A DNA stretch of 64,000 nt from Sphagnum magellanicum (Eukaryota; Streptophyta; Sphagnopsida; Sphagnales; Sphagnaceae). The notes under the pieces were generated by a model. That model searched no databases, was not told the DNA's origin, and saw only the letters and a program-made list of their open reading frames with translations. Both the position numbers and the translations under genes were made by a program. Of this stretch, positions 1 through 64,000 are shown piece after piece; position 1 is the stretch's first letter; every line of letters starts with the position of its first letter. The DNA lies in contig CM038923.1 in NCBI GenBank assembly GCA_021904315.1, positions 4,340,001 through 4,404,000 of the forward strand. Direction: 5' to 3'.

Positions 1-2559
1 TTTAATGATGTGAAATAATTTTTTTGACAAAAGTTAAACACCTTTGATGGTGTAGTGCATTAGTAAGGACTTGGTTTACTATTGTGAAGGTTTTATACTT
101 GCAACCTATGTGCATGTTTAAAAAGTTAAGGTAAATAAACTAGATTAAAAGAGTTTAATAAGGTTTAGTTAGGTATCGTAGGCTAAGTTAAGCTAGCACC
201 TACCTACCTAAGTGCCTTGTTTCCAACCTACTTAGACCTATTTAATACCTACTTATTAATTTTTAAATAATAATCCAAAAATAATTTTAATTTAAGTATA
301 AATTTGACCCGATCAAATGGTCCATTGTTTACCAATCAAATAATCAATCACTTTGTCAATCAAAATAATAAGGTCCAAATTGATTACCTTTTTATGCCAA
401 AAAGTCTAAATTGACAAGGTGACCTTTTTAACACCTATTATTTTGGGTATGTTTTTACTAAAAAACCCAATTAAAAAAATTGTAGTAATAAATTGAAATA
501 ATGATTTAATTAAATTTAATTGATTCAAATCATATATATAGCCCTTACCATTTGCCCACATTTATTTTACAAGTGCATTCGATCGTTTTACTTATGCATT
601 GCCCTCCTCTCAAAAAACTTAAAAGAAAATTAAAGAAAAGTGTATGTTAGTTTAATTCCAATACAAATAAATTGTTCTTGTAATCCTTAATCATAATTTT
701 GATTTTTCCTTTCAATTATTTGGTTGAATGAAAATGACCATTTAATTCTCACATATATGCATCATCTACATGTTTTAATTAACATGAATGAAAAAATCCT
801 TCAATTGCTTTCAATGAACTTGCAATAACATAAATTTACCTTTTCAATGCAATTCCCCAATTAATTCAAAACCAAAATATCTTTGTGCCTAAATACACAA
901 TATATTTCACAACATGTACTTTCTCATTAACATTTGAAATGCCAATGATGCCCCCGTTATACATGGCATGCAACCCATGAGTTTTAAAATGAACCCACTC
1001 CCAATTTTGGTAAATGCTCCAAAAGACAAATTTGAACTTTCATAATGTTTAGAATTTTACAATAATCATGGTGTTTTTTTGTATTCCCACAATTAGAATA
1101 TTAAGATATCGAATGAAATAAAGAATCCATAATGTAGTGGATATTGTTTAAAAGTCCTTTTGAATCCTTAACCACGTTGGGGTCATGTGTCCAAATTATA
1201 TATATATTTAAAGGAATGCAAAAACAAAATGCAAACAATTTCAAAAAATGTGTACATCAAAAGCATGTTTCCCTCTATGCTTGTAGACATTCATTCAATG
1301 AACTTGATAGCCTATGGGAGACACTAAGTGTTAAAAAGTTTAACTACATGTGCCAAACAAGGATTTTTTTGAGGGGTATTAGGTGAGGGAAATTTGTTTT
1401 TCCCTACCCTATTATTACCTAATTTTTTAGTATGCATATATTTCGATTGCATTATATTATATTATATTTTTTATTTGCATCCAATTTCAATACCATGTAC
1501 TCATTTTTATTTTTTGTTTTAATAAGCTTGGAATTGGAAAGGAAATCAAGATTTTTCTTTTGGAGATGGATCACTTGCAAAGTGAACTAGGACATGCAAG
1601 TTCAATCATTAACTAGTTCTTGGTAGACAATGGAACAATAGAAACAAACTAAGAAATCTAACTTGACAACAAATCCTATGATCGTACACTATATAACATG
1701 TTTAATTTCTCACATGATCATAATAAAGTATAAATTGATTATTTGACCTAACCCATTGTGTATGATGGGCCTAAAACTTTTATTATGATGTTTTTAATTT
1801 TACACATCATGTTGATGTTGTTGATGATTCCTTTTGACCCAATACCATTGGACTTCACAAACCTTGTGAAACATTTCACAAAGATATTTGAGTTTGATAA
1901 TCAATTGCTCAATAAGTTAAACAATAAACCACATCTAAATTATGAATGAAAGATGGAAATAAGAAAGAGGTGCATGAAACAAAGTACAATTATCATCGTG
2001 GGACAAGGCCAAACGATTTTTCTTTCCAAGGAAATAATCAATAATCAAACAAGGCTTCCATTGATAATAAATAAAAAATGCATTCAATTTAACAAACAAA
2101 TGAAAAAAATACAAGAGCTTTTGAATTAAAATATTTTAATCTAATTATTGAACATACTAACAACTAATACATAATATGTTTAATACATTATTTAAAAACT
2201 AATTCTACCCTATATTAATCAATTTCTTTTTTCTAAATAATTGTAATCCTATTGTAGAACTAATTATATTATAATTTTAATCCACCAACAAATACATGGG
2301 GCCTTACATTTTTACTCATGGGTGAAAGCATGGTAAGGTATACAAAAATAATAATTATCTCCAAGGCAGTCAAAAAATGGTTTAATTTTTAACACAAGTA
2401 GAAAAAAGTAGATTGAAAATAATTTAAAATAACATAATAAAAGCATGGTGCCTTTCTTTGAATTTATAACACGACATTATCACAAATCATGATTTTTTAA
2501 GTTCAAATTGACTAATTTGTCATTTTTTATTAATGGACACGTACATTTTGATTAAAGGC
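1..2559. other. AT-rich spacer without a recognisable gene
   Basis: This stretch is strongly AT-rich, with many A/T runs. Its longest open frames are 60-80 codons, show no domain and have no plausible exon-intron frame around them. A short (CCTA)-type run lies near 200-225. I see no RNA gene and no recognisable transposon ends. Confidence 0.6.
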
Positions 2560-3226
2560 CAAAACCTTGAATGACATACATATTTGTTGAATGATCAACT
2601 TGACTATAGCAATTTACTTGATTAAATACATATAGTTAATTTGTACAACCTTAGTCAAAATGGCCAATGTTCTTTAATCAAATTGAATAATTAATCAAGA
2701 TGACTAATGATCTTTAATAAAAATGACCAATGGTCTTTAGTTAAGTTGAACATTTAGTCAAGATGACCAATGATTTTTAGTTAAATACAACATGGTCTAC
2801 TACCCTATGTATCTACCTCTTGCCTATTCATCCATTTATTTACTTAGCTAGATATTTATTTACCTATTACCCACCCACCCATCAACTACTTACCTATCTA
2901 CATACCTACCTATATTTTTTACTTTTGTATGACCTATCTACTTACCTACCCACCAACCTATATATTATTTACCAACCTACTTATCCACCCACTTAGCTAC
3001 TTAATTTTAACCATTAGGTTTAGCCTAAATTTAGCCATTAAATTTAAGCACTAGGTTTAACCATGAAATTTAACCATTAGGTTTATCAATTAGGTTTAAC
3101 CAGTATGTCTAGACACTAAATTTAATCCTTAGGTTTAACCAAAGTTTTGCCATTATTTTAATGTAATTAAAGGATTTTTAATTGCATGTGTTGATTGCAA
3201 CTCATTTATAATTGCAAATTACAATT
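2560..3226. repeat. Degenerate short tandem repeats
   Basis: Three adjoining low-complexity blocks are visible. Around 2640-2800 a phrase close to AAGATGACCAATGATCTTTA recurs with drift. Around 2810-3000 the DNA is a run of CCTA/CTAC/TATC tetranucleotides. Around 3005-3150 a phrase like TTTAACCATTAGG recurs about eight times. The last block looks slightly telomere-like but does not match the plant TTTAGGG repeat. The 5' LTR of copy A begins abruptly after it. Confidence 0.6.
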
Positions 3227-3640
3227 GTCGTGACATGTAGTGTCATGACATATGATGTCTGTCATGCCTGTACATGATGGCCAGTTACGAGCATGCCCAT
3301 GTGCGCTTTTAGGGTTAATGTACGGTCTTAGGCAACTGTATGCTATTAGGTACTTAGGGTTTCGGTTTGTTGGCGATGGTATAAAAGGCCCAAACCTTTC
3401 TTTCTCCTTTTAGTTTTTCTAGAATTCCTTTGTCATGAACTTCCTCCATAATAAGCTAGGATTTCTAGATGCTCATGGCGGCCATTGCACAACCACCATA
3501 TACATTTCATTTCCTTCTTTCATTGTAATTCAATTCTAGAAAAACTACATTTTCTGTTGCTTCATGTTGAAAGCAAAAGATTTCTTTGCATGTGAGTTTT
3601 TAAGTTATCATTGCTACTGCTAGTGTTATTAGTGTTGCTG
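3227..3640 (+). repeat. 5' LTR of Gypsy copy A, 5'-truncated
   Basis: This matches 14830-15125 (3' LTR of A) and, reversed, 26520-26823 (5' LTR of B). A TATA box, TATAAAAG, lies at 3380-3387 in the shared phrase before AGGCCCAAAC. The first ~165 bp of the 3' LTR (14663-14830) are missing here, so the left end is lost and no TG end or target duplication can be read. The right boundary and primer-binding site are not resolved; 3640 is approximate. Confidence 0.75.
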
Positions 3641-3839
3641 GTGCTACTGGTGTTGTTGTTGCCGGAGGGTGCTGGTGTTACTACTCCTGAACGGAGTTGA
3701 CGTTACAGGAAGGAGCTTGTGTTATGCCAACAAACAGAACCAAGAAACAGGTTTCAAAGCTCTGTCTTTTTTCTCTCTTTCTTGCTTTCTTTTTCTTTCT
3801 TGAAACTGTAAAGTAAAAAAAAACAAAAAACAAAAATTT

Positions 3840-4672
3840 CGACAGCCGCCGCTTGCCATCACTGCACAGCGTTGTTGTTGTTGCGAGTTCTAACACCACT
3901 CGCCATCGTTGCATAGTGCGTTGCCTGTAGCCATTGCCGCAAACTGTAGCATCACAACGTTGTAGCGTCACAACATCGCGAGCTGTAGCGTCGCAATGCC
4001 ACAACATTGTAGCGCCATCGTTGTAGTAGTAATGTCACAATGCCATAGCGTCGTAACGCCATCATTGCAACAGCAGTGCTGCAATGCCACACCATTGCAG
4101 CGTTGCAAGCTACAACGCCACAACATCGTTACAGCGCCACAACACTGCAGCGTCATAGCATTGCAGCGCCACAACACTGTAACGTCGCAACATCACAGCG
4201 CCATCGCTGCTGCAGCAATAGCAACATTGCATCAACAACAATGCGCGCAACAATAGCAATAGTAATGCTATAACAGCAACGTTGCGAGCTACAACGCCAC
4301 AACAGTAGTAGCGCCGCAGTAATAACAGTGTTGCGAGCTGCAGCGCCACAGCAATAGTAGCGTCGCAGCAATAGCAACATTACAAGTTGCAATGCCGCAA
4401 CAGCAATAACACTGCAACAGCAACATTGTAGCAATAGTAGCGTTGCGAGCTACAACGCCGTAGCAACAGCAACGTTGCGAGCTGCAACACCACAACAGTA
4501 GCAATGTCGCAACAACAACAACGTTACGAGTTGCAACGCCACAACAGTAGCAGCGCCGCAATAATAGCAGTGTTACGAGCTACAACGCCACGGCAATAGC
4601 AGTGCTACAGTGACAACAGCGTTGCGAGCTGCAACATCGCAACAATAATAGTGTTGCAAGCTGCAGCACCAT
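3840..4672 (+). repeat. ~49-bp minisatellite in the leader of copy A
   Basis: A phrase built on GTTGCGAGCTGCAACGCC recurs with a period of about 49 bp, for example at 4281, 4330, 4379, 4473, 4523, 4572 and 4621; more diverged units extend back to about 3840. The core is an imperfect palindrome, GTTGC-GAGCT-GCAAC. Copy B has only a short related stretch (26090-26190, reversed), so the array expanded in A. Open frames across it in several phases encode low-complexity Cys/Leu or His/Gln runs and are not genes. Confidence 0.8.
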
Positions 4673-4732
4673 CATTGTTGGATCATTGCAAGCGATAACG
4701 CTACCATCGCTACGACCTTCGTTCGTCCAACG

Positions 4733-4864
4733 TCCGTCCATCTTTCGTCGGACGATTCGTTCAAGTCCGTCCGTCTTTCGTCGGACGATTTATTCAAGTT
4801 CGTCCGTCTTTTGTTGGACGATTCGTTCAAGTCCATTTGTCTTTCGTCGGATGATTCGTTCAAG
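4733..4864 (+). repeat. Four 33-bp tandem repeats in the Gypsy leader
   Basis: Four consecutive 33-bp units (4733-4765, 4766-4798, 4799-4831, 4832-4864) share the core TCTTTCGTCGGACGATTCGT. A partial fifth unit runs into CGAACTTCTGTGCATCC. The wider region 4700-5140 is full of GTCCGTC/CGTTCG phrases, also seen reversed at 15200-15440 and 25890-26090, so it is a family-level property of the leader. Confidence 0.85.
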
Positions 4865-5244
4865 TCCGTCCGTCGAACTTCTGTGCATCCATCGACTTTC
4901 GTCTAACGTTTGTTGGACTTTCATCCTGTGCCCTGCCGTCTTGTTGTCATGCACCCTGTCATCCTACGTCCTGCCGTCTTATGTCTTACGCCATGACGTC
5001 CTATGTCCTACGCACTGCTGTCCTCCATATTATTTTGTCGTCCCGCCTTTTCATCCAACATTTGTTTGACTTCCGTTCGAGCTTCGTTTAACCTTCGTTA
5101 GACGTTCGTTTGACCTCCATGCGATCTCTGTGTATCACGAGTCATTCCCAACAACGCACTGTATTCTTCAAATTGTGCTTTGTGTTAGAATTTTGTAATT
5201 AGTGTTGTGTACTATCACAAAATTTTGGGGCATGGGACAACACC

Positions 5245-6072
5245 ATGTCCTTTGACGATGAGAGCACTACCGCTCAGCTAAAGCCCAGGTATCAGCTACG
5301 AAGTAACACACAATCCTTTGAGCCGATTTCTTTAAGTTCACAATCTTCACGACGGTACCATCATGTGTCTATAGCACCATTGTCATCTAGTATAACTCCT
5401 ACCAAGAATTCAGGTTCTAGTTACACTACATCAACAATACATCAAAGTCCATTTGGAGGGGTTAATTAGTGGGGTACGCCTATTGCTGCACATACTTTCA
5501 CACCATCACCGTATACTCCATTGCAAGCTGTGACTTCAACACCCATTTACACCATGGAGGTTAGAAGTTCCTCTGGGAGAATTGAGAAGTTCAACGGAAG
5601 GCCAAATACTATTTCTTTGAAGGAGTTCAAGGCAACTTTCTCAACTGTGGTTTGTGAATTGGAGCTCAAGTATGGCGCTAATTACACCGAGGCGTTTGCA
5701 TTCAAACAATTGGCTCGTTATGTGCACTATGAGGCATTGGATGTCTACGAGCAACATTCTGCAAGGATTTTGGGTGTCACCCAAATTCCCAATAAAGCTT
5801 ACGCCATAGCCATCGCCATCGCCTCTCAAGCTGCATTGTAAGCTGCAATTGCACATCACGGGATTGTGCCGAATAATCCAGACCTGGTAACTACCTTAGT
5901 AAACCTTTCTCCTCAACATTTCATTGTTACTACTGTAAATATTCCTCCCACCACCGATGCGCCAGATTTTGCTAATCCAGTGGGGGAATTCTTTCGAATT
6001 CTTGAGCTGGAATTTCCAGTTAAAAGTTCAAGAAAAATTTTGCAGTTCGCCATCTTCTCTCGGCAAAAGGAT
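5245..6072 (+). pseudogene. gag, N-terminal part, copy A
   Basis: The frame opens at ATG 5245 (reading M-S-F-D-D-E), directly after a leader boundary conserved in copy B (ATG complement at 25794). It continues in one phase to 6072 through stops at 5467 (TAG) and 5839 (TAA), where copy B has CAA. A Ser/Thr-rich N-terminus is followed by a globular segment with F-N-G-R-P and E-L-K-Y-G-A-N-Y, typical in style of retrotransposon capsid. Gag would form the particle that packages element RNA. Here it is cut off by solo LTR-1, and the next ~500 bp, including the zinc knuckles, are missing. Assignment rests on position and on copy B. Confidence 0.75.
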
Positions 6073-6893
6073 TGATGCACTCCCAACTCTTCAAAAGGCT
6101 CACACAACCCACACAAAGTGGTTAGTGCATAGTTGGAGCACCCTTGGTGCTAGGACGAGCCACGGGCAACACGGACACACAAAACTCACCACAGCCCGGA
6201 CTTGGGGGAAGCCACCACCTTCCCCCTTATAATATACTCTGCAGCTCTCCACGGAGGCTACATCCAAATGGCTATTTTTCCCGGGACTCCCGAGTGGGAG
6301 TCCCGAAATTGCGCCAAATGGGATTCCCACGACTTTGGAGCCCCATAACTTTGCGAGCAGACCTCTAATTGAGGTGCGGTCTAAAGAAAAGTTATAGCTC
6401 TCGTCGAGAGCTTTTCAATGATATGTGGCACGCCCCTTGCAACTAAGTAAATCAGGTCGATTCCCGACTTTTTGTGGTCGGAAGTCAAACTGGCAATTCG
6501 ACTCCCGGCCCTTCTTGTGGCCATAACTTGTGTTTTAAATGTTCAAATGAGCAATGCGAGCCCATTTTAAACATCTACGTTCCAAGAGCTTTCCAATTAT
6601 ATAAAGAACGCCACAAGACATTGAGGTTTGACACTTGCAATCGCTCTCTAAAGTTTCGGGAGTCCACCGGAACTCCATCTCCCAAAGTGGGAGTTGCCTT
6701 GGGAGTGTGAGGGTTCATTCCCTCATACTCTCTCACACTTTCTAACACTCCCGGGAGTATGTGATGTGACTCCCCGGGATCCTCTTGGCCCACACCCTTA
6801 CAATGCCTTTGCCTTAACTCCCGAGCTTCCTCTTGGCCCGCACCCTTGTAATGCCTTTGCCTTGGTCGCGAGCCCAAAACTAGGGTTGCGATA
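6073..6893 (+). repeat. Solo LTR-1 nested in gag of copy A
   Basis: The family ends are TGACGCACTCCCAA and GGGTTGCGACA; here they read TGATGCACTCCCAA and GGGTTGCGATA. It is closest to LTR-5 (22341-23315), sharing the block around CACAACCCACACAAAGTGG, but has lost about 140 bp near its 5' end. The 5-bp flanks AGGAT and GCTAG do not match, unlike the other copies. Aligned with copy B, the two flanks are about 500 bp apart in gag, so a deletion removed the original flank. Confidence 0.85.
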
Positions 6894-7566
6894 GCTAGCA
6901 TCTTCCGCTGTCCCTCAACCAAAAGCCAAAGCACCTCAACCTTCCACTCAGGCTTTGCCCACCAAGGGTAATTCCAACAAAAATGTTAAGAAGAAGGAGC
7001 ACAATGCTAACAAGAAAAAGGTGCTTCAAGCCCATGTAATTGAAGTTCAGACTTTACAAAATGAACTCGAATCATTGAGGGCTCAATTTGCTAATCTAAA
7101 AAGCAACCAGCTAGTCATGCCCAACCTGTAGAAGGTTTAGGATCACGAGAGGGACCTCCTAGGTCGTTCTATGGCCTTCCACACGATGCCATGGTTGGGG
7201 AGTATGTTCTTTCCACTCCACGCAATTCTAATCTCACACCAAAATTTGCTACTTCTTTTTGCCCTTCTTATGTCACAACACAAGAAGCTAGTGTGGCACC
7301 CAAAGTTTATGCCACTAGGTAGGTAATTCAGACTAATGGACTCGCATCTGGTTCAAGTCCGATTACCAGGGCTAGAGGAGCTCGAGCAATCATGCCACAA
7401 TCTTTTCGTCTTCTCAACATGGAAGTAGAACGCACCTTATTGGCAAGGGGGAGGAGACTACTACACCACAAGCTGTTAGGGCATCAAATTCTCGTGTCCC
7501 AAGAGTACATGTACATCAAGAAACACACAATTTTCCACTGATCAGCTTATGGAATGCTAACTTCAA
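6894..7566 (+). pseudogene. gag C-terminal region and gag-pol linker, copy A
   Basis: After LTR-1 the sequence resumes inside gag. A Lys-rich stretch (around 6960-7025) is followed by a heptad-like segment with V-Q-T-L-Q-N-E-L-E and L-R-A-Q-F-A-N-L, probably a short coiled coil. Copy B has the matching region, with its zinc knuckles lying upstream. Stops near 7128-7140, around 7320 and just before 7567 break it; copy B has CAA at the last. The Gypsy sequence GTATGTTCTTTCC near 7201 is the empty site for LTR-5 of copy B. Confidence 0.65.
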
Positions 7567-8694
7567 ATGCATGAAATGGTGCAAAAGCTTGTGAGTACAC
7601 CATTGTTTTGTTTTCAAAATTTGAAGCTAAGCACGAACGACATAATTGCAATCTTAGAAGATACCTTGAACATTACATCAGGTCCTCTACTAATCCCTGA
7701 TCCACATGTTCCAGAGGTCCCATCCAACACCTTGGAAAGACATTTGATTGGCTCATGTGTTGCAGATGGCGTTCGTAATCTAATCACTAGTTCTAGCATG
7801 GCTAAACTAGTGGGCTTTCCTACCTCTGATTCTACATTCACATATCAGAAGGGAGTTCAGAACACCTCACTTGTGGATTTGTTACTCAGCAAAGGTGTTG
7901 TGGATAGCCATTCTCTCCACAAAGTTTCTCACTCATTTCCGAAGGTGGTGCCTGGTGAAAGAACTTCCATCGCCACCAGAGTTGCCATTGTCGACAATAT
8001 TGGGTCAGCAATCCAAGTGGGAGGACATACACCCAGAGTGGTACTTCTTGACACAGGTGTCCAACCAATGATTCTTGGAGTTCAATTCGCCAAGAAGATG
8101 GGCATGCTTGACTCCAAACTACGGAAATTTATGTGGTAGATTCGCACCGCTAGTGGGAGCGTAGAAGAGGTACTTGGGGAAAGCTCGGATTTGATTGCAC
8201 TTAAGTTAAATGAAGGTACATATCAGGGGCTTTGCTTACAGGTCAGATGTTTAGTCACCAATGCCACAAGTTATGATGTGTTCATTGGGCAAGAGGCCCT
8301 GTTTCCACCAGGTTTCACAATTGACAACTGGTTCGAGCATGCGTACTACCAAATGGATTGGGAGATTGATGGCCACCACCTGGGATACATACCCCTTGAT
8401 TTACATGGGAACCATAGTCCTATGGTTCACCATTGTATGCTCAAGGAAGCACACACCATTTCCTACATCCAACAAGCTAGCCACGAATGGATAGAGGGAG
8501 ATGAGGAGGAGATATTTTATGCTCAAGCTACTGAAAGTTTGAAGGTGGTTCCTACTGACATTCAACATGGACCAGAGGTTTTACGAAGGTTCAAAGTAAT
8601 CCACAAGCCCTTGGTCAAAGCTTTGTCTAGTTTTGAAAGCATGGAGAGCCATGGCGAACTGATTAAGCCATTACTTCATCAACTAATCACCTGG
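7567..8694 (+). pseudogene. Retropepsin-type aspartic protease and linker, copy A
   Basis: The catalytic loop reads V-V-L-L-D-T-G-V-Q-P-M-I-L-G, with the D-T-G triad intact, near 8038-8079. Upstream are about 150 residues of unrecognised pol N-terminus. After the protease a segment of about 180 residues with W-F-E-H-A-Y-Y and D-L-H-G-N-H leads into the methyltransferase. The enzyme would cleave the polyprotein during particle maturation. A TAG at 8137 interrupts the frame (CGA in copy B); beyond it the same phase continues. Copy B instead has D-I-G, so its protease is catalytically dead. Confidence 0.8.
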
Positions 8695-9680
8695 ACACCA
8701 CCTAAGGAAGGGATTACATTACTAGAGCTCTTTGGTGGTATTGGTACAGGTCTAGAAGCCCTACTACAGGCAGGGATGGTGGTTCGGAGGTATTTCTACG
8801 TAAACATTGATCCTATTGCAAGGCAAATGGCGGCATCAAGAATGAGGGAGTTCACAACAAGATTTCCACAACAATTTGCAACCACCGCATGGAAGGCTAG
8901 TTTCACGTTTTTGCCCTCTAACATACAACTAATTTAGAAGAAGCATATGGAATTACTTGGCCCTGTCGACCTCATCATTTCAGGTTGGGAGTGTCAAGGA
9001 TTTTCAGCGGTTGGATTTGGAAAAGGCTTAAGTGACACAAAATCTGGTCTTTTCACGGACATGATACGATTGATCACCTGGGCTCAATCCATTTCTCCTA
9101 CACTTGGTTATGTAATTGAGAACATTCCTCCTCAGCTTGATTAGAGGGAGAAAGTTTAGGAACACTACACACTGGTCAAGCATTACCTTGGAGAGTCGCT
9201 CTTACTTGATGTGGCACAATGCGGTTCCTATGCGCATCGGCTGCACAACTGGTGGACCAACTTGGCACCACTTTCAGTTTTGCAGCTAGCTCTAAAATAC
9301 ACTATCAGAAACCCGAACCTGCAGGTTTCTCACATACTGGATGATCAAAGTTCTTGCCAACCAATTACAAGGCAAGAAAAACCTCCTTGGTTTCATGCGA
9401 ACACAATAGGAAAACCAAGAGGTGCTTGGCCCACCTTTGTCTCCTTCCCAGGAGCACACGCCTTTCAGGGAGATGGGCCAGGCCTGGTGTATCGTCATGC
9501 TTCAGCCAGTTGGGATGAACCAAGCCTAGAAGAAAGAGAAAGGGCTATGGGGTTCCAAGTTAGCACTACTAGTCACACTAAGGTAATTAGATTAGAACGT
9601 AATGTTTTACTAGGGAAAGGCATGGACCTGAATTCCTTTACATGGTTGTTGGTAACTTGTGTACTCTTTCAAATGTACAC
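8692..9680 (+). pseudogene. C5-cytosine DNA methyltransferase domain within pol, copy A
   Basis: The ordered motifs of a cytosine-5 methyltransferase are visible. Motif I (cofactor binding) reads L-F-G-G-I-G-T-G at 8728. An acidic N-I-D-P-I-A-R-Q follows (D-I-D-P in copy B). Motif IV reads G-W-E-C-Q-G-F-S with the catalytic Cys codon at 8992-8994. Motif VI is E-N-I at 9118-9126. Motif VIII-like A-H-R lies at 9232-9240, then a presumed target-recognition segment, motif IX-like E-R-E-R-A-M-G-F near 9535, and motif X-like L-L-G-K-G-M-D-L-N near 9607. The order is canonical, not permuted as in plant DRM enzymes. The usual Pro before the catalytic Cys is Glu here and Gln in B. Stops at 8935, 9142 and 9157 disable it. 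It lies in frame between protease and RT. Confidence 0.88.
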
Positions 9681-9984
9681 AACACCAACATTGATTCAAT
9701 CAACTTGCAGTTCTAGCGATGCAACCACATGGCACCCCAACCAAATACACTTACCTATCTTCAACATTCTACATTTCACTCTTAGTGTTGGGGGGGAGGA
9801 AGTACCATGTAATTTGACTCAAGTTGTGTTTAATACACCTGGAGCTGCATTAGCTTCTGGAGAAATAATTACAACCTTCTACGAATCTACGCAGTTGGAT
9901 AGTGGAGAACCCAATACACCAGGTTCTTCAAACACACTTTCTAACTCCATTCCATATGTTTCCAACTACCCTTTCATTATGGGG

Positions 9985-10758
9985 AACTAGCTCACCAAGA
10001 AGGAGAGAGACCAAGTCACAAACTTGCTAATTAAATATGAGAATGTGTTTGCATTCTCAATGAAAGACTTAGGTAAGTGTAAGACCATGCAATTCTCTAT
10101 AGACCTTACAGATGAGACACCTGTCTATCGAAAGAGGCATAGGTTGAGCAAACATGAATGGGAACTAGTAGATGAAAGATGCAAAGAGCTCCATGAGGCT
10201 GGTCTCATTCAGCCATCAAGTTTTGATTTCGCAGCCGCTACAGTAATGCCAGCAAAGAAAGATTCAACTGGATTATAGACTGAGAAAAGGATGTGCGGGG
10301 ATTATAGGCCTTTGAACCTAGTTACACCGCAAGATAGGTACCCCATGCCCATCCCTGAAGAATTGTTTGATAGCATTGGAGATTCAAACCTCTTCACAAT
10401 TGTGGATCTGAGGCAAGGTTTCAACCAGATTGTGCTCGCTGCAAAGGATCGCAAGAAAACAACATTCCATGGAAGCAACAAGTTATGGGAATGGCTTGTG
10501 ATGCCTTTTGGATTGAAGAATGCACCTGTCTTTTTTCAACGAATCATGGACCAAGTTCTCGAAGGGGCAAATTTCCTGAAGTGCTACATAGATGACGTCC
10601 TAGTGCATGGCAAGGGACTCCTACAGCATTTGGCTCATCTTGAGGAGTTATTCAAGAAGCTCCACGAAGTCAATATGAAGATCCATCCTAAAAAGTGTGA
10701 GTTTGTTGTCACCTCAGTAATCTACCTTGGACATAGAATTTTGCCAAATGGTATTATG
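9985..10758 (+). pseudogene. Reverse transcriptase, copy A (N-terminal and palm)
   Basis: The frame follows the methyltransferase without a shift. Recognisable blocks are M-C-G-D-Y-R-P-L-N, L-V-M-P-F-G-L-K-N-A-P and the active-site Y-I-D-D-V, so both metal-binding aspartates survive. The ending G-H-R-I-L-P-N-G-I-M is the usual Gypsy RT phrase before the thumb. In-frame TAGs lie at 9988 (CAA in copy B) and 10276 (TGG in copy B). Solo LTR-2 cuts the domain after 10758 and the coding sequence resumes at 11583. RT copies element RNA into cDNA. Confidence 0.93.
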
Positions 10759-11577
10759 TGACGCACTCCCAAGTCCCAGGTTGAACCCACTTGAGGGTCC
10801 AACTATGTTGAGTTGCAGAAAGTTGGGACTTGAAGGGCGCTCCCGACTTCCAGCACTAAAGAGGGGTAGAGGGGCGTGCTAGAAGTCCTGGGATTAGACT
10901 AGAAAGATGGACTAGAAGATCAAGCACGAATCTGCATCCAAAACCAACCACAAGAGGGTTAGTTCACATTCGGAAACACCCTTGGGTGTTGGGACAAGCC
11001 ACGGGCATTTTTACACATAAGACTCACCACGGCCCAAACTCGGGGGAAGCCACCACCTTCCCCCATATAGTATACTCTGCAGCTCTCTGCCGAAGCTACA
11101 TCCAAATGGCTCTTTTTCCCGAGACTCCCAAGTTGGAGTCCCGAAACTGTCCCGAGTTGGAATCCCGGGACTTTGGACAGCCATAGCTCCTCGCCGTGAA
11201 TTCAGATTGGGACGAGCTCTCAACAAAAGTTGTAGCTCTCATTGAGAGCTTTCCAATGCCATGTTGCACTCCTTGAGGCGACGTCGGAAAGAGGTCGATT
11301 CCCGACTTTTAGTGGTCGGGAGTCAAACTAGCAGTTTGACTCCCGGCCCTTCTTTTGCCCATAACTTGGGCTGTAGATGTCCAAATGGCCAATGCAAGGC
11401 CATTTTGAACATCTACGCTTCAAGAGCTTTCCATTGATATAAAGAACGCACCAAGACCAGAAGATTTGACCCCTCAAATCATCTTCTGAGTTTTTGGGAG
11501 TCTCGGAGGACTCCATTTTCCCACTTTTGGGAGTGGGAGTTGCATTCTCCCACCTTGCCCAAAGTGGGGTTGTGACC
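10759..11577 (+). repeat. Solo LTR-2, target duplication TTATG
   Basis: The element is 819 bp, starts TGACGCACTCCCAAG and ends GGGGTTGTGACC (family end ...GACA). The 5-bp duplication TTATG is at 10754-10758 and 11578-11582. Copy B keeps the uninterrupted site (GGTATTATGGCTCATTGGG, reversed near 18035-18055), proving a clean insertion. No internal retrotransposon sequence is present. Confidence 0.95.
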
Positions 11578-11582
11578 TTATG

Positions 11583-11925
11583 GCTCATTGGGCCAAAGTA
11601 GTAGCCATTTTGGAGATGCCGAATCCTACTGATGTTCACACGTTGAGGAGCTTCATCGGACTATGTAATTATTATAGAATTTTATGTCCAAGATTTTAGT
11701 ACTATTGTTCTTCCTCTCTATGCATTGTTAAAGAAGGATGTTGCTTGGACATGGAGTGATGAAGCTCAGGAAGCTTTCGACACACTCAAGGAAAAGCTTT
11801 CAAAGTTTCCCATTCTGAAAAGACCTGATTTCAACAAGGTTTTCATTCTACACACCGACTGGAGTGCTTTTGGTATTGAAGCTATTCTTGGCCAACTTGA
11901 TGAAGAAGGCAAGGAATATGTTATC
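11583..11925 (+). pseudogene. RT thumb/connection and start of RNase H, copy A
   Basis: The coding sequence resumes after LTR-2 with P-N-P-T-D-V-H-T-L-R-S, the Gypsy connection phrase. It passes through W-T-W-S-D-E-A-Q-E-A-F to the first RNase H block, I-L-H-T-D-W-S-A-F-G, which carries the first catalytic Asp. A frameshift lies around 11680-11700, near the N-Y-Y-R-I phrase. Solo LTR-3 interrupts the RNase H domain at 11926. Confidence 0.88.
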
Positions 11926-12744
11926 TGACGCACTCCCAAGTCTCGAGTTGAACCCACTTGAGGGTCTAACTATGTTAAGTTGCAGAAAGTTAGGACTTGA
12001 GGGGTGCTCCTGACTTCCAGCACTAATGAGGGGTAGAGGGGCGTGCTAGAAGTCCCGGGATTAGACTAGAAAGATGGACTAGAAGATCAAGCTTGAATCT
12101 GCATCCAAACCAACCACAAAAGGGTTAGTTAGCATTCGAGAACACCCTTGGGTGTTGGGACAAGCCACGGGCAACTTGGACTACTTGACTCACCACGGCC
12201 TGGACTCAGGGGAAGCCACCACCTTCCCCCATATAGTATTCATTGCATCTCACCGCGGAAGCTACATCCGAATGGTTCTTTTTCCCGGGACTCCCAAGTT
12301 GAAGTCCCGAAACTGTCCCGGGTTGGAGTCCCGGGACTTTGGACGGCCATAGCTCCTCGCCCCAAACTCAAATCGAGACAAGATCTAAACCAAAGTTGTA
12401 GCTCTCGTCAAGAGCTTTCCAACGCCATGTCGCACTCCTTGAGGCGACGTTGAGAAGAGGTCGATTCCTGACTTTTAGTGGTCGGGAGTCAAACTGGCAA
12501 TTTGACTCCCGGCCCTTCTTTTGCCCATAACTTGGGCTGCAAATGTCCAAATGGCCAATGCGAGGCCATTTTGGACATCTACGCTTCAAGAGCTTTTCAT
12601 TGATATAAAGAACGTGCCATGACAAGGAGATTTGACCCCTCAAATCGTTTTCTGAGTTTTCGGGAGTCCCGAAGGATTCCATCTTCCCATCTTTGGGAGT
12701 GTGAGTTGCATTTTCTCACTTAGCCCCAAAATGGGGTTGCGACA
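11926..12744 (+). repeat. Solo LTR-3, target duplication TTATC
   Basis: The element is 819 bp with intact TG...CA ends (TGACGCACTCCCAAG to GGGTTGCGACA). TTATC is duplicated at 11921-11925 and 12745-12749. It splits the RNase H coding phrase V-I/I-A-Y-A-S. It is the best-preserved member here and very like LTR-2, with the same length and the same internal hairpin block. Confidence 0.96.
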
Positions 12745-13060
12745 TTATCGCCTATGCATCCCGAAGTAACAACAAGGCTAAGAGCAACTACTTTTCATAC
12801 GAAGGGGAGTGCCTTGCTGTTGTATGGGCTATCATACATTTCAGGCCCTATCTTTATGGCACCAATTTCACTTTGTATACCAACCACCAACCTATCAAGT
12901 GGTTGATGACCAATGATAAGCTTACTGGTAAGTTAGCTCGTTGGGCGTTTATACTTCAAGAGTATGAGTTCAAGGTTATTCACTAACCTGGTATTACACA
13001 TCAGAATGCGGATACCATGTCACGAAAACCCTTCACTACCTCTAAAGATTTTTCAGAAGC
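12745..13060 (+). pseudogene. RNase H domain, copy A (remainder)
   Basis: Blocks read I-A-Y-A-S-R, S-Y-E-G-E-C-L-A-V-V-W-A-I (second catalytic acidic residue), then T-N-H-Q-P-I-K-W-L where Gypsy elements usually have T-D-H. Copy B has I-D-H at this place, so the third acidic residue is lost in A. The Y-E-F-K-V-I-H phrase follows, with a stop directly after it. RNase H would remove the RNA strand during cDNA synthesis. Confidence 0.85.
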
Positions 13061-14155
13061 CAAGCAAGATTTTGACCAGATTCCAACAATACATGTATAT
13101 AAGGCATCTAGTTATCTTGCACTACTGCAATGTAACCTGGTTGAGCATCTCATTTTCGATATATGGGAGGACTTGGACATTCTGAGGTTTCTTCAACATA
13201 GGGAATACCCTCCCCAAGTTACGTCAAGTCAGCGAGATCGCGTACAATAGCGATCCAAATGCTATTCATGGAGGGAGAATCACCTCATCTGATGCTTACC
13301 ACAAGGCGACAGAGTGGTTCCACTACCACATGAACGGCCTGGTCTTATTCAAAAGGTACATTCGAAGCTTGTACACTTTGGAGTTAAGCGTACTTATAGC
13401 CTTCTCGCTCCTCATTACCATTAGAGAGGTATGTATGCTCAAGTCCGAGACATCATTGCTAGGTGTGAACAATGTGATAGAGTGAGAACTTCTTTCTCCT
13501 TTCGACAACTCACGCTTTTTCCATTCCCTATTCAAGGCATGTTTTATCGTTGGTCATGTGATTTAGCTGGAGAGTTACCACAAACCTCTAGGGGTAATGT
13601 TTACATCATGAATATGATTGAGCATTTTTCAAAGTGGGTTGAGCTTGTTGTGCTACCAGACAAATCATCACACAGCACCAGCCAGGCTTTCTTACAACAG
13701 GTTCTAAGTAGGTTTGGGGTTTGTGCTGAGTGCCTTACTAATCAAGGATCAGAATTCAGGGGAAAATTCCAAGAGCTATTTGACCATGCTCTCATTAACC
13801 ATCGTCGAACTTCAAGAGATCATCCTCAAGCTAATGGCCTTGCATAAAGGATGGTTCAAACATGCAAAAAGGGACTTCGGAAGATTTGCCTCACTAAGAA
13901 CAAAAAGGATTGGGACCTGGCCCTCCCATACATCGCCATGGGTTACAAGATGTCCAAACACACTTCCTTATCTCATTTCTCTCCTTACTTTTTACTTTTT
14001 GGGAGACATCCTATTCCACCCTCTTCCATTGCTCCTTAAATGGACCAGGTTGTGGACTTGGATTCCCAAGCCACTTGGGCTAGGGTCATTGCAGAAAGGG
14101 CTGCTCTATTCAGGAGGGTTATGCCCATGGCCATGGAAAACTTGTCCATTGCACA
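13061..14155 (+). pseudogene. Integrase core, copy A
   Basis: An HHCC-type zinc-binding region (H-F-G-V-K-R ... H-Y-H-W-R-G ... C-E-Q-C) lies around 13375-13480. It is followed by the DDE core: W-S-C-D-L-A-G-E-L, then L-T-N-Q-G-S-E-F where D is expected in place of N, then R-D-H-P-Q-A-N-G-L-A with the catalytic Glu codon turned into TAA at 13844-13846. Copy B keeps T-D-Q-G and A-E-R-M. Two of the three catalytic positions are therefore lost in A. Later stops and shifts follow, near 14038 and around 14157. Confidence 0.9.
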
Positions 14156-14608
14156 ACATTGAGACACACCTTACGATATGCACACACACGAGGTGGTAGT
14201 TACAAACCTAAGGTGAGACAATTTTATGTTGGTGATTTTATATATCTCCTGCGGCAACCAAATGATACTCTAGACATTTTTTCCAGTCGCACTATCTTGA
14301 GGATTAAGGCGACCAAGCCTTTAGGTGTGTTGGAACTACAAGGATCTAACGGATGCACAATTCATGATCATTCCAAAAATTGTGTGCCCTGCCACCTGCC
14401 GAACTTGGATCCTACCATCATCACGTTGACTTGGATTCCTCCACTTTATTATCCATGTCAGGTATGTTAGAGGATGGACAATGCTGATCAGATGCTGCTT
14501 TGTGACAACTGTAATGGTGGATAGCATCTCTTCTACCTCAAGCCGGAGCTCACTCAAGTTCCCGCCGGCAATTGGTACTATTCATCATGTTCTCCTACAG
14601 CACCTTGA
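14156..14608 (+). pseudogene. Integrase C-terminal region ending in a PHD finger, copy A
   Basis: After a V-G-D-F-I-Y-L-L-R segment typical of the Gypsy integrase tail, the frame enters a PHD zinc finger at 14456-14590. It has C-x2-C, then D-Q-M-L-L-C-D-N-C-N-G-G, His, L-F followed by Tyr where Cys is expected, and N-W-Y-Y-S-S-C. PHD fingers read histone H3 tails. Stops at 14468 and 14519 (CAA and TAC in copy B) break it, and the frame ends at TGA 14606. The polypurine tract is about 40 bp further on, so the finger is the true C-terminus of pol. Copy B has the same 45-codon finger and the same stop. A chromodomain, usual in chromoviruses, is not seen. Confidence 0.85.
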
Positions 14609-14649
14609 TTCCTACTCAGACCATGCCATGCTTTTCCCGGTTCAGGTCT

Positions 14650-15125
14650 AAGGGGGGATACATGAGAATTTCATTTCAGCCTCACTTGTGCATTGTATAT
14701 ATATGTGTGCATGCATATCTTTTTAGTTGATTAGTTTATACCTTTGATTAGCTTTAATCTTTTAGTTTAGTAGAATTTACTATGTATTTACATCCTTACG
14801 ACATTATACGTCACGACACTACACATCACGATAGTTGTCATGCTCGTACATGGCCTCATACATGATGGCCAGTTATGGGCATGCCCATGTGCGCTTTTAG
14901 GGTTAATGTACGATCTTAAACGACTATACGCTATTAAGTACTTAGGGTTTCGGTTTGTTGGCAATGGTATAAAAGGCCCAAACCTTTTTTTCTCTTTTTA
15001 ATTTTTCTAGAATTCCTTTGTTAGGAACTTCCTCCATAATAAGCTAGAATTTCTAGATGCTCACGGCGGCCATTGCACGGCCACCGTCTACATACATTTC
15101 ATTTCCTTCTTTCATTGTAATTCAA
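14650..15125 (+). repeat. Polypurine tract and 3' LTR of Gypsy copy A, 3'-truncated
   Basis: The purine run AAGGGGGGATA at 14650-14660 primes plus-strand DNA in this element class. The LTR starts TGAGAATTTC at 14663. A TATA box TATAAAAG lies at 14968-14975. The sequence runs in parallel with the 5' LTR from about 14830. It stops at about 15125, after TTCATTGTAATTCAA, and joins an inverted leader fragment, so the end of R/U5 is missing. Confidence 0.85.
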
Positions 15126-15444
15126 ATTTTGTGATAATACACAGCACTAACTACAAAATTCTAACACAAAATATAATTTGAAGAATATAGTGCGTTGTTG
15201 GGAATGACCCGTGACACACAGAGATCGCACGAAGGTCAAACGAACGTCCAACGAAGGTCGGACGAAGCTCGGATGGAAGTCAAACAAATGTTGGATGAAA
15301 AGGCAGGACGACAAAATAGTACGTAGGACAACAGGGCGTAGGATGTAAAGCGCATTATCGCAAGATGCAGGACGCAAGACGAAAGTCCAATGAACGTCAG
15401 ACGGAAGTCGATGGATGAACAGAAGTTCAACGGACGTCAAAACA
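15126..15444 (-). mobile_element. Inverted Gypsy leader fragment at the A/B junction
   Basis: Read on the minus strand this matches the leader of copy A from about 4868 to 5225, ending just before the gag start. On that strand it follows directly on the first ~140 bp of copy B's 3' LTR and then runs into copy A's 3' LTR in the opposite orientation. It is best explained as the rest of a third copy that shared an LTR with copy B in tandem and was then deleted. Confidence 0.8.
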
Positions 15445-15601
15445 TGTCATAAGGGGTGTAAATCCATAGTAAACTTTATTAAACAAAAAGACTGAAACCG
15501 GCCAAAATTAGAAACTAATCAACCAAAAAAAGATGCACGCACATATATATACAATGCACGAGAGGAGGCTAAGATGAAATTCTTATGTATCCCCCCCCTA
15601 G
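15445..15601 (-). repeat. 3' LTR start and polypurine tract of Gypsy copy B
   Basis: On the minus strand the polypurine tract (AGGGGGGGGATA, complement of 15588-15599) is followed by the LTR start TAAGAATTTC at 15585, where copy A has TGAGAATTTC. Only about 140 bp of U3 is present before the junction near 15445 with the leader fragment. Confidence 0.8.
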
Positions 15602-15640
15602 ACTTGAGCCAGGAAAAGCGTGGCATGGTCTGAGTAGAAA

Positions 15641-16063
15641 TCATGGTGCTACAAGAAAACATGATGAATAGTACCAAATGCCAGTGAGAACTTCAATGAG
15701 CTCCACCTTGAGGCAGAAGAGATGGTATCCACCATTACATTTATCACAAAGCAACATCTGATTAACATCGCATGTCCTTTGACATACCTAACATGGATAG
15801 TCAAGTGGAGGATTCCAAGTCGACGTGATGATGGTAGGATCCAAATTCAGTAGGTGGCAGGCCACACATTTTTTGGAATGATCTCAAATTATGCGTCCGT
15901 TAGCTCCTTGCAACTCCAACACACTGGAAGGCTTGATTACCTTAATCCTTAAAATAGTGTGACCAGAAGAAGTGTCTAAAATATCATTAGGTTGTCGCTG
16001 GAAATACACAAGTCACCAGCATCAAATTGTCTCACCTTAGGTTTGTAACTACCACCTTATGTG
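15641..16063 (-). pseudogene. PHD finger and integrase tail, copy B
   Basis: The PHD finger spans 15793 down to 15659, 45 codons as in copy A. It has C-x2-C, Q-M-L-L-C-D-K-C-N-G-G-Y-H-L-F-C and W-Y-Y-S-S-C. The Y-H and following Cys lost in A are intact here; the Cys expected two residues after the Trp is Tyr in both copies. One TAG lies between the first two cysteines. The terminal TGA is at 15643-15641. Upstream is the integrase tail, split from the core by a MITE. Confidence 0.85.
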
Positions 16064-16258
16064 CATAGTTATGACATTCTTGGTGCGAGAATGTTATGGA
16101 AGCCCAAAGAAGCAAGAATTTTAAAGAATTTTTAAAAAATTTATAGATCAACCAGTGTAATTTGGTAAACATTCGCGGGTAAAGAATGTTATGACAAGGT
16201 GCTAAATGAAGAATTTTAAAGAATTTTAATGTGCAAAATGAAGAATGTCATAACTATG
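16064..16258. mobile_element. hAT-type MITE, 195 bp, target duplication CTTATGTG
   Basis: The terminal inverted repeats are a perfect 18 bp, CATAGTTATGACATTCTT at the left and its complement at 16241-16258. The flanks 16056-16063 and 16259-16266 are identical 8-mers (CTTATGTG). Copy A has no such insert at the matching place near 14185. Eight-base duplications point to the hAT superfamily. The interior is AT-rich, has no ORF and repeats the phrase AGAATTTTAAAGAATTTT, so it is non-autonomous. Confidence 0.95.
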
Positions 16259-16266
16259 CTTATGTG

Positions 16267-17160
16267 TGTGCATACCGTAAGGTGTCTCAATGTTGTGCAA
16301 TGGAAAACTTCTCCATGGCCATGGGCATAACCCTTTTGAATAGAGCAGCCCCTCTGTGATGACCCTGGCCCAAGTGGATAGAGAGTCCAAGTCCACAACC
16401 TAGTCCATTTGAGCAGCAATGGAAGAGGGTGGAATGGGATGTCTCCCAAAAAGTAGAAAGTAAAGAAAGAAATGAGACAAAGAGACATGTTTGGACATCC
16501 TGTAACCCATGGCGATGTAAGGGAGGGCCAAGTCCTAATCCTCTTTGTTCCTAGTGAGGCAAATCTTCTAAAGTCCTTTCTTGCATGTTTGAACCATCCT
16601 CTCTGCAAGGCCATCAGATTGGCGATGATCTCTTGAAGTCCAGCGATGGTTAATGGAAGCATGGTCAAGTAGGCCTTGGAATTTTCCCTTGAATTTTAAT
16701 CCTTGATCAGTAAGGCACTCAGCATAAGCCCTAAACCTACTTAGGACCTGTTGTAAGAAAACTTGGCTGGTGTTGTGTGATGATTTGTCTGGTAGCGTAA
16801 CAAGCTCAACCCACTTTGAAAAATGTTCGATCATAATCATGATGTAGACATTACCCCTGGAGGTCTGTGGTAACTCTCTAACTAAATCACATGACTAGCG
16901 ATAAAACATGCCCTAAATAAGGAATGGAGAAGGTGTGAGCTGTCGAAAGGAAAAAGAAGTTCCCACCCTATCATATTGTTCACACTTAGCAATGATGTCT
17001 CGGACTTGAGCATACATACCTCTCCAATGGTAATGAAGAGTGAAAAGGCTATAAATACGCTTAACTCCAAAGTGTTCAAGCTCTGAGTGTACCTTCTGAA
17101 TAAGATTAGGCCATTCATGTGGTGGAGGAACCACTCCATCGCCTTGTGGTAAGCATCGAA
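16267..17160 (-). pseudogene. Integrase core, copy B
   Basis: The zinc-binding region has H-Y-H-W-R-G and C-E-Q-Y where the last Cys is expected. The DDE core keeps S-C-D-L, L-T-D-Q-G and G-L-A-E-R-M-V-Q-T, so all three catalytic acidic residues are present, unlike copy A. A TAG replaces a Trp codon just before the first Asp, and frameshifts follow after the core. Confidence 0.9.
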
Positions 17161-17770
17161 TGAGGTGATTGTCCCTCCATGAATAACGTTTGGATCGTTG
17201 TTGTATGCTATCCCGATGACTTAATGTAACTTGAGGAGGGTATTCCCCATGCTAAAAAAACCTTAAAGTGTCCAAGTCCTCCCATATATCCACAATGGGA
17301 TGCTCAACCAGGTTACATTATAGTAGTGCAAGATAACTAGATGCATTAGATACATGTATTACTGGAATCTGGTCAAAATCTTGCCTAGCTTCTAAGAAAT
17401 CTTCAAAGGTAATGAGGGGTCTCCACGACATGGTATCCACGTTCTGATGTGTAATACCAGGTCGGTGAATAACCTTGAACTCATACTCCTGAAGTATAAG
17501 CGCCCAACGAACTAACTTACTAGTAAGCTTATTGTTGGTCATCAACCACTTGACAGGCTGGTGGTCGATATACAAAATGAAATTGGTGCCATAAAAATAG
17601 GGCTTGAAATGTATGACGACCCATACAATAGCAAGGCATTCCCCCTCTTATGAAAAGTAGTTGCTCTCAACCTTGTTGTTACTTTGGGATGCATAGGCGA
17701 TAACATATTCCTTGCCTTTTTCATCAAGTTGGCCAAGAATAGCTCCAATACCAAGAGCACTCCAATTAAT
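17161..17770 (-). pseudogene. RNase H domain and integrase N-terminal linker, copy B
   Basis: Visible blocks are Y-I-D-H-Q-P-V-K-W-L-M, W-A-L-I-L-Q-E-Y-E-F-K-V-I-H-R-P-G-I-T-H (the usual Gypsy RNase H ending) and an uninterrupted I-A-Y-A-S equivalent around 17690-17710, the empty site of LTR-3 in copy A. Frameshifts occur around 17540-17760. Catalytic Asp at I-D-H is retained. Confidence 0.85.
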
Positions 17771-18526
17771 GTGTAGAATGAAGGCCTTGTTGAAATCAGG
17801 TCTTTTTAGAATGAGGAACTTTGAAAGCTTTTCCCTGAATGTGTTAAAACTTCGTGAGCTTCATCACTCCATGTCCAAACAACATCCTTCTTTAACAATG
17901 CATAGAGAGGATGGGCAATAGTATTAAAGTCTTGGACATAAATTATGTAGTAATTACATAATTCGATCAAGCTCCTCAACGTGTGAACATTAGTAGGATT
18001 GGGCATCTTTAAAATGGCTATTACTTTTGCCCAATGAGCCATAATACCATTTGGCAAAACTCTATGTCCAAGGTAGATTACTGAGGTGACAATAAACTCA
18101 CACTTTTTAAGATGGATCGTCATATTGACTTCGTGGAGCCTCTTGAATAACTCTTCAAGATGAGCCAAGTGTTGTAGGAGTCCCTTGCTATGCATTAGGA
18201 CGTCATCTATGTAGCATTTCAAGAAATATGCCCCTTTGAGAACCCGGTCCATGACTCGTTGAAAGAAGACAAGTGCATTTTTCAGTCCAAAAGGCATCAC
18301 AAGCCATTACCACAACTTGTTGCTTCCATGGAATGTCATTTTCTTGCGATCCTTTGTAGTGAACTTAATTTGGTTAAAGCCTTGCCTCAGATCCACAATT
18401 ATGAAGATGTTTGAGTCTCCAATGTTATCAAACAGTTCTTTAAGGATGGGCATGGGGCACCTATCTTGAGGTGTAACTAGGTTCAAAGGCCTATAATCCC
18501 CACACATCCTTTTTTCAGTCCATAAT
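17771..18526 (-). pseudogene. Reverse transcriptase palm to connection, copy B
   Basis: The blocks M-C-G-D-Y-R-P-L-N, M-P-F-G-L-K-N-A-L and Y-I-D-D-V are readable, followed without interruption by Y-L-G-H-R-V-L-P-N-G-I-M-A-H-W and N-P-T-N-V-H-T-L-R-S. The unbroken G-I-M-A-H-W stretch is the empty target of LTR-2 in copy A. A stop sits after N-K-L-W near 18305. LTR-4 separates this part from the RT N-terminus. Confidence 0.92.
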
Positions 18527-19329
18527 TGTCGCAACCCCACTTTGAGGGAGTGGTGAGGTCGCCACTCACATTCCCGAAAATGGGACTTGGGAGTCCTCCG
18601 AGACTCCCAGAAACTCAGAGCGCAATTGCAGGGGTCAAAACACCTTGCATTGGGGTGTTCTTGGTACTGTTGGAAAGGTCTTGAAGTGAAGATGTCCAAA
18701 ATGGCCTCACATGAGCCATTTGGACATCCACAGCACAAGTTATGGTCAAAAGAAGGGCCGGGAGTCAAACTGCCACTAAAAGTCAGGAATCGACCCAATT
18801 CGGGTGCGTGTAAGTGAAGTGCGACACACCGTTGGAAAGCTCTTGACAAGAGCTACAACTTTGGTTTAGACCTCGTCCCAATTCGAGTTTGAGGCGAGGA
18901 GTTATGAGCATCCAAAGTCCCGGGAGTTCAAACCGGGACAGTTTCGAGACTCCACTTTAGGAGTCCCGGGAAAAAGAGCCATTTGGATGCAAGTCTCGTG
19001 GAGAGCTGCAGAGAATACTATATGGGGAAGGTGGTGGCTTCCCCCGAGTCCGGGCCGTGGTGAGTCAAGTGAGTCCAAGTTAGCCTGTGGCTTGTCCCAA
19101 CACCAAAAAGGTGCAGAATGAGTTCTAACCCATTTGTGGGTTGGATTTGGATGCAGGACCGTGTAATTGAGTAAGCTTGTCCCTCTTCCTAGTCTATCCC
19201 AGAACTTTCAGCATGCCCCTCTCACTCCCTTTAGTGCTGGAAGCTGGGAGCGTGCCCCGAGTCCTAAAAATTCTGCAACTTGAGTGAGTTAGCCCAATTG
19301 GGGCTAACTTGGGACTTGGGAACGCGTCA
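18527..19329 (-). repeat. Solo LTR-4, target duplication ATTAT
   Basis: Read on the minus strand it starts TGACGCGTTCCCAAG and ends GGGGTTGCGACA; 803 bp. The duplication appears on the plus strand as ATAAT at 18522-18526 and 19330-19334. Copy A shows the uninterrupted site at 10264-10285 (GGATTATAGACTG). No internal element sequence is present. Confidence 0.95.
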
Positions 19330-19735
19330 ATAATCCAATTGAATCCTTCTTTGCTAGCATCACTATAGTGGCTGCAAAATCATAACTTGATGGCTAACTG
19401 AGACTTATTTCATGGAGCTTTTTGCATCTTTCATCTACTAGTTCCCACTCATGCTTGCTCAACCTATGCCTCTTCCGATAGATGGGTGTCTCATATGTAA
19501 GGTTTATAGAGAACTACATGGTCTTACACCTACCTAAGTTTTTCATTGAGAATGCGAACAGATTCTCGTACTTAATTAGCAAGTTTGTGACTTGGTCTTT
19601 CTCCTTCTTGGTGAGTTGGTTCCCCATAATGAAAGGGTAGTTGGAAACACATGGAATGGAATTGGAAAGTGTGTTTGAAGAACTTAGTGTATTGGGTTCT
19701 CCACTATCCAACTACACAGATCCGTAGAAGGTTGT
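19330..19735 (-). pseudogene. Reverse transcriptase N-terminal part, copy B
   Basis: This is the counterpart of 9895-10275 in copy A, including the N-Q-L-T-K-K-E-K-D-Q-V and Y-E-N-L-F-A-F-S phrases typical of the start of Gypsy RT. Copy B has N-Q-L where A has a TAG. A stop lies after the C-K-T-M phrase. LTR-4 ends it near 19330. Confidence 0.8.
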
Positions 19736-20960
19736 AATTGTTTTTCCAAAAGTTGATGTACATCTAGGTGTATCAGACACAATTTGAATGAAATTACATG
19801 GTACCTCCTCCCCCCCTAACACTACAAGTGAAATATAAAATGTTGAAGATAGGCAAATGTACTTGGTCGGGGTGCCATGTGATCGCATCACCAAAACTGC
19901 AAGCTGATTGAATCGGTGTTGGTGTTGTGTACATTTGAAAAAGTACATAGGTTACCAACAACCATGTAAGGGAGTTTAGGTCCATGCCTCTCCCCAATAG
20001 AGCGTTACACTCCAATTTAGTCACCTTAGTGTGATTAGTAATGCCAGCTTGGAACCCCATAACCCTTTCTTTTTCTTTTTGGTGTGTTCTTGGGAAGGAG
20101 ACAAAGGTGGGCCAAGCACCTCTTGGTTTTCCTATTGTGTTCGTAAAAAACCAAGGAGGTTTTTCTTGCTTTGTAATTGGTTGGCAAAAGCTCTAATCAT
20201 CCAATATGTGAAAAACCTGCAGGATGGGGTCTTTGATGGTGTATTTCAAAACCAACTACAGAATTGAGAGTGGTGCCAAGTTGGTCCACTAGTTGTGCAA
20301 CCGGTGCACATAGGAACTACATTGTGTCGCATTGAATAGGAGGGGTTCTCCAAGGTAATGTTTGACCAGCGTGTAGTACTCCTAGATTTTTTCCCTTTGG
20401 TCAAACTGAGAAGGGGTGTTTTCAATTACATAACCAAGCATAGGAAAAATGGATTAAGCCTAGGTGATTAATCGGACCATGTCTGTGAAGAGACCAGATC
20501 TTGTGTCACTCAAGCCTTCTCCAAATCCACCACTAAAAATCTTTGACACTGCCAACCGGAAATGATGACGTTCATGGGGCTAAGTAATTCCATATTCTTA
20601 TTCTGAATTAATTATATGTCAGAGGGTAAAAAAGTGAAACTGGCCTTCCATGCGGTGGTTGAAAACTATTATGGAAATCTAGTTGTGAGTTCCATCATTC
20701 TCGATGCCGCCACTTGCCTTGCAATAGGATCAATGTCTACGTAGAAATACCTCCAAACCACCATCCCTGATTATAGTAGGGCTTTGAGACTTGTACCAAT
20801 ACCACCAAAAAATTCTAATAATGTAATCCTTTCCTTAAGTGGTGTCCAGGCGATTAGCTGACGAAGTATTGGCTTAATCGATTCACCATGGTTCTTCATG
20901 TTCTCAAAATTAGACAAAGTTTTGACCAAGGGTTCGTGGGTTGCTTTGAACTTCTGTAAA
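19736..20960 (-). pseudogene. C5-cytosine DNA methyltransferase domain, copy B
   Basis: The minus strand carries a decayed copy of the same domain. Motif I reads F-F-G-G-I-G-T near 20800-20820, then V-D-I-D-P-I-A-R-Q, then I-S-G-W-Q-C-Q-R-F with the catalytic Cys retained (around 20543-20551). Motifs VIII-X survive in pieces in other phases, including L-L-G-R-G-M-D-L-N near 20000. Several stops and at least one frameshift after motif IV make it non-functional. A second, independently decayed copy shows the domain was part of the element family, not a chance insertion into copy A. Confidence 0.85.
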
Positions 20961-22020
20961 ACCTTTGGTCCTTGTTAAATGTTAGTAGGAACCACCCTCA
21001 AGCTTTCAGTAGCTTGGGCGTAAGCTGTTTCCTTTTCATCTCCCTCTATCCATTCGTGGCTAACTTGTTGGATGTAAAAAATAATGTGTGCTTCTTGAAC
21101 ATACAATGGTGAGCCATAGGATTATGGTTCCCATATAAATCAAGGGGTATGTATCCCAAGTGGTGGCCATTAATCTCCCAATCCACTTGGTAGTACGCAT
21201 GCTCGAACCAGTTGTCAATTGTGAAACCTAGTGGAAACAGGGCCTTTTGCTCAATGAGCACATCGTAACTAATGGCATTGATGACTAAACATCTAACCTG
21301 TAAGCAAAGCTCTTGATCTGTACCTTTATTAAAATTAAGTGCAATCAAATTTGAGTTTTCCTCAAATACTTCCTTTACGTTCCCACTAGTGGTGCGAATT
21401 CGCCACATAGATTTTCGTAGTTTGGAGTAAAACATGCCCATTTTCTTGGTGAATTGAACTCCAAGAATCACTGGTTAGGCACCTATATCAAGAAATATCA
21501 CTTTGGGTGTATGTTCTCCCACCTGGATTGTTGACTCCATATTGTTGACAATGGCAACTCTAGTGGCGATGGAAGTTCTTTCACTAGGCACCACCTTCGG
21601 AAATGAGTGAGAGACTTTGTGAAGAGAATGGTTATCCACAATGCCTTTGTTGAGTAACAAATTCATAAGTGAAGTGTTCTTAACTCCCTGTTGATATGTG
21701 AATGTAGAATCAAAGGTAGGAGAGCCCATTAGTTTAGCCATGTTAAAACTAGTGACTAGATTACGAATGCCATCTGCAACACGTGAACCAATCAAATATC
21801 TCTCCAAGGTGTTGGATGGGACCCATGTAACATGTGTATCAAGGATTGGTAGAGGACCTGATGTAGTGTTCAGAGTATCTTCTAATACTGTTATTATGTC
21901 CCTGGTGCTTAACTTCAAATCTTGAAAACTAAAGAACGATGTACTCATAAGCTTTTGCGCCACTTCACGCATTTGAAGTTGGCACTCCATAAGCTGATTA
22001 GTGGAAAATTATGTGTTTTC
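20961..22020 (-). pseudogene. Aspartic protease and pol N-terminus, copy B
   Basis: The frame opens in a segment beginning M-E-C-Q-L-Q-M at 21990 and runs to the protease loop V-I-F-L-D-I-G-A, where copy A has D-T-G. The Thr to Ile change removes a residue essential in retropepsins. A TAA follows at 21477-21475 where A has CAA; the phase then continues through the linker with N-W-F-E-H-A-Y-Y and D-L-Y-G-N-H. Confidence 0.8.
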
Positions 22021-22340
22021 CTAATGTACATGTACTCTTGGGACACAAGAATTTGATGCCCTAGCAGCTTGTGGTGTAATAGTCTCCTCCCTCCTCGCCA
22101 ACAAAGTGTTTATCTTCCATGTTGAAAGGATAAAAAATTGTGGCATGACTGCTTGAGCTCTTCTAGCCCTGGTAATAGGACTTGAACCAGATGTGAGTCC
22201 ATTAGTCTGAATTACCTGCCTAGTGGCAAAAACTCTAGGTGCCACGCTAGCCTCTTGTGCTGCGATGTAGGAATGGCAAAAAAGAGTAACAAATTCTGGT
22301 GTGAAACTAAAATTGTGTGCACTAGAAAGAACATACTCCC
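22021..22340 (-). pseudogene. gag-pol linker, copy B
   Basis: This corresponds to about 7200-7530 in copy A. A frame on the minus strand reads A-T-R-Q-V-I-Q-T-N-G and S-P-I-T-R-A-R-R-A. No domain is recognised. The 5-bp target CTCCC of LTR-5 lies at 22336-22340. Confidence 0.6.
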
Positions 22341-23315
22341 TAACGCACTCCCAACTCCTTAGGGACTCAAATGTGAGCCCAAGTATAAAATAGCGGAAGA
22401 AGAAGGAGTCGGAGCACGCTCCCTAGCTCACAACACTTTGAGGGGTAGAGGGGCATGTTGGAGCTCCGGGATGGGACTAGGAAGAATTGACAAGCTTCAC
22501 TCATTCACACGGGCCTGCACACAACCCACACAAAGTGGTTAGTGCATAGTTGGAGCACCTTTGGTGCTAGGATGAGCCACGGGCAACACGGACACACAAG
22601 ACTCACCACGGCCCGGACTTGGGGGAAGCCACCACCTTCCCCCTTATAGTATACTCTGCAACTCTCCACGGAGGCTACATCCAAATGGCTATTTTTCCCG
22701 GGACTCCCGAGTGGGAGTCCCGAAATCGCGCCAAATGGGACTCCCGCAACTTTGGAGCCCCATAACTTTGCAAGCAGACCTCGGATCGCAATGCAGTCTA
22801 AAGCAAAGTTGTACCTCTCGTCAAGAGCTTTCCAATGATATGTGGCACGCCCCCCTGCAATTAAGTAAATGGGGTCGATTCCCGACTTTTTGTGGTCGGG
22901 AATCAAACTGGCAATTTAACTCCCGACCCTTCTTTTGGCCATAACTTGTGTTTTAGATGTCCAAATGAGCAATGCGAGCCCATTTTAGACATTTACGCTT
23001 CAAGAGCTTCCAATGATATAAAGAATGCCACAAGACATTGAGGTTTGACCCCTGCAATTGTTCTCTGAAGTTTCGGGAGTCCACCAAGACTCCATCTCCC
23101 AACGTGGGAGTTGCCTTGGGTTGGGAGTGTGAGTGTTCACTCCCTCACACTCCCTCACAATTTCTTACACTCCCGGGAGTATGTGATGTGACTCCCCAGG
23201 ATGCCCTTGGCCCACACCCTTGCAATGTCTTTGCCTTGACTCCCGGGCTTCCTCTTGGCTCACACCCTTGCAAGCCCTTTGCCTTGGTCGCGAGCCCAAG
23301 CCTAGGGTTGCGACA
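22341..23315 (+). repeat. Solo LTR-5, target duplication CTCCC
   Basis: The element is 975 bp, opposite in orientation to copy B. It starts TAACGCACTCCCAAC (family TGACGC) and ends GGGTTGCGACA. CTCCC is duplicated at 22336-22340 and 23316-23320, and copy A has the empty site around 7190-7210. It is the longest member and belongs with LTR-1 to a subfamily that carries extra sequence at both ends. Confidence 0.94.
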
Positions 23316-24166
23316 CTCCCCAACCATGGCATCGTGTGGGAGGCCATAAAATGACCTAGGAGGTCCCTCCCGTGATCTTGAACCTTGTACAAGTTGGGCA
23401 TGACTAGTTGGTTGGGAAGATTTGCCTTTTAGATTAGCAAGTGGCCCCTCAATGATTCGAGTTCATTTTGCAGAATTTGAACTTGAACAGCATGGGCTTG
23501 AAGCACCTCCTTCTTGTCAGCATTGTGCTCCTTTTTCTTAGCACTTTTACTGGAATTACCTTTGGTGGGGAAAGCTTGAGTGGAAGGTTAAGGTGCCTTG
23601 GCTTTTGGTTGAAGGGCAACGGAAGATGCTAGCAGATTTTGCCGTGGTAATCGGAGTTATTTCCTTTTCGAGAACTTGGCAAAACAAACATCTTCCTTAT
23701 GTCTTTTTTTCCCACATTAATCACAAAAGAGATCCTTAGAAAAAATGTTGCATTCATTTGCTTTGTGAGTAGGATTTCCATAGTAGTTACAAGAAGGTAG
23801 GATGGGTGGAGCCGAGTGCATTGCTTTAACCCTTGAAGAGGAATGTGATGATCTGATTGGCGCAGCTAGTGGAGGATGAGGCCTTGAACGTGAAAGAAGC
23901 TTCATAGTACTAGCTTCATAGTGTGCATGAACCAATTCCAACTTTTCAAAAATGTTGTACACATCCAGCAAAATGTATGAATCTCCAAATTCTGCAAAAA
24001 ACCCATTGCAAAACTTGCACATGGAGTGCTGGAGTACCTTCCAATGAATGAAGATATCGATGGGCAGCTTCTAGGTTTGTGATGCTCTAAATATCCTCTT
24101 TAAGCTTGAGAAACCTCATGTGGAACATTTTGAGGGTTTCATCTTTTTGTTGAGAGAAGGTGGTGA
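23316..24166 (-). pseudogene. gag C-terminal part with two zinc knuckles, copy B
   Basis: On the minus strand the frame carries two CCHC-type knuckles around 23795-23710. The first is C-N-Y-Y-G-N-P-T-H-K-A-N-E-C, with the second Cys as Tyr. The second is C-x2-C-G-K-K-R-H-K-E-D-V-C with a stop inside. CCHC knuckles bind element RNA in Gag. A Lys-rich, coiled-coil-like segment follows around 23560-23430. Copy A has lost the knuckle region. Confidence 0.82.
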
Positions 24167-24988
24167 TGTTGCAACCCCACTTTGGCCAAGTGTGGGGGTG
24201 AAGCCCAACACTTGGAAAAGTTGGAGGTTTTGAGTCCTTCGGGACTCCTGAATGTTCAGAGCTCGACAGTAAGGCCCAAAACACCTTGCATTGGGGTGTT
24301 CTTGGTGTCATTGGAAAGGTCTTGAAACGTAGATATCGAAAATGGCCTCGCATTGGCCATTCGAACATCTGCAACCCATGTTATGGGCAAAAGAAGGGTC
24401 GGGAGTCAAACTGGCAGTTTGACTCCCGACCACTAAAAGTCGGGAATCGACCTCTTCCTGACGTCGCCTTGCAAAGTGCGACACAGTGTTGGAAAGCTCT
24501 CAACGAGAGCTACAACTTTGATTTAGGACTCGTCCCGATCCGAGTTTGGGGCGAGGAGCTGTGGCCGTCCAAAGTCCCGGGACTCCAACCCGAGACAGTT
24601 TCGGGACTCCATTTCGGGAGTCCCAACAAAATGTGCCATTTGGATGTAGCTTCAACGACCAACCGCAGAGAATACTATAGGGAGTAAGGTGGTGGCTTAC
24701 TCCCGAGTCCGAGCCGTGGTGAGTCTTGTGTGTCCAAGTGCCCGTGGCAAGTCCCAACACCCAAGGGTGTCCCGAATGCCAAACTAACCTTTTTGGGTTG
24801 GTTTTTGGATGCAGATTCACACAAGCTAAACTAGTTCCTCTTCCTAGTCTAATCCCTGGGCTCCCAACTCGACCCTCTACCCCTTTTTAGAGTTGGAATC
24901 CGGGAGCGCGCCGCTAAGTCACAATTTCCGCAACTTGACTTTGGGAAACCCTCAAGTGGGTTTCACCCCGTGACTTGGGAGCGCGTCA
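24167..24988 (-). repeat. Solo LTR-6, target duplication TCACC
   Basis: On the minus strand it starts TGACGCGCTCCCAAG and ends GGGGTTGCAACA; 822 bp. The duplication appears on the plus strand as GGTGA at 24162-24166 and 24989-24993. It contains the clearest form of the family hairpin, with 16-base arms at 24397-24412 and 24416-24431 around a GGC loop. Confidence 0.95.
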
Positions 24989-25794
24989 GGTGAGCTGTAG
25001 AATTTTTTCAAAACTCTTCATCGAAAATTCTAGCTCAAAAACTCGCAAGAATTCCCCCAGTAGATCAGGAAAAGCTAATGCATCAATGGTGGGAGGAATG
25101 TTTGCGATCGCAGCAATGAGTTGTTGAGGAGAAATGTTTATTGAAGTAGGTATTGATCTGGATTATTGGGCATAATCCCATGATGTGCAATGGTAGCTTG
25201 CAATGTAGCTTGCAATGTAATGGCAATAGCTTTGGCATAAACTAGATTAGGGATCTAGGTGACGCCCAAAATCCTCGAAGAATGTTGCTCGTAAACATCC
25301 AATGCCTCATAGTGCACATAACAGGCCAATTGTTTAAATGTGAACGCCTCGGTGTAATTAACACCATATTTGAGCTCCAACTCACAAACCATAGTTGAAA
25401 AAGTTGCCTTTAACTCCCTCAAAGAAATAACACCTTACCTTTTACTAAACTTCTCCATTCTCCCAGAGGAACTACTGACCTCCATGGTGTATATGAATGT
25501 AGAGGTCATGGCTTGTAGCAGAATATACAGTGATGGTGTGAAAGCAAGTGCAACAACAGACATACCCCATTGATTAACCTTTCCAAATGGATTCTGATGC
25601 ACTATTGATGTAGTGTAACCTAAACCTAAATTCCTAGTAGGAGTTATACTGGATGACGGTGGTGTTGTAGATGCTTAATGGTATCGTCATGAAGATCGTG
25701 AGCTTAAATAAATTGGCTCAAAGGATTGTGTGTTACTTCGTAGCTGATACCTACGCTTTGGCTGAACGATAGTGTTCTCATCATCCCAGGACAT
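24989..25794 (-). pseudogene. gag N-terminal part, copy B
   Basis: The start codon is the complement of 25794-25792, in the same GGCAACACCATGTCC context as copy A. The Ser/Thr-rich N-terminus and the capsid-like segment match 5245-6010 in A. CAA codons at the positions of A's stops 5467 and 5839 are intact, but other stops and shifts occur, for example near 25150-25260. LTR-6 splits gag at 24989. Confidence 0.75.
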
Positions 25795-26520
25795 GGTGTT
25801 GCCCATGCCCCAAAATTTTGTAACAATACAAAGCATTAACTACAAAGTTTTAACACAACGTACAGTTTGAAAAATACGATGCGTTGTTGGGAATGACCGA
25901 TGACAAAAGGATGTCGGACGAAGGTCAAACGGACGTTAAATGAAGGCCAGATGGAGGTCGGACAAAAGTCAAACGGATGTTAAACAAAAAGGTAGGACGA
26001 CAAAATGGCAAGATGCAGGACGTTAAAACGCAGGACATAGGATGAATGTCCAACAAAAGTCGAATGAACGTCTGACAAACAAAGGTCAAATGTTACTACA
26101 ACGATGGCAAGCGGCTACACTCGCACTGCTGCAACTCATTGTGCTACAACGATGGCCACCACTGCGCTACAACTCACAACAGTCCAATGATGGTAACAAT
26201 GCCGCACAAATTTTATTTATTTTTTACTTGGTAACTTCAAAACCGTCTCCTCCTGTGTTTCTGCGTGAAATAGAGAAAGAAAGAAAACAAAAAAGAGAAA
26301 AAAAGGGCGGGGAGGAAATTTGAAACTTGCTCCAGGATCCCGAGTCTATTGGCTGGTAGAAATGTAACAACACAAGCTCCCTTCGGCAACAACAACATTA
26401 GCAACAACTTGCTCCCTCTGGTAGCAGCAACACCAACAGCAACAACACCAACAGTAGCAACACTAGTAACAACAACACTAGTAGTAACAACTTAAGAACT
26501 CAAAAGCACAAGAAATCTAC
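25795..26520 (-). repeat. Leader of Gypsy copy B with GTC and AAC repeats
   Basis: Between the LTR and gag the minus strand has a GTCCGAC/GTTCG-rich block (25890-26090), a short GCAACG-type stretch (26090-26190) and a GTTGTTGTT-rich block (26390-26470). It is about half as long as copy A's leader because the 49-bp array is not expanded. No conserved ORF is seen. Confidence 0.7.
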
Positions 26521-26823
26521 CACTTTCAACATGAAGCAACAGAGAATAAAGTTTTTGTAGAATTGAATTGCAAAGAAGGAATGAACATGTAGTGTATGTA
26601 AACGATGGCCGTGCAATGGCCGCCATGAGCATCTAGAAATCCAAAATGACTATGGAGGACACTCTCTTAATAAAGGAATTTTAGAAAAACTAAAAAGAGA
26701 AAGGAAGGGCTTGGCCTTTTATATAGTCGCCAACAAACTAAAACCCTGAGTACCTAATAGCTTATAGTCACCTAAAACCGTATATTAACCCGAAAAGGCA
26801 TGATGAGCATGACACAATCACAA
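26521..26823 (-). repeat. 5' LTR of Gypsy copy B, truncated
   Basis: Minus-strand sequence matches 3227-3580. A TATA box (CTATATAAAAGG) is the complement of 26714-26725. The start of U3 is missing, as in copy A's 5' LTR; homology ends near 26823 at GTGTCATGCTCATCATG. Confidence 0.75.
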
Positions 26824-28799
26824 ATTAGCATTTTTCTTCTAATTAAACATATTAACACCTAAGTGTTTGTGGTAAAAAAAGTGAGCCAAAATAATTTGTG
26901 TACACATCTTTTATGAATCTTTGAACGCTTTTCACTCAATGAGACAAAGTCCTAATTTTCTCCCATGACTTCCTTAAGAATTTTTAAACTTGTTCAAATT
27001 AAAAATGAACTTCACATAATAGTACTTTAGTACTATATGCCTCTATGAAGCAAAAAAAAAAATCCAATTTGAATGTGCCACTAAGTTTCAAAGACATGTC
27101 TAATTAAAAAGGCCCATTGGATATTTTGCAAAAAATCCATTTGGACACCCCAAACCATGCTTGCACTTACAAAAGGATTGGTATGTGGTTCAATATGTTT
27201 GTAGAGGCTATTACTATCTCTATGGATCTTCATTGTTTGGTTTGCTTATTAAAATAGATTGCAAATTAACACATATTACAATTAAAATGTGTGTAAGCCT
27301 TAACCTATATCATTTAGAAAAACACTTAGGTAGTTGTTGGAAGCAAAATAAAAAGGATAATGTGCTAGAATAAATGGGATAGGAGAGACAAAAAAAATGG
27401 AGTGTCAAAGGATATGAAAGCCATTGTTCTTCAATGGTACTTTGAGGAAACAAGGATCAACCTTAACAAAAATGATGTCCTTTGTTATGAAGTTGGGCAC
27501 AAAACCTAATAATCATATGTTGCACATTTCCTTCAAAAGGTCAAAGCAAGATGTGAATTTCTCCCTTGTTTCATTATGCCAAATCTTGCCATTTCAACCA
27601 TTATGTTTGTAACTACCATGGGACTTCTATTGTTTGCAACTAATTTCAAACTCAAATTAAAGTAGTCCCTTGTGACACCCTAGAACTTTGCAAAGTGCTT
27701 TTAGTTGCATGTGCAACTACATTGGGGTGCCAACCAATTTTGCAATCATGTTTTGTGCAAGCAGTATGGATTGAACAAGAGCAAGATGAAAAATCAAATC
27801 TGCTCATCAATGTTTATTGGCATCCAACAATAAATCGATCATAACTGAGTTGTTTTTGCAACTTATAATATGTGTTTGTGACTACACATTGTTAATTGGA
27901 CCAACTATAGTGTTGTGTGTGACTTGTGTTGCAATTACAAATCCAAGTAGGCATCTAAAATACAAGTGTTTTTAGTATGTCAAAAAATGAAGAATTTATC
28001 ATGGGGTACACACTATTTAAGGAGTACCAAAATCTTGTTACAAGGTGAGTCTTCTTAAGCCATTATCCTAAAAGGATCGAATAGTTTAGTAAGGGTGATT
28101 CCAAGTAACATATGGCCTAGCTAAGGTAAACTATTTGGACTTGCAAAACATCATGGGTAACATGTCATAGATTATGGGTTACATAAAACTAAGACCACAA
28201 TTAGTGACACTGTTCCCAAACAGAATGACCATTGATGGGACCTCTCAAAATAAATTGCGAGCCTTGCAAGGCAAAGTGCAATAATCAAGTGCATTTTATA
28301 CTTAGTTTCATGAATAATGCAATTACCATGTAATTACTTAAAAGTAAGGCACAACAAAAAAAATCCTTTTTTTTTTGCTCAAAGCAACCGCCCTCTATTG
28401 CATTCATCGCATTTATGGAAATTTTTCCATAAAAAAGAGCTTTTGGTTTTGCTCTTGAGTTAATTCAATCCTTAAAAAAGCAATTTTCTGTGATGTATTG
28501 ATCCTTTCAAAAATATTAATTACTGTTTTTAGGTATGTAAATGGTTTAAACCAGGTTTGTGCAATTATTTAAGTTTATAAAGGATCTCAAATTCCAGTTT
28601 TCTAACAAAATCAGAGAATTGTGAATTCAAGTTCTCTGCAAAAAGAAAACCAAGAATCAAAGGGCCACTGGTCCTAAGAATTTGAATATCATTAAAGACT
28701 AACAGTTTTCATGAAAGAACAGATAGTTTTTGAGGTGATTATTTGATTTTTTTTCAAAAATTTGAGAATCTGAACTGGTATTTTGTTTTTTAAAACTGT
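26824..28799. other. AT-rich spacer without a recognisable gene
   Basis: Short open frames of 60-70 codons (for example 27161-27373 and 27424-27612) show no domain. I see no RNA gene, no transposon ends and no clear tandem repeat here. Confidence 0.55.
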
Positions 28800-31700
28800 G
28801 GTTATGAGTCCTAAGAGCCTCCCTAGTAGACCACCAGGGGTCTATTCCTGTATCTGCCCCCACACTGGTAGGTAAAGGCTCTTTTCCCTACCTACCTACT
28901 TACAACATGCAAGTGGGTTGTTAATAGGTAGGTAGTTTGCAGGTAGTTAGTAGGTAGTAAAAACAGAAACAGAGCTAACCATGGTGGTTAGCTGTGAAAC
29001 TTGAAACCAACAGAAAATTGTTTTGTGTGGACCTACCATCCATCTTTAATGGTGTGCAATCAGCCATTCTTTTTACTGGCGAAATTTCACTGTTTCACCA
29101 AACAGTGAAATAAAAAATAAAAAATGGAAACTGAAGTGATTCTGGAGGTTCACAATTGCCCAAGAGAGAAAAAAAAAATAGCAAAAAATTACTTGATTTC
29201 TATATTTGGGTTTCAAATTGTAGCCAAATAAATAGGAGGATGACTAAAAGATTGGTACTTCATATAGGGTTTATAGCCATATTTGGGTAAATACGATTGC
29301 CACTTTTTCTACATCTTCCTATGGATGATTGCCAATTTGGCTGCAAACACAAAAACCCCAAAGAAAACACTGCCAACGGATTGGAGCTACAGGTTTCTGT
29401 TGCAGTTACCTGTAGTCAGAGGTTTTGCGGAATCCAGAGAAGGAAGCGCTGGACTGACTGTTGCTCACCGCTTCTTAAATTGAGTCGACTCTCTGCAGCA
29501 ATTTATGCGCTGTATTTGGCTGCAAAGCATGCAGTAAAGCTCTCGGTGCACGTGTCATCCTGCCCCGCCTGCAATTGGCACTGATTTTGGTGTGTGGAAA
29601 TTCAGTGTACCATAAGTTATAACCCTCTGGGAATTAACTGCGAGGACAAGGAAGGTACTGTGCTTGGTATATCCTGGAGACCTAGGGATTTGCAGTGAGC
29701 TCATTTGTGGGAGGAGTTTTGTCAACTTAATTTAGCCTGGCTACACCATCATTTACATTTCCATTTTTTTAAATCCACACTGCAATGAAGGCTGCCTGTC
29801 ATGAGTCTGCTCCGTTGACACTCAAGGTACGTTCACACCTGATCACGTTAAGTCATTGTTAAATGAAAAATCTTGGTGGCATCGTAGGTGGCACCCAATG
29901 TTGAATGGGCGATTAGGTTAGTGTTAAGTGAATGTTAGCTAAATGCAAAATTTTGATGGTAAGTAGGTTTAAGTCCTGTCAGGGGACTTCACACTAGAGT
30001 CCCTAACACCAAGTGTGAATGCACCTTAAGATTTGCATTGTCTGAGATTCTTTCTTTTCCTTGGATACTAGGGGAAAGAAAGCTTCCTACTTGCTGAAAG
30101 AAAGCTACAAACCTGTGTTGGCCAGTTGCTGAGAAAACACTCGGTTATCAACCCAATTATTCATAACCTGTCAGTTGTTTTGATACTCATGTTGATTATT
30201 GAATTTTCAAATTTTAATAACCTGCCAAGGTGGTTGGCATTTCATCCAGGTTGGTGATCAATCCTAAGGCCCTACACAGGTTTACCATAGAAAACAGAAA
30301 ATATGAACATAGAAAAAATTATAACCTGCCCTACCCATGTAGTATAACTGGTGGTTTTCAAGGTAGGTATTTGAGAATTGACCCCTATGCATAATTGATG
30401 GGTATTACTAAAAAAAATAACTGAGTGAATTGATAATCAAGGCTATTACTTTGACAATGAAACTGATAACTGGTGGATTGAATTTTCTCAAATTATTTTG
30501 ATAACCGACCCAGCTGGTTGAAACAATAATGTTATCTGCCAACAAGTGAGTCTTTTGTGTTCTCTCAGGTACTGTATTTGATTAAAATCTCAAAGGCAAC
30601 AGCAATTACCAGAAGGAGGCAGTGAGAGGGAGCTTGGCCAATCAGGCGATGATCAATAGAAACTGCATTTGCCACATTGTTTGAACATTTGGATTACCCA
30701 ATTGATCAAAACCCTGGTTTCTACAGGCCTATGTATGAAGAAAGGGGTCCGATTTGGGATTAATTGGAAAAGGCCTTAGACTGTAAAAGTAAGCTGTGAC
30801 TATCAGCTTTGGAGGTTGCGCTCATGTGCACAAAAGTCCCTGAGGTTTTTGTTTTTGGATGCACAGTGCTCCTCACACTGGAAATTTTCTACTGGCATCT
30901 ACCTGAGAGGCAGCCCACAGGTAAGTAACATCCTGGTCCCATTAGAGCCCCACTTGTAACAAGAATGGATGTAGTGATCAACATCATGCTTTGATCCTGT
31001 TGATTTGCTCATGAATAAGTTTCAACTCCCACATAGCTGGCACCTCCCAAACTTGACAACAAATATGTGTATTTGTTGTGAGAGGGCCAATATCTCACAT
31101 AGATAATTTTTTGCTGGGCACTAGGAATGTAGAAAGAGAGAGAGAGCAACCTTGTGACACATAACCATGTGAGATTGTGGACCATATTTCAATGAAGATC
31201 AACCCTTTGGAATGAACACTCACTCTTCTAGAAGAAGCCTAATTTCTCTACACTGGCCATTGTGCCAAGCAACAACATATTGAGTTATTTATACTTTCTG
31301 AAGTCAAGCGCACATCTACCTAGTGGTGTTAGGTAGCTATGAGCATAGTAGTCAAGATGAATACTCAAATTCATCAACTGAATTGACTCCTCCAGCTCTT
31401 TCATATGCTCCAGGCAACGGCAAGAATTTCTCCAGACTGCAACATCAACTATTGCAACTTTTTCCCTTCTTAGTGCTAACTTTGATTGTCATGCATCTCT
31501 AGTCTGATATGGTAGTACCTTTACCATTCAGACATAATTAAATAATTTTCAATATGTGTAAAATCTTCTCAAAATCAACTGTTTGCAATGCTGAAAGTCT
31601 AAAAAATTGATTGACATTACTAAATCAACTTGTCTACCTTTCAGCTTGGTGGTGTGGTGTGTCTAAGTTGTGCAAAATTATTTGACATTTTTTTCCCCAC

Positions 31701-32300
31701 CTCAACTGTAGGAATTTCTGGAAATTTTTATATTCATTACTGAAGTGAAAAAATTAAAAAAAAACATCAAGAAGAGGTAGTAGGATATCTCAAAACAAAA
31801 TAGATAATTTTACTTTTCTTCTCTTCTTTAATTAATTATAGAACAGCCGCCACCAACCCCCTGATGGCATACATTGCAGATCTATAACAGGGACCAAACT
31901 GACACAGAATTGGCAGGTCTCTTTTGTGCCGCTCTTTATAGTTGGGGCTTCACTCACACGACAAGTTCTATCATTCCCAGACAATTTTTCTAGTATCTGT
32001 TGCTTAACACACACCTTGAAATTACAGGTGTCTAAGCCTGATGAGATGTTTGCCAACTAAGGGTGATGAGTGTCTCCTCACTGTGAAGGGCAGCTACTGC
32101 CTCGTTTCAACTTAGGGAACCAGCAGCTTGCTACACTAGTACTATTCTGAAGACCTTGGGGTTGTCAACTAACACAAAATGTGGGTGCAGTTCATTGGTC
32201 CTTGTTCACTAGACTAGTGAATTCATTATTTTTCAATTAATCCTTGTTTACTAAGATCAATAAATTCACTTTAAATTTAGGGAAATCAGTTGGTGATGTA
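28800..32300. other. Less AT-rich spacer, no supported gene
   Basis: Base composition is more balanced than the flanks, especially 29300-29700, where two overlapping frames of 66 and 95 codons exist on the plus strand without any recognised domain. CCTA/TAGG runs in opposite orientations lie at 28880-28965. A MITE-like inverted repeat lies at 29822-30029. A GA run sits near 31130-31150. Old exon remnants or noncoding transcripts cannot be excluded. Confidence 0.5.
29822..30029. mobile_element. Degenerate MITE-like inverted repeat, ~208 bp
   Basis: The left end reads AAGGTACGTTCACACCTG and the right end, reversed, AAGGTGCATTCACACTTG, with similarity continuing for about 28 bp. The interior lacks coding capacity. 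No clean target duplication is readable, so the superfamily is open. Confidence 0.6.
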
Positions 32301-34631
32301 TAGAAACACCGTTTGTTATAGTTGCATCTCTAGGTTCTGAATCAGTGTTTTCTTTTTTTCCTTGAATTTGTTTTGTTGGCCTTGCCTTGTAAGGCAAGGA
32401 TATTGTGTTGAGAATCATTATAGAGTATAGTAACTTCCAGGGATTTTGCCCCCTATCAACTAGGTGAGGTGATTCATCCTAATTTGGTTGTAAGAAATTC
32501 ACGTTCATCTTTTGACATTTGTTTTCTCTGTTAGCTCCTTAAATGTGCACCCAATTCAATTGACTTTGTCACCAATCCATAACCAGAAAACTAAATATGA
32601 AAATACTTTTTCCAAAAATGGTTATGACACCCATCATACACAGAAAATTATGTAATTTTTTCAAAATGTGACAATGTGATTGAAAACATTCAAATACACA
32701 TGCCATGAAGGTCTTTGTATTTTGGTTTGAAATTTTACACAAATGTGAAAAATAAATATGAAAAGAGAATATTTAATCACTTTTTTTTTGAGAAAAAAGT
32801 CATTAGATTTGCAAAAAATTGAAACTTATTGGTTTTGGTTTGGTAACAAATTTAATGTTTTAATAGGTTCCTAAAACATGTCATCATTTAATGTGATATC
32901 CTTTTTGGGTTCTTCATAACTAATGTGATGTTTAAAAGAAAAAAAAAATCATTAATTTTTTTCTTTTACAACAACATGATGTACAATAAAATATATTTCT
33001 TATTTATTTTTCCCCTAGCTATGACCAATTTATCATAAATATCAATTTTTGATATTAAATTAATAGCAGGGCCATTGTGTATAACACACCTTGTTTAGTT
33101 AGTGGATTTTTTAAAAAAAAATTGGAATAAAATTTCTAAGTTTTGGAAAAGATGCCAAATGTTTTAGAAAAAAATTGAAAAAAGCATGGAAAAAAACCCT
33201 AGTTCCAACCATTATAAGTATTACCTTTTAAGAAAAAAATCAAGGAATCCAAGTCCAAATTTAACTTTTCAAGGGTCAAAGTATCTCCATCCATTCCCCT
33301 ATTTTGGCTTATGCTGGTGTTTATCACATCCAACATAAAGTGTTAATTGCCCTTTGAATTTGAAGGAATACTAAAAATTTACCAGGGATTAAAATGATTA
33401 AAATTAGTGTGTGGTGGTTTTCTCTTTTGTGCCGATTCTGGTTTTTTTCAACACTTGAGAGAATTGATTTGGTTCTTTAAAAAAATTATTTTAGACTTAT
33501 GATAACCAATCAAGGTGTCATATTAAAAAAGACTTAAACCAATTCTCATATAGGGTGGTTTTCACGAATGTGATTATAGCTGGTTTTTATATTTGGTTTC
33601 CACAATTTGGATCTCAAATTTATGTTCATTTTTAAAAAACTCATAGTTAAAAAATAATTGAAAAGTAAAAACAAACTTGTGTAAAAAATCATGAAAATGT
33701 TACACAATTTTTTCTATAATAAACTACATTTCCAAAATCTCATCCCTTTTAAATGTTCTTTCAAATTCCACCAACTCTTTTAATTCTATATCAATTTTAA
33801 TTAGTTCCAATAAATTAAAAATATGTTTACAACCAATCCTAGGGTCATTGAGCCAATTTGTTTTTACATAATTTTTTTTTAAAAAAATTATCTAATTGTA
33901 GACGACATCTCCTAAAATTAATAATTATTTTCACCCAAAAAAATCCATTCAGTGTCAATTTATGAACCAACAATGCCTAAGATTTAATGGCAAGGAATTC
34001 AACTATTGGAAACAAAACTTCATGTTTCTTCCACCATTGAAAAGGATATTTGATATCTTTTGCATCCACTTAAACCTTTTGAAAATCAAAAGTTCCCTAT
34101 TGACAAGCTACTTTGCTAATTCATAATTTGTGCATGTTGTCATCTCAAAAATCCCCAAACCACATCATCAACACCTTGGTCAACAACGACATTTTCAAAT
34201 CGGGGGTGCAAATGATGAATGGTTTTTCTCTCATATTTTTCAACAATGGCCTTGTCTTGTTCAACCTAATTAATGAGGACATTAAATGTAAGATCCCAGA
34301 TCAAAGACTACATGTTATGAGCCTTCTTTTCTTCATATTTTTTATAAAAAAAACTAAAACACCACAAACCTCTTTTTTAATATTAGAAGCCGAAAAACCT
34401 AACTTAATAACAACAATGGATTCCTTTCCCATAAAATTATCAAAAGAAACTGAAATTATATATATATAAATTTCAAACAAATGGAATCTAAGGGGACACT
34501 TCATGTTATTTTTGTGATTTATGTGCACCAAACAACTAGGGGGCGGGGGGGGGGGGGCAAATTAGGTTCTGAATTTATATTTTCCCCCACTTTATTATTA
34601 TCTGTTTTTTTAATATGCATATATTTTAGCC

Positions 34632-34667
<36 letters not shown>

Positions 34668-37299
34668 TATATAATTTCAATACCCTATATTAATTTATAA
34701 TTTGAATTAAAAAAAAAGTTGGAGCTAAAAAAGTTTGCTTGTGTACTCTTTGAAATCCTAAATCCAAAAATCCCTTTAACCATTCTAATACAAAAAAAAT
34801 AAATAGAAGCCTATGTTTAAACCTTCAAAAGTATATATATTATTGTGGGAAGATTCAGTCACCTCCTTGTAACCCTAAAATTTAAAACCCTAAATGTTAG
34901 ACTTAAACATTTAAGTTGTTCTTTTCCATGCTCACTTACTTTTTTGTCTTAAACCCAAACTTAAACTAACTTATTGACCTTATAATCACCCTATACAATT
35001 AATTAAAAATTTATTTCACAATAATTGAACCAAATAAAAACTAATGCCTTAAATATTTAATGCACACATTTTTTTCTATTTTTTCTATTTTTTATAATAT
35101 TAAATACCTACACATACCCTATATTAATTATAATTTTATTTCGAAATATATACAACCCTATTTTGAGCTAATTAACTTATAATTTTTACTTGACAACCAA
35201 TATATTGCACCCTATATTTTTACCCATGTATTTTCTACTTAATTTGAGTAATGTCCCCCACACCCCCCCCCCCCCCCCCCCTCCCCACCCCAAAAAAAAT
35301 TGAAATGGCAAAATTTAAAACATCAATTAACGACCAATGATTTCTAAATTAATTAAGAACACAAGCAGACATAATAGGGGATGTGTCATGTCGAAGGAGA
35401 AGGCATTCATGTAATCATCCTAACAACAATCTACCTACTATAACAAAAAACAATAAATTTTTGAAATTGCAATGCTTTCTAAAAAAGATAATTTTGTTGG
35501 AAAATCTAGAAAAAATAATATAAAATTGTTAAAATTTACTACTAATTGGAACTAATTTTAAAAATTAAAACATATATATTTCTCACTTCAACAATACATT
35601 AGATTAAAAAATTACTTTGTTTTCATTGGAATATTCAACTTCCTTGGGGTCAAACCAAATTCAACACATGCCTTGTTCCACTCTTGTCAACCTTTCTTAA
35701 ATTTTTTGGGCCAAAGTTATACACTTTTGCACACCTTCTATCATATGCCAAGTCTTTATAAAAAAATTTATCGATTGTAGCATATTGAGAGGCCCTGGAA
35801 AATGCATGCCAAAAGGAAGTGCCTTGATAACTTTTCCAAACCTAAAATGTCATAATTTACAAATTTAATGTAATAGTCATTGTGTTTAAGTTAGATCCCT
35901 TATCTTCCACATAAGCAATAATAATCTTTTTTCAAGTTATATATTTTTGATAATTTAATCAAGTTTTTGCAACTTAAAAAAGATCAATTGTATCATGTTT
36001 TGGTTGCTAATTAGTTATTAAAAAGTTAATCACATGGGCAAATATGTCATGAACACCTTTTGACATCCAAAAGCTTGTTGTTGCATAATTACATTATGTC
36101 AAAGCTAATGAAACATATAATTGTTTAGTTTTTCCACTAATTCAAAGAGCATTTTTTACGAAAATTGTTTTATGGAAGGAAAAACAAGTCTTAGGCACAA
36201 ATGTAAACATAAGTGCTTCATCCATAGATTTTACACAAATTGTATGGGGATATGATTTCTAATAATCAATAAGCCCATATCCTCAAAATTTTATTTTTTT
36301 TGCATATGATATTTTGGGAAAGATTTTTGGCAGCAAAAACATTGACAATTGCACTACTAGCTAGATTTGATCTCTTTTTGCAATTTGTTTTTCCAATTCT
36401 CCTTTCAATGGATTGTTCACTTCATTTTCAAACATTTTTGTAATAATAAAATAGTTTACCTTCACATTTTTTCAATGATGTTATTCCATTTGTTGTATTG
36501 TATAAGATTAAACCTTTCTTTGTTTGAGTTTTAGGGTTACAAAACAAGACAAAACTATTGTAACAAAAAATATGCTTCATGATTTGAGGGCATTCACATC
36601 AACATCTTTGTTATCATTCACCAAAAAAAAACCCCAACATAAAGAATTTCTACCATTAGATTTTCAAGTTGGTTTTTTGAACATGCAATCTTCATATGTT
36701 TTCTTTCATTTTATTTTTTACTTTCTAGATTTTGGCTATTTTTTCTTTGAAGACTAAGGATTATTTCACATTCTTATGAACATTTTCCTTCCATTGCATC
36801 ATTCATGAATACTTCACATGCATTTTCACTTATCATATTTTCATTTTCAAAATATTAAACCATCTTCAATTTTTGTAAAAAAATGTAGTTTTGAAATGGA
36901 GAAATAAACCAAACAGATGTATGATAAACCAAAACACCAAAACTTGCCTTACAAGCTAACATGCAAGCATTATTAAAAATATTTATAAATTATTCAAAAA
37001 AAAATTCAATGTTTTTGCAAGTTATGCAAATAAAAGATGGTTACATTTCTATTCATGTTGTCTTCCTTTGAAAATTCCTATAAAAAAAACAATGAAATTG
37101 TTATTAGACAACAAAAAAAAACTTTTTGACGAAAACAAGAAATTAAAAATAAAACGAAAAACATAAAACAAATGAAAACAAATGGAAAAAAAACTATTTT
37201 AAAATTTTAAAAACAAAAAATAGAAAGATTTTTTATTTTATTTTTTGTTTTTTTATTGTAGAGGAATTATTCCACTTACACAAAGCAATGGCCAAGGGC
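32301..37299. other. Strongly AT-rich spacer with simple repeats
   Basis: The DNA is dominated by A/T runs. Notable simple sequences are a G run at about 34541-34557, an (AT)n microsatellite at 34633-34664 and a C run at about 35264-35281. Frames of up to 118 codons (34113-34469) are Lys/Phe/Ile-rich products of composition with no domain. Confidence 0.6.
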
Positions 37300-37359
37300 G
37301 GTACCTCACTGTGGCACATGCAATATAATGAAGTAGTAGCACCACCAATAATGTGATAG

Positions 37360-37990
37360 ACTAATAACAACACCAACATTATTGGGTGGAAATGATGATG
37401 GTGGGTACTTAGTAATGAAAGGTGTACATAACATAACATACCATTAATGCACCACCTGCAAGGCAATGGCGATGGGGTAGTACTTCACCAAAACACATGC
37501 AATGAAAATAACAACACAAGGGGGAATGGTTCAAGCAAATATCTGAAAGTGTGATGAACAATGTTAGCAACATAACAAATTAGTAACAACACCAACAATG
37601 CAACGAATCAACATTAACAACAACAATAAATACAACATGATGCACAATAACAACATTAACAAACACCAACAACGTGACGCACCAGCAATGTGACCAACCA
37701 ACACCAACACCAACAACATGATACATTAGTAGTAGAACTAACAATGTGATGAATGGTGAACCAACACCAACATTAGCAACACAATGGACGAACAAAAACA
37801 CCAAAAATGTAATGGACCAACAACAACACTAACAATATGACAAACCAATAACAACACAAGTAGCATGATAGACTAACACCACCATTAGCAACACGATGAA
37901 ACAACATAAAGAAACAATGCAAATGAACAACTCAAAATAACAACACAAAGAAGCAATGTGAGAGAACAATGCAAAGGAATAACACAAGAA
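37360..37990 (-). repeat. AAC/ACC-rich minisatellite beside a TATA-like motif
   Basis: Phrases like AACAACACCAACAATGTGATGAAC recur with a drifting 20-30-bp period. On the minus strand the array begins about 60 bp downstream of TATATAAAAACCCC (complement of about 38032-38045). That layout, TATA box then GTTGTT-rich leader, resembles the Gypsy LTR and leader of this window, but I see no homology in LTR or coding sequence. Confidence 0.65.
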
Positions 37991-38049
37991 GAAAAAAATC
38001 ATAATCGTGATTAGGAAACGCTAACCCCAAAGGGGTTTTTATATATTTG

Positions 38050-40520
38050 GGCACCACCTACACTTCCCACTTAACAACTAACCTAATTTAATTACTAACC
38101 TATACCCTAAACTCACTTAATTTAACTACTAACATGAAAATTACATTCTAGTTTTTCATATAATTGATTCAATTTTCAATTTTTTTTTTTTAAAGAACAA
38201 GTTTTCATTTGAGTGAAAATTGTCAATTTAATTTTCAAACTTGTTATCACCAAATGTGATAGCAATTGGTTTTCATAACGAAAACTAGTTTGAGAATTAA
38301 AGGTCCCATTCATAACCACTGAACACTCATTAAAACATTTTTTGAAGGACAATACAACTCCAAATTTAAGCTTTGAGTATACACCTTCTTCCAAAGGTGG
38401 GTATAAGTAAACAAGCGAAAGCACATTAAAGGTGAATCACTTTTGTTCAAAAAAAGTGATGTACAATAAGTATTATAATATGTAGTAAACTAAAATTTTG
38501 ATGACATCCTTTGGTTATCCTAAACACAAGTAAAAACTTTAGAATTTGCACAGTAACATTTTTGAACTCAAAGTTCATTTTGAGTCAAAACTAATTTTGA
38601 TACAATGGTTAGATGAGGAGGATTGGATAAAATCAATGTACATAGAGCATATAACTTCTAATTTTTAGTGGCCATAGGGCTCATGTTTATGATTCATGAA
38701 ACATTACCAAACAATTTTTTTTTGGAAATAATGCTATGTTGATCTATAAAGTCTCCTCCTCTTTGATGTGGTAGTGGGTTTTCCTTAAAAATAAGATGTT
38801 ATTATGCATTCATTATTAAACAAATGAAAAAAAACACATTTTTTGAATGGAATATCATTCAAAAACTTTAAATTTCTAAATTGTCTTAGATTTAATTGAT
38901 GTATATCAATATCATACACCATAAAAAATTCACTGAAGAATTCCATCCACAACCCTAGTTTTGAAATATATATTCAAAATTTCAAATTCTATTATAAGTA
39001 TTATTTTGTCACGAATATATTCCATACATTCAAATTCTTCAATATTTGTTGAATTTTTCAAAATAATTGATTAGATGAAGTCTAAAACTAATCAAATATA
39101 TTTAAAACAAGCAAAAAAATCCTAGATGTGATGTTCATACATTACCAACAAAATTAAGTGTAGAAGGATTATACATGACTATAATTTGGGGGGGGCTTAA
39201 TGTGCTTCAACCAAATTGATAGGTGTGTAACAAGGTTGTATGTCTAACATCATTTCTAGGGGAAAATGATGGAATTTCCCTCCCCCCCCCCCCCCCTTTT
39301 TTTTTTTCCAATTTTGATTTTTCGAATCAATAATACAACATTTCACAAAAATTTAATACTTTAGTTCCTTTTTGGTAGCACAACATTGGGATGAAAAAGG
39401 ACTTGAAATGTGGTTTAAGCTTTGAAGTAATTTGTTTTCAATTTGATGATGTAACCAAATTAGTAACCATCAAGAAAATCATTCAGCCAAATTTGGCCAT
39501 AGACCAAATATGAAAGTATGAAAATTTAAAAATCCTTTATATTTTGGCTACTTGTTCAAACTTGTTGTAAAAATTAGCAAATTAGGTCCATAATTTTCAC
39601 AATTGAAATATTTCATCTGTGTCAAAATCATATTTTCCAATTCCAAAAAAAAGAGAAATTTTCCTTAAAAAAAATCGAATATTTATTAAAAAATTAATCT
39701 AAAAATACAAATTTCCAAATATAATAGTGAAGCATATTAACACACGTTGAACATTTCCACCCTTAAGGCAGATAACACTTTTATATTTTACAAATGGTGG
39801 GGTTGTAAAAGGCTAGGGTACAAGGTTGGCATCGAACATTTTTCACATCCACATCCATACATGTCACCTCATGATGTTATGATGCTTCTTTTCCTTCCTT
39901 AGGGGTGAAAACACAATTGAATATACATTTTATGATCCTTGTCAAGAAAAATGTAAATTAAAATAGTCATAAACTAAGCCTTAACATATTAAATTTTAAA
40001 ATATTATTTATTTCAATGATCAATATGAACATGTTCTTTGAATTTATATTAATGACATTGAAAAATCACATGTTTAAAACAAATTTAGATATATATTTCA
40101 AAAATATAAATTAAATATCTTATTTTGTAGGTTGTTTAAATAAACATAATAAACAAACAAGTAGAGATGAAATATTGGATTAAAAAAACTTTCTTGGTTA
40201 ATGCCACTTAAAATTTATTTATGCATTTTCAATTTCCAAAGTAAAAGTAATAATATATTAGTATTTTAATGTAAAATTATTTTCAACACAATTCCACCAA
40301 TCAATTTCAAAAAATGCTTTTGATTTATTTTTAGTTTATTAAAGTTTTTCAAACGTTATATAAAACATACTATAAACTGAATATTTAACACCACAATGGT
40401 TTGACAAAGATTGAAAAGGTTTTGACTCTTTTTTTTTGCATTAATGTGTAAAAATACAATTACAACTTCATGGACTACTTTTTGTGTATATTTGATTGTG
40501 CTTTCACCTTTAGTCATTGA
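38050..40520. other. AT-rich spacer without a recognisable gene
   Basis: Only short frames are present. A C run followed by a T run lies at about 39281-39308. No transposon ends or RNA genes are seen. Confidence 0.55.
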
Positions 40521-40880
40521 TCAAACAATGAGAAGAAAATGACAACAACAGTTGTTGTTGTCCTCTTTGTGGCAAAGCAAGGTTAAAAAAAAATGATGGC
40601 AAGAATGCCATCGTCTTTTTCTCAAACAATGAGAAGATAAAGATGAAGGTAGCTGTTGTCATCCTTTTTGTAGCAAAGCAAGGAAAAAAAAAGATGATGA
40701 CAAGAATGCCATCGTCTTCTTCTTCTCAAACATTGAGAAGAAGAAGACAACGATAGTTGTTGTCATCCTCTTTGCAGCAAAGTAAGGAAAAAAAAAGATG
40801 ATGGCAAGAATGCCATCATCTTCTTCTTCTCAAACAATGAGCAAAAGAAGACGATGATATTTGTCATCATCTTCTTCACA
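40521..40880. repeat. ~104-bp tandem repeat with two palindromes per unit
   Basis: The phrase TCAAACAATGAG starts at 40521, 40622, 40726 and 40830, giving about 3.4 units of 101-104 bp. Each unit has two inverted repeats: one around GTTGTTGTC/GACAACAAC and one around GATGGCA-AGAA-TGCCATC. An A run separates them. Confidence 0.85.
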
Positions 40881-43800
40881 ACAAAAAAAAAAAGATTGAA
40901 ACTTTAAAAAAGAAGGAGAAGGGGAGAGCTTACCTTCAGCTCAAGCGTCTGCCATTGGGTTGAAGCTCCAAACTCCTTTGCGTCACCACTTTCCTAAGCT
41001 CCCTTGTGTCTCAATGTTCCTAAGCTTGCCTCAAAGCTTTGGCGATGGAGGTGAGAAGAAGGAAGCTAAACCTAAGGGAGAGAAAATGAATTTAGGTTTA
41101 GGAGGGGAGGGGGTAGGTAGGTAGGAGGGGAAAACTTTGGGGCAGAGAAGATGGCTGAAAAAACCCTGGGCAGGGGAAAAGGAAAATAAAAATGCCCTAC
41201 TTGGATGTGTTTGGGTTCATCCCCCAAAACGGCTTGAACAGCCTCATCCTGAACTGGTGCACTGGTGGCTGCTGGTTCACTCCAGCCATATTGAAGAGTC
41301 TTTGCAAGAGTGAAATAACATCAAAGGTAGCATTCATTGGCTTCTCAGATTCCTGATTGCCCAAACATTCGGCAAGCTTCGGCATTCAATGGAGTTGGGT
41401 CCTTGCACTGTAGGCTAGACTATGCAAGCCCCCTGATAGAACACTTCAAGGATTCAGAGTTAAGACAACTTGACAAGGCCATGCTGGCAGGTCCCTGATA
41501 GAACACGCAAAGGTTCCGCAGATTTTCGACGTGTCTTAAAGGCCAGAATGCACTCCCTTGGTTGCATTCTCTACTACTTAGCAACTACTTTCAAGGCCTT
41601 TTGCAACTTGTAATGAGCCAGAGGGAATTTAGCACCCACCATTGCACCATGAAAGATGGATTGTAAGTGGTCAGGGAACAATTTTCTGTTGGGTTCCAGT
41701 TCCATAGCCATAGTAGTTAGCTCAGTTGCTTTTTTAACTACTAAATGTAGATTGTGGAAGCCATCTCCATATCTTGTAATCACCTGTTTTCCTACATATC
41801 TACCTATATATTGGACCTACTTCTTACAGAATGGGGTTACGAAGGAGAAATCAGATATTGACTCAGTGGAGGTTCATCCACAATTGAGTCATGAAAGTCA
41901 GCCAGTGGATGGTGGACTGGTGGCCCATGGGTGCTAGTTCACTCTGGCCCTGGTAGACTTACTACAATATAAAGATCTGCGCCCATGATTTTTGTAGTGT
42001 AGTTAGAGGGCATATTACAGAGTGAAAATTGCCTTTGCCAATGTGGGCAAATTTGAAAAATGTAATGGCTACTTATGCAGGTGTTTACTTTCTCCAAACG
42101 TCTGTTTTCTGTTTTTTTCCTCCACTGGGTATCATGGAACAACAATATTAAAAAGTAAAAATCAATGCACGTCTTTATGCCGGGGGAGGACCATGGGTCC
42201 TTATTGCAGATGGTACAAAAGTACTGTCTGCTTCTTTTGTCCCTGATTGCCCAATTGCCTGACACAAATTTTGTGTCTTACCATACACGCTACTATGCCG
42301 CTCAGTGTTTGTTACACACCCAACATGTGCATAACAGGAACCAAACCTTTTTTTTTGTCTGGGCACCATCCATCTATTTCTCAAAAAGATGGATAAAACC
42401 ACGGGCAGATGAGAAAAAGAAGAAGAAGAAGCAGAAGACAGTATTTTTGTAGTGTCTGCAATAAGGACCAATTGCCAATTTAACATCCTTCCTTGGGAAA
42501 GCCCCTGGCATACGGCTTTTACCTTTCACATCTATCTATGAAGGAAGGTAGTTTTTTTCTTTTGTAGTTATGAGATACACTGAACCGGGATGCTTCAGAT
42601 CAAGTTCTTGATGTCTTTGAAAAGCTCTCGATGAGGAGCGGTGCATGGGCTTGGTTCCATGACGTTTCGACTTGCAGTGCAAAAGTTCTTGAATATTGAA
42701 TGATTTCTTCATTGAAAATTAAATTAAATCGTAGCTGGAATTTTCAGATGAATTGGAATGTGCCTTTGGTGTTGTTGGGAAGATCTTGATGAGCAAGATT
42801 TATGGAATTTGTTTGGTAAGATTTGGATTCAGAATGGGGGAGATATTTATTTTTAAGTCATTTCTGCCACTGAAAATTCAAATAAATTTTAAAAAACCAG
42901 GTTTTGGAAGGAAAAATCAGTTGAGGATGTGGTAACACTTGGGCCAACAGGACAGGCCACATTAGTACATATGATATCAGCTAATTCATTACATACAATA
43001 GTCCATGAGGTTGGAAAGACAATAAAACTCTATAAGAAATTCTGCCGTAAATGATTAAAAATATGCCTATGACTGTTGTCAATGCTTGATGCCTGGATGA
43101 GGTACCACCCAGTGTTGAAGGCAATTAGGGAAGCTATCATTTTATTAGCCATTCTATTTACATTCTATTCATCCCCAGAACTATTGTATCCATGTTCACA
43201 CATAAGTAATTGGTGGAATCAGAATGATATGATTTGTGCAATATACCCATTAGCTACATTCAACTCTTTTGGTCATATTCATTTTCCATTGACAAGATTT
43301 TGCCTACTTAAGTATCTAGAGTAATGTAGTGTTGAGTAAAATTTTCTATGACTGTAAAGCTAACAGAATCCCTTCCATAATACAGATGGAAAGGCATGTA
43401 TGTATGTATGTATGTATCTGTCTTCAAAAAGAAATTTAATACAAGCTGAGAAAATAATAATTACACAACTTTGATGACACTATATAAACTTCCAGTTGTG
43501 GGTGTGTCATGAAGAAAAGAGGCAAAGTCATGAAGGGGAGAAGGATAAAAAAACCTTTGTGTACATCATCACCATACTTGATTTAATAAGTTACAATCAG
43601 GCAAAACAATCTCATTGCAGGTAGGGAGGGAGGACAATTACAGATGTACTAAACAAGATGGTGGTATGCACCGTATATGTCCATACATACAGGTCCCAAA
43701 CAGCCAGGTATCTGAGCGTTAAGTACGCACAATTATTGTGGTATCGAAACATTTTGATGTCAGAGTGTTGCAAGAACGATTCAAGTACTTACATGATTCC

Positions 43801-44147
43801 ATTCTCATAACCATCCTTGGTGAGAATCTGGACACTCTGATTGGCTGTCAGGTTGCAAGTTACAAACCATAACCTTCTATCTCCATTTCATTAGTGACCT
43901 ACTAGTTAGCACAAGCTATTGCTCTGGGCTCTCATTGGTCCAATGATTCTTTAAACCTTAGCTGCTTGGATGAAGATTTCATACCCTCACTTTACATGGA
44001 TGAAAGGAGGGCATCTTGATTTGTACAAGGGATGAGTATGTCTGGTAACTGGCTTGAGCACGCTGGTTACCATGATCAACACTCCAGCTCCCCAACATTT
44101 CACTGTAACCTGTGTGCTGTTGCCTCTTACCTAGTCCGTATACTATG

Positions 44148-44198
44148 TGATACTATATGATGTCTCTTCGGAGACATCTGATGTGATACTATATGATG
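44148..44198 (+). repeat. TTCG hairpin flanked by a direct repeat
   Basis: GATGTCTC at 44159-44166 and GAGACATC at 44171-44178 form a perfect 8-bp stem around TTCG, closed by C-G. In RNA this would be the very stable UUCG tetraloop. The phrase GTGATACTATATGATG flanks it on both sides (44148 and 44183). Confidence 0.8.
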
Positions 44199-46435
44199 GG
44201 CTTGTGACTTCCTGCACTAACCTATTAGCTTAGGCTAGCTTTTGATGGTTGAGGCTTAAGCCAGAGTGAACCAGCACCCACCAGTTCACCATACAGGATG
44301 ATTAGAGTGTGGACAGGAAACAGATTTCCATCATGTTACCATTGCACTAACCATCAAATTGTTTCTACCTACCAAGTAGCCACCAAGTGCTTTACCTGCT
44401 TAGATAGGAACCACTTACACTCATACTTACCTATGATACTTTTAGGTCCAATTACATAGGTAGTTATCAGGTAGTGTGAGGTGAAAGTAGGAGGGCTTGT
44501 ATAAGATAGGTTACGAACGGACCACCTTTGTAACTAAAATTATGGTTAGTCAAGCAATGAGAACTGAGTCATAAGAGGCTTTCAATGGATGGTGCACTCC
44601 TGGGTGCAGGGTCACACAGCCCAGATGGATCCATGCTTGTATGTTACAGAGCAAATTGCCAGCCCATTACTCAAGTTCACCATAAATTTTCTGAGACCAC
44701 CACCCAAACATGGCAAAACATGCCAGCCATTCTTCCCTTTCCGGGCTCACAATGGCATCATTGCCATTAGATGGATTCCCACAAGGTACTAGAGATGGCC
44801 ATGAATGGCAGCTTTTGCGAGTAGACCCTTGTGAGGGTGCCCAAATCTGCTGTTCCCTGCCTCAGGGAACTCAATTGAACACAAGAAAATGCAAGGGAAC
44901 AAAAGCAGAACTGGCAATGATGTAGAACTGCCTGACAAAACAGTCACAGTGGGAGCTCGAATAGGCCTCCCTGCTGCAAACGTATTATGAAACATGCCTA
45001 GTCCGGGCCATTATGCTCAGTAAGGTGCCTGTGAGGAATTTGGGCAAACCCAGTAGGGCAAGCCAAAATTTCCCACATGCACCTTATAGGGCACATAATT
45101 GCCTGTAGCCAGCATGTTCCATAATGTAATGGTTCATAAAAGGCCACATGAAAACCATTATGTATTTTGAGATGACCTTCCATTTAACAGCCTTACTTGT
45201 GTTTTGAGAATGACTATGTATTGGTGAATTGAGCCCACAACCCACTTTTTGCATGGGGGGGGGGGGGGGCAGGGGGCAGTGACTAATAGAGGCCATAACT
45301 TGTATAGCGACTTCTGAGCTTTATTGTACTCATGCTTTTCTCCCGGGCTATGTTGGACTCATATTATGCTTCTGGGCTATATTGGACTCATGCTATGCAT
45401 AATGGCGCATGAAAATAAAAAGTGAACTCACATTAGTGTCACTGGAAATAATGTTAATAATAATGGGTCCTTTTTTCTATTTCTCTAGTATTGAATGGAA
45501 GTACCTTTTTCTCTTTTTGTTTCTTCCATTGTGCAGGAACAAAATGATTTTTTTGATTAAGGACGGGGGAGGGGGAGAGAAGGGAGACTACATGTATGCA
45601 TGCTTCCTATCAAGAAAGAAAAGGAGATTGTAGGGTCTTGGATTGCCCTGCTTCCAAGGTACTGTTTACTGTGGGTTCCTCATGTGTTGCTCATCTCAAT
45701 CATAAATGGCCAGAATCGGTGTTTTTTTTTTGGCAACAAATTTTGTCATTTTTTGATAGCAAATTTGAGAATTTTTGGCTACTGTAAACGTGACTACACT
45801 TCCTAATTTTTGGGGACAAAATTGCTAAATTTTCAATATAAAAAAACTGAAGAAAAAAATCTCTCACCAGGGCCCAGGATTGGTTCTCATTTTTCTGAAA
45901 ATGAAAAAAAAAAAGAGTATGGACCTGACGGAAAGTGGTTTCACATTACCAAATGCTTTTGCATTGCATTTCTAATTCACCCATATTGTCAAAAATAATT
46001 CAACAGTAGATGTGTCTCTATGGGCAGCATGGTGATCTGACCACCAGTTTCCATCCAACAACTCAGACTGCTTCCATGTATGTGGTGGGTGCGAGCTGTG
46101 ATTTATTTATTCACCATCCCTCTAACTTACTTTAGATTTTCAGGAGGAGACTGCAATGAAGCATTTGCTAATGAATTCATTATGATTTTTATTTATTTAT
46201 TGTTGTTGTTACTTTAGTTTTTGGCAAAGTTTAGTGGGTTTGAGGTAATGTTTAGAAACAATAGATTTCAGAAAAGGGTTCTGGCAGTAACAACTCCTAG
46301 TGGAACTCTGTTACCCATGCTTGTTGTTGAGAGTTGGCCTGCCAGCAAGAGTCTTATACTCTGGAGTTTTTGTCTTCAACCAAAAATAAATAATAAATAA
46401 AAAGTGCAAAAAATCAATTACTTATTTGAGGCTTA

Positions 46436-46584
46436 AAAAGCAAAATTGTTGAAACATTCCAAAAGCAGTTTGCTGTAAGCCTTTTCTTGGTTATCATATC
46501 TTGTAAAAAGCAAAATTGTTGAAACATTCCAAAACCAGTTACCAATATATTTGCTGTGAGCCTTTTCTTGGTTACCATATCTTG
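46436..46584 (+). repeat. Local tandem duplication, two ~70-80-bp units
   Basis: AAAAGCAAAATTGTTGAAAC with the following CATTCC and later CCTTTTCTTGGTTA-CATATCTTG occur twice in a row, at about 46436-46504 and 46505-46584. The second unit carries a short insertion, CCAATATAT. It is a recent local duplication in noncoding DNA. Confidence 0.85.
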
Positions 46585-49089
46585 AAATTTTCATCATTTT
46601 TCTTTGAAGAGACCCAGAATTTTGTCATAATGTGTCAAGGAAGGTTTTAATACCCTCACCCCGCCTACCCCCCAAAATGCATTATAGGACTGCAGAGTAT
46701 ATACCATGCATTCCATTCGGCTCAAATCATTCCACCCAATGTATCATTACAAATGCCAGTTGTTTGCAACCCAGTGCATTGTTTTGTAAGAGGGCCATTG
46801 ACGATGAGTCCATGACTCTTCTTCTATGCCAGGCTTGCTATGGTTGTCACTCTTTTGTTTTGGGGCCCACATGGTCGAAGGAACATCAGTATTTTATTAT
46901 TGGGTGAAATAGAGGTCATGAATCGGGCCCAATTTGGTACCAGTCCAGTTCCGTCAAGCCTACAGCTTACAAACATGTTCTAAACATGTCCTACTGAATA
47001 ACTCCCAACTGGGTGATACTAAACAAGCTTTGCTCATAGCATAATGCTATGACTCTGCCCTTTATGGCAGCAGGTTCAAACATCCAAAATAAAAGCTTCG
47101 GTGTCAAACTTCTCATCTAGATGCATGCATGCATGCATGCACTTCTATAGGACATGCCCATCCATCATGCCTTGAGTGAACCGGCACTTATTCTGGTACC
47201 ACGATCAAAATCCCAAATTTGTTTAGGTTGCTTCTAACCATGGTGAATCTCTTGACCTCAGACTAAATCAGGGTCTCTGAGTTCAAATTTAAAACATTTC
47301 CTAAGTGAAATATGGCCACTAAAAGGCCTCAATCAAGAAGGTGAAAACGGTACCAGTGTAGTTGCTGCTGGTTCACCCTGGCCATCCATCATTTGCACAC
47401 ATAGTATGTACTCTTCAGATCTCTCACTCACACATAGTGTCTTCCTGAGTGGCAGAGCCAGCAAATGCAACAGGTTTGTTATCATAATGGATCCAGCTTC
47501 ATCATCAGGATAATTACTGAAGGTGTGCTTGCAATATGTTTTCCATGTGAAGAAGAATGCATGCATAACATTTCTTAACCCAACCAGTCACACACAAAAT
47601 CTGGGTGGTAATGCAAACTAAACATTTGCTAGTTCGTAAGTTCAAAGTTCATAGTTCATACCAGTGTTTTGTGGCTATATATATAGTGTGATAACATAAC
47701 ACCCCTGCATTTCGAGCAGGTACATCCAGGTGAAAAATATACCCACACAATTCTAGTTCCTACAGCCTTTATGCAAGACCTTCGTTGGGCCTCCTGCCAA
47801 GGTTATGCCCCTTTTCAGATATGCCCCAATATTGCTGTAAGTCGATGTTTTTTTTGTTTGGCGCAAATTTTTCATCTGAGGCCACAAAGTTTTTTGGAAA
47901 CTTTCTTCTTATTATTTTAACGTGAAAAATTCAAAAGAGATTGCTAAAATTTTGGAAAATTTTACCAAACTTTTGAAACCACAAAATTGAAAAAGAAAAA
48001 ACCATGTTAACATTCATAAGTATATGATGATATGTGTTTGTGTTTTTCTCCCAAAAAAAATAAAATGTTGTGAAAGTGTCTTCATTTGCTTGAAAATACA
48101 CATTTTAAATTGAAAAAAACACCATTTTCCAAGTTTTTTATGTCAAAGAGTTTAATGTTCATGATCACTTAAAGACTCAAGTAATAAGAAACTTGATATG
48201 GTTTTAACAAACTACAATATTCTTGTTCCTTGGTGTAAAACCAACAAACTAGGACATGTTATAATCTTTTGGTTACCAACTTCAATACAACCCAACAATA
48301 TAAAAGGAGAACATTCTCTTGGGCTTTGAAGAATAGAAAGATTTCCCACAAGCACTTGGTTCTTGAATGTTTTCATTAAACAACTTAACACACTATTTAA
48401 TCATTTTCTCTCTTTCAATGAAACCTTGTCAAACTTAATCATAGGAAAGTCATCCACTTGGAAGGGGAATGGAATCCCAAAAAAAAGGGGGGGAGCGGGG
48501 GTGAAAGCATGGTAAAGTATGCCAAAAAAAATATCCACCATGTAGCCACATTCACAATTATGACATAAATATGAAAAACTTATTTTTATTTATTTATAAC
48601 TTTCATTATGAAGCAATGGTGCATTCCATTGAGTTTATGGTTAGCTACACATAAAGTATGAAAATTTTAGTATAAGAAAATGGATGAAACGTATGTTCTA
48701 AATTGACTAATTTTCAAATTTCAAACATATTTTTATATGAAAACTTTAGTAAATTATGATTATAATATGAAGAAATTTAAAACGCATTGATACATATTAA
48801 TGTTTCATCCATTTGAAAGTATAAAAACTTCAATTATAATTGTACTTTCTTCATAGTTTCATATCATTGCTCAAAAGTGGGACATGTATTTTCATGTCCT
48901 TGTATTTCTAAAAATGTATTTAAATGTGTATTAAAACATGCAATCTTTTAATATTATTCATTGAAGTTTAAAAAATTCCTCTTATTGATCATTAAAATAA
49001 AAATGTTCATGAGTTTAATGTATTAAAATTTAATTTATGGATATTTTCCGCAAAAAAATCAAGTATCCTTCTTTGGCATATTTTACCAT

Positions 49090-49500
49090 GCTTTCTCGCA
49101 AGACTAATGTCCAACAAAGAGACTGGTCCATGTCAAACTTAATAACATGAAAAGCATCCATTTGAAAGGGGAAAGGGAGGAACCAAAAAAATAAAATACA
49201 AAACAAATGTAGAACCAAAAGACATCATCTTGCCAAACTTAATATCATGAAAACCATTCACTTGGAAGGTGAAAGGGAGGAACAAAAAAAAGGACCAATG
49301 TCCAACCAAGAAACATCACCTTGCCAAACTTATTAACAAGAAAATAATCCGCTTAGAAGGAGAAAGGGAAGGGGGAAGAAACAAATCCAATGTCTAATAA
49401 AGAGACATCACTTTGCAAAACTTAATAACAAGAAAATCATCCACTTGGAAGGGAAAAGAGAGGGAAAAATAAAAGGACCAATGTCCAACAAAGAAACATC
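49090..49500. repeat. ~90-110-bp tandem repeat, about four units
   Basis: Each unit holds CTTGCCAAACTTAATAACA, then CATCCACTTGGAAGGGGAAAGG, then CCAATGTCCAACAAAGAGAC. Units begin near 49110, 49222, 49309 and 49402; a diverged outlier lies at 48425-48480. The array has no consistent open frame. Confidence 0.8.
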
Positions 49501-51917
49501 ATCTATAAACCCAAAAGCACAAACAAGGCCACACAAGAAAACCTAAGCCCTAAACCTTTTATTGATTGTATTGATCACATGAAACAAATTTGACAAAGAG
49601 ATCAACAAGAAACTTGAAAATGGCACCCAATTAGAAGAGGTTTCTTCGACAACAACCATTCACCCCAAGATAGATGTGGCATGAATGTTTAAAACTATTG
49701 ACACCTTTTACTATAAGAAAGAACATGAAACCAAAGGAAAAAGGCCTTCACAACCTTTAATTGACCACATCACGTTCACACAATGATGAAGAAAGTCATT
49801 GGCCTATTGATGTAGGCACCCAAATACATTTATGGTTAAAAGGATATACACATCCCCAAGGTGTCAATTGTGATATATTTCATCTTTCACTTGGGCTGTA
49901 ATTGTTGTAACCACCTTCTAAAAAATGGTTATTCATGAAATTATATCCATTCAAGTGGGGTTGGCAATGACAACATTAGCTAGAACATGAACATCATTCA
50001 AGGTGAACAAAATATCCATACACCAACACAAAGACTAGAGGAAGGGTGATGGGAGGACATGTGTTTACTTGCACAAAACATGAAACCAAACATCCCTAGC
50101 ATTGGATGCAAAAACATCTTGAACAACCTTGTGGGTTGTAATACATTCTCCTTGTGGAAACATTAGAGAAAATGATCCCCATCAAGTTAATAAGCTAACC
50201 CCAGATGCAATAGGCTAGGTGATGAGTTGAAGGATGAGAAAACCCAACCTAGTACACAATGAAAAAGAAAAGATGTTTGAAAGCATATGAAATGATGAAA
50301 TGATTGGGTGAACAAAAAATTATGCACTTGAATTTGAACTAATCCAATATTTTATGCATGTGTGATGAGAATTGGAGGACATGTTAAAAATGATGCTAAA
50401 AATGAATGTTCATGTAAACTTTTTGAAATGTTCCTTTTAAGGCAATCTACTTCTCTTTTTTAAATTTGTTCAAATGGAAGGATGCATGCTTGTGCTACTA
50501 GAAGACAATGGTCACATGCAAACATCAAATGGGCATGGAATAAAAACAAACCTAAATTGTTGGCCATTATAATCTAACCTACCATAAAAATGAGTGATGA
50601 TCTTGCAAAATTTTGGAGGCACATCATCCTTTAAGGCATGTCAAAAACAAAAAGAAAAAAGAAAAGAAAAGAAAGACAAAAACAATAGAAAGGGAGCCAA
50701 ATGGACCGGCCAAAACCTTGATGCCAATTGAACATGTACATAATCTTGTAAGAGGGGATAAACTAGAACGCAAACTAGAAGGAGACCAAGCTATGCAAGT
50801 GTGGAGTTGCATTGTTAAATTCACCAAAACCAACTAAAAGACAAAATGGTCAAAGGCTTGAAAAAAAATGAAAATGGGGTTAATGATGAGAGTGTTGTTC
50901 ACCACAGAAGGGAACAAGCAAGAGGGAAAAAAGTTTATTGAGTTGTATAAGGCATGAATATAAGCAAGGACCAAAAAGATCCAACTAATGTTCTTAAAAT
51001 TCGTGTCAATGGAAAAATGGATAAAGGTAATGCCTTCTAAAGGGGAGTTATGACATAAATAAGGAGGAGTTTCTCTTTTCAACAATTTATTTCTTGACAA
51101 GTAAAATGATATTTCATTGTACACATTCAAGTTTTGATGCGGGAATTCACAAAATATTTGAAAGCAATTGTATTCAACCATTCAATGCTTTTGTTTGGAT
51201 GTAGTTAAATCAATATTGTTTGGTGTAAAAAAACTAACGTTTTGATTAAGTTTTTTTATAAAAAAAATTCAACTTTTTGATACCAAAAAATTCCAAACAA
51301 ATAGCAAAATTAGTTCAATTTTACACTATAAAAATACATTTCTGAAAAACTTTCTCAATTCTATTGTTGAAGATATGACAAAATTTGTCAAAAAAGGACC
51401 ACTGCAAGTTCTAATCATCCCAAACACTTGGCCATCAATTTGTTGTGGTGTAATTCAAGTTCATAATTTATGAATTTTGGTAAGCAAATAATATTCCCTT
51501 TAATTTGTTCCATTCCATGTCTTGCTTTGACAAGAATATTGTAGGTGTAATATGGTTGAACATGTTTAATTGAAAATATTTGAGGTCCAAAGATTGGTCA
51601 ATTGTCTACCAAGGTAATCAAATAATATATTAGCCATATTTGTTTCTTGTATTAATTAATTGCCTAGTGCACCCAAAGTTTGTTTTGGGGGGTGGGAGGT
51701 TGAAGGAGCCACTTTGATCTGCCCATTATTATTATTTTTTGAAACATTGGGCACTCCCTAAAATTGGGCACATTTTGCCCACCTTTATAATTTATATATG
51801 AAAGTTCAACATGGAATAGAAGTGTGGTGCTACAATGACCATTTTCAGTGATCTTCAAAAATTTCCCAACCTACCCAACCCTATCAAACATTTAACTATT
51901 AGTTCACTCAAGATAAT
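49501..51917. other. AT-rich spacer without a recognisable gene
   Basis: An A/G-rich patch lies at 50640-50690. Frames up to 115 codons (50834-51181, minus) have no recognised domain. No transposon ends are identified apart from the element that starts at 51921. Confidence 0.5.
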
Positions 51918-51920
51918 TAA

Positions 51921-52653
51921 GTGTCACTTTAAACAAGGGTCCAAGGAGCAGGGTCCAATGAAATCAAGCATTCCTATTGATCAAGAGCTTTAAATTGGTC
52001 CCAAGGCTTTCAGACAAGGGTCCAGGACCAAAACAAATCAAATTGTGATTTAGTTTACATGACATCATTTTGTAGGGAAAACCAATTGGTCCAGACAAAA
52101 AAAAACAGCTTAAAAGAGAGCTCATTCATGGTTTGGAGAACCAAAAAGCAAGATGGGATCCAAGGTTGCTCAATTTTTTATTTTTTATTTTGGTCTTTTT
52201 CACTATTTTGTTTTATCGTTGTTGCTTACATTTTGTGAAAATGGAAGATGCATCTTTTGATTGAGGACATTGTTGAGAGCACACCAGCTCTCCCATTTTT
52301 TGATCAATTCTAGAGTTAACATGACTGGTTTTGTGAATCCTTACAAGGTGGTTGCTAAAAGGAGAGCATTTTCAACCTTTCCAAATGCACAAAATGGAAG
52401 TGAAAATAAATTATTAAAAAATAACTTTAAAAAAAAGAAATCAAAATCGAAGGTTAACCTAATCCTCTCAATTGTCAATCACACATTTTTGATATTGGAC
52501 CCTCGAATTGGACCCCAAAGCCTTTAGACACACTCATTGTACCTCCAAAAATAATGTTTCTTTTGATATGAAGAAAGGTCCAATTGAAGGTTCAAATTTG
52601 CTTCAAATTAGTCCCTGGGCTTTAGGTACCTGGACCCGCGTCTAAAGTGACCC
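51921..52653. mobile_element. Tourist/Harbinger-like MITE, 733 bp, TAA duplication
   Basis: The left end GTGTCACTTTAAACAAGGGT and the right end, reversed, GGGTCACTTTAGACGCGGGT form about 25-bp imperfect terminal inverted repeats. TAA flanks both ends (51918-51920 and 52654-52656), the 3-bp duplication of PIF/Harbinger elements. The subterminal regions repeat GGGTCCA and GGTCCAA in both orientations. An 88-codon frame inside is Lys/Asn-rich and not a transposase. Confidence 0.75.
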
Positions 52654-55167
52654 TAAGAAAAATAAAATCGAGACCAGCAATATCAGTGACCATAACATTT
52701 TCTCTTCACACCTACACACAAATACTATTCAACACCCTCTGCATATTAATAAACATGCACTCATGAAAATTAGAGTCACCATTCTGTGCCTGGGCTAATA
52801 CCCTGCCTATCATTCTACTTATCATTCAGAGTGTTAGTACCATTTGAAAAATCTAAAAATGTGTCAGATCCAATGGTTTGGTGCTTCACCTACACAAATC
52901 TAACAAGAACTAAGTCATTACAGAAAATATAATCAGAAAAACAACACCCCGGGTGCATCCATCCCTTTATTGTCAAGAACTAGTAGCCTCAAGGGTGTTC
53001 AGTTGTCGTTGTTAGAAGGTCACCCCGGAATGGCTTACCTAGTTTAATCATTTTCATTAGTATCTCACCATCTCTTTGGTTGGGATGGTGAACTTTGTCA
53101 AGTATTTATTAGTGTTTTTAATGGGTTTGTGAGCATGTTTTGATGTGTGAGACTTTGTTAATTTGGATATTGTTGTCTGTCGATCTTGTAGTGCATGACA
53201 ACTTAAAACCGTAGACAACTCAATTGTAATGCCCAAGGGAGAACCATTATCAACCTATATTTCAACCATAATTCTCCCAAATATTGGGTGTGGTAAAGAG
53301 AACCATGATTTAAGTATCTTTTCTTTTGTCATCGAGAATCCATCTATAGGAACTAGATGGAACAAAATATCAGCTTTCCCTTGTTACAAGCTTCTCAGCC
53401 CATGCAGCAGCCATGTCACCAACCTGAAGAAAGACTAGGTAACTATAAACATGAGGATGTTCAAGTGCATTGACCATAACTATCCCCTGAAAAGATGGGA
53501 AATGCTTTACATTCACAAAATTCACCAAATTAAACTCATTATAGTTGCTAACTATGAGTGGGGAATCATTAAATTAAAAATTGGAAAGGACGAAACCCAT
53601 TCCAAGCTTAATTTCTACCAAGGAAAAGGAGAGAGGGAAATTTCTTTTCTCCTGCAAAACAGTTGTTGAAATGGGAGAAGGAAGTTGGAACTGTGAAGAT
53701 CCTAAGATAATATGAAAGTGCCTGCCTGTGTATCATTAGAAAAGAGCCAAGCCCAAGTCACTGCACCAAATTACCTGCCTAAATTTAAGACACCCAATCT
53801 CATTTGAAAAAGGCAGACCCAGGCTAATAGCCAATGCCCTAGATTTCAGCCTTTTGCAAATAAAGAGAGGAATGAGGCCTTTTTGTAGTCAAATTTGGTC
53901 ACCACGTCTTTGAAGTTTGAATGGAACATAATAAGTCTGCTTTCCACACTTTTAGCCATCCCTTGGTCATTCAAAAAGACTAAGATGATAACTTTTCATG
54001 GCTTTAGCTTTCCATTTGTGCAAATATTGCAATATTGGAAACTTGAGAGAGAAAAAAGGTCTGGAGGGCTGAGGCATGCACAGCAGGGTTTTTTTTAATT
54101 TAATTTTGTCATATAAAATTTGGAATTTTTTTCCCATGAAATTAGAAATTTTCTTTGAAATTACTTTTCTCCAAACTTTTGTCCCCAAAAAAAAAAATGT
54201 CTGGAGGAAAAAAAAACCACTGATGCATAGTAGTAGTAATTGCTTTGTTTTCAGAATCTCATGTCAAACATGAGGCTTGCAAATGAGTGTATTATTTTCA
54301 GTGGAGAAGAACCGCAGCAATTTTTGTGAAGGCAAACTTTTGCTGCCATGTCCCTTCAGACTTCAATAATGGTGGGACGAGACAAGGAGGCCTTCAGTAT
54401 TGAAAAGCGCCAAATGTCTAGAAGAATTTTTGAGTGTCCTAACATGGTGTTATAATGTGACAAAGCCCAGCCCGCTTGAATGCTTTGTCTGTTTTAGACA
54501 AGTCTGTGGTGGGAGGCCTGTTGAGGCCCAAGCTACGCTAGTGTTTGTTACATGGTGGGATTTTTGGTCTCCTGAGGACATCAAAAGAAAACAAAAAAAA
54601 TTCTGCAGCATCTTTGCATTGGTGTATTTCAACCCTGCACCCCACACCCCGCCCCACCCTACCCTCCCCTCTATGGGCACCTTATACATTCGGTGCTGGT
54701 CCCATTCTGGTAATGCCCTTTTGGGACGGTTACCTTGCACTTATTTTCAGGGCTTTGTCCCGGATTTTCTAAGATTTTTTTAATGAAAAACTTGGCACAT
54801 TGGTACCTATTTTACTAGGAAGTCCAAAATCCAGAATAGTCTTGCATTGGGCCAAAAAATGGATAAGTGCATTCCTTCTCGTTTGATAAATAGCTAAGCA
54901 ACGCATCCTAAGTTATGTTTTCTGTTTTCCCCCAGTTTGAAAAGCCCATTATGAGCCCATTTTTAATAGAATTACTATGTATTCGGTGAAGCTGAAAGGG
55001 GTTGGTCAAATTGGAGAATGTTTTTTTTCTCTTGTGATTTCTTTCTTGCCCTTTGTTTTGTGCCACCCCCAACAAATTGGAGAAAGAAAGTGTAGGGTAC
55101 AGTCCTCAGAGGCATCCTCTGACTGACAGACAGACTTGTGTTGGGTGTGTGTGTGTGTGTTTTATTT

Positions 55168-55211
55168 TTTCCCATGATACCTGGAAGCTATCGGCCGGGT
55201 ATCATGGGAAA
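55168..55211. repeat. Strong 44-bp inverted repeat
   Basis: TTTCCCATGATACC at 55168-55181 pairs perfectly with GGTATCATGGGAAA at 55198-55211. A further GG/CC pair extends the stem inwards, leaving a ~10-base loop. It follows a (GT)n tract and a T run. It is too short for a plant microRNA precursor; a small MITE remnant or a cruciform-forming site is possible. Confidence 0.75.
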
Positions 55212-56775
55212 CAAACAAAAGCATGTGTTTCAAAAAATGAAATGCTAGCACAAGTAGGCATTATTTTGTTAAAATACCACATAAAACTTGTAAAACTTGG
55301 TGGGATGGGTGACAAATGGGACGGATGACAAATTACAAATTTGACCAAACGAAAAAGAAGGAACCTCTTTGTAATCAATCTCAAAAGAGTGTAGCTATAC
55401 AAACCAAGAAATGAATGAATCTTAAAGGAAGGAAAATGGAATTGCAACAAATTCATTCCACCAGTCTCCATCTCCGAGATTGTGCAGATCCCCTCCCCCA
55501 CCACCCTTCCTTCATTCATTCATTCATCCCTCCCTCCCTCCCTCCTCTTTGGTCCAGAGTGTCCACCCACCCCTATAATAAGAATCCCCCCCCCCACCCC
55601 CCCCCCCCCCCAAAAGCCTGCCAAACAATGCACCCCAAGAGAAGAGACAAAAACAACAACAAAAGCAATAATTTGAACAATTATTTTGACGGTGTCACTT
55701 CTGGATCCCTACAACCATATGTCCATACCCCCAATCCAATCCCATGTATTGTATGACCTTATACTTGGCAAACTAAGTGTCCCCAATCTTCATTACTATT
55801 ATTTTTGGCTTTGCCAATGAACCCCTCCCCCGCCTCCCCCGGTCCCCCATGCATCCCAAGCGAATGCACCCATTAGGTACCTAGTTCCCCACTTTGTAGT
55901 CCCATCCCACTAGTAACTACCGAAGTACTTTGCAGTCTTATATCGTACATGTGTTCAGTGTTGGCATGTGTTGGTTGGGTTATTTAGGCCACTTTTTCAG
56001 ACCCCTTTGTTGTCATTAGAGACTGAAGGTGGTGGTGGTGGCACTGTACCTATTTGTGCCTATTTTTGGGGGTGGGGGGAGGAGGAAAAAAAAAGAAATA
56101 GCAAAATTCACTTTAAGGCAAATTGTGTGGCAAATAAAACAACTCCCAAACTGTGCTGAATGAATTCCATCCAAAAATCAACTCTTCCTTTCTTTTCAGG
56201 GTATTAGGATCCTTGTTGGATCACATTAAAGATCATCCTTATTTGAAGATTTTGAGGTATTAAACCCACCATTTAAAAAGGAGTTTACTCAATATTAGGA
56301 AACCTATAATTTTTTTAGAATTTTTAATAACGAATTAAAAATAAGTTCAACTATTCAACTTCACCTTGGGTTGACTTTTCAATTTCTTTTCTTTAGGAAA
56401 AAAATATGTGTAAAAAAAAAATAGAAAATCTGATTTACTCAGAATGCTTATTCTGATGATTCTAAGTGCCTCTACCTTTGTAAACCTCCACAACAAAAGT
56501 TTTTCTATCATCTTTAACCCACCCCCTACTGACTCTATAGCACAAAAACAAAAGCGTCATCCCCAAAAATGTTTGAAAAAAAGAGTTTCTTACTTTCCCA
56601 AAATAAATCCACCTGACCCAACTTCCCGCATCTCCCCATTCCACTCTTCCTTCTTTTTTTTTGGGTTTTGTTTTGTTTTGATTTCCTATATTATTTCGGT
56701 GGGGTAAGAAGAGTTTCCCTTCCAATTTTCTCATATGATATTTTTAAGGCAAATTTCCACTGAAGTTATTATTAC

Positions 56776-56864
56776 TTACCTACCTAGCATTTTAAAAAAA
56801 TTGGGGAAGGGAGAGCTGACAATCCCTCCCCCCCCCCCTAAAAAGGTACGTACTAGGTAGGTAA
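56776..56864. repeat. 12-bp inverted repeat of CCTA/TAGG boxes
   Basis: TTACCTACCTAG at 56776-56787 is mirrored by CTAGGTAGGTAA at 56853-56864, perfectly. They flank a purine-rich and then C-rich stretch, about 1.8 kb before the CSLC start codon. Confidence 0.75.
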
Positions 56865-56949
56865 ATTTTTATTTTCTTTTTCGCAATTTGTGAGTTAATT
56901 TCATTAGGTATTACCTAGCAGTTCACTTTTTGGCAGAGCTGCCAAATGG

Positions 56950-57658
56950 GGACCCCACATGACCACCCCCACACACACACACACACACAACCCCCCCCCC
57001 CCGAACCCGCGTCCTCTTTGGAAGTTTGAAGGCATTAACTTACAATGCATAATACAAAGCTCGCACACTCAAAGAGACGCAACGCGCGCGTTTGCGCACA
57101 CACGAACAAACAAAGCAAGCAGCAGCAGCAGCTCCTCCTCCGCACCAACGCATGCGTGCGCGTGCGTGCGCAGACAGAGTGATGCACAATAAGAGATCCC
57201 CAGATGCGTTGCTGTTGTTGTTCTTGTGTGTGTCTGTACATCGATCGATGCACACACCGTACTGAAGAGTAGTAGCAGTAGCAGTATTGCTAATATTGTT
57301 TGTTGCTTTGTTTGTTCTGTGAGACGCACAGACACAGACATATAGAGAGAGTGTGTGTTTCTTTTTTCTTTTTCTGGGGGGAAGTTTGTTGCTCATCAGT
57401 CGTCGTCGGCGCTTAGCAGCAGCAGCAGAGAGTGCGTGTCGGGGCAGTGAGCGAGTGTTGGTGGTGGTGCAGGTGGCGTTTCTTGGGTTGGGTGTGGAGG
57501 GAGGGGCAGGCAGGCAGGCAGGCAGGCAGGCAACAACATTGGTTGTAGAACGAACGAACGAACGAACGCGCTCGGTTCTCTTCGTCTTTATACGTATGTT
57601 TGTGTCGTCGCAGTGCGTTTCAGTCCAGAGATAAATACAGTTTTGGTGGACACGAGAG
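56950..57658 (+). promoter_or_regulatory. CpG-rich promoter and 5' leader region of CSLC
   Basis: Base composition changes sharply. After (CA)n and a C run (56968-57002) come alternating CG/TG stretches (57072-57105, 57146-57178), AGC repeats (57117-57132, 57415-57430), a (GGCA)n tract at about 57507-57532 and a (GAAC)n tract at about 57549-57568. The first transcribed exon probably ends at 57658, just before GTGAGT. No single TATA box is convincing; TATAGAGAGAG near 57341 is a candidate. Frames across this region on either strand (up to 243 codons on minus) are low-complexity and not genes. Confidence 0.6.
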
Positions 57659-57943
57659 GTGAGTTTCTCTGATTGTTTATTTATGTGCGTGTGGTGTGTT
57701 GTGTTTGTTGCGTAGGGTTTTTTTTTTGGAAAAGAGCTTGGACATAGCTTGCTGCATTTTTGGATCTGCAAGAAAACTCCGGGCCGGGCATCTTGATTTT
57801 CTGGTTAGGTTGGTCTGGAGCTTTCATCTTATGTTTTTTTTTCTTTTTTTGGGTTTTGGGTTTTGTGGAGAGAGAGTGGTTTTTTCCAGCTTCTTTTGCA
57901 TTTCCTTTTTGTTCTTCTTTTCATTTGGGTTTCCTTTCTGCAG
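57659..57943 (+). other. Probable 5' leader intron of CSLC
   Basis: The donor GAG|GTGAGT at 57659 and the acceptor TTTCTGCAG ending at 57943 are both strong, with a long T-rich tract between them. The intron would be 285 bp. A second leader intron may start at 58286 (AAG|GTGAGA), with acceptors near 58551 or 58618. This is inferred from splice motifs only. Confidence 0.5.
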
Positions 57944-58024
57944 TGTCCATTTTCTGGTGCCGGAGAGCCAACATTTGGTTTGGATTCTTGGCGAACATTC
58001 TGCGACCCAGAGGGAGATTGCGAG

Positions 58025-58078
58025 ATGAATCTTGAAGGAAGGGGAATGGAGGCAATGATGGCAACCTCTTCTTCTTGA
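58025..58078 (+). CDS. Upstream ORF (17 codons) in the CSLC leader
   Basis: If the leader intron model is right, this is an early AUG of the mature transcript. It opens at ATG 58025 in a GAG-ATG-A context and encodes 17 residues beginning M-N-L-E-G-R-G and ending in T-S-S-S before TGA at 58076. It contains further in-frame ATGs. Such upstream ORFs often lower translation of the main frame; that it does so here is inference. The product has no recognised domain. Confidence 0.35.
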   Translation: MNLEGRGMEAMMATSSS

Positions 58079-58649
58079 TGTAGTTCGCACTACTCTCTTG
58101 CTTGCTGCCTTACCTCAAATCACAGAGGTGGTGGAGATTTTAGAGGGGCTGGAGCCTAGAAGCCAACCAAGGAGAGGCTCCCTCCCTGCCTGGGCCGGGT
58201 GGTGCGGTGGCTGCTTGCCAATTTGAATGGGAGCACAGCCTTACCCAGATGGCAATATGCAGGTTTACTACTGTCAAGCACTAAGGTGAGAGAAAAAGAG
58301 AAAGAAAAAGGTATCTCTACAGTCTTGAGAGTACCTACAGGCAGGCAAATGATACCACTGCTGCATGTAAGAAGGAGCTGTTTTACAGTCGAGAAAGGCT
58401 TGTGAAGGCTCTGTTTTCTTCTTTTTTTTCCTATGGCAGAGCTCAAAGCATTATTGTCGCAACATTGTAGGAGCCAGAACAGATTCACAGTTCTGGAAAC
58501 AGACCATACCCTAGTTTCTTGAAATGCTTCTCTTATCACATTGAGATGCAGTACTACTAGAACACACAGTATTGCATTTGCCATCTTGATAGCAGGAGGA
58601 CTATTACTTTAGTGCCAGTTTTTGGGGGCATCAGCAGAGTCTTTGGAAG

Positions 58650-61600
58650 ATGGCACCAAGCTTTGATTTTATGGACTGGTGGAACAAGGAGCAGCACCAG
58701 GGAACTCCTGTGGTGGTGAAGATGGAAAATCCCAACTACTCTATGCTTGAGATTGAGAGCCCAAAGCCTGGTTTCGAGGGAGGTAAAGACAAGGGGAAAA
58801 ATGCCAAGCAGTTGACATGGGTGCTTCTGCTGAAAGCTCACAGAGCAGCTGGATGTGTTGCATGGGTGGCACAAGGGCTATGGACGGTTCTTGCAGCGAT
58901 CAAAAAACGTCTCATTCTTCGCCAAGGTCTGGCTGATCCTAATCCAGACAGGCCACGAAAGGGAAGGCTATTCAAGGCCATTATAGGATTTTTGGTGTTT
59001 GCAATATTCATGTTGTGTGTGGAGGTGGCAGCCCACATGATGGGGTGGCACTTTGCTGGTCCCCACTGGCCTCCAGCATTTGGTGTCACAAATTTGCCAC
59101 ATGCTATATATGTCGGCTGGATATATTTTCGAGCTCAGTACATTGCACCACCTCTTCAATTCCTTATCAATTTTTGTATCTACCTCTTCCTCCTTCAGTC
59201 AGCAGATCGAATTATTCTTTGCCTTGGTTGTGTGTGGATCAAGTGGAAAAATATCAAGCCTATTCCTGTAAACCCTTCTCTTGAGTCAGATGATGTGGAG
59301 CAGCCTGATAAGGGCTACCCCATGGTTCTTGTTCAAATTCCAATGTGCAATGAGCGAGAGGTTTGTTTGATTCCCTGGCATTTTGTCCATTTGAAGAAGC
59401 ATCTTGCATTCTTGACAATTCTCTTTACAGATCTGGGGGGGCTTCCATGATATTAAGATTGAGGGTTAACACTGATGGTATGATTCCATGCAGGTATATG
59501 AGCAATCCATCTCAGCAGTCTGTCAGCTGGATTGGCCAAGGCATCGCATGTTAGTTCAAGTGCTGGATGACTCAGATGATGTTGAGACACAGTTCCTCAT
59601 TAAGGGGGAGGTGGCAAAATGGCATCAGAAGGGGATCAACATCATATATAGGCATCGGACAAACCGGACAGGATATAAGGCAGGCAACCTTAAATCTGCC
59701 ATGAACTGTGCTTATGTGAAGGACTATGAGTTTGTCACAATCTTTGATGCTGACTTCCAACCAAAGGCCGATTTCCTCAAACGCACTGTTCCCCACTTTA
59801 GGGTACTCTTCCACCATACCCATGGATCTATCTTTAATTTTTTGCTTCTCTTTTCTTTGCAGGATCTGTAGCATCATCTTCTTGAAAACAATAACCACAG
59901 GAGATAAGCTATGGATATGGTATAGCTACAGTTCCCCTTTGACCAGGAAGTGTTCCTTAAGAGTGCATGGGCCTCAAGTATCCAGTACTAGTGTGCAGGG
60001 ATTCCATTCTTCTTGCACAGGAGATATCTTTAGGATCAATATTAGTGCTAAATTTAGTGCATAAAGTCTTGCTTTATGATTTCTTATCTTGGTTCTGGCA
60101 TTGGGAGAGAATTAGTTTTCTTCTTGCTGACTGAAAACTGTGGGGATGTATGTGTGACAGGACAATCCTGAGCTGGGTTTAGTGCAGGCACGGTGGTCAT
60201 TTGTTAACAAGGATGAGAATTTGCTCACACGCCTTCAAAATATAAATCTGTCATTTCACTTTGAGGTAGAGCAGCAGGTGAACGGCGTGTTCATCAACTT
60301 CTTTGGCTTCAATGGCACTGCAGGCGTCTGGCGAATTAAAGCACTTGAAGAGTGTGGTGGGTGGTTGGAACGCACCACTGTAGAAGACATGGACGTGGCT
60401 GTCCGAGCCCATCTTTGTGGGTGGAAATTCATTTTCCTCAATGATGTTCGAGTAAGTGTTGTCCTTTTGATAGTTTGTTTGCTATTTGACTTAAGATATC
60501 CAGATTGTAGCATTCACATTATTACTTCCAGGTTTCTGCTATTTAGAGGTGTTACATTCAGTAGTTGATTCTTTACAATGCTTACCAACATTCTAGTCGA
60601 TACCATGGGCATCCTATTTGACTCCAGGACTAATAACAGTGAGTTGTGCTTGCAGGCTCTGTGTGAGTTGCCAGAGTCATATGAAACATACCGCAAACAA
60701 CAGCATCGCTGGCATTCTGGCCCAATGCAACTTTTCCGGTTGTGTCTTCCTGACATCATTGCATCTAAGGTGGGGTTTCAGTGTCCTTGTTGACCCATTG
60801 ACTGCACATTCAATCACATCCTTAATACTGCAAACTGGCAGTTTAGTGTGATCTTTAGTTTAGTGTGCCATTGAGAAGTTGGTGACAATACACCTGTGCT
60901 TTTAGAGTCTGCCTATCCTAGGATTTAGTCATAAGGCAATAATCTGGCCTTTCAATTTGTCTGTGTGGAGCACAATAAAACTATGGAGCTTGAAAACCTA
61001 GCATCAAAGAACCCTAACACCCTAGGCATCATCACTGAAATTCTATGGAGTTGAAGTCATGTCCTGCAATGCTGCCAAACCTGCCTACAAAATGAACATT
61101 TGCAAATATGTATTGTTGACCTTTGTGTGCACCTTGCAGGTATCAACGTGGAAGAAAGCAAACATGATATTCCTCTTCTTCCTTTTGAGGAAACTGATCC
61201 TCCCTTTCTATTCCTTCACACTCTTCTGCATAATCCTGCCAGTGACTATGTTTGTCCCAGAGGCACAGCTGCCAGTATGGGTTGTGTGCTACATCCCTGC
61301 ACTGATGTCCTTTCTGAACGTGTTACCGGCACCCCGCTCATTCCCATTCCTCATCCCCTACTTGCTCTTTGAGAACACCATGTCTGTCACAAAGTTCAAT
61401 GCCATGATATCGGGTCTGTTCCAGCTCAGCAGTGCACACGAATGGGTGGTCACAAAGAAAACTGGGCGATCATCCGAGTTAGATCTTCTTGCTTTGCAGG
61501 ACGTCAAGCCCAATGTGAAGCTCAGTCGTGGGACCTCTTTGTCAGGCTTAGATGCTTTGAAGCAAAGGCAGGAGCAGATGCAGCCACTGCCACCCCCATT

Positions 61601-61796
61601 ACTGCCAACAGCACCAATACCAAAGAAGAAGGCCAACCGCCTGTACAGGAAAGAGCTTTCTTTGGCATTTCTGCTGTTGACAGCAGCCGCACGAAGTTTA
61701 TTGTCAGCAAAGGGGGTGCATTTCTACTTCCTTCTCTTTCAAGGGATTTCATTTCTAGTTGTTGGACTTGATCTTATAGGGGAACAGGTCAGCTGA
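58650..61796 (+). CDS. CSLC: Cellulose-synthase-like C, xyloglucan glucan synthase (5 exons)
   Basis: Exons 58650-59360, 59494-59802, 60161-60451, 60656-60769 and 61140-61796 join in phase to 693 codons; every intron (133, 358, 204, 370 bp) is GT-AG and starts on a codon boundary. It is a Golgi GT2 glycosyltransferase that makes the beta-1,4-glucan backbone of xyloglucan from UDP-glucose. The start M-A-P-S-F-D-F and K-M-E-N-P-N-Y are CSLC hallmarks. Catalytic motifs are D-D-S-D-D (262-266), D-A-D (322-324), T-V-E-D (413-416) and Q-Q-H-R-W (452-456). Membrane segments lie near 108-130 and 168-197; at least four more follow residue 484. It ends G-E-Q-V-S. Length and motifs are normal, there is no internal stop, and the start codon has a good context (AAGATGG). 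CSLA mannan synthases are the nearest alternative but lack this N-terminus. Which CSLC paralogue it is cannot be said. Confidence 0.95.
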
Positions 61797-62161
61797 GATG
61801 TATATCAGTAAGGACTATAAACCATTACGAGGCACAGATCAGAGGAGCTCTGCCCCATATTCTTATGTGCCAATTTGAAATGGCACAGCTGACCTAATAT
61901 CTGCAAAAGGATGTCAAAATTGCATGCAACCACAAAGGGTATACAGCACTGGACATCACCGGATGGCCTGAATTGCAGATACAGGTCAGTGGTTCAGAGG
62001 CATAATATTCAATAGAATGGTGCTCCAGATTCCAGGTCTCAGTGTACACTGGCAGTCTGGACTACCACGAAAGAAATAGGGAGCCAGAAATAATGGTATG
62101 TTTTACAACATCATGGATTCTCTTCAGCATACTCTATTCTCATATTTGATGTCAACAACTC

Positions 62162-62167
62162 AATAAA
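62162..62167 (+). terminator. Candidate polyadenylation signal of CSLC
   Basis: AATAAA lies 366 bp after the stop codon, in a T-rich setting, and is the first canonical signal downstream of the gene. Plant poly(A) signals are loose, so this is only a candidate. Confidence 0.45.
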
Positions 62168-64000
62168 AGTTGGCTTTCATGTCTTTCTCTTTCTAGTAGA
62201 AGCCATGATTGGCAATTCGAACTAGTAGAATGTCATTGCTACATTGCAATGCATGGAGCAATCCATATCACAGAATGAATGATTTCAGAGTGAGCATCCA
62301 TGCATCTCTTCAACGACTGCATGCTGTTCCAGGAATACTTACATACAGTAGGAGTTCGAATGTGAGTGGAGACAGTGGATCTAGCTTGAGTCTCCAATCC
62401 TGTAGTTTAGTGTTGGTTGAAAGGCACAGAAATGGCAGTATGTCTACATCTTAAAGACTGCTGACATAATTACTCTTTTTGGCCTTTGAAATCACAGTGA
62501 TGTGCTTGATCTTGAGACTGATATAATCACTCTTTTTTTGCCTGTCAATTTGTGTGCTCGATCTTGTGCTTGAGATAATATTCTTGCTTTGCCTCTCAAA
62601 TCATATCTGTGTGCTCATCTTGAGTTCTTTATGAGTGTTATGGACAAACACTCTTGCCATGATGTTTTAACTGGAAACAATATTTTTCTTTGCAAGTGCT
62701 AGGTCTAGATGAACTCAGTACTTCTATGTCCATAGCATCAGAACATGTTGATATTGGAAACTTTGCATTGAGGAGGAAAAAGTAAATTTGAAATCATGGA
62801 AGGATTGCAAAATAGTAACCAAGTGGTATGTTGCCCATCATCACTAGGAATAATTACCAAACGGCCTACAGCCAAATCCCCACCATGAAAATTAGATTAT
62901 GCCTTAAGAATAAATTATTGAATGCGGTTTTGAAAACCAAGGAGCGCAAATGCATGCATCTATTGGAATTTACTATGAATGCTAATTGTGTTTAGGAGTT
63001 AAACCTGTTTGGATGAAGGGAATTAAGGAACTCAAACTTTGTCATATGCACAATTACATTTCTAACCATTTGTCGGCAATGGTCGACAACATAGGTTCAT
63101 CCTTATGTGTAATGGAGGCATAAAGAAAACATGAGTTGTGAACCTTTGATTTTAGGACGACAAGCATTGCAGTTGAACATCATTGGTTTGAGAGATGATT
63201 ATATTTGTTACAAAACAATTTTCATATACTTTCTAAAATGGAGGCAATAGGGCTGATTATGGATAACACTCCAGTTACTTGAAGAAATTGAAATTTATTT
63301 TATAGAATAAACAAAACAGGAAATGAAATTGAGAACAATAAAACCTCTGATACATACAATGTCTGACCTTTCTTAGTGCAAGCTGAGTAATTGTGTTATG
63401 TAACGTGTCATGCAACTAAAGGTAAGTTTGAACACATCCATCAACTACTTTGCTGAAATTGTGTATTGTAATGCTCTCAAATGTTAATTTTCTTCAGATG
63501 CTATTGTCACATTCTTATTAAGATCAGAGTACATTGATCTCCATTGTATGAGTCCTTAAGTAGATCATTTTTTTTTTTTCTAAAAATGCTCCTCCTAGCA
63601 AAAACATCTATTCAAGTTCTCCCCCCTTCCCCCTTACTCCCCCCCCAAAAGTTGTAAACAAAGTTTCTTTTCACACTTGTTATCTTCTCCTCCACTTCCT
63701 CTAGTAACAATGAGAGAAATGGTGGCAAAGGTCCAACTTTGGAGTGTGGTTTTGAATTCACTAATGGAATCCATGTGAAAAAACATAGAAACCAATTATG
63801 GTTGGAAACCAAAAATGAACATGGTCATCATTGACTCAACTATGATGACAACATGCATGTCAATTTTTTCGAACTTTTTTTAGATTTTTATTCTATCCCA
63901 AAAAAATTCATCTTGACATAAATTCCATTTTGTAAAAACAGTTCATGCAGTTCTATAAAGAGCAATTTCACTCCCAAAGTGAGCATGGTCAAAGTTATTC
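62168..64000. other. 3' flank of CSLC without another gene
   Basis: An 81-codon frame at 62209-62454 has no recognised domain. At about 62471-62640 a ~57-bp unit with ACTCTTTTTGCC and TGTGCTTGATCTTGAG recurs three times with drift. The rest is AT-rich. No transposon ends or RNA genes are seen. Confidence 0.55.

What the first reader, a model, noticed from the sequence alone, without database searches (positions are those of the whole stretch)
8692..9680. A DNA methyltransferase domain built into Gypsy pol
Motifs I, IV, VI, VIII-, IX- and X-like blocks of a C5-cytosine methyltransferase stand in canonical order, in the same reading frame as the protease before it and the RT after it. The same domain occurs in copy B. 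Ty3/Gypsy elements normally have nothing between protease and RT. From memory, capture of such enzymes by retrotransposons has been reported in a charophyte alga and a dinoflagellate; I do not know of this arrangement in a land plant. An element that writes DNA methylation could influence its own silencing, its siRNA supply or rival elements.
Basis: partly seen in the sequence, partly recalled or inferred. Interest (0 to 1): 0.95.

Follow-up and report, generated by a model that had tools for sequence, protein, structure and literature searches.

The report
Moss jumping gene carrying DNA methyltransferase
A peat-moss retrotransposon carries its own DNA-methylating enzyme and, in most copies looked at, a chromatin-reading finger; open copies and relatives in liverworts extend to land plants a kind of selfish element reported before from a green alga and dinoflagellates.

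Summary
Confirmed and extended. Window 8692-9680 holds a decayed C5-cytosine methyltransferase (three TAG stops), in frame between protease and RT of a Gypsy-type element; an inverted, more broken copy lies beside it. The genome (439 Mb, by a chromosome length Sphagnum magellanicum) holds at least 117 scored copies. In 20 hand-picked open copies MTase, RT, RNase H and integrase stand in that order, in 19 with a PHD finger after integrase. Among six copies MTase dN/dS is 0.13 (RT 0.23). Named relatives: Marchantia, Calypogeia, other Sphagnum, weakly Closterium. The MTases form one clade beside DNMT3A/B (100/99). In copies resolved the ends are A1-gag/pol-B1-A2-B2 or A-gag/pol-B, with TG..CA tips and 4-bp duplications: the DIRS-like layout reported for KnitGypsy-Dnmt3 of Klebsormidium. 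So the kind is known (de Mendoza 2018). My searches found no paper on such elements in mosses or liverworts or with a PHD finger. Further variants, not searched for in full: Glu instead of Pro before the catalytic Cys, a TAG-CAR-YYA stop before RT in a sister type, and a second MTase position. Likely role: methylating the element's own new DNA; activity is untested.

The parts
3300..3534 (+). copy A: 5' terminal repeat A1 (decayed)
   Evidence: 75.5% match to repeat A of genomic copy L028; pairs with 14859-15125
5245..7560 (+). copy A: gag region, broken, with one nested insert (about 6101-6891)
   Evidence: position and frames; repeats; no Pfam family, inferred
8011..8340 (+). copy A: aspartic protease (LDTG motif)
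   Evidence: Asp_protease_2 E 0.0038 on 7561-8136, below the family cut-off; colinear with the protease of Calypogeia P0030; end approximate
8692..9666 (+). copy A: DNMT3-like C5-MTase domain; TAG stops at 8935, 9142, 9157; motif IV GWECQG
9991..10758 (+). copy A: reverse transcriptase (TAG at 10276)
   Evidence: RVT_1 E 2.8e-29 on 10279-10758
10759..11577 (+). nested repeat of about 820 bp inside pol, TTATG on both sides
   Evidence: repeat families; ends read
11647..11925 (+). copy A: RNase H, first part
   Evidence: RT_RNaseH_2 E 2.7e-15
11926..12744 (+). second nested repeat, TTATC on both sides
12705..12983 (+). copy A: RNase H, second part (open piece; its first bases belong to the insert)
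   Evidence: RT_RNaseH E 2.1e-26
13425..13844 (+). copy A: integrase core
   Evidence: rve E 1.1e-10
14456..14590 (+). copy A: PHD finger remnant (two stops)
   Evidence: reading; without stops in other copies; PHD E 8.4e-10 in P0075 of S. magellanicum
14658..14831 (+). copy A: repeat B1
   Evidence: 83% match to repeat B of L028
14833..15125 (+). copy A: repeat A2; no B2 was found after it
   Evidence: 72% match to repeat A of L028
19941..20848 (-). copy B: MTase domain, frameshifted (ends carried over from copy A)
15445..26811 (-). copy B: second, inverted copy (A at 26781-26560, B at 15590-15445)

Best explanation
The feature is the methyltransferase of a family of DNMT3-carrying, Gypsy-type retroelements of mosses, liverworts and other, mostly unnamed, hosts. 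Shown by sequence: protease, DNMT3-like MTase, RT, RNase H, DDE integrase and PHD finger are encoded in that order, in one frame in the best moss copies; the element has split repeats, TG..CA tips and 4-bp target duplications; the MTase is under purifying selection, on average at least as strong as on the RT. Inferred: the MTase acts within the Gag-Pol particle or pre-integration complex and puts 5-methylcytosine on the element's own newly made DNA, while the PHD on the integrase steers insertion to nucleosomes with unmodified H3K4, so that new copies arrive already marked in quiet chromatin (less damage to the host, protection from foreign-DNA sensing, or held for later release). The copies in the window are decayed relics.
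For: Copies and colinearity. Selection: mean dN/dS MTase 0.13, RT 0.23, integrase 0.14 (15 pairs of 6 copies), PHD 0.07 (10 pairs); MTase below RT in 13 of 15 pairs. Catalytic Cys and the Glu-Asn of motif VI in 31 of 31 family rows. Confident model of the L007 domain (pLDDT 94.9, pTM 0.93). DNMT3 affinity: DNMT3A 84.6 bits against 46.2 for the plant enzyme 4onj, DRM2 37.7, HaeIII 34.6, HhaI 31.1, DNMT2 25.5; tree support 100/99. The PHD of L007 matches CHD4, PHF12, UHRF1, KDM5, PHF21A and ATXR5 among its best hits, several of them known readers of unmodified H3 (recalled). Recent insertion: one mismatch in 313 between A1 and A2, none in 178 between B1 and B2 of L028. Precedent: SymbioDIRS-Dnmt3 enzymes methylate CG de novo in yeast (PMC5890265, section 10 read).
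Against: No activity data here. KnitGypsy-Dnmt3's domain gave no methylation in yeast, which its authors call inconclusive because human DNMT3B also failed. The moss type has Glu where the references have Pro, which could lower or change activity. The PHD is not universal: Pfam lists none in the long proteins P0164 and P0174, which have an integrase, and only a below-cut-off match in P0194; the moss PHD itself was not compared with solved structures. Window copies A and B, set against L028, show most C-to-T change at CHG (17-31%) and CG (9-27%) against CHH (5-12%), as expected from host silencing. CpG is as depleted or more so in the rest of the window (0.25) and three flanks (0.19-0.36) as in the element (0.36). 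Copies A and B show no codon-position bias. Two of the six copies used for dN/dS (L024, L031) have one stop in the MTase, and the pairs are not independent.
Confidence: 0.55

Rival explanations
1. DNMT3L-like helper: the moss Glu variant has lost or weakened catalysis and acts by binding DNA, AdoMet or host methyltransferases to recruit methylation or aid particle assembly.
For: Motif IV has Glu in place of Pro in 17 of 17 moss copies of this type and in 12 of 14 rows of its part of the tree.
Against: The catalytic Cys and motif VI Glu are kept in 20 of 20 moss copies read and 31 of 31 family rows; selection is on average as strong as on RT.
Confidence: 0.2
2. Weapon or shield outside its own DNA: the enzyme methylates host genes or rival elements, or RNA, rather than its own cDNA.
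For: SymbioLINE-Dnmt was inactive on yeast DNA and its authors suggest RNA as a possible substrate.
Against: Position inside the polyprotein next to RT and integrase, kept in two different places, suggests work in the particle.
Confidence: 0.15
3. Passenger: a captured domain without function in the element.
For: Most copies are broken: 14 of 118 listed rows lack stops, 13 of them over most of the query.
Against: dN/dS 0.13; open frames; one clade over mosses, liverworts and unnamed sources at about 33-50% identity between its main branches with motifs kept.
Confidence: 0.04
4. Bacterial or phage origin of the enzyme instead of DNMT3.
For: The block GWPCQGHSRAG..GLDDPRSGLF of relatives resembles metagenome C5-MTases; the DNMT3 branch is long and treekit warns of it.
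Against: All three conserved blocks align with DNMT3A, the best match; DNMT3A/B join the family at 100/99 against 8 metagenome C5-MTases taken as bacterial, HhaI, DNMT1 and DNMT2.
Confidence: 0.08

Closest known systems
KnitGypsy-Dnmt3 of Klebsormidium nitens (de Mendoza et al. 2018, PMC5890265)
   Same: Dnmt3-type MTase inside Gypsy Pol; repeat layout like DIRS with Gypsy domains; Ka/Ks below 0.2; streptophyte host (sections 9 and 10 read).
   Different: In the main text PHD, readthrough and proline occur 0 times; its figures and supplements were not seen, so the place of the MTase in its Pol is unknown to me.
SymbioDIRS-Dnmt3 and SymbioLINE-Dnmt of Symbiodinium (same paper)
   Same: Retroelement-borne DNMTs under selection; the DIRS ones methylate CG and also occur with two orders of domains in Pol.
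   Different: Other element classes (DIRS, LINE), other hosts, separate acquisition according to the paper.
Chromodomain Gypsy elements (chromoviruses; recalled)
   Same: A chromatin reader at the C-terminus of integrase.
   Different: PHD finger instead of chromodomain, and an MTase in pol.
Animal DNMT3 with its ADD domain (recalled)
   Same: DNMT3 catalytic fold combined with a PHD-like reader.

Membership tests
C5-cytosine methyltransferase | Motifs I, IV (Cys), VI (Glu), VIII, X in order | tested here: met
   Pro of motif IV is Glu in this type
DNMT3 | Groups with DNMT3 in a tree and in profile comparison | tested here: met
   only two human DNMT3 references, no plant host DNMT3, DRM, CMT or MET1 in the tree
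DNMT3 | DNA methylation activity | not testable with these tools
   needs an assay
Ty3/Gypsy retrotransposon | Order RT, RNase H, DDE integrase after protease | tested here: met
   no RT tree with outside references was made
Ty3/Gypsy retrotransposon | The same long terminal repeat at both ends | tested here: not met
   A1..B1-A2-B2 in 4 of 7 copies, A..B in 3 of 7
DIRS/YR retrotransposon | Split direct repeats | tested here: met
   also L016
DIRS/YR retrotransposon | Tyrosine recombinase and no target duplication (recalled) | tested here: not met
   rve integrase; 4-bp duplications in 7 of 7 copies
KnitGypsy-Dnmt3 | Gypsy Pol with Dnmt3 and DIRS-like repeats | tested here: met
KnitGypsy-Dnmt3 | Sequence kinship with the Klebsormidium element | tested here: inconclusive

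The most novel reading that the evidence does not exclude
A selfish writer-reader chromatin system carried by plant-lineage retroelements since before mosses and liverworts parted: a DNMT3-derived MTase methylates the element's own DNA before or at insertion while a PHD finger on the integrase picks nucleosomes with unmodified H3K4; in one large clade the enzyme works with Glu instead of Pro beside the catalytic Cys.
Probability: 0.35. Interest if true: 0.9.

Novelty: new variant of a known kind. Interest (0 to 1): 0.72.

Why it matters
DNA methylation is a main means by which plants silence retrotransposons, so an element that keeps its own DNMT3-like enzyme under selection may turn a host defence into an element function. 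Finding it in Sphagnum and in the model liverwort Marchantia (where such proteins are listed as hypothetical, or in one case under a DNA (cytosine-5) methyltransferase name) makes the question of what retrotransposon DNMTs do testable in plants with methylome tools, and warns that counts of plant DNMT genes may include element proteins.

Tried and rejected
Plain LTR element: rejected after the ends of seven copies. Selection read from copies A and B: rejected, no codon-position bias. CpG depletion as a sign of self-methylation: rejected, the surroundings are as depleted. Selection on the Pro-type copies: too few differences. Viral contigs: six loci with 30-50% identity over short stretches, not followed; the P0059 scan gave none. 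RT and integrase trees are poorly resolved and do not settle whether the second MTase position arose by moving or by exchange. L007 is recorded as a cyanobacterial MAG contig; I treat it as a eukaryotic contaminant, host unknown.

Chosen subsets: dN/dS used 6 of 17 Glu-type copies (equal length; L024 and L031 with one MTase stop each, stop codons skipped), leaving out L024 for protease and L023 for PHD. The 20 fetched copies were picked by hand from 124 rows for long open frames and no stop in the Pfam match; some rows that also fit (for example on C3, C6 and C7) were not taken, so this is no random sample. Trimming kept 58 of 207 matching proteins; the tree took 31 of these plus P0030 (cut separately), P0175, L007 and window A, and 8 of 10 stored metagenome MTases.

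Full report
WHAT IS THERE. The window frame from 7561 to 10758 reads protease, a C5-cytosine MTase and RT with six TAG stops, three in the MTase. Pfam DNA_methylase matches 8938-9141 at 5.7e-7; RVT_1, RNase H and rve follow in order; the protease piece matches only below its family cut-off. An inverted copy B lies at about 15445-26811; its MTase is frameshifted. The two copies differ without codon-position bias (MTase 58, 30, 51; RT 17, 11, 16), as two dead copies would.

THE SAME GENOME. The window is G000:C17:4340001-4404000 of a 439-Mb assembly. Its contig C15 has 18,169,471 bases, the length listed for the contig of P0075, named Sphagnum magellanicum; I take the genome to be that species. 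A DNA_methylase search gave 124 matches, a lower bound that may include other methyltransferase genes. A search with MTase P0002 gave 118 rows from 117 scored of 1,054 first-look candidates; 14 rows have no stop, 13 of them over most of the query; the window copy is listed with three TAG. I fetched 20 loci picked for long open frames. RT, RNase H and integrase follow the MTase in 20 of 20, a protease was found before it in 19, a PHD finger after integrase in 19. L027 and L028 are open from the start of the piece, upstream of the protease, through the PHD. Thirteen of 20 have no stop in the MTase; in one of these (L035) an insertion splits it. Seventeen are of the window's type, three of a second type 65-67% identical to Marchantia P0140. 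The catalytic Cys is read in 20 of 20, after Glu in the 17 and after Pro in the 3.

SELECTION AND AGE. For six window-type copies of equal length, mean dN/dS by NG86 is 0.13 for MTase, 0.23 RT, 0.14 integrase, 0.32 RNase H (15 pairs), 0.27 protease and 0.07 PHD (10 pairs). MTase is below RT in 13 of 15 pairs (ranges 0.07-0.33 and 0.13-0.53). Two of the six have one MTase stop; pairs are not independent. L028 has one mismatch in 313 between A1 and A2 and none in 178 between B1 and B2, so it inserted recently.

ENDS. L028, L023, L024 and L026 end as A1-gag/pol-B1-A2-B2 (A 313 bp, B 178 bp in L028); L027, L025 and L030 have A..B only. All seven start with TG, end with CA and are flanked by perfect 4-bp duplications (TAGG, AACT, GTTC, CAGC, CTCT, GGAG, TGAC), read. 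In the second type L016 shows the same layout with TTTC on both sides; L018 shows A1 and A2 but B2 was not resolved; no A pair was found for L017. The junction CGACAGCTGTCA occurs in L028, L023, L024, L026, L016 and, once, in L007. Window copy A keeps A1, B1 and A2; no B2 was found. Split repeats with a DDE integrase and target duplications fit neither plain LTR nor DIRS elements.

RELATIVES. One search found 274 proteins (120 listed), among them rows named Sphagnum compactum, S. magellanicum and Calypogeia fissa (64% identity; protease and MTase in one protein). add Marchantia polymorpha (for example Mp_4g09160, Mp_8g17980, and MARPO_0091s0058 with RT and RNase H), Sphagnum troendelagicum, S. 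fallax, a weak Closterium hit and many unnamed proteins. L007, a 9,285-bp contig with identical 127-base ends filed under a cyanobacterial MAG, has by eye gag zinc knuckles and a protease motif, then MTase, one TAG, and RT-RNase H-integrase-PHD by Pfam. The stop is TAG CAA TCA in L007 and TAG CAA CTA in 3 of 3 second-type moss copies; both fit the TAG-CAR-YYA readthrough motif of tobacco mosaic virus (recalled). In P0151, P0155 and P0156 the MTase lies between RNase H and integrase, with a PHD at the end; P0154 and P0157 show MTase-integrase-PHD. P0164 and P0174 have protease, MTase, RT, RNase H and integrase in one frame but no PHD by Pfam, so the PHD is not universal.

WHAT ENZYME. A family profile scores DNMT3A at 84.6 bits, the plant enzyme 4onj 46.2, DRM2 37.7, HaeIII 34.6, HhaI 31.1, DNMT2 25.5, with three colinear blocks on DNMT3A. 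In a 48-row tree the 35 element MTases form one group (99/98) joined to DNMT3A/B (100/99) against 8 metagenome C5-MTases, HhaI, DNMT1 and DNMT2; treekit warns of long branches. The window groups with Calypogeia P0030 (100/100) and then with the RNase H-MTase-integrase type (99/93). In this 14-row part of the tree (99/97) the residue before the Cys is Glu in 12 and Pro in P0154 and P0180. The L007 domain is modelled at pLDDT 94.9, pTM 0.93; a fold search and a second model could not be run.

HOW IT LIKELY WORKS. Shown: coding order, selection, recent insertion, integrase-type ends. Inferred: MTase activity, cis-methylation of new DNA, PHD-guided insertion. The PHD of L007 resembles CHD4, PHF12, UHRF1, KDM5, PHF21A and ATXR5, several of which read unmodified H3 (recalled); such matches do not prove a ligand. 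Against: the Glu in motif IV; no activity of KnitGypsy-Dnmt3 in yeast, called inconclusive by its authors; C-to-T decay strongest at CHG in the window copies, as for host-silenced elements.

KNOWN OR NEW. de Mendoza et al. 2018 (PMC5890265; abstract, sections 9, 10, 11 and found passages read) describe KnitGypsy-Dnmt3 with DIRS-like repeats and Gypsy domains, and DIRS and LINE cases in Symbiodinium. PMC12344493 (passages) cites streptophyte and dinoflagellate cases, naming LTR Copia and DIRS. PMC10952607 and PMC6453930 (passages) do not mention such elements in the passages seen. Searches (20 of 53 listed) showed no paper that, by title and abstract start, reports them in mosses or liverworts, or with a PHD finger or readthrough stop. 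I made no search for the Glu in motif IV or for the second MTase position in Gypsy elements. The library is open-access only. I therefore call this a new variant of a known kind.

Noticed in passing
6101-6891, 10759-11577, 11926-12744, 18520-19340, 22404-23313, 24158-24989: Six related repeats of about 800 bp nested in copies A and B; two were read at their ends: they start TGACGCACTCCC and have TTATG and TTATC on both sides, so probably solo LTRs of another family.
   Followed up: partly
L016-L018 (TAG at oriented base 2536), L007:3489-3491: TAG-CAR-YYA stop between MTase and RT, suggesting that RT-integrase is made by readthrough in the second moss type and in L007.
   Followed up: partly
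P0151, P0155, P0156 (also P0154, P0157): A different placement of the MTase, between RNase H and integrase, in unnamed elements.
   Followed up: partly
P0161, P0175: Element-like proteins of Marchantia and Sphagnum carry database names like DNA (cytosine-5-)-methyltransferase and may be counted as host genes.
   Followed up: no
P0075 (S. magellanicum CY35_15G039600): An annotated moss gene model that combines pieces of protease, MTase, integrase and PHD of this element into one predicted protein.
   Followed up: no
7561-10758: All six frame stops of copy A are TAG, in line with C-to-T change at CHG sites.
   Followed up: partly
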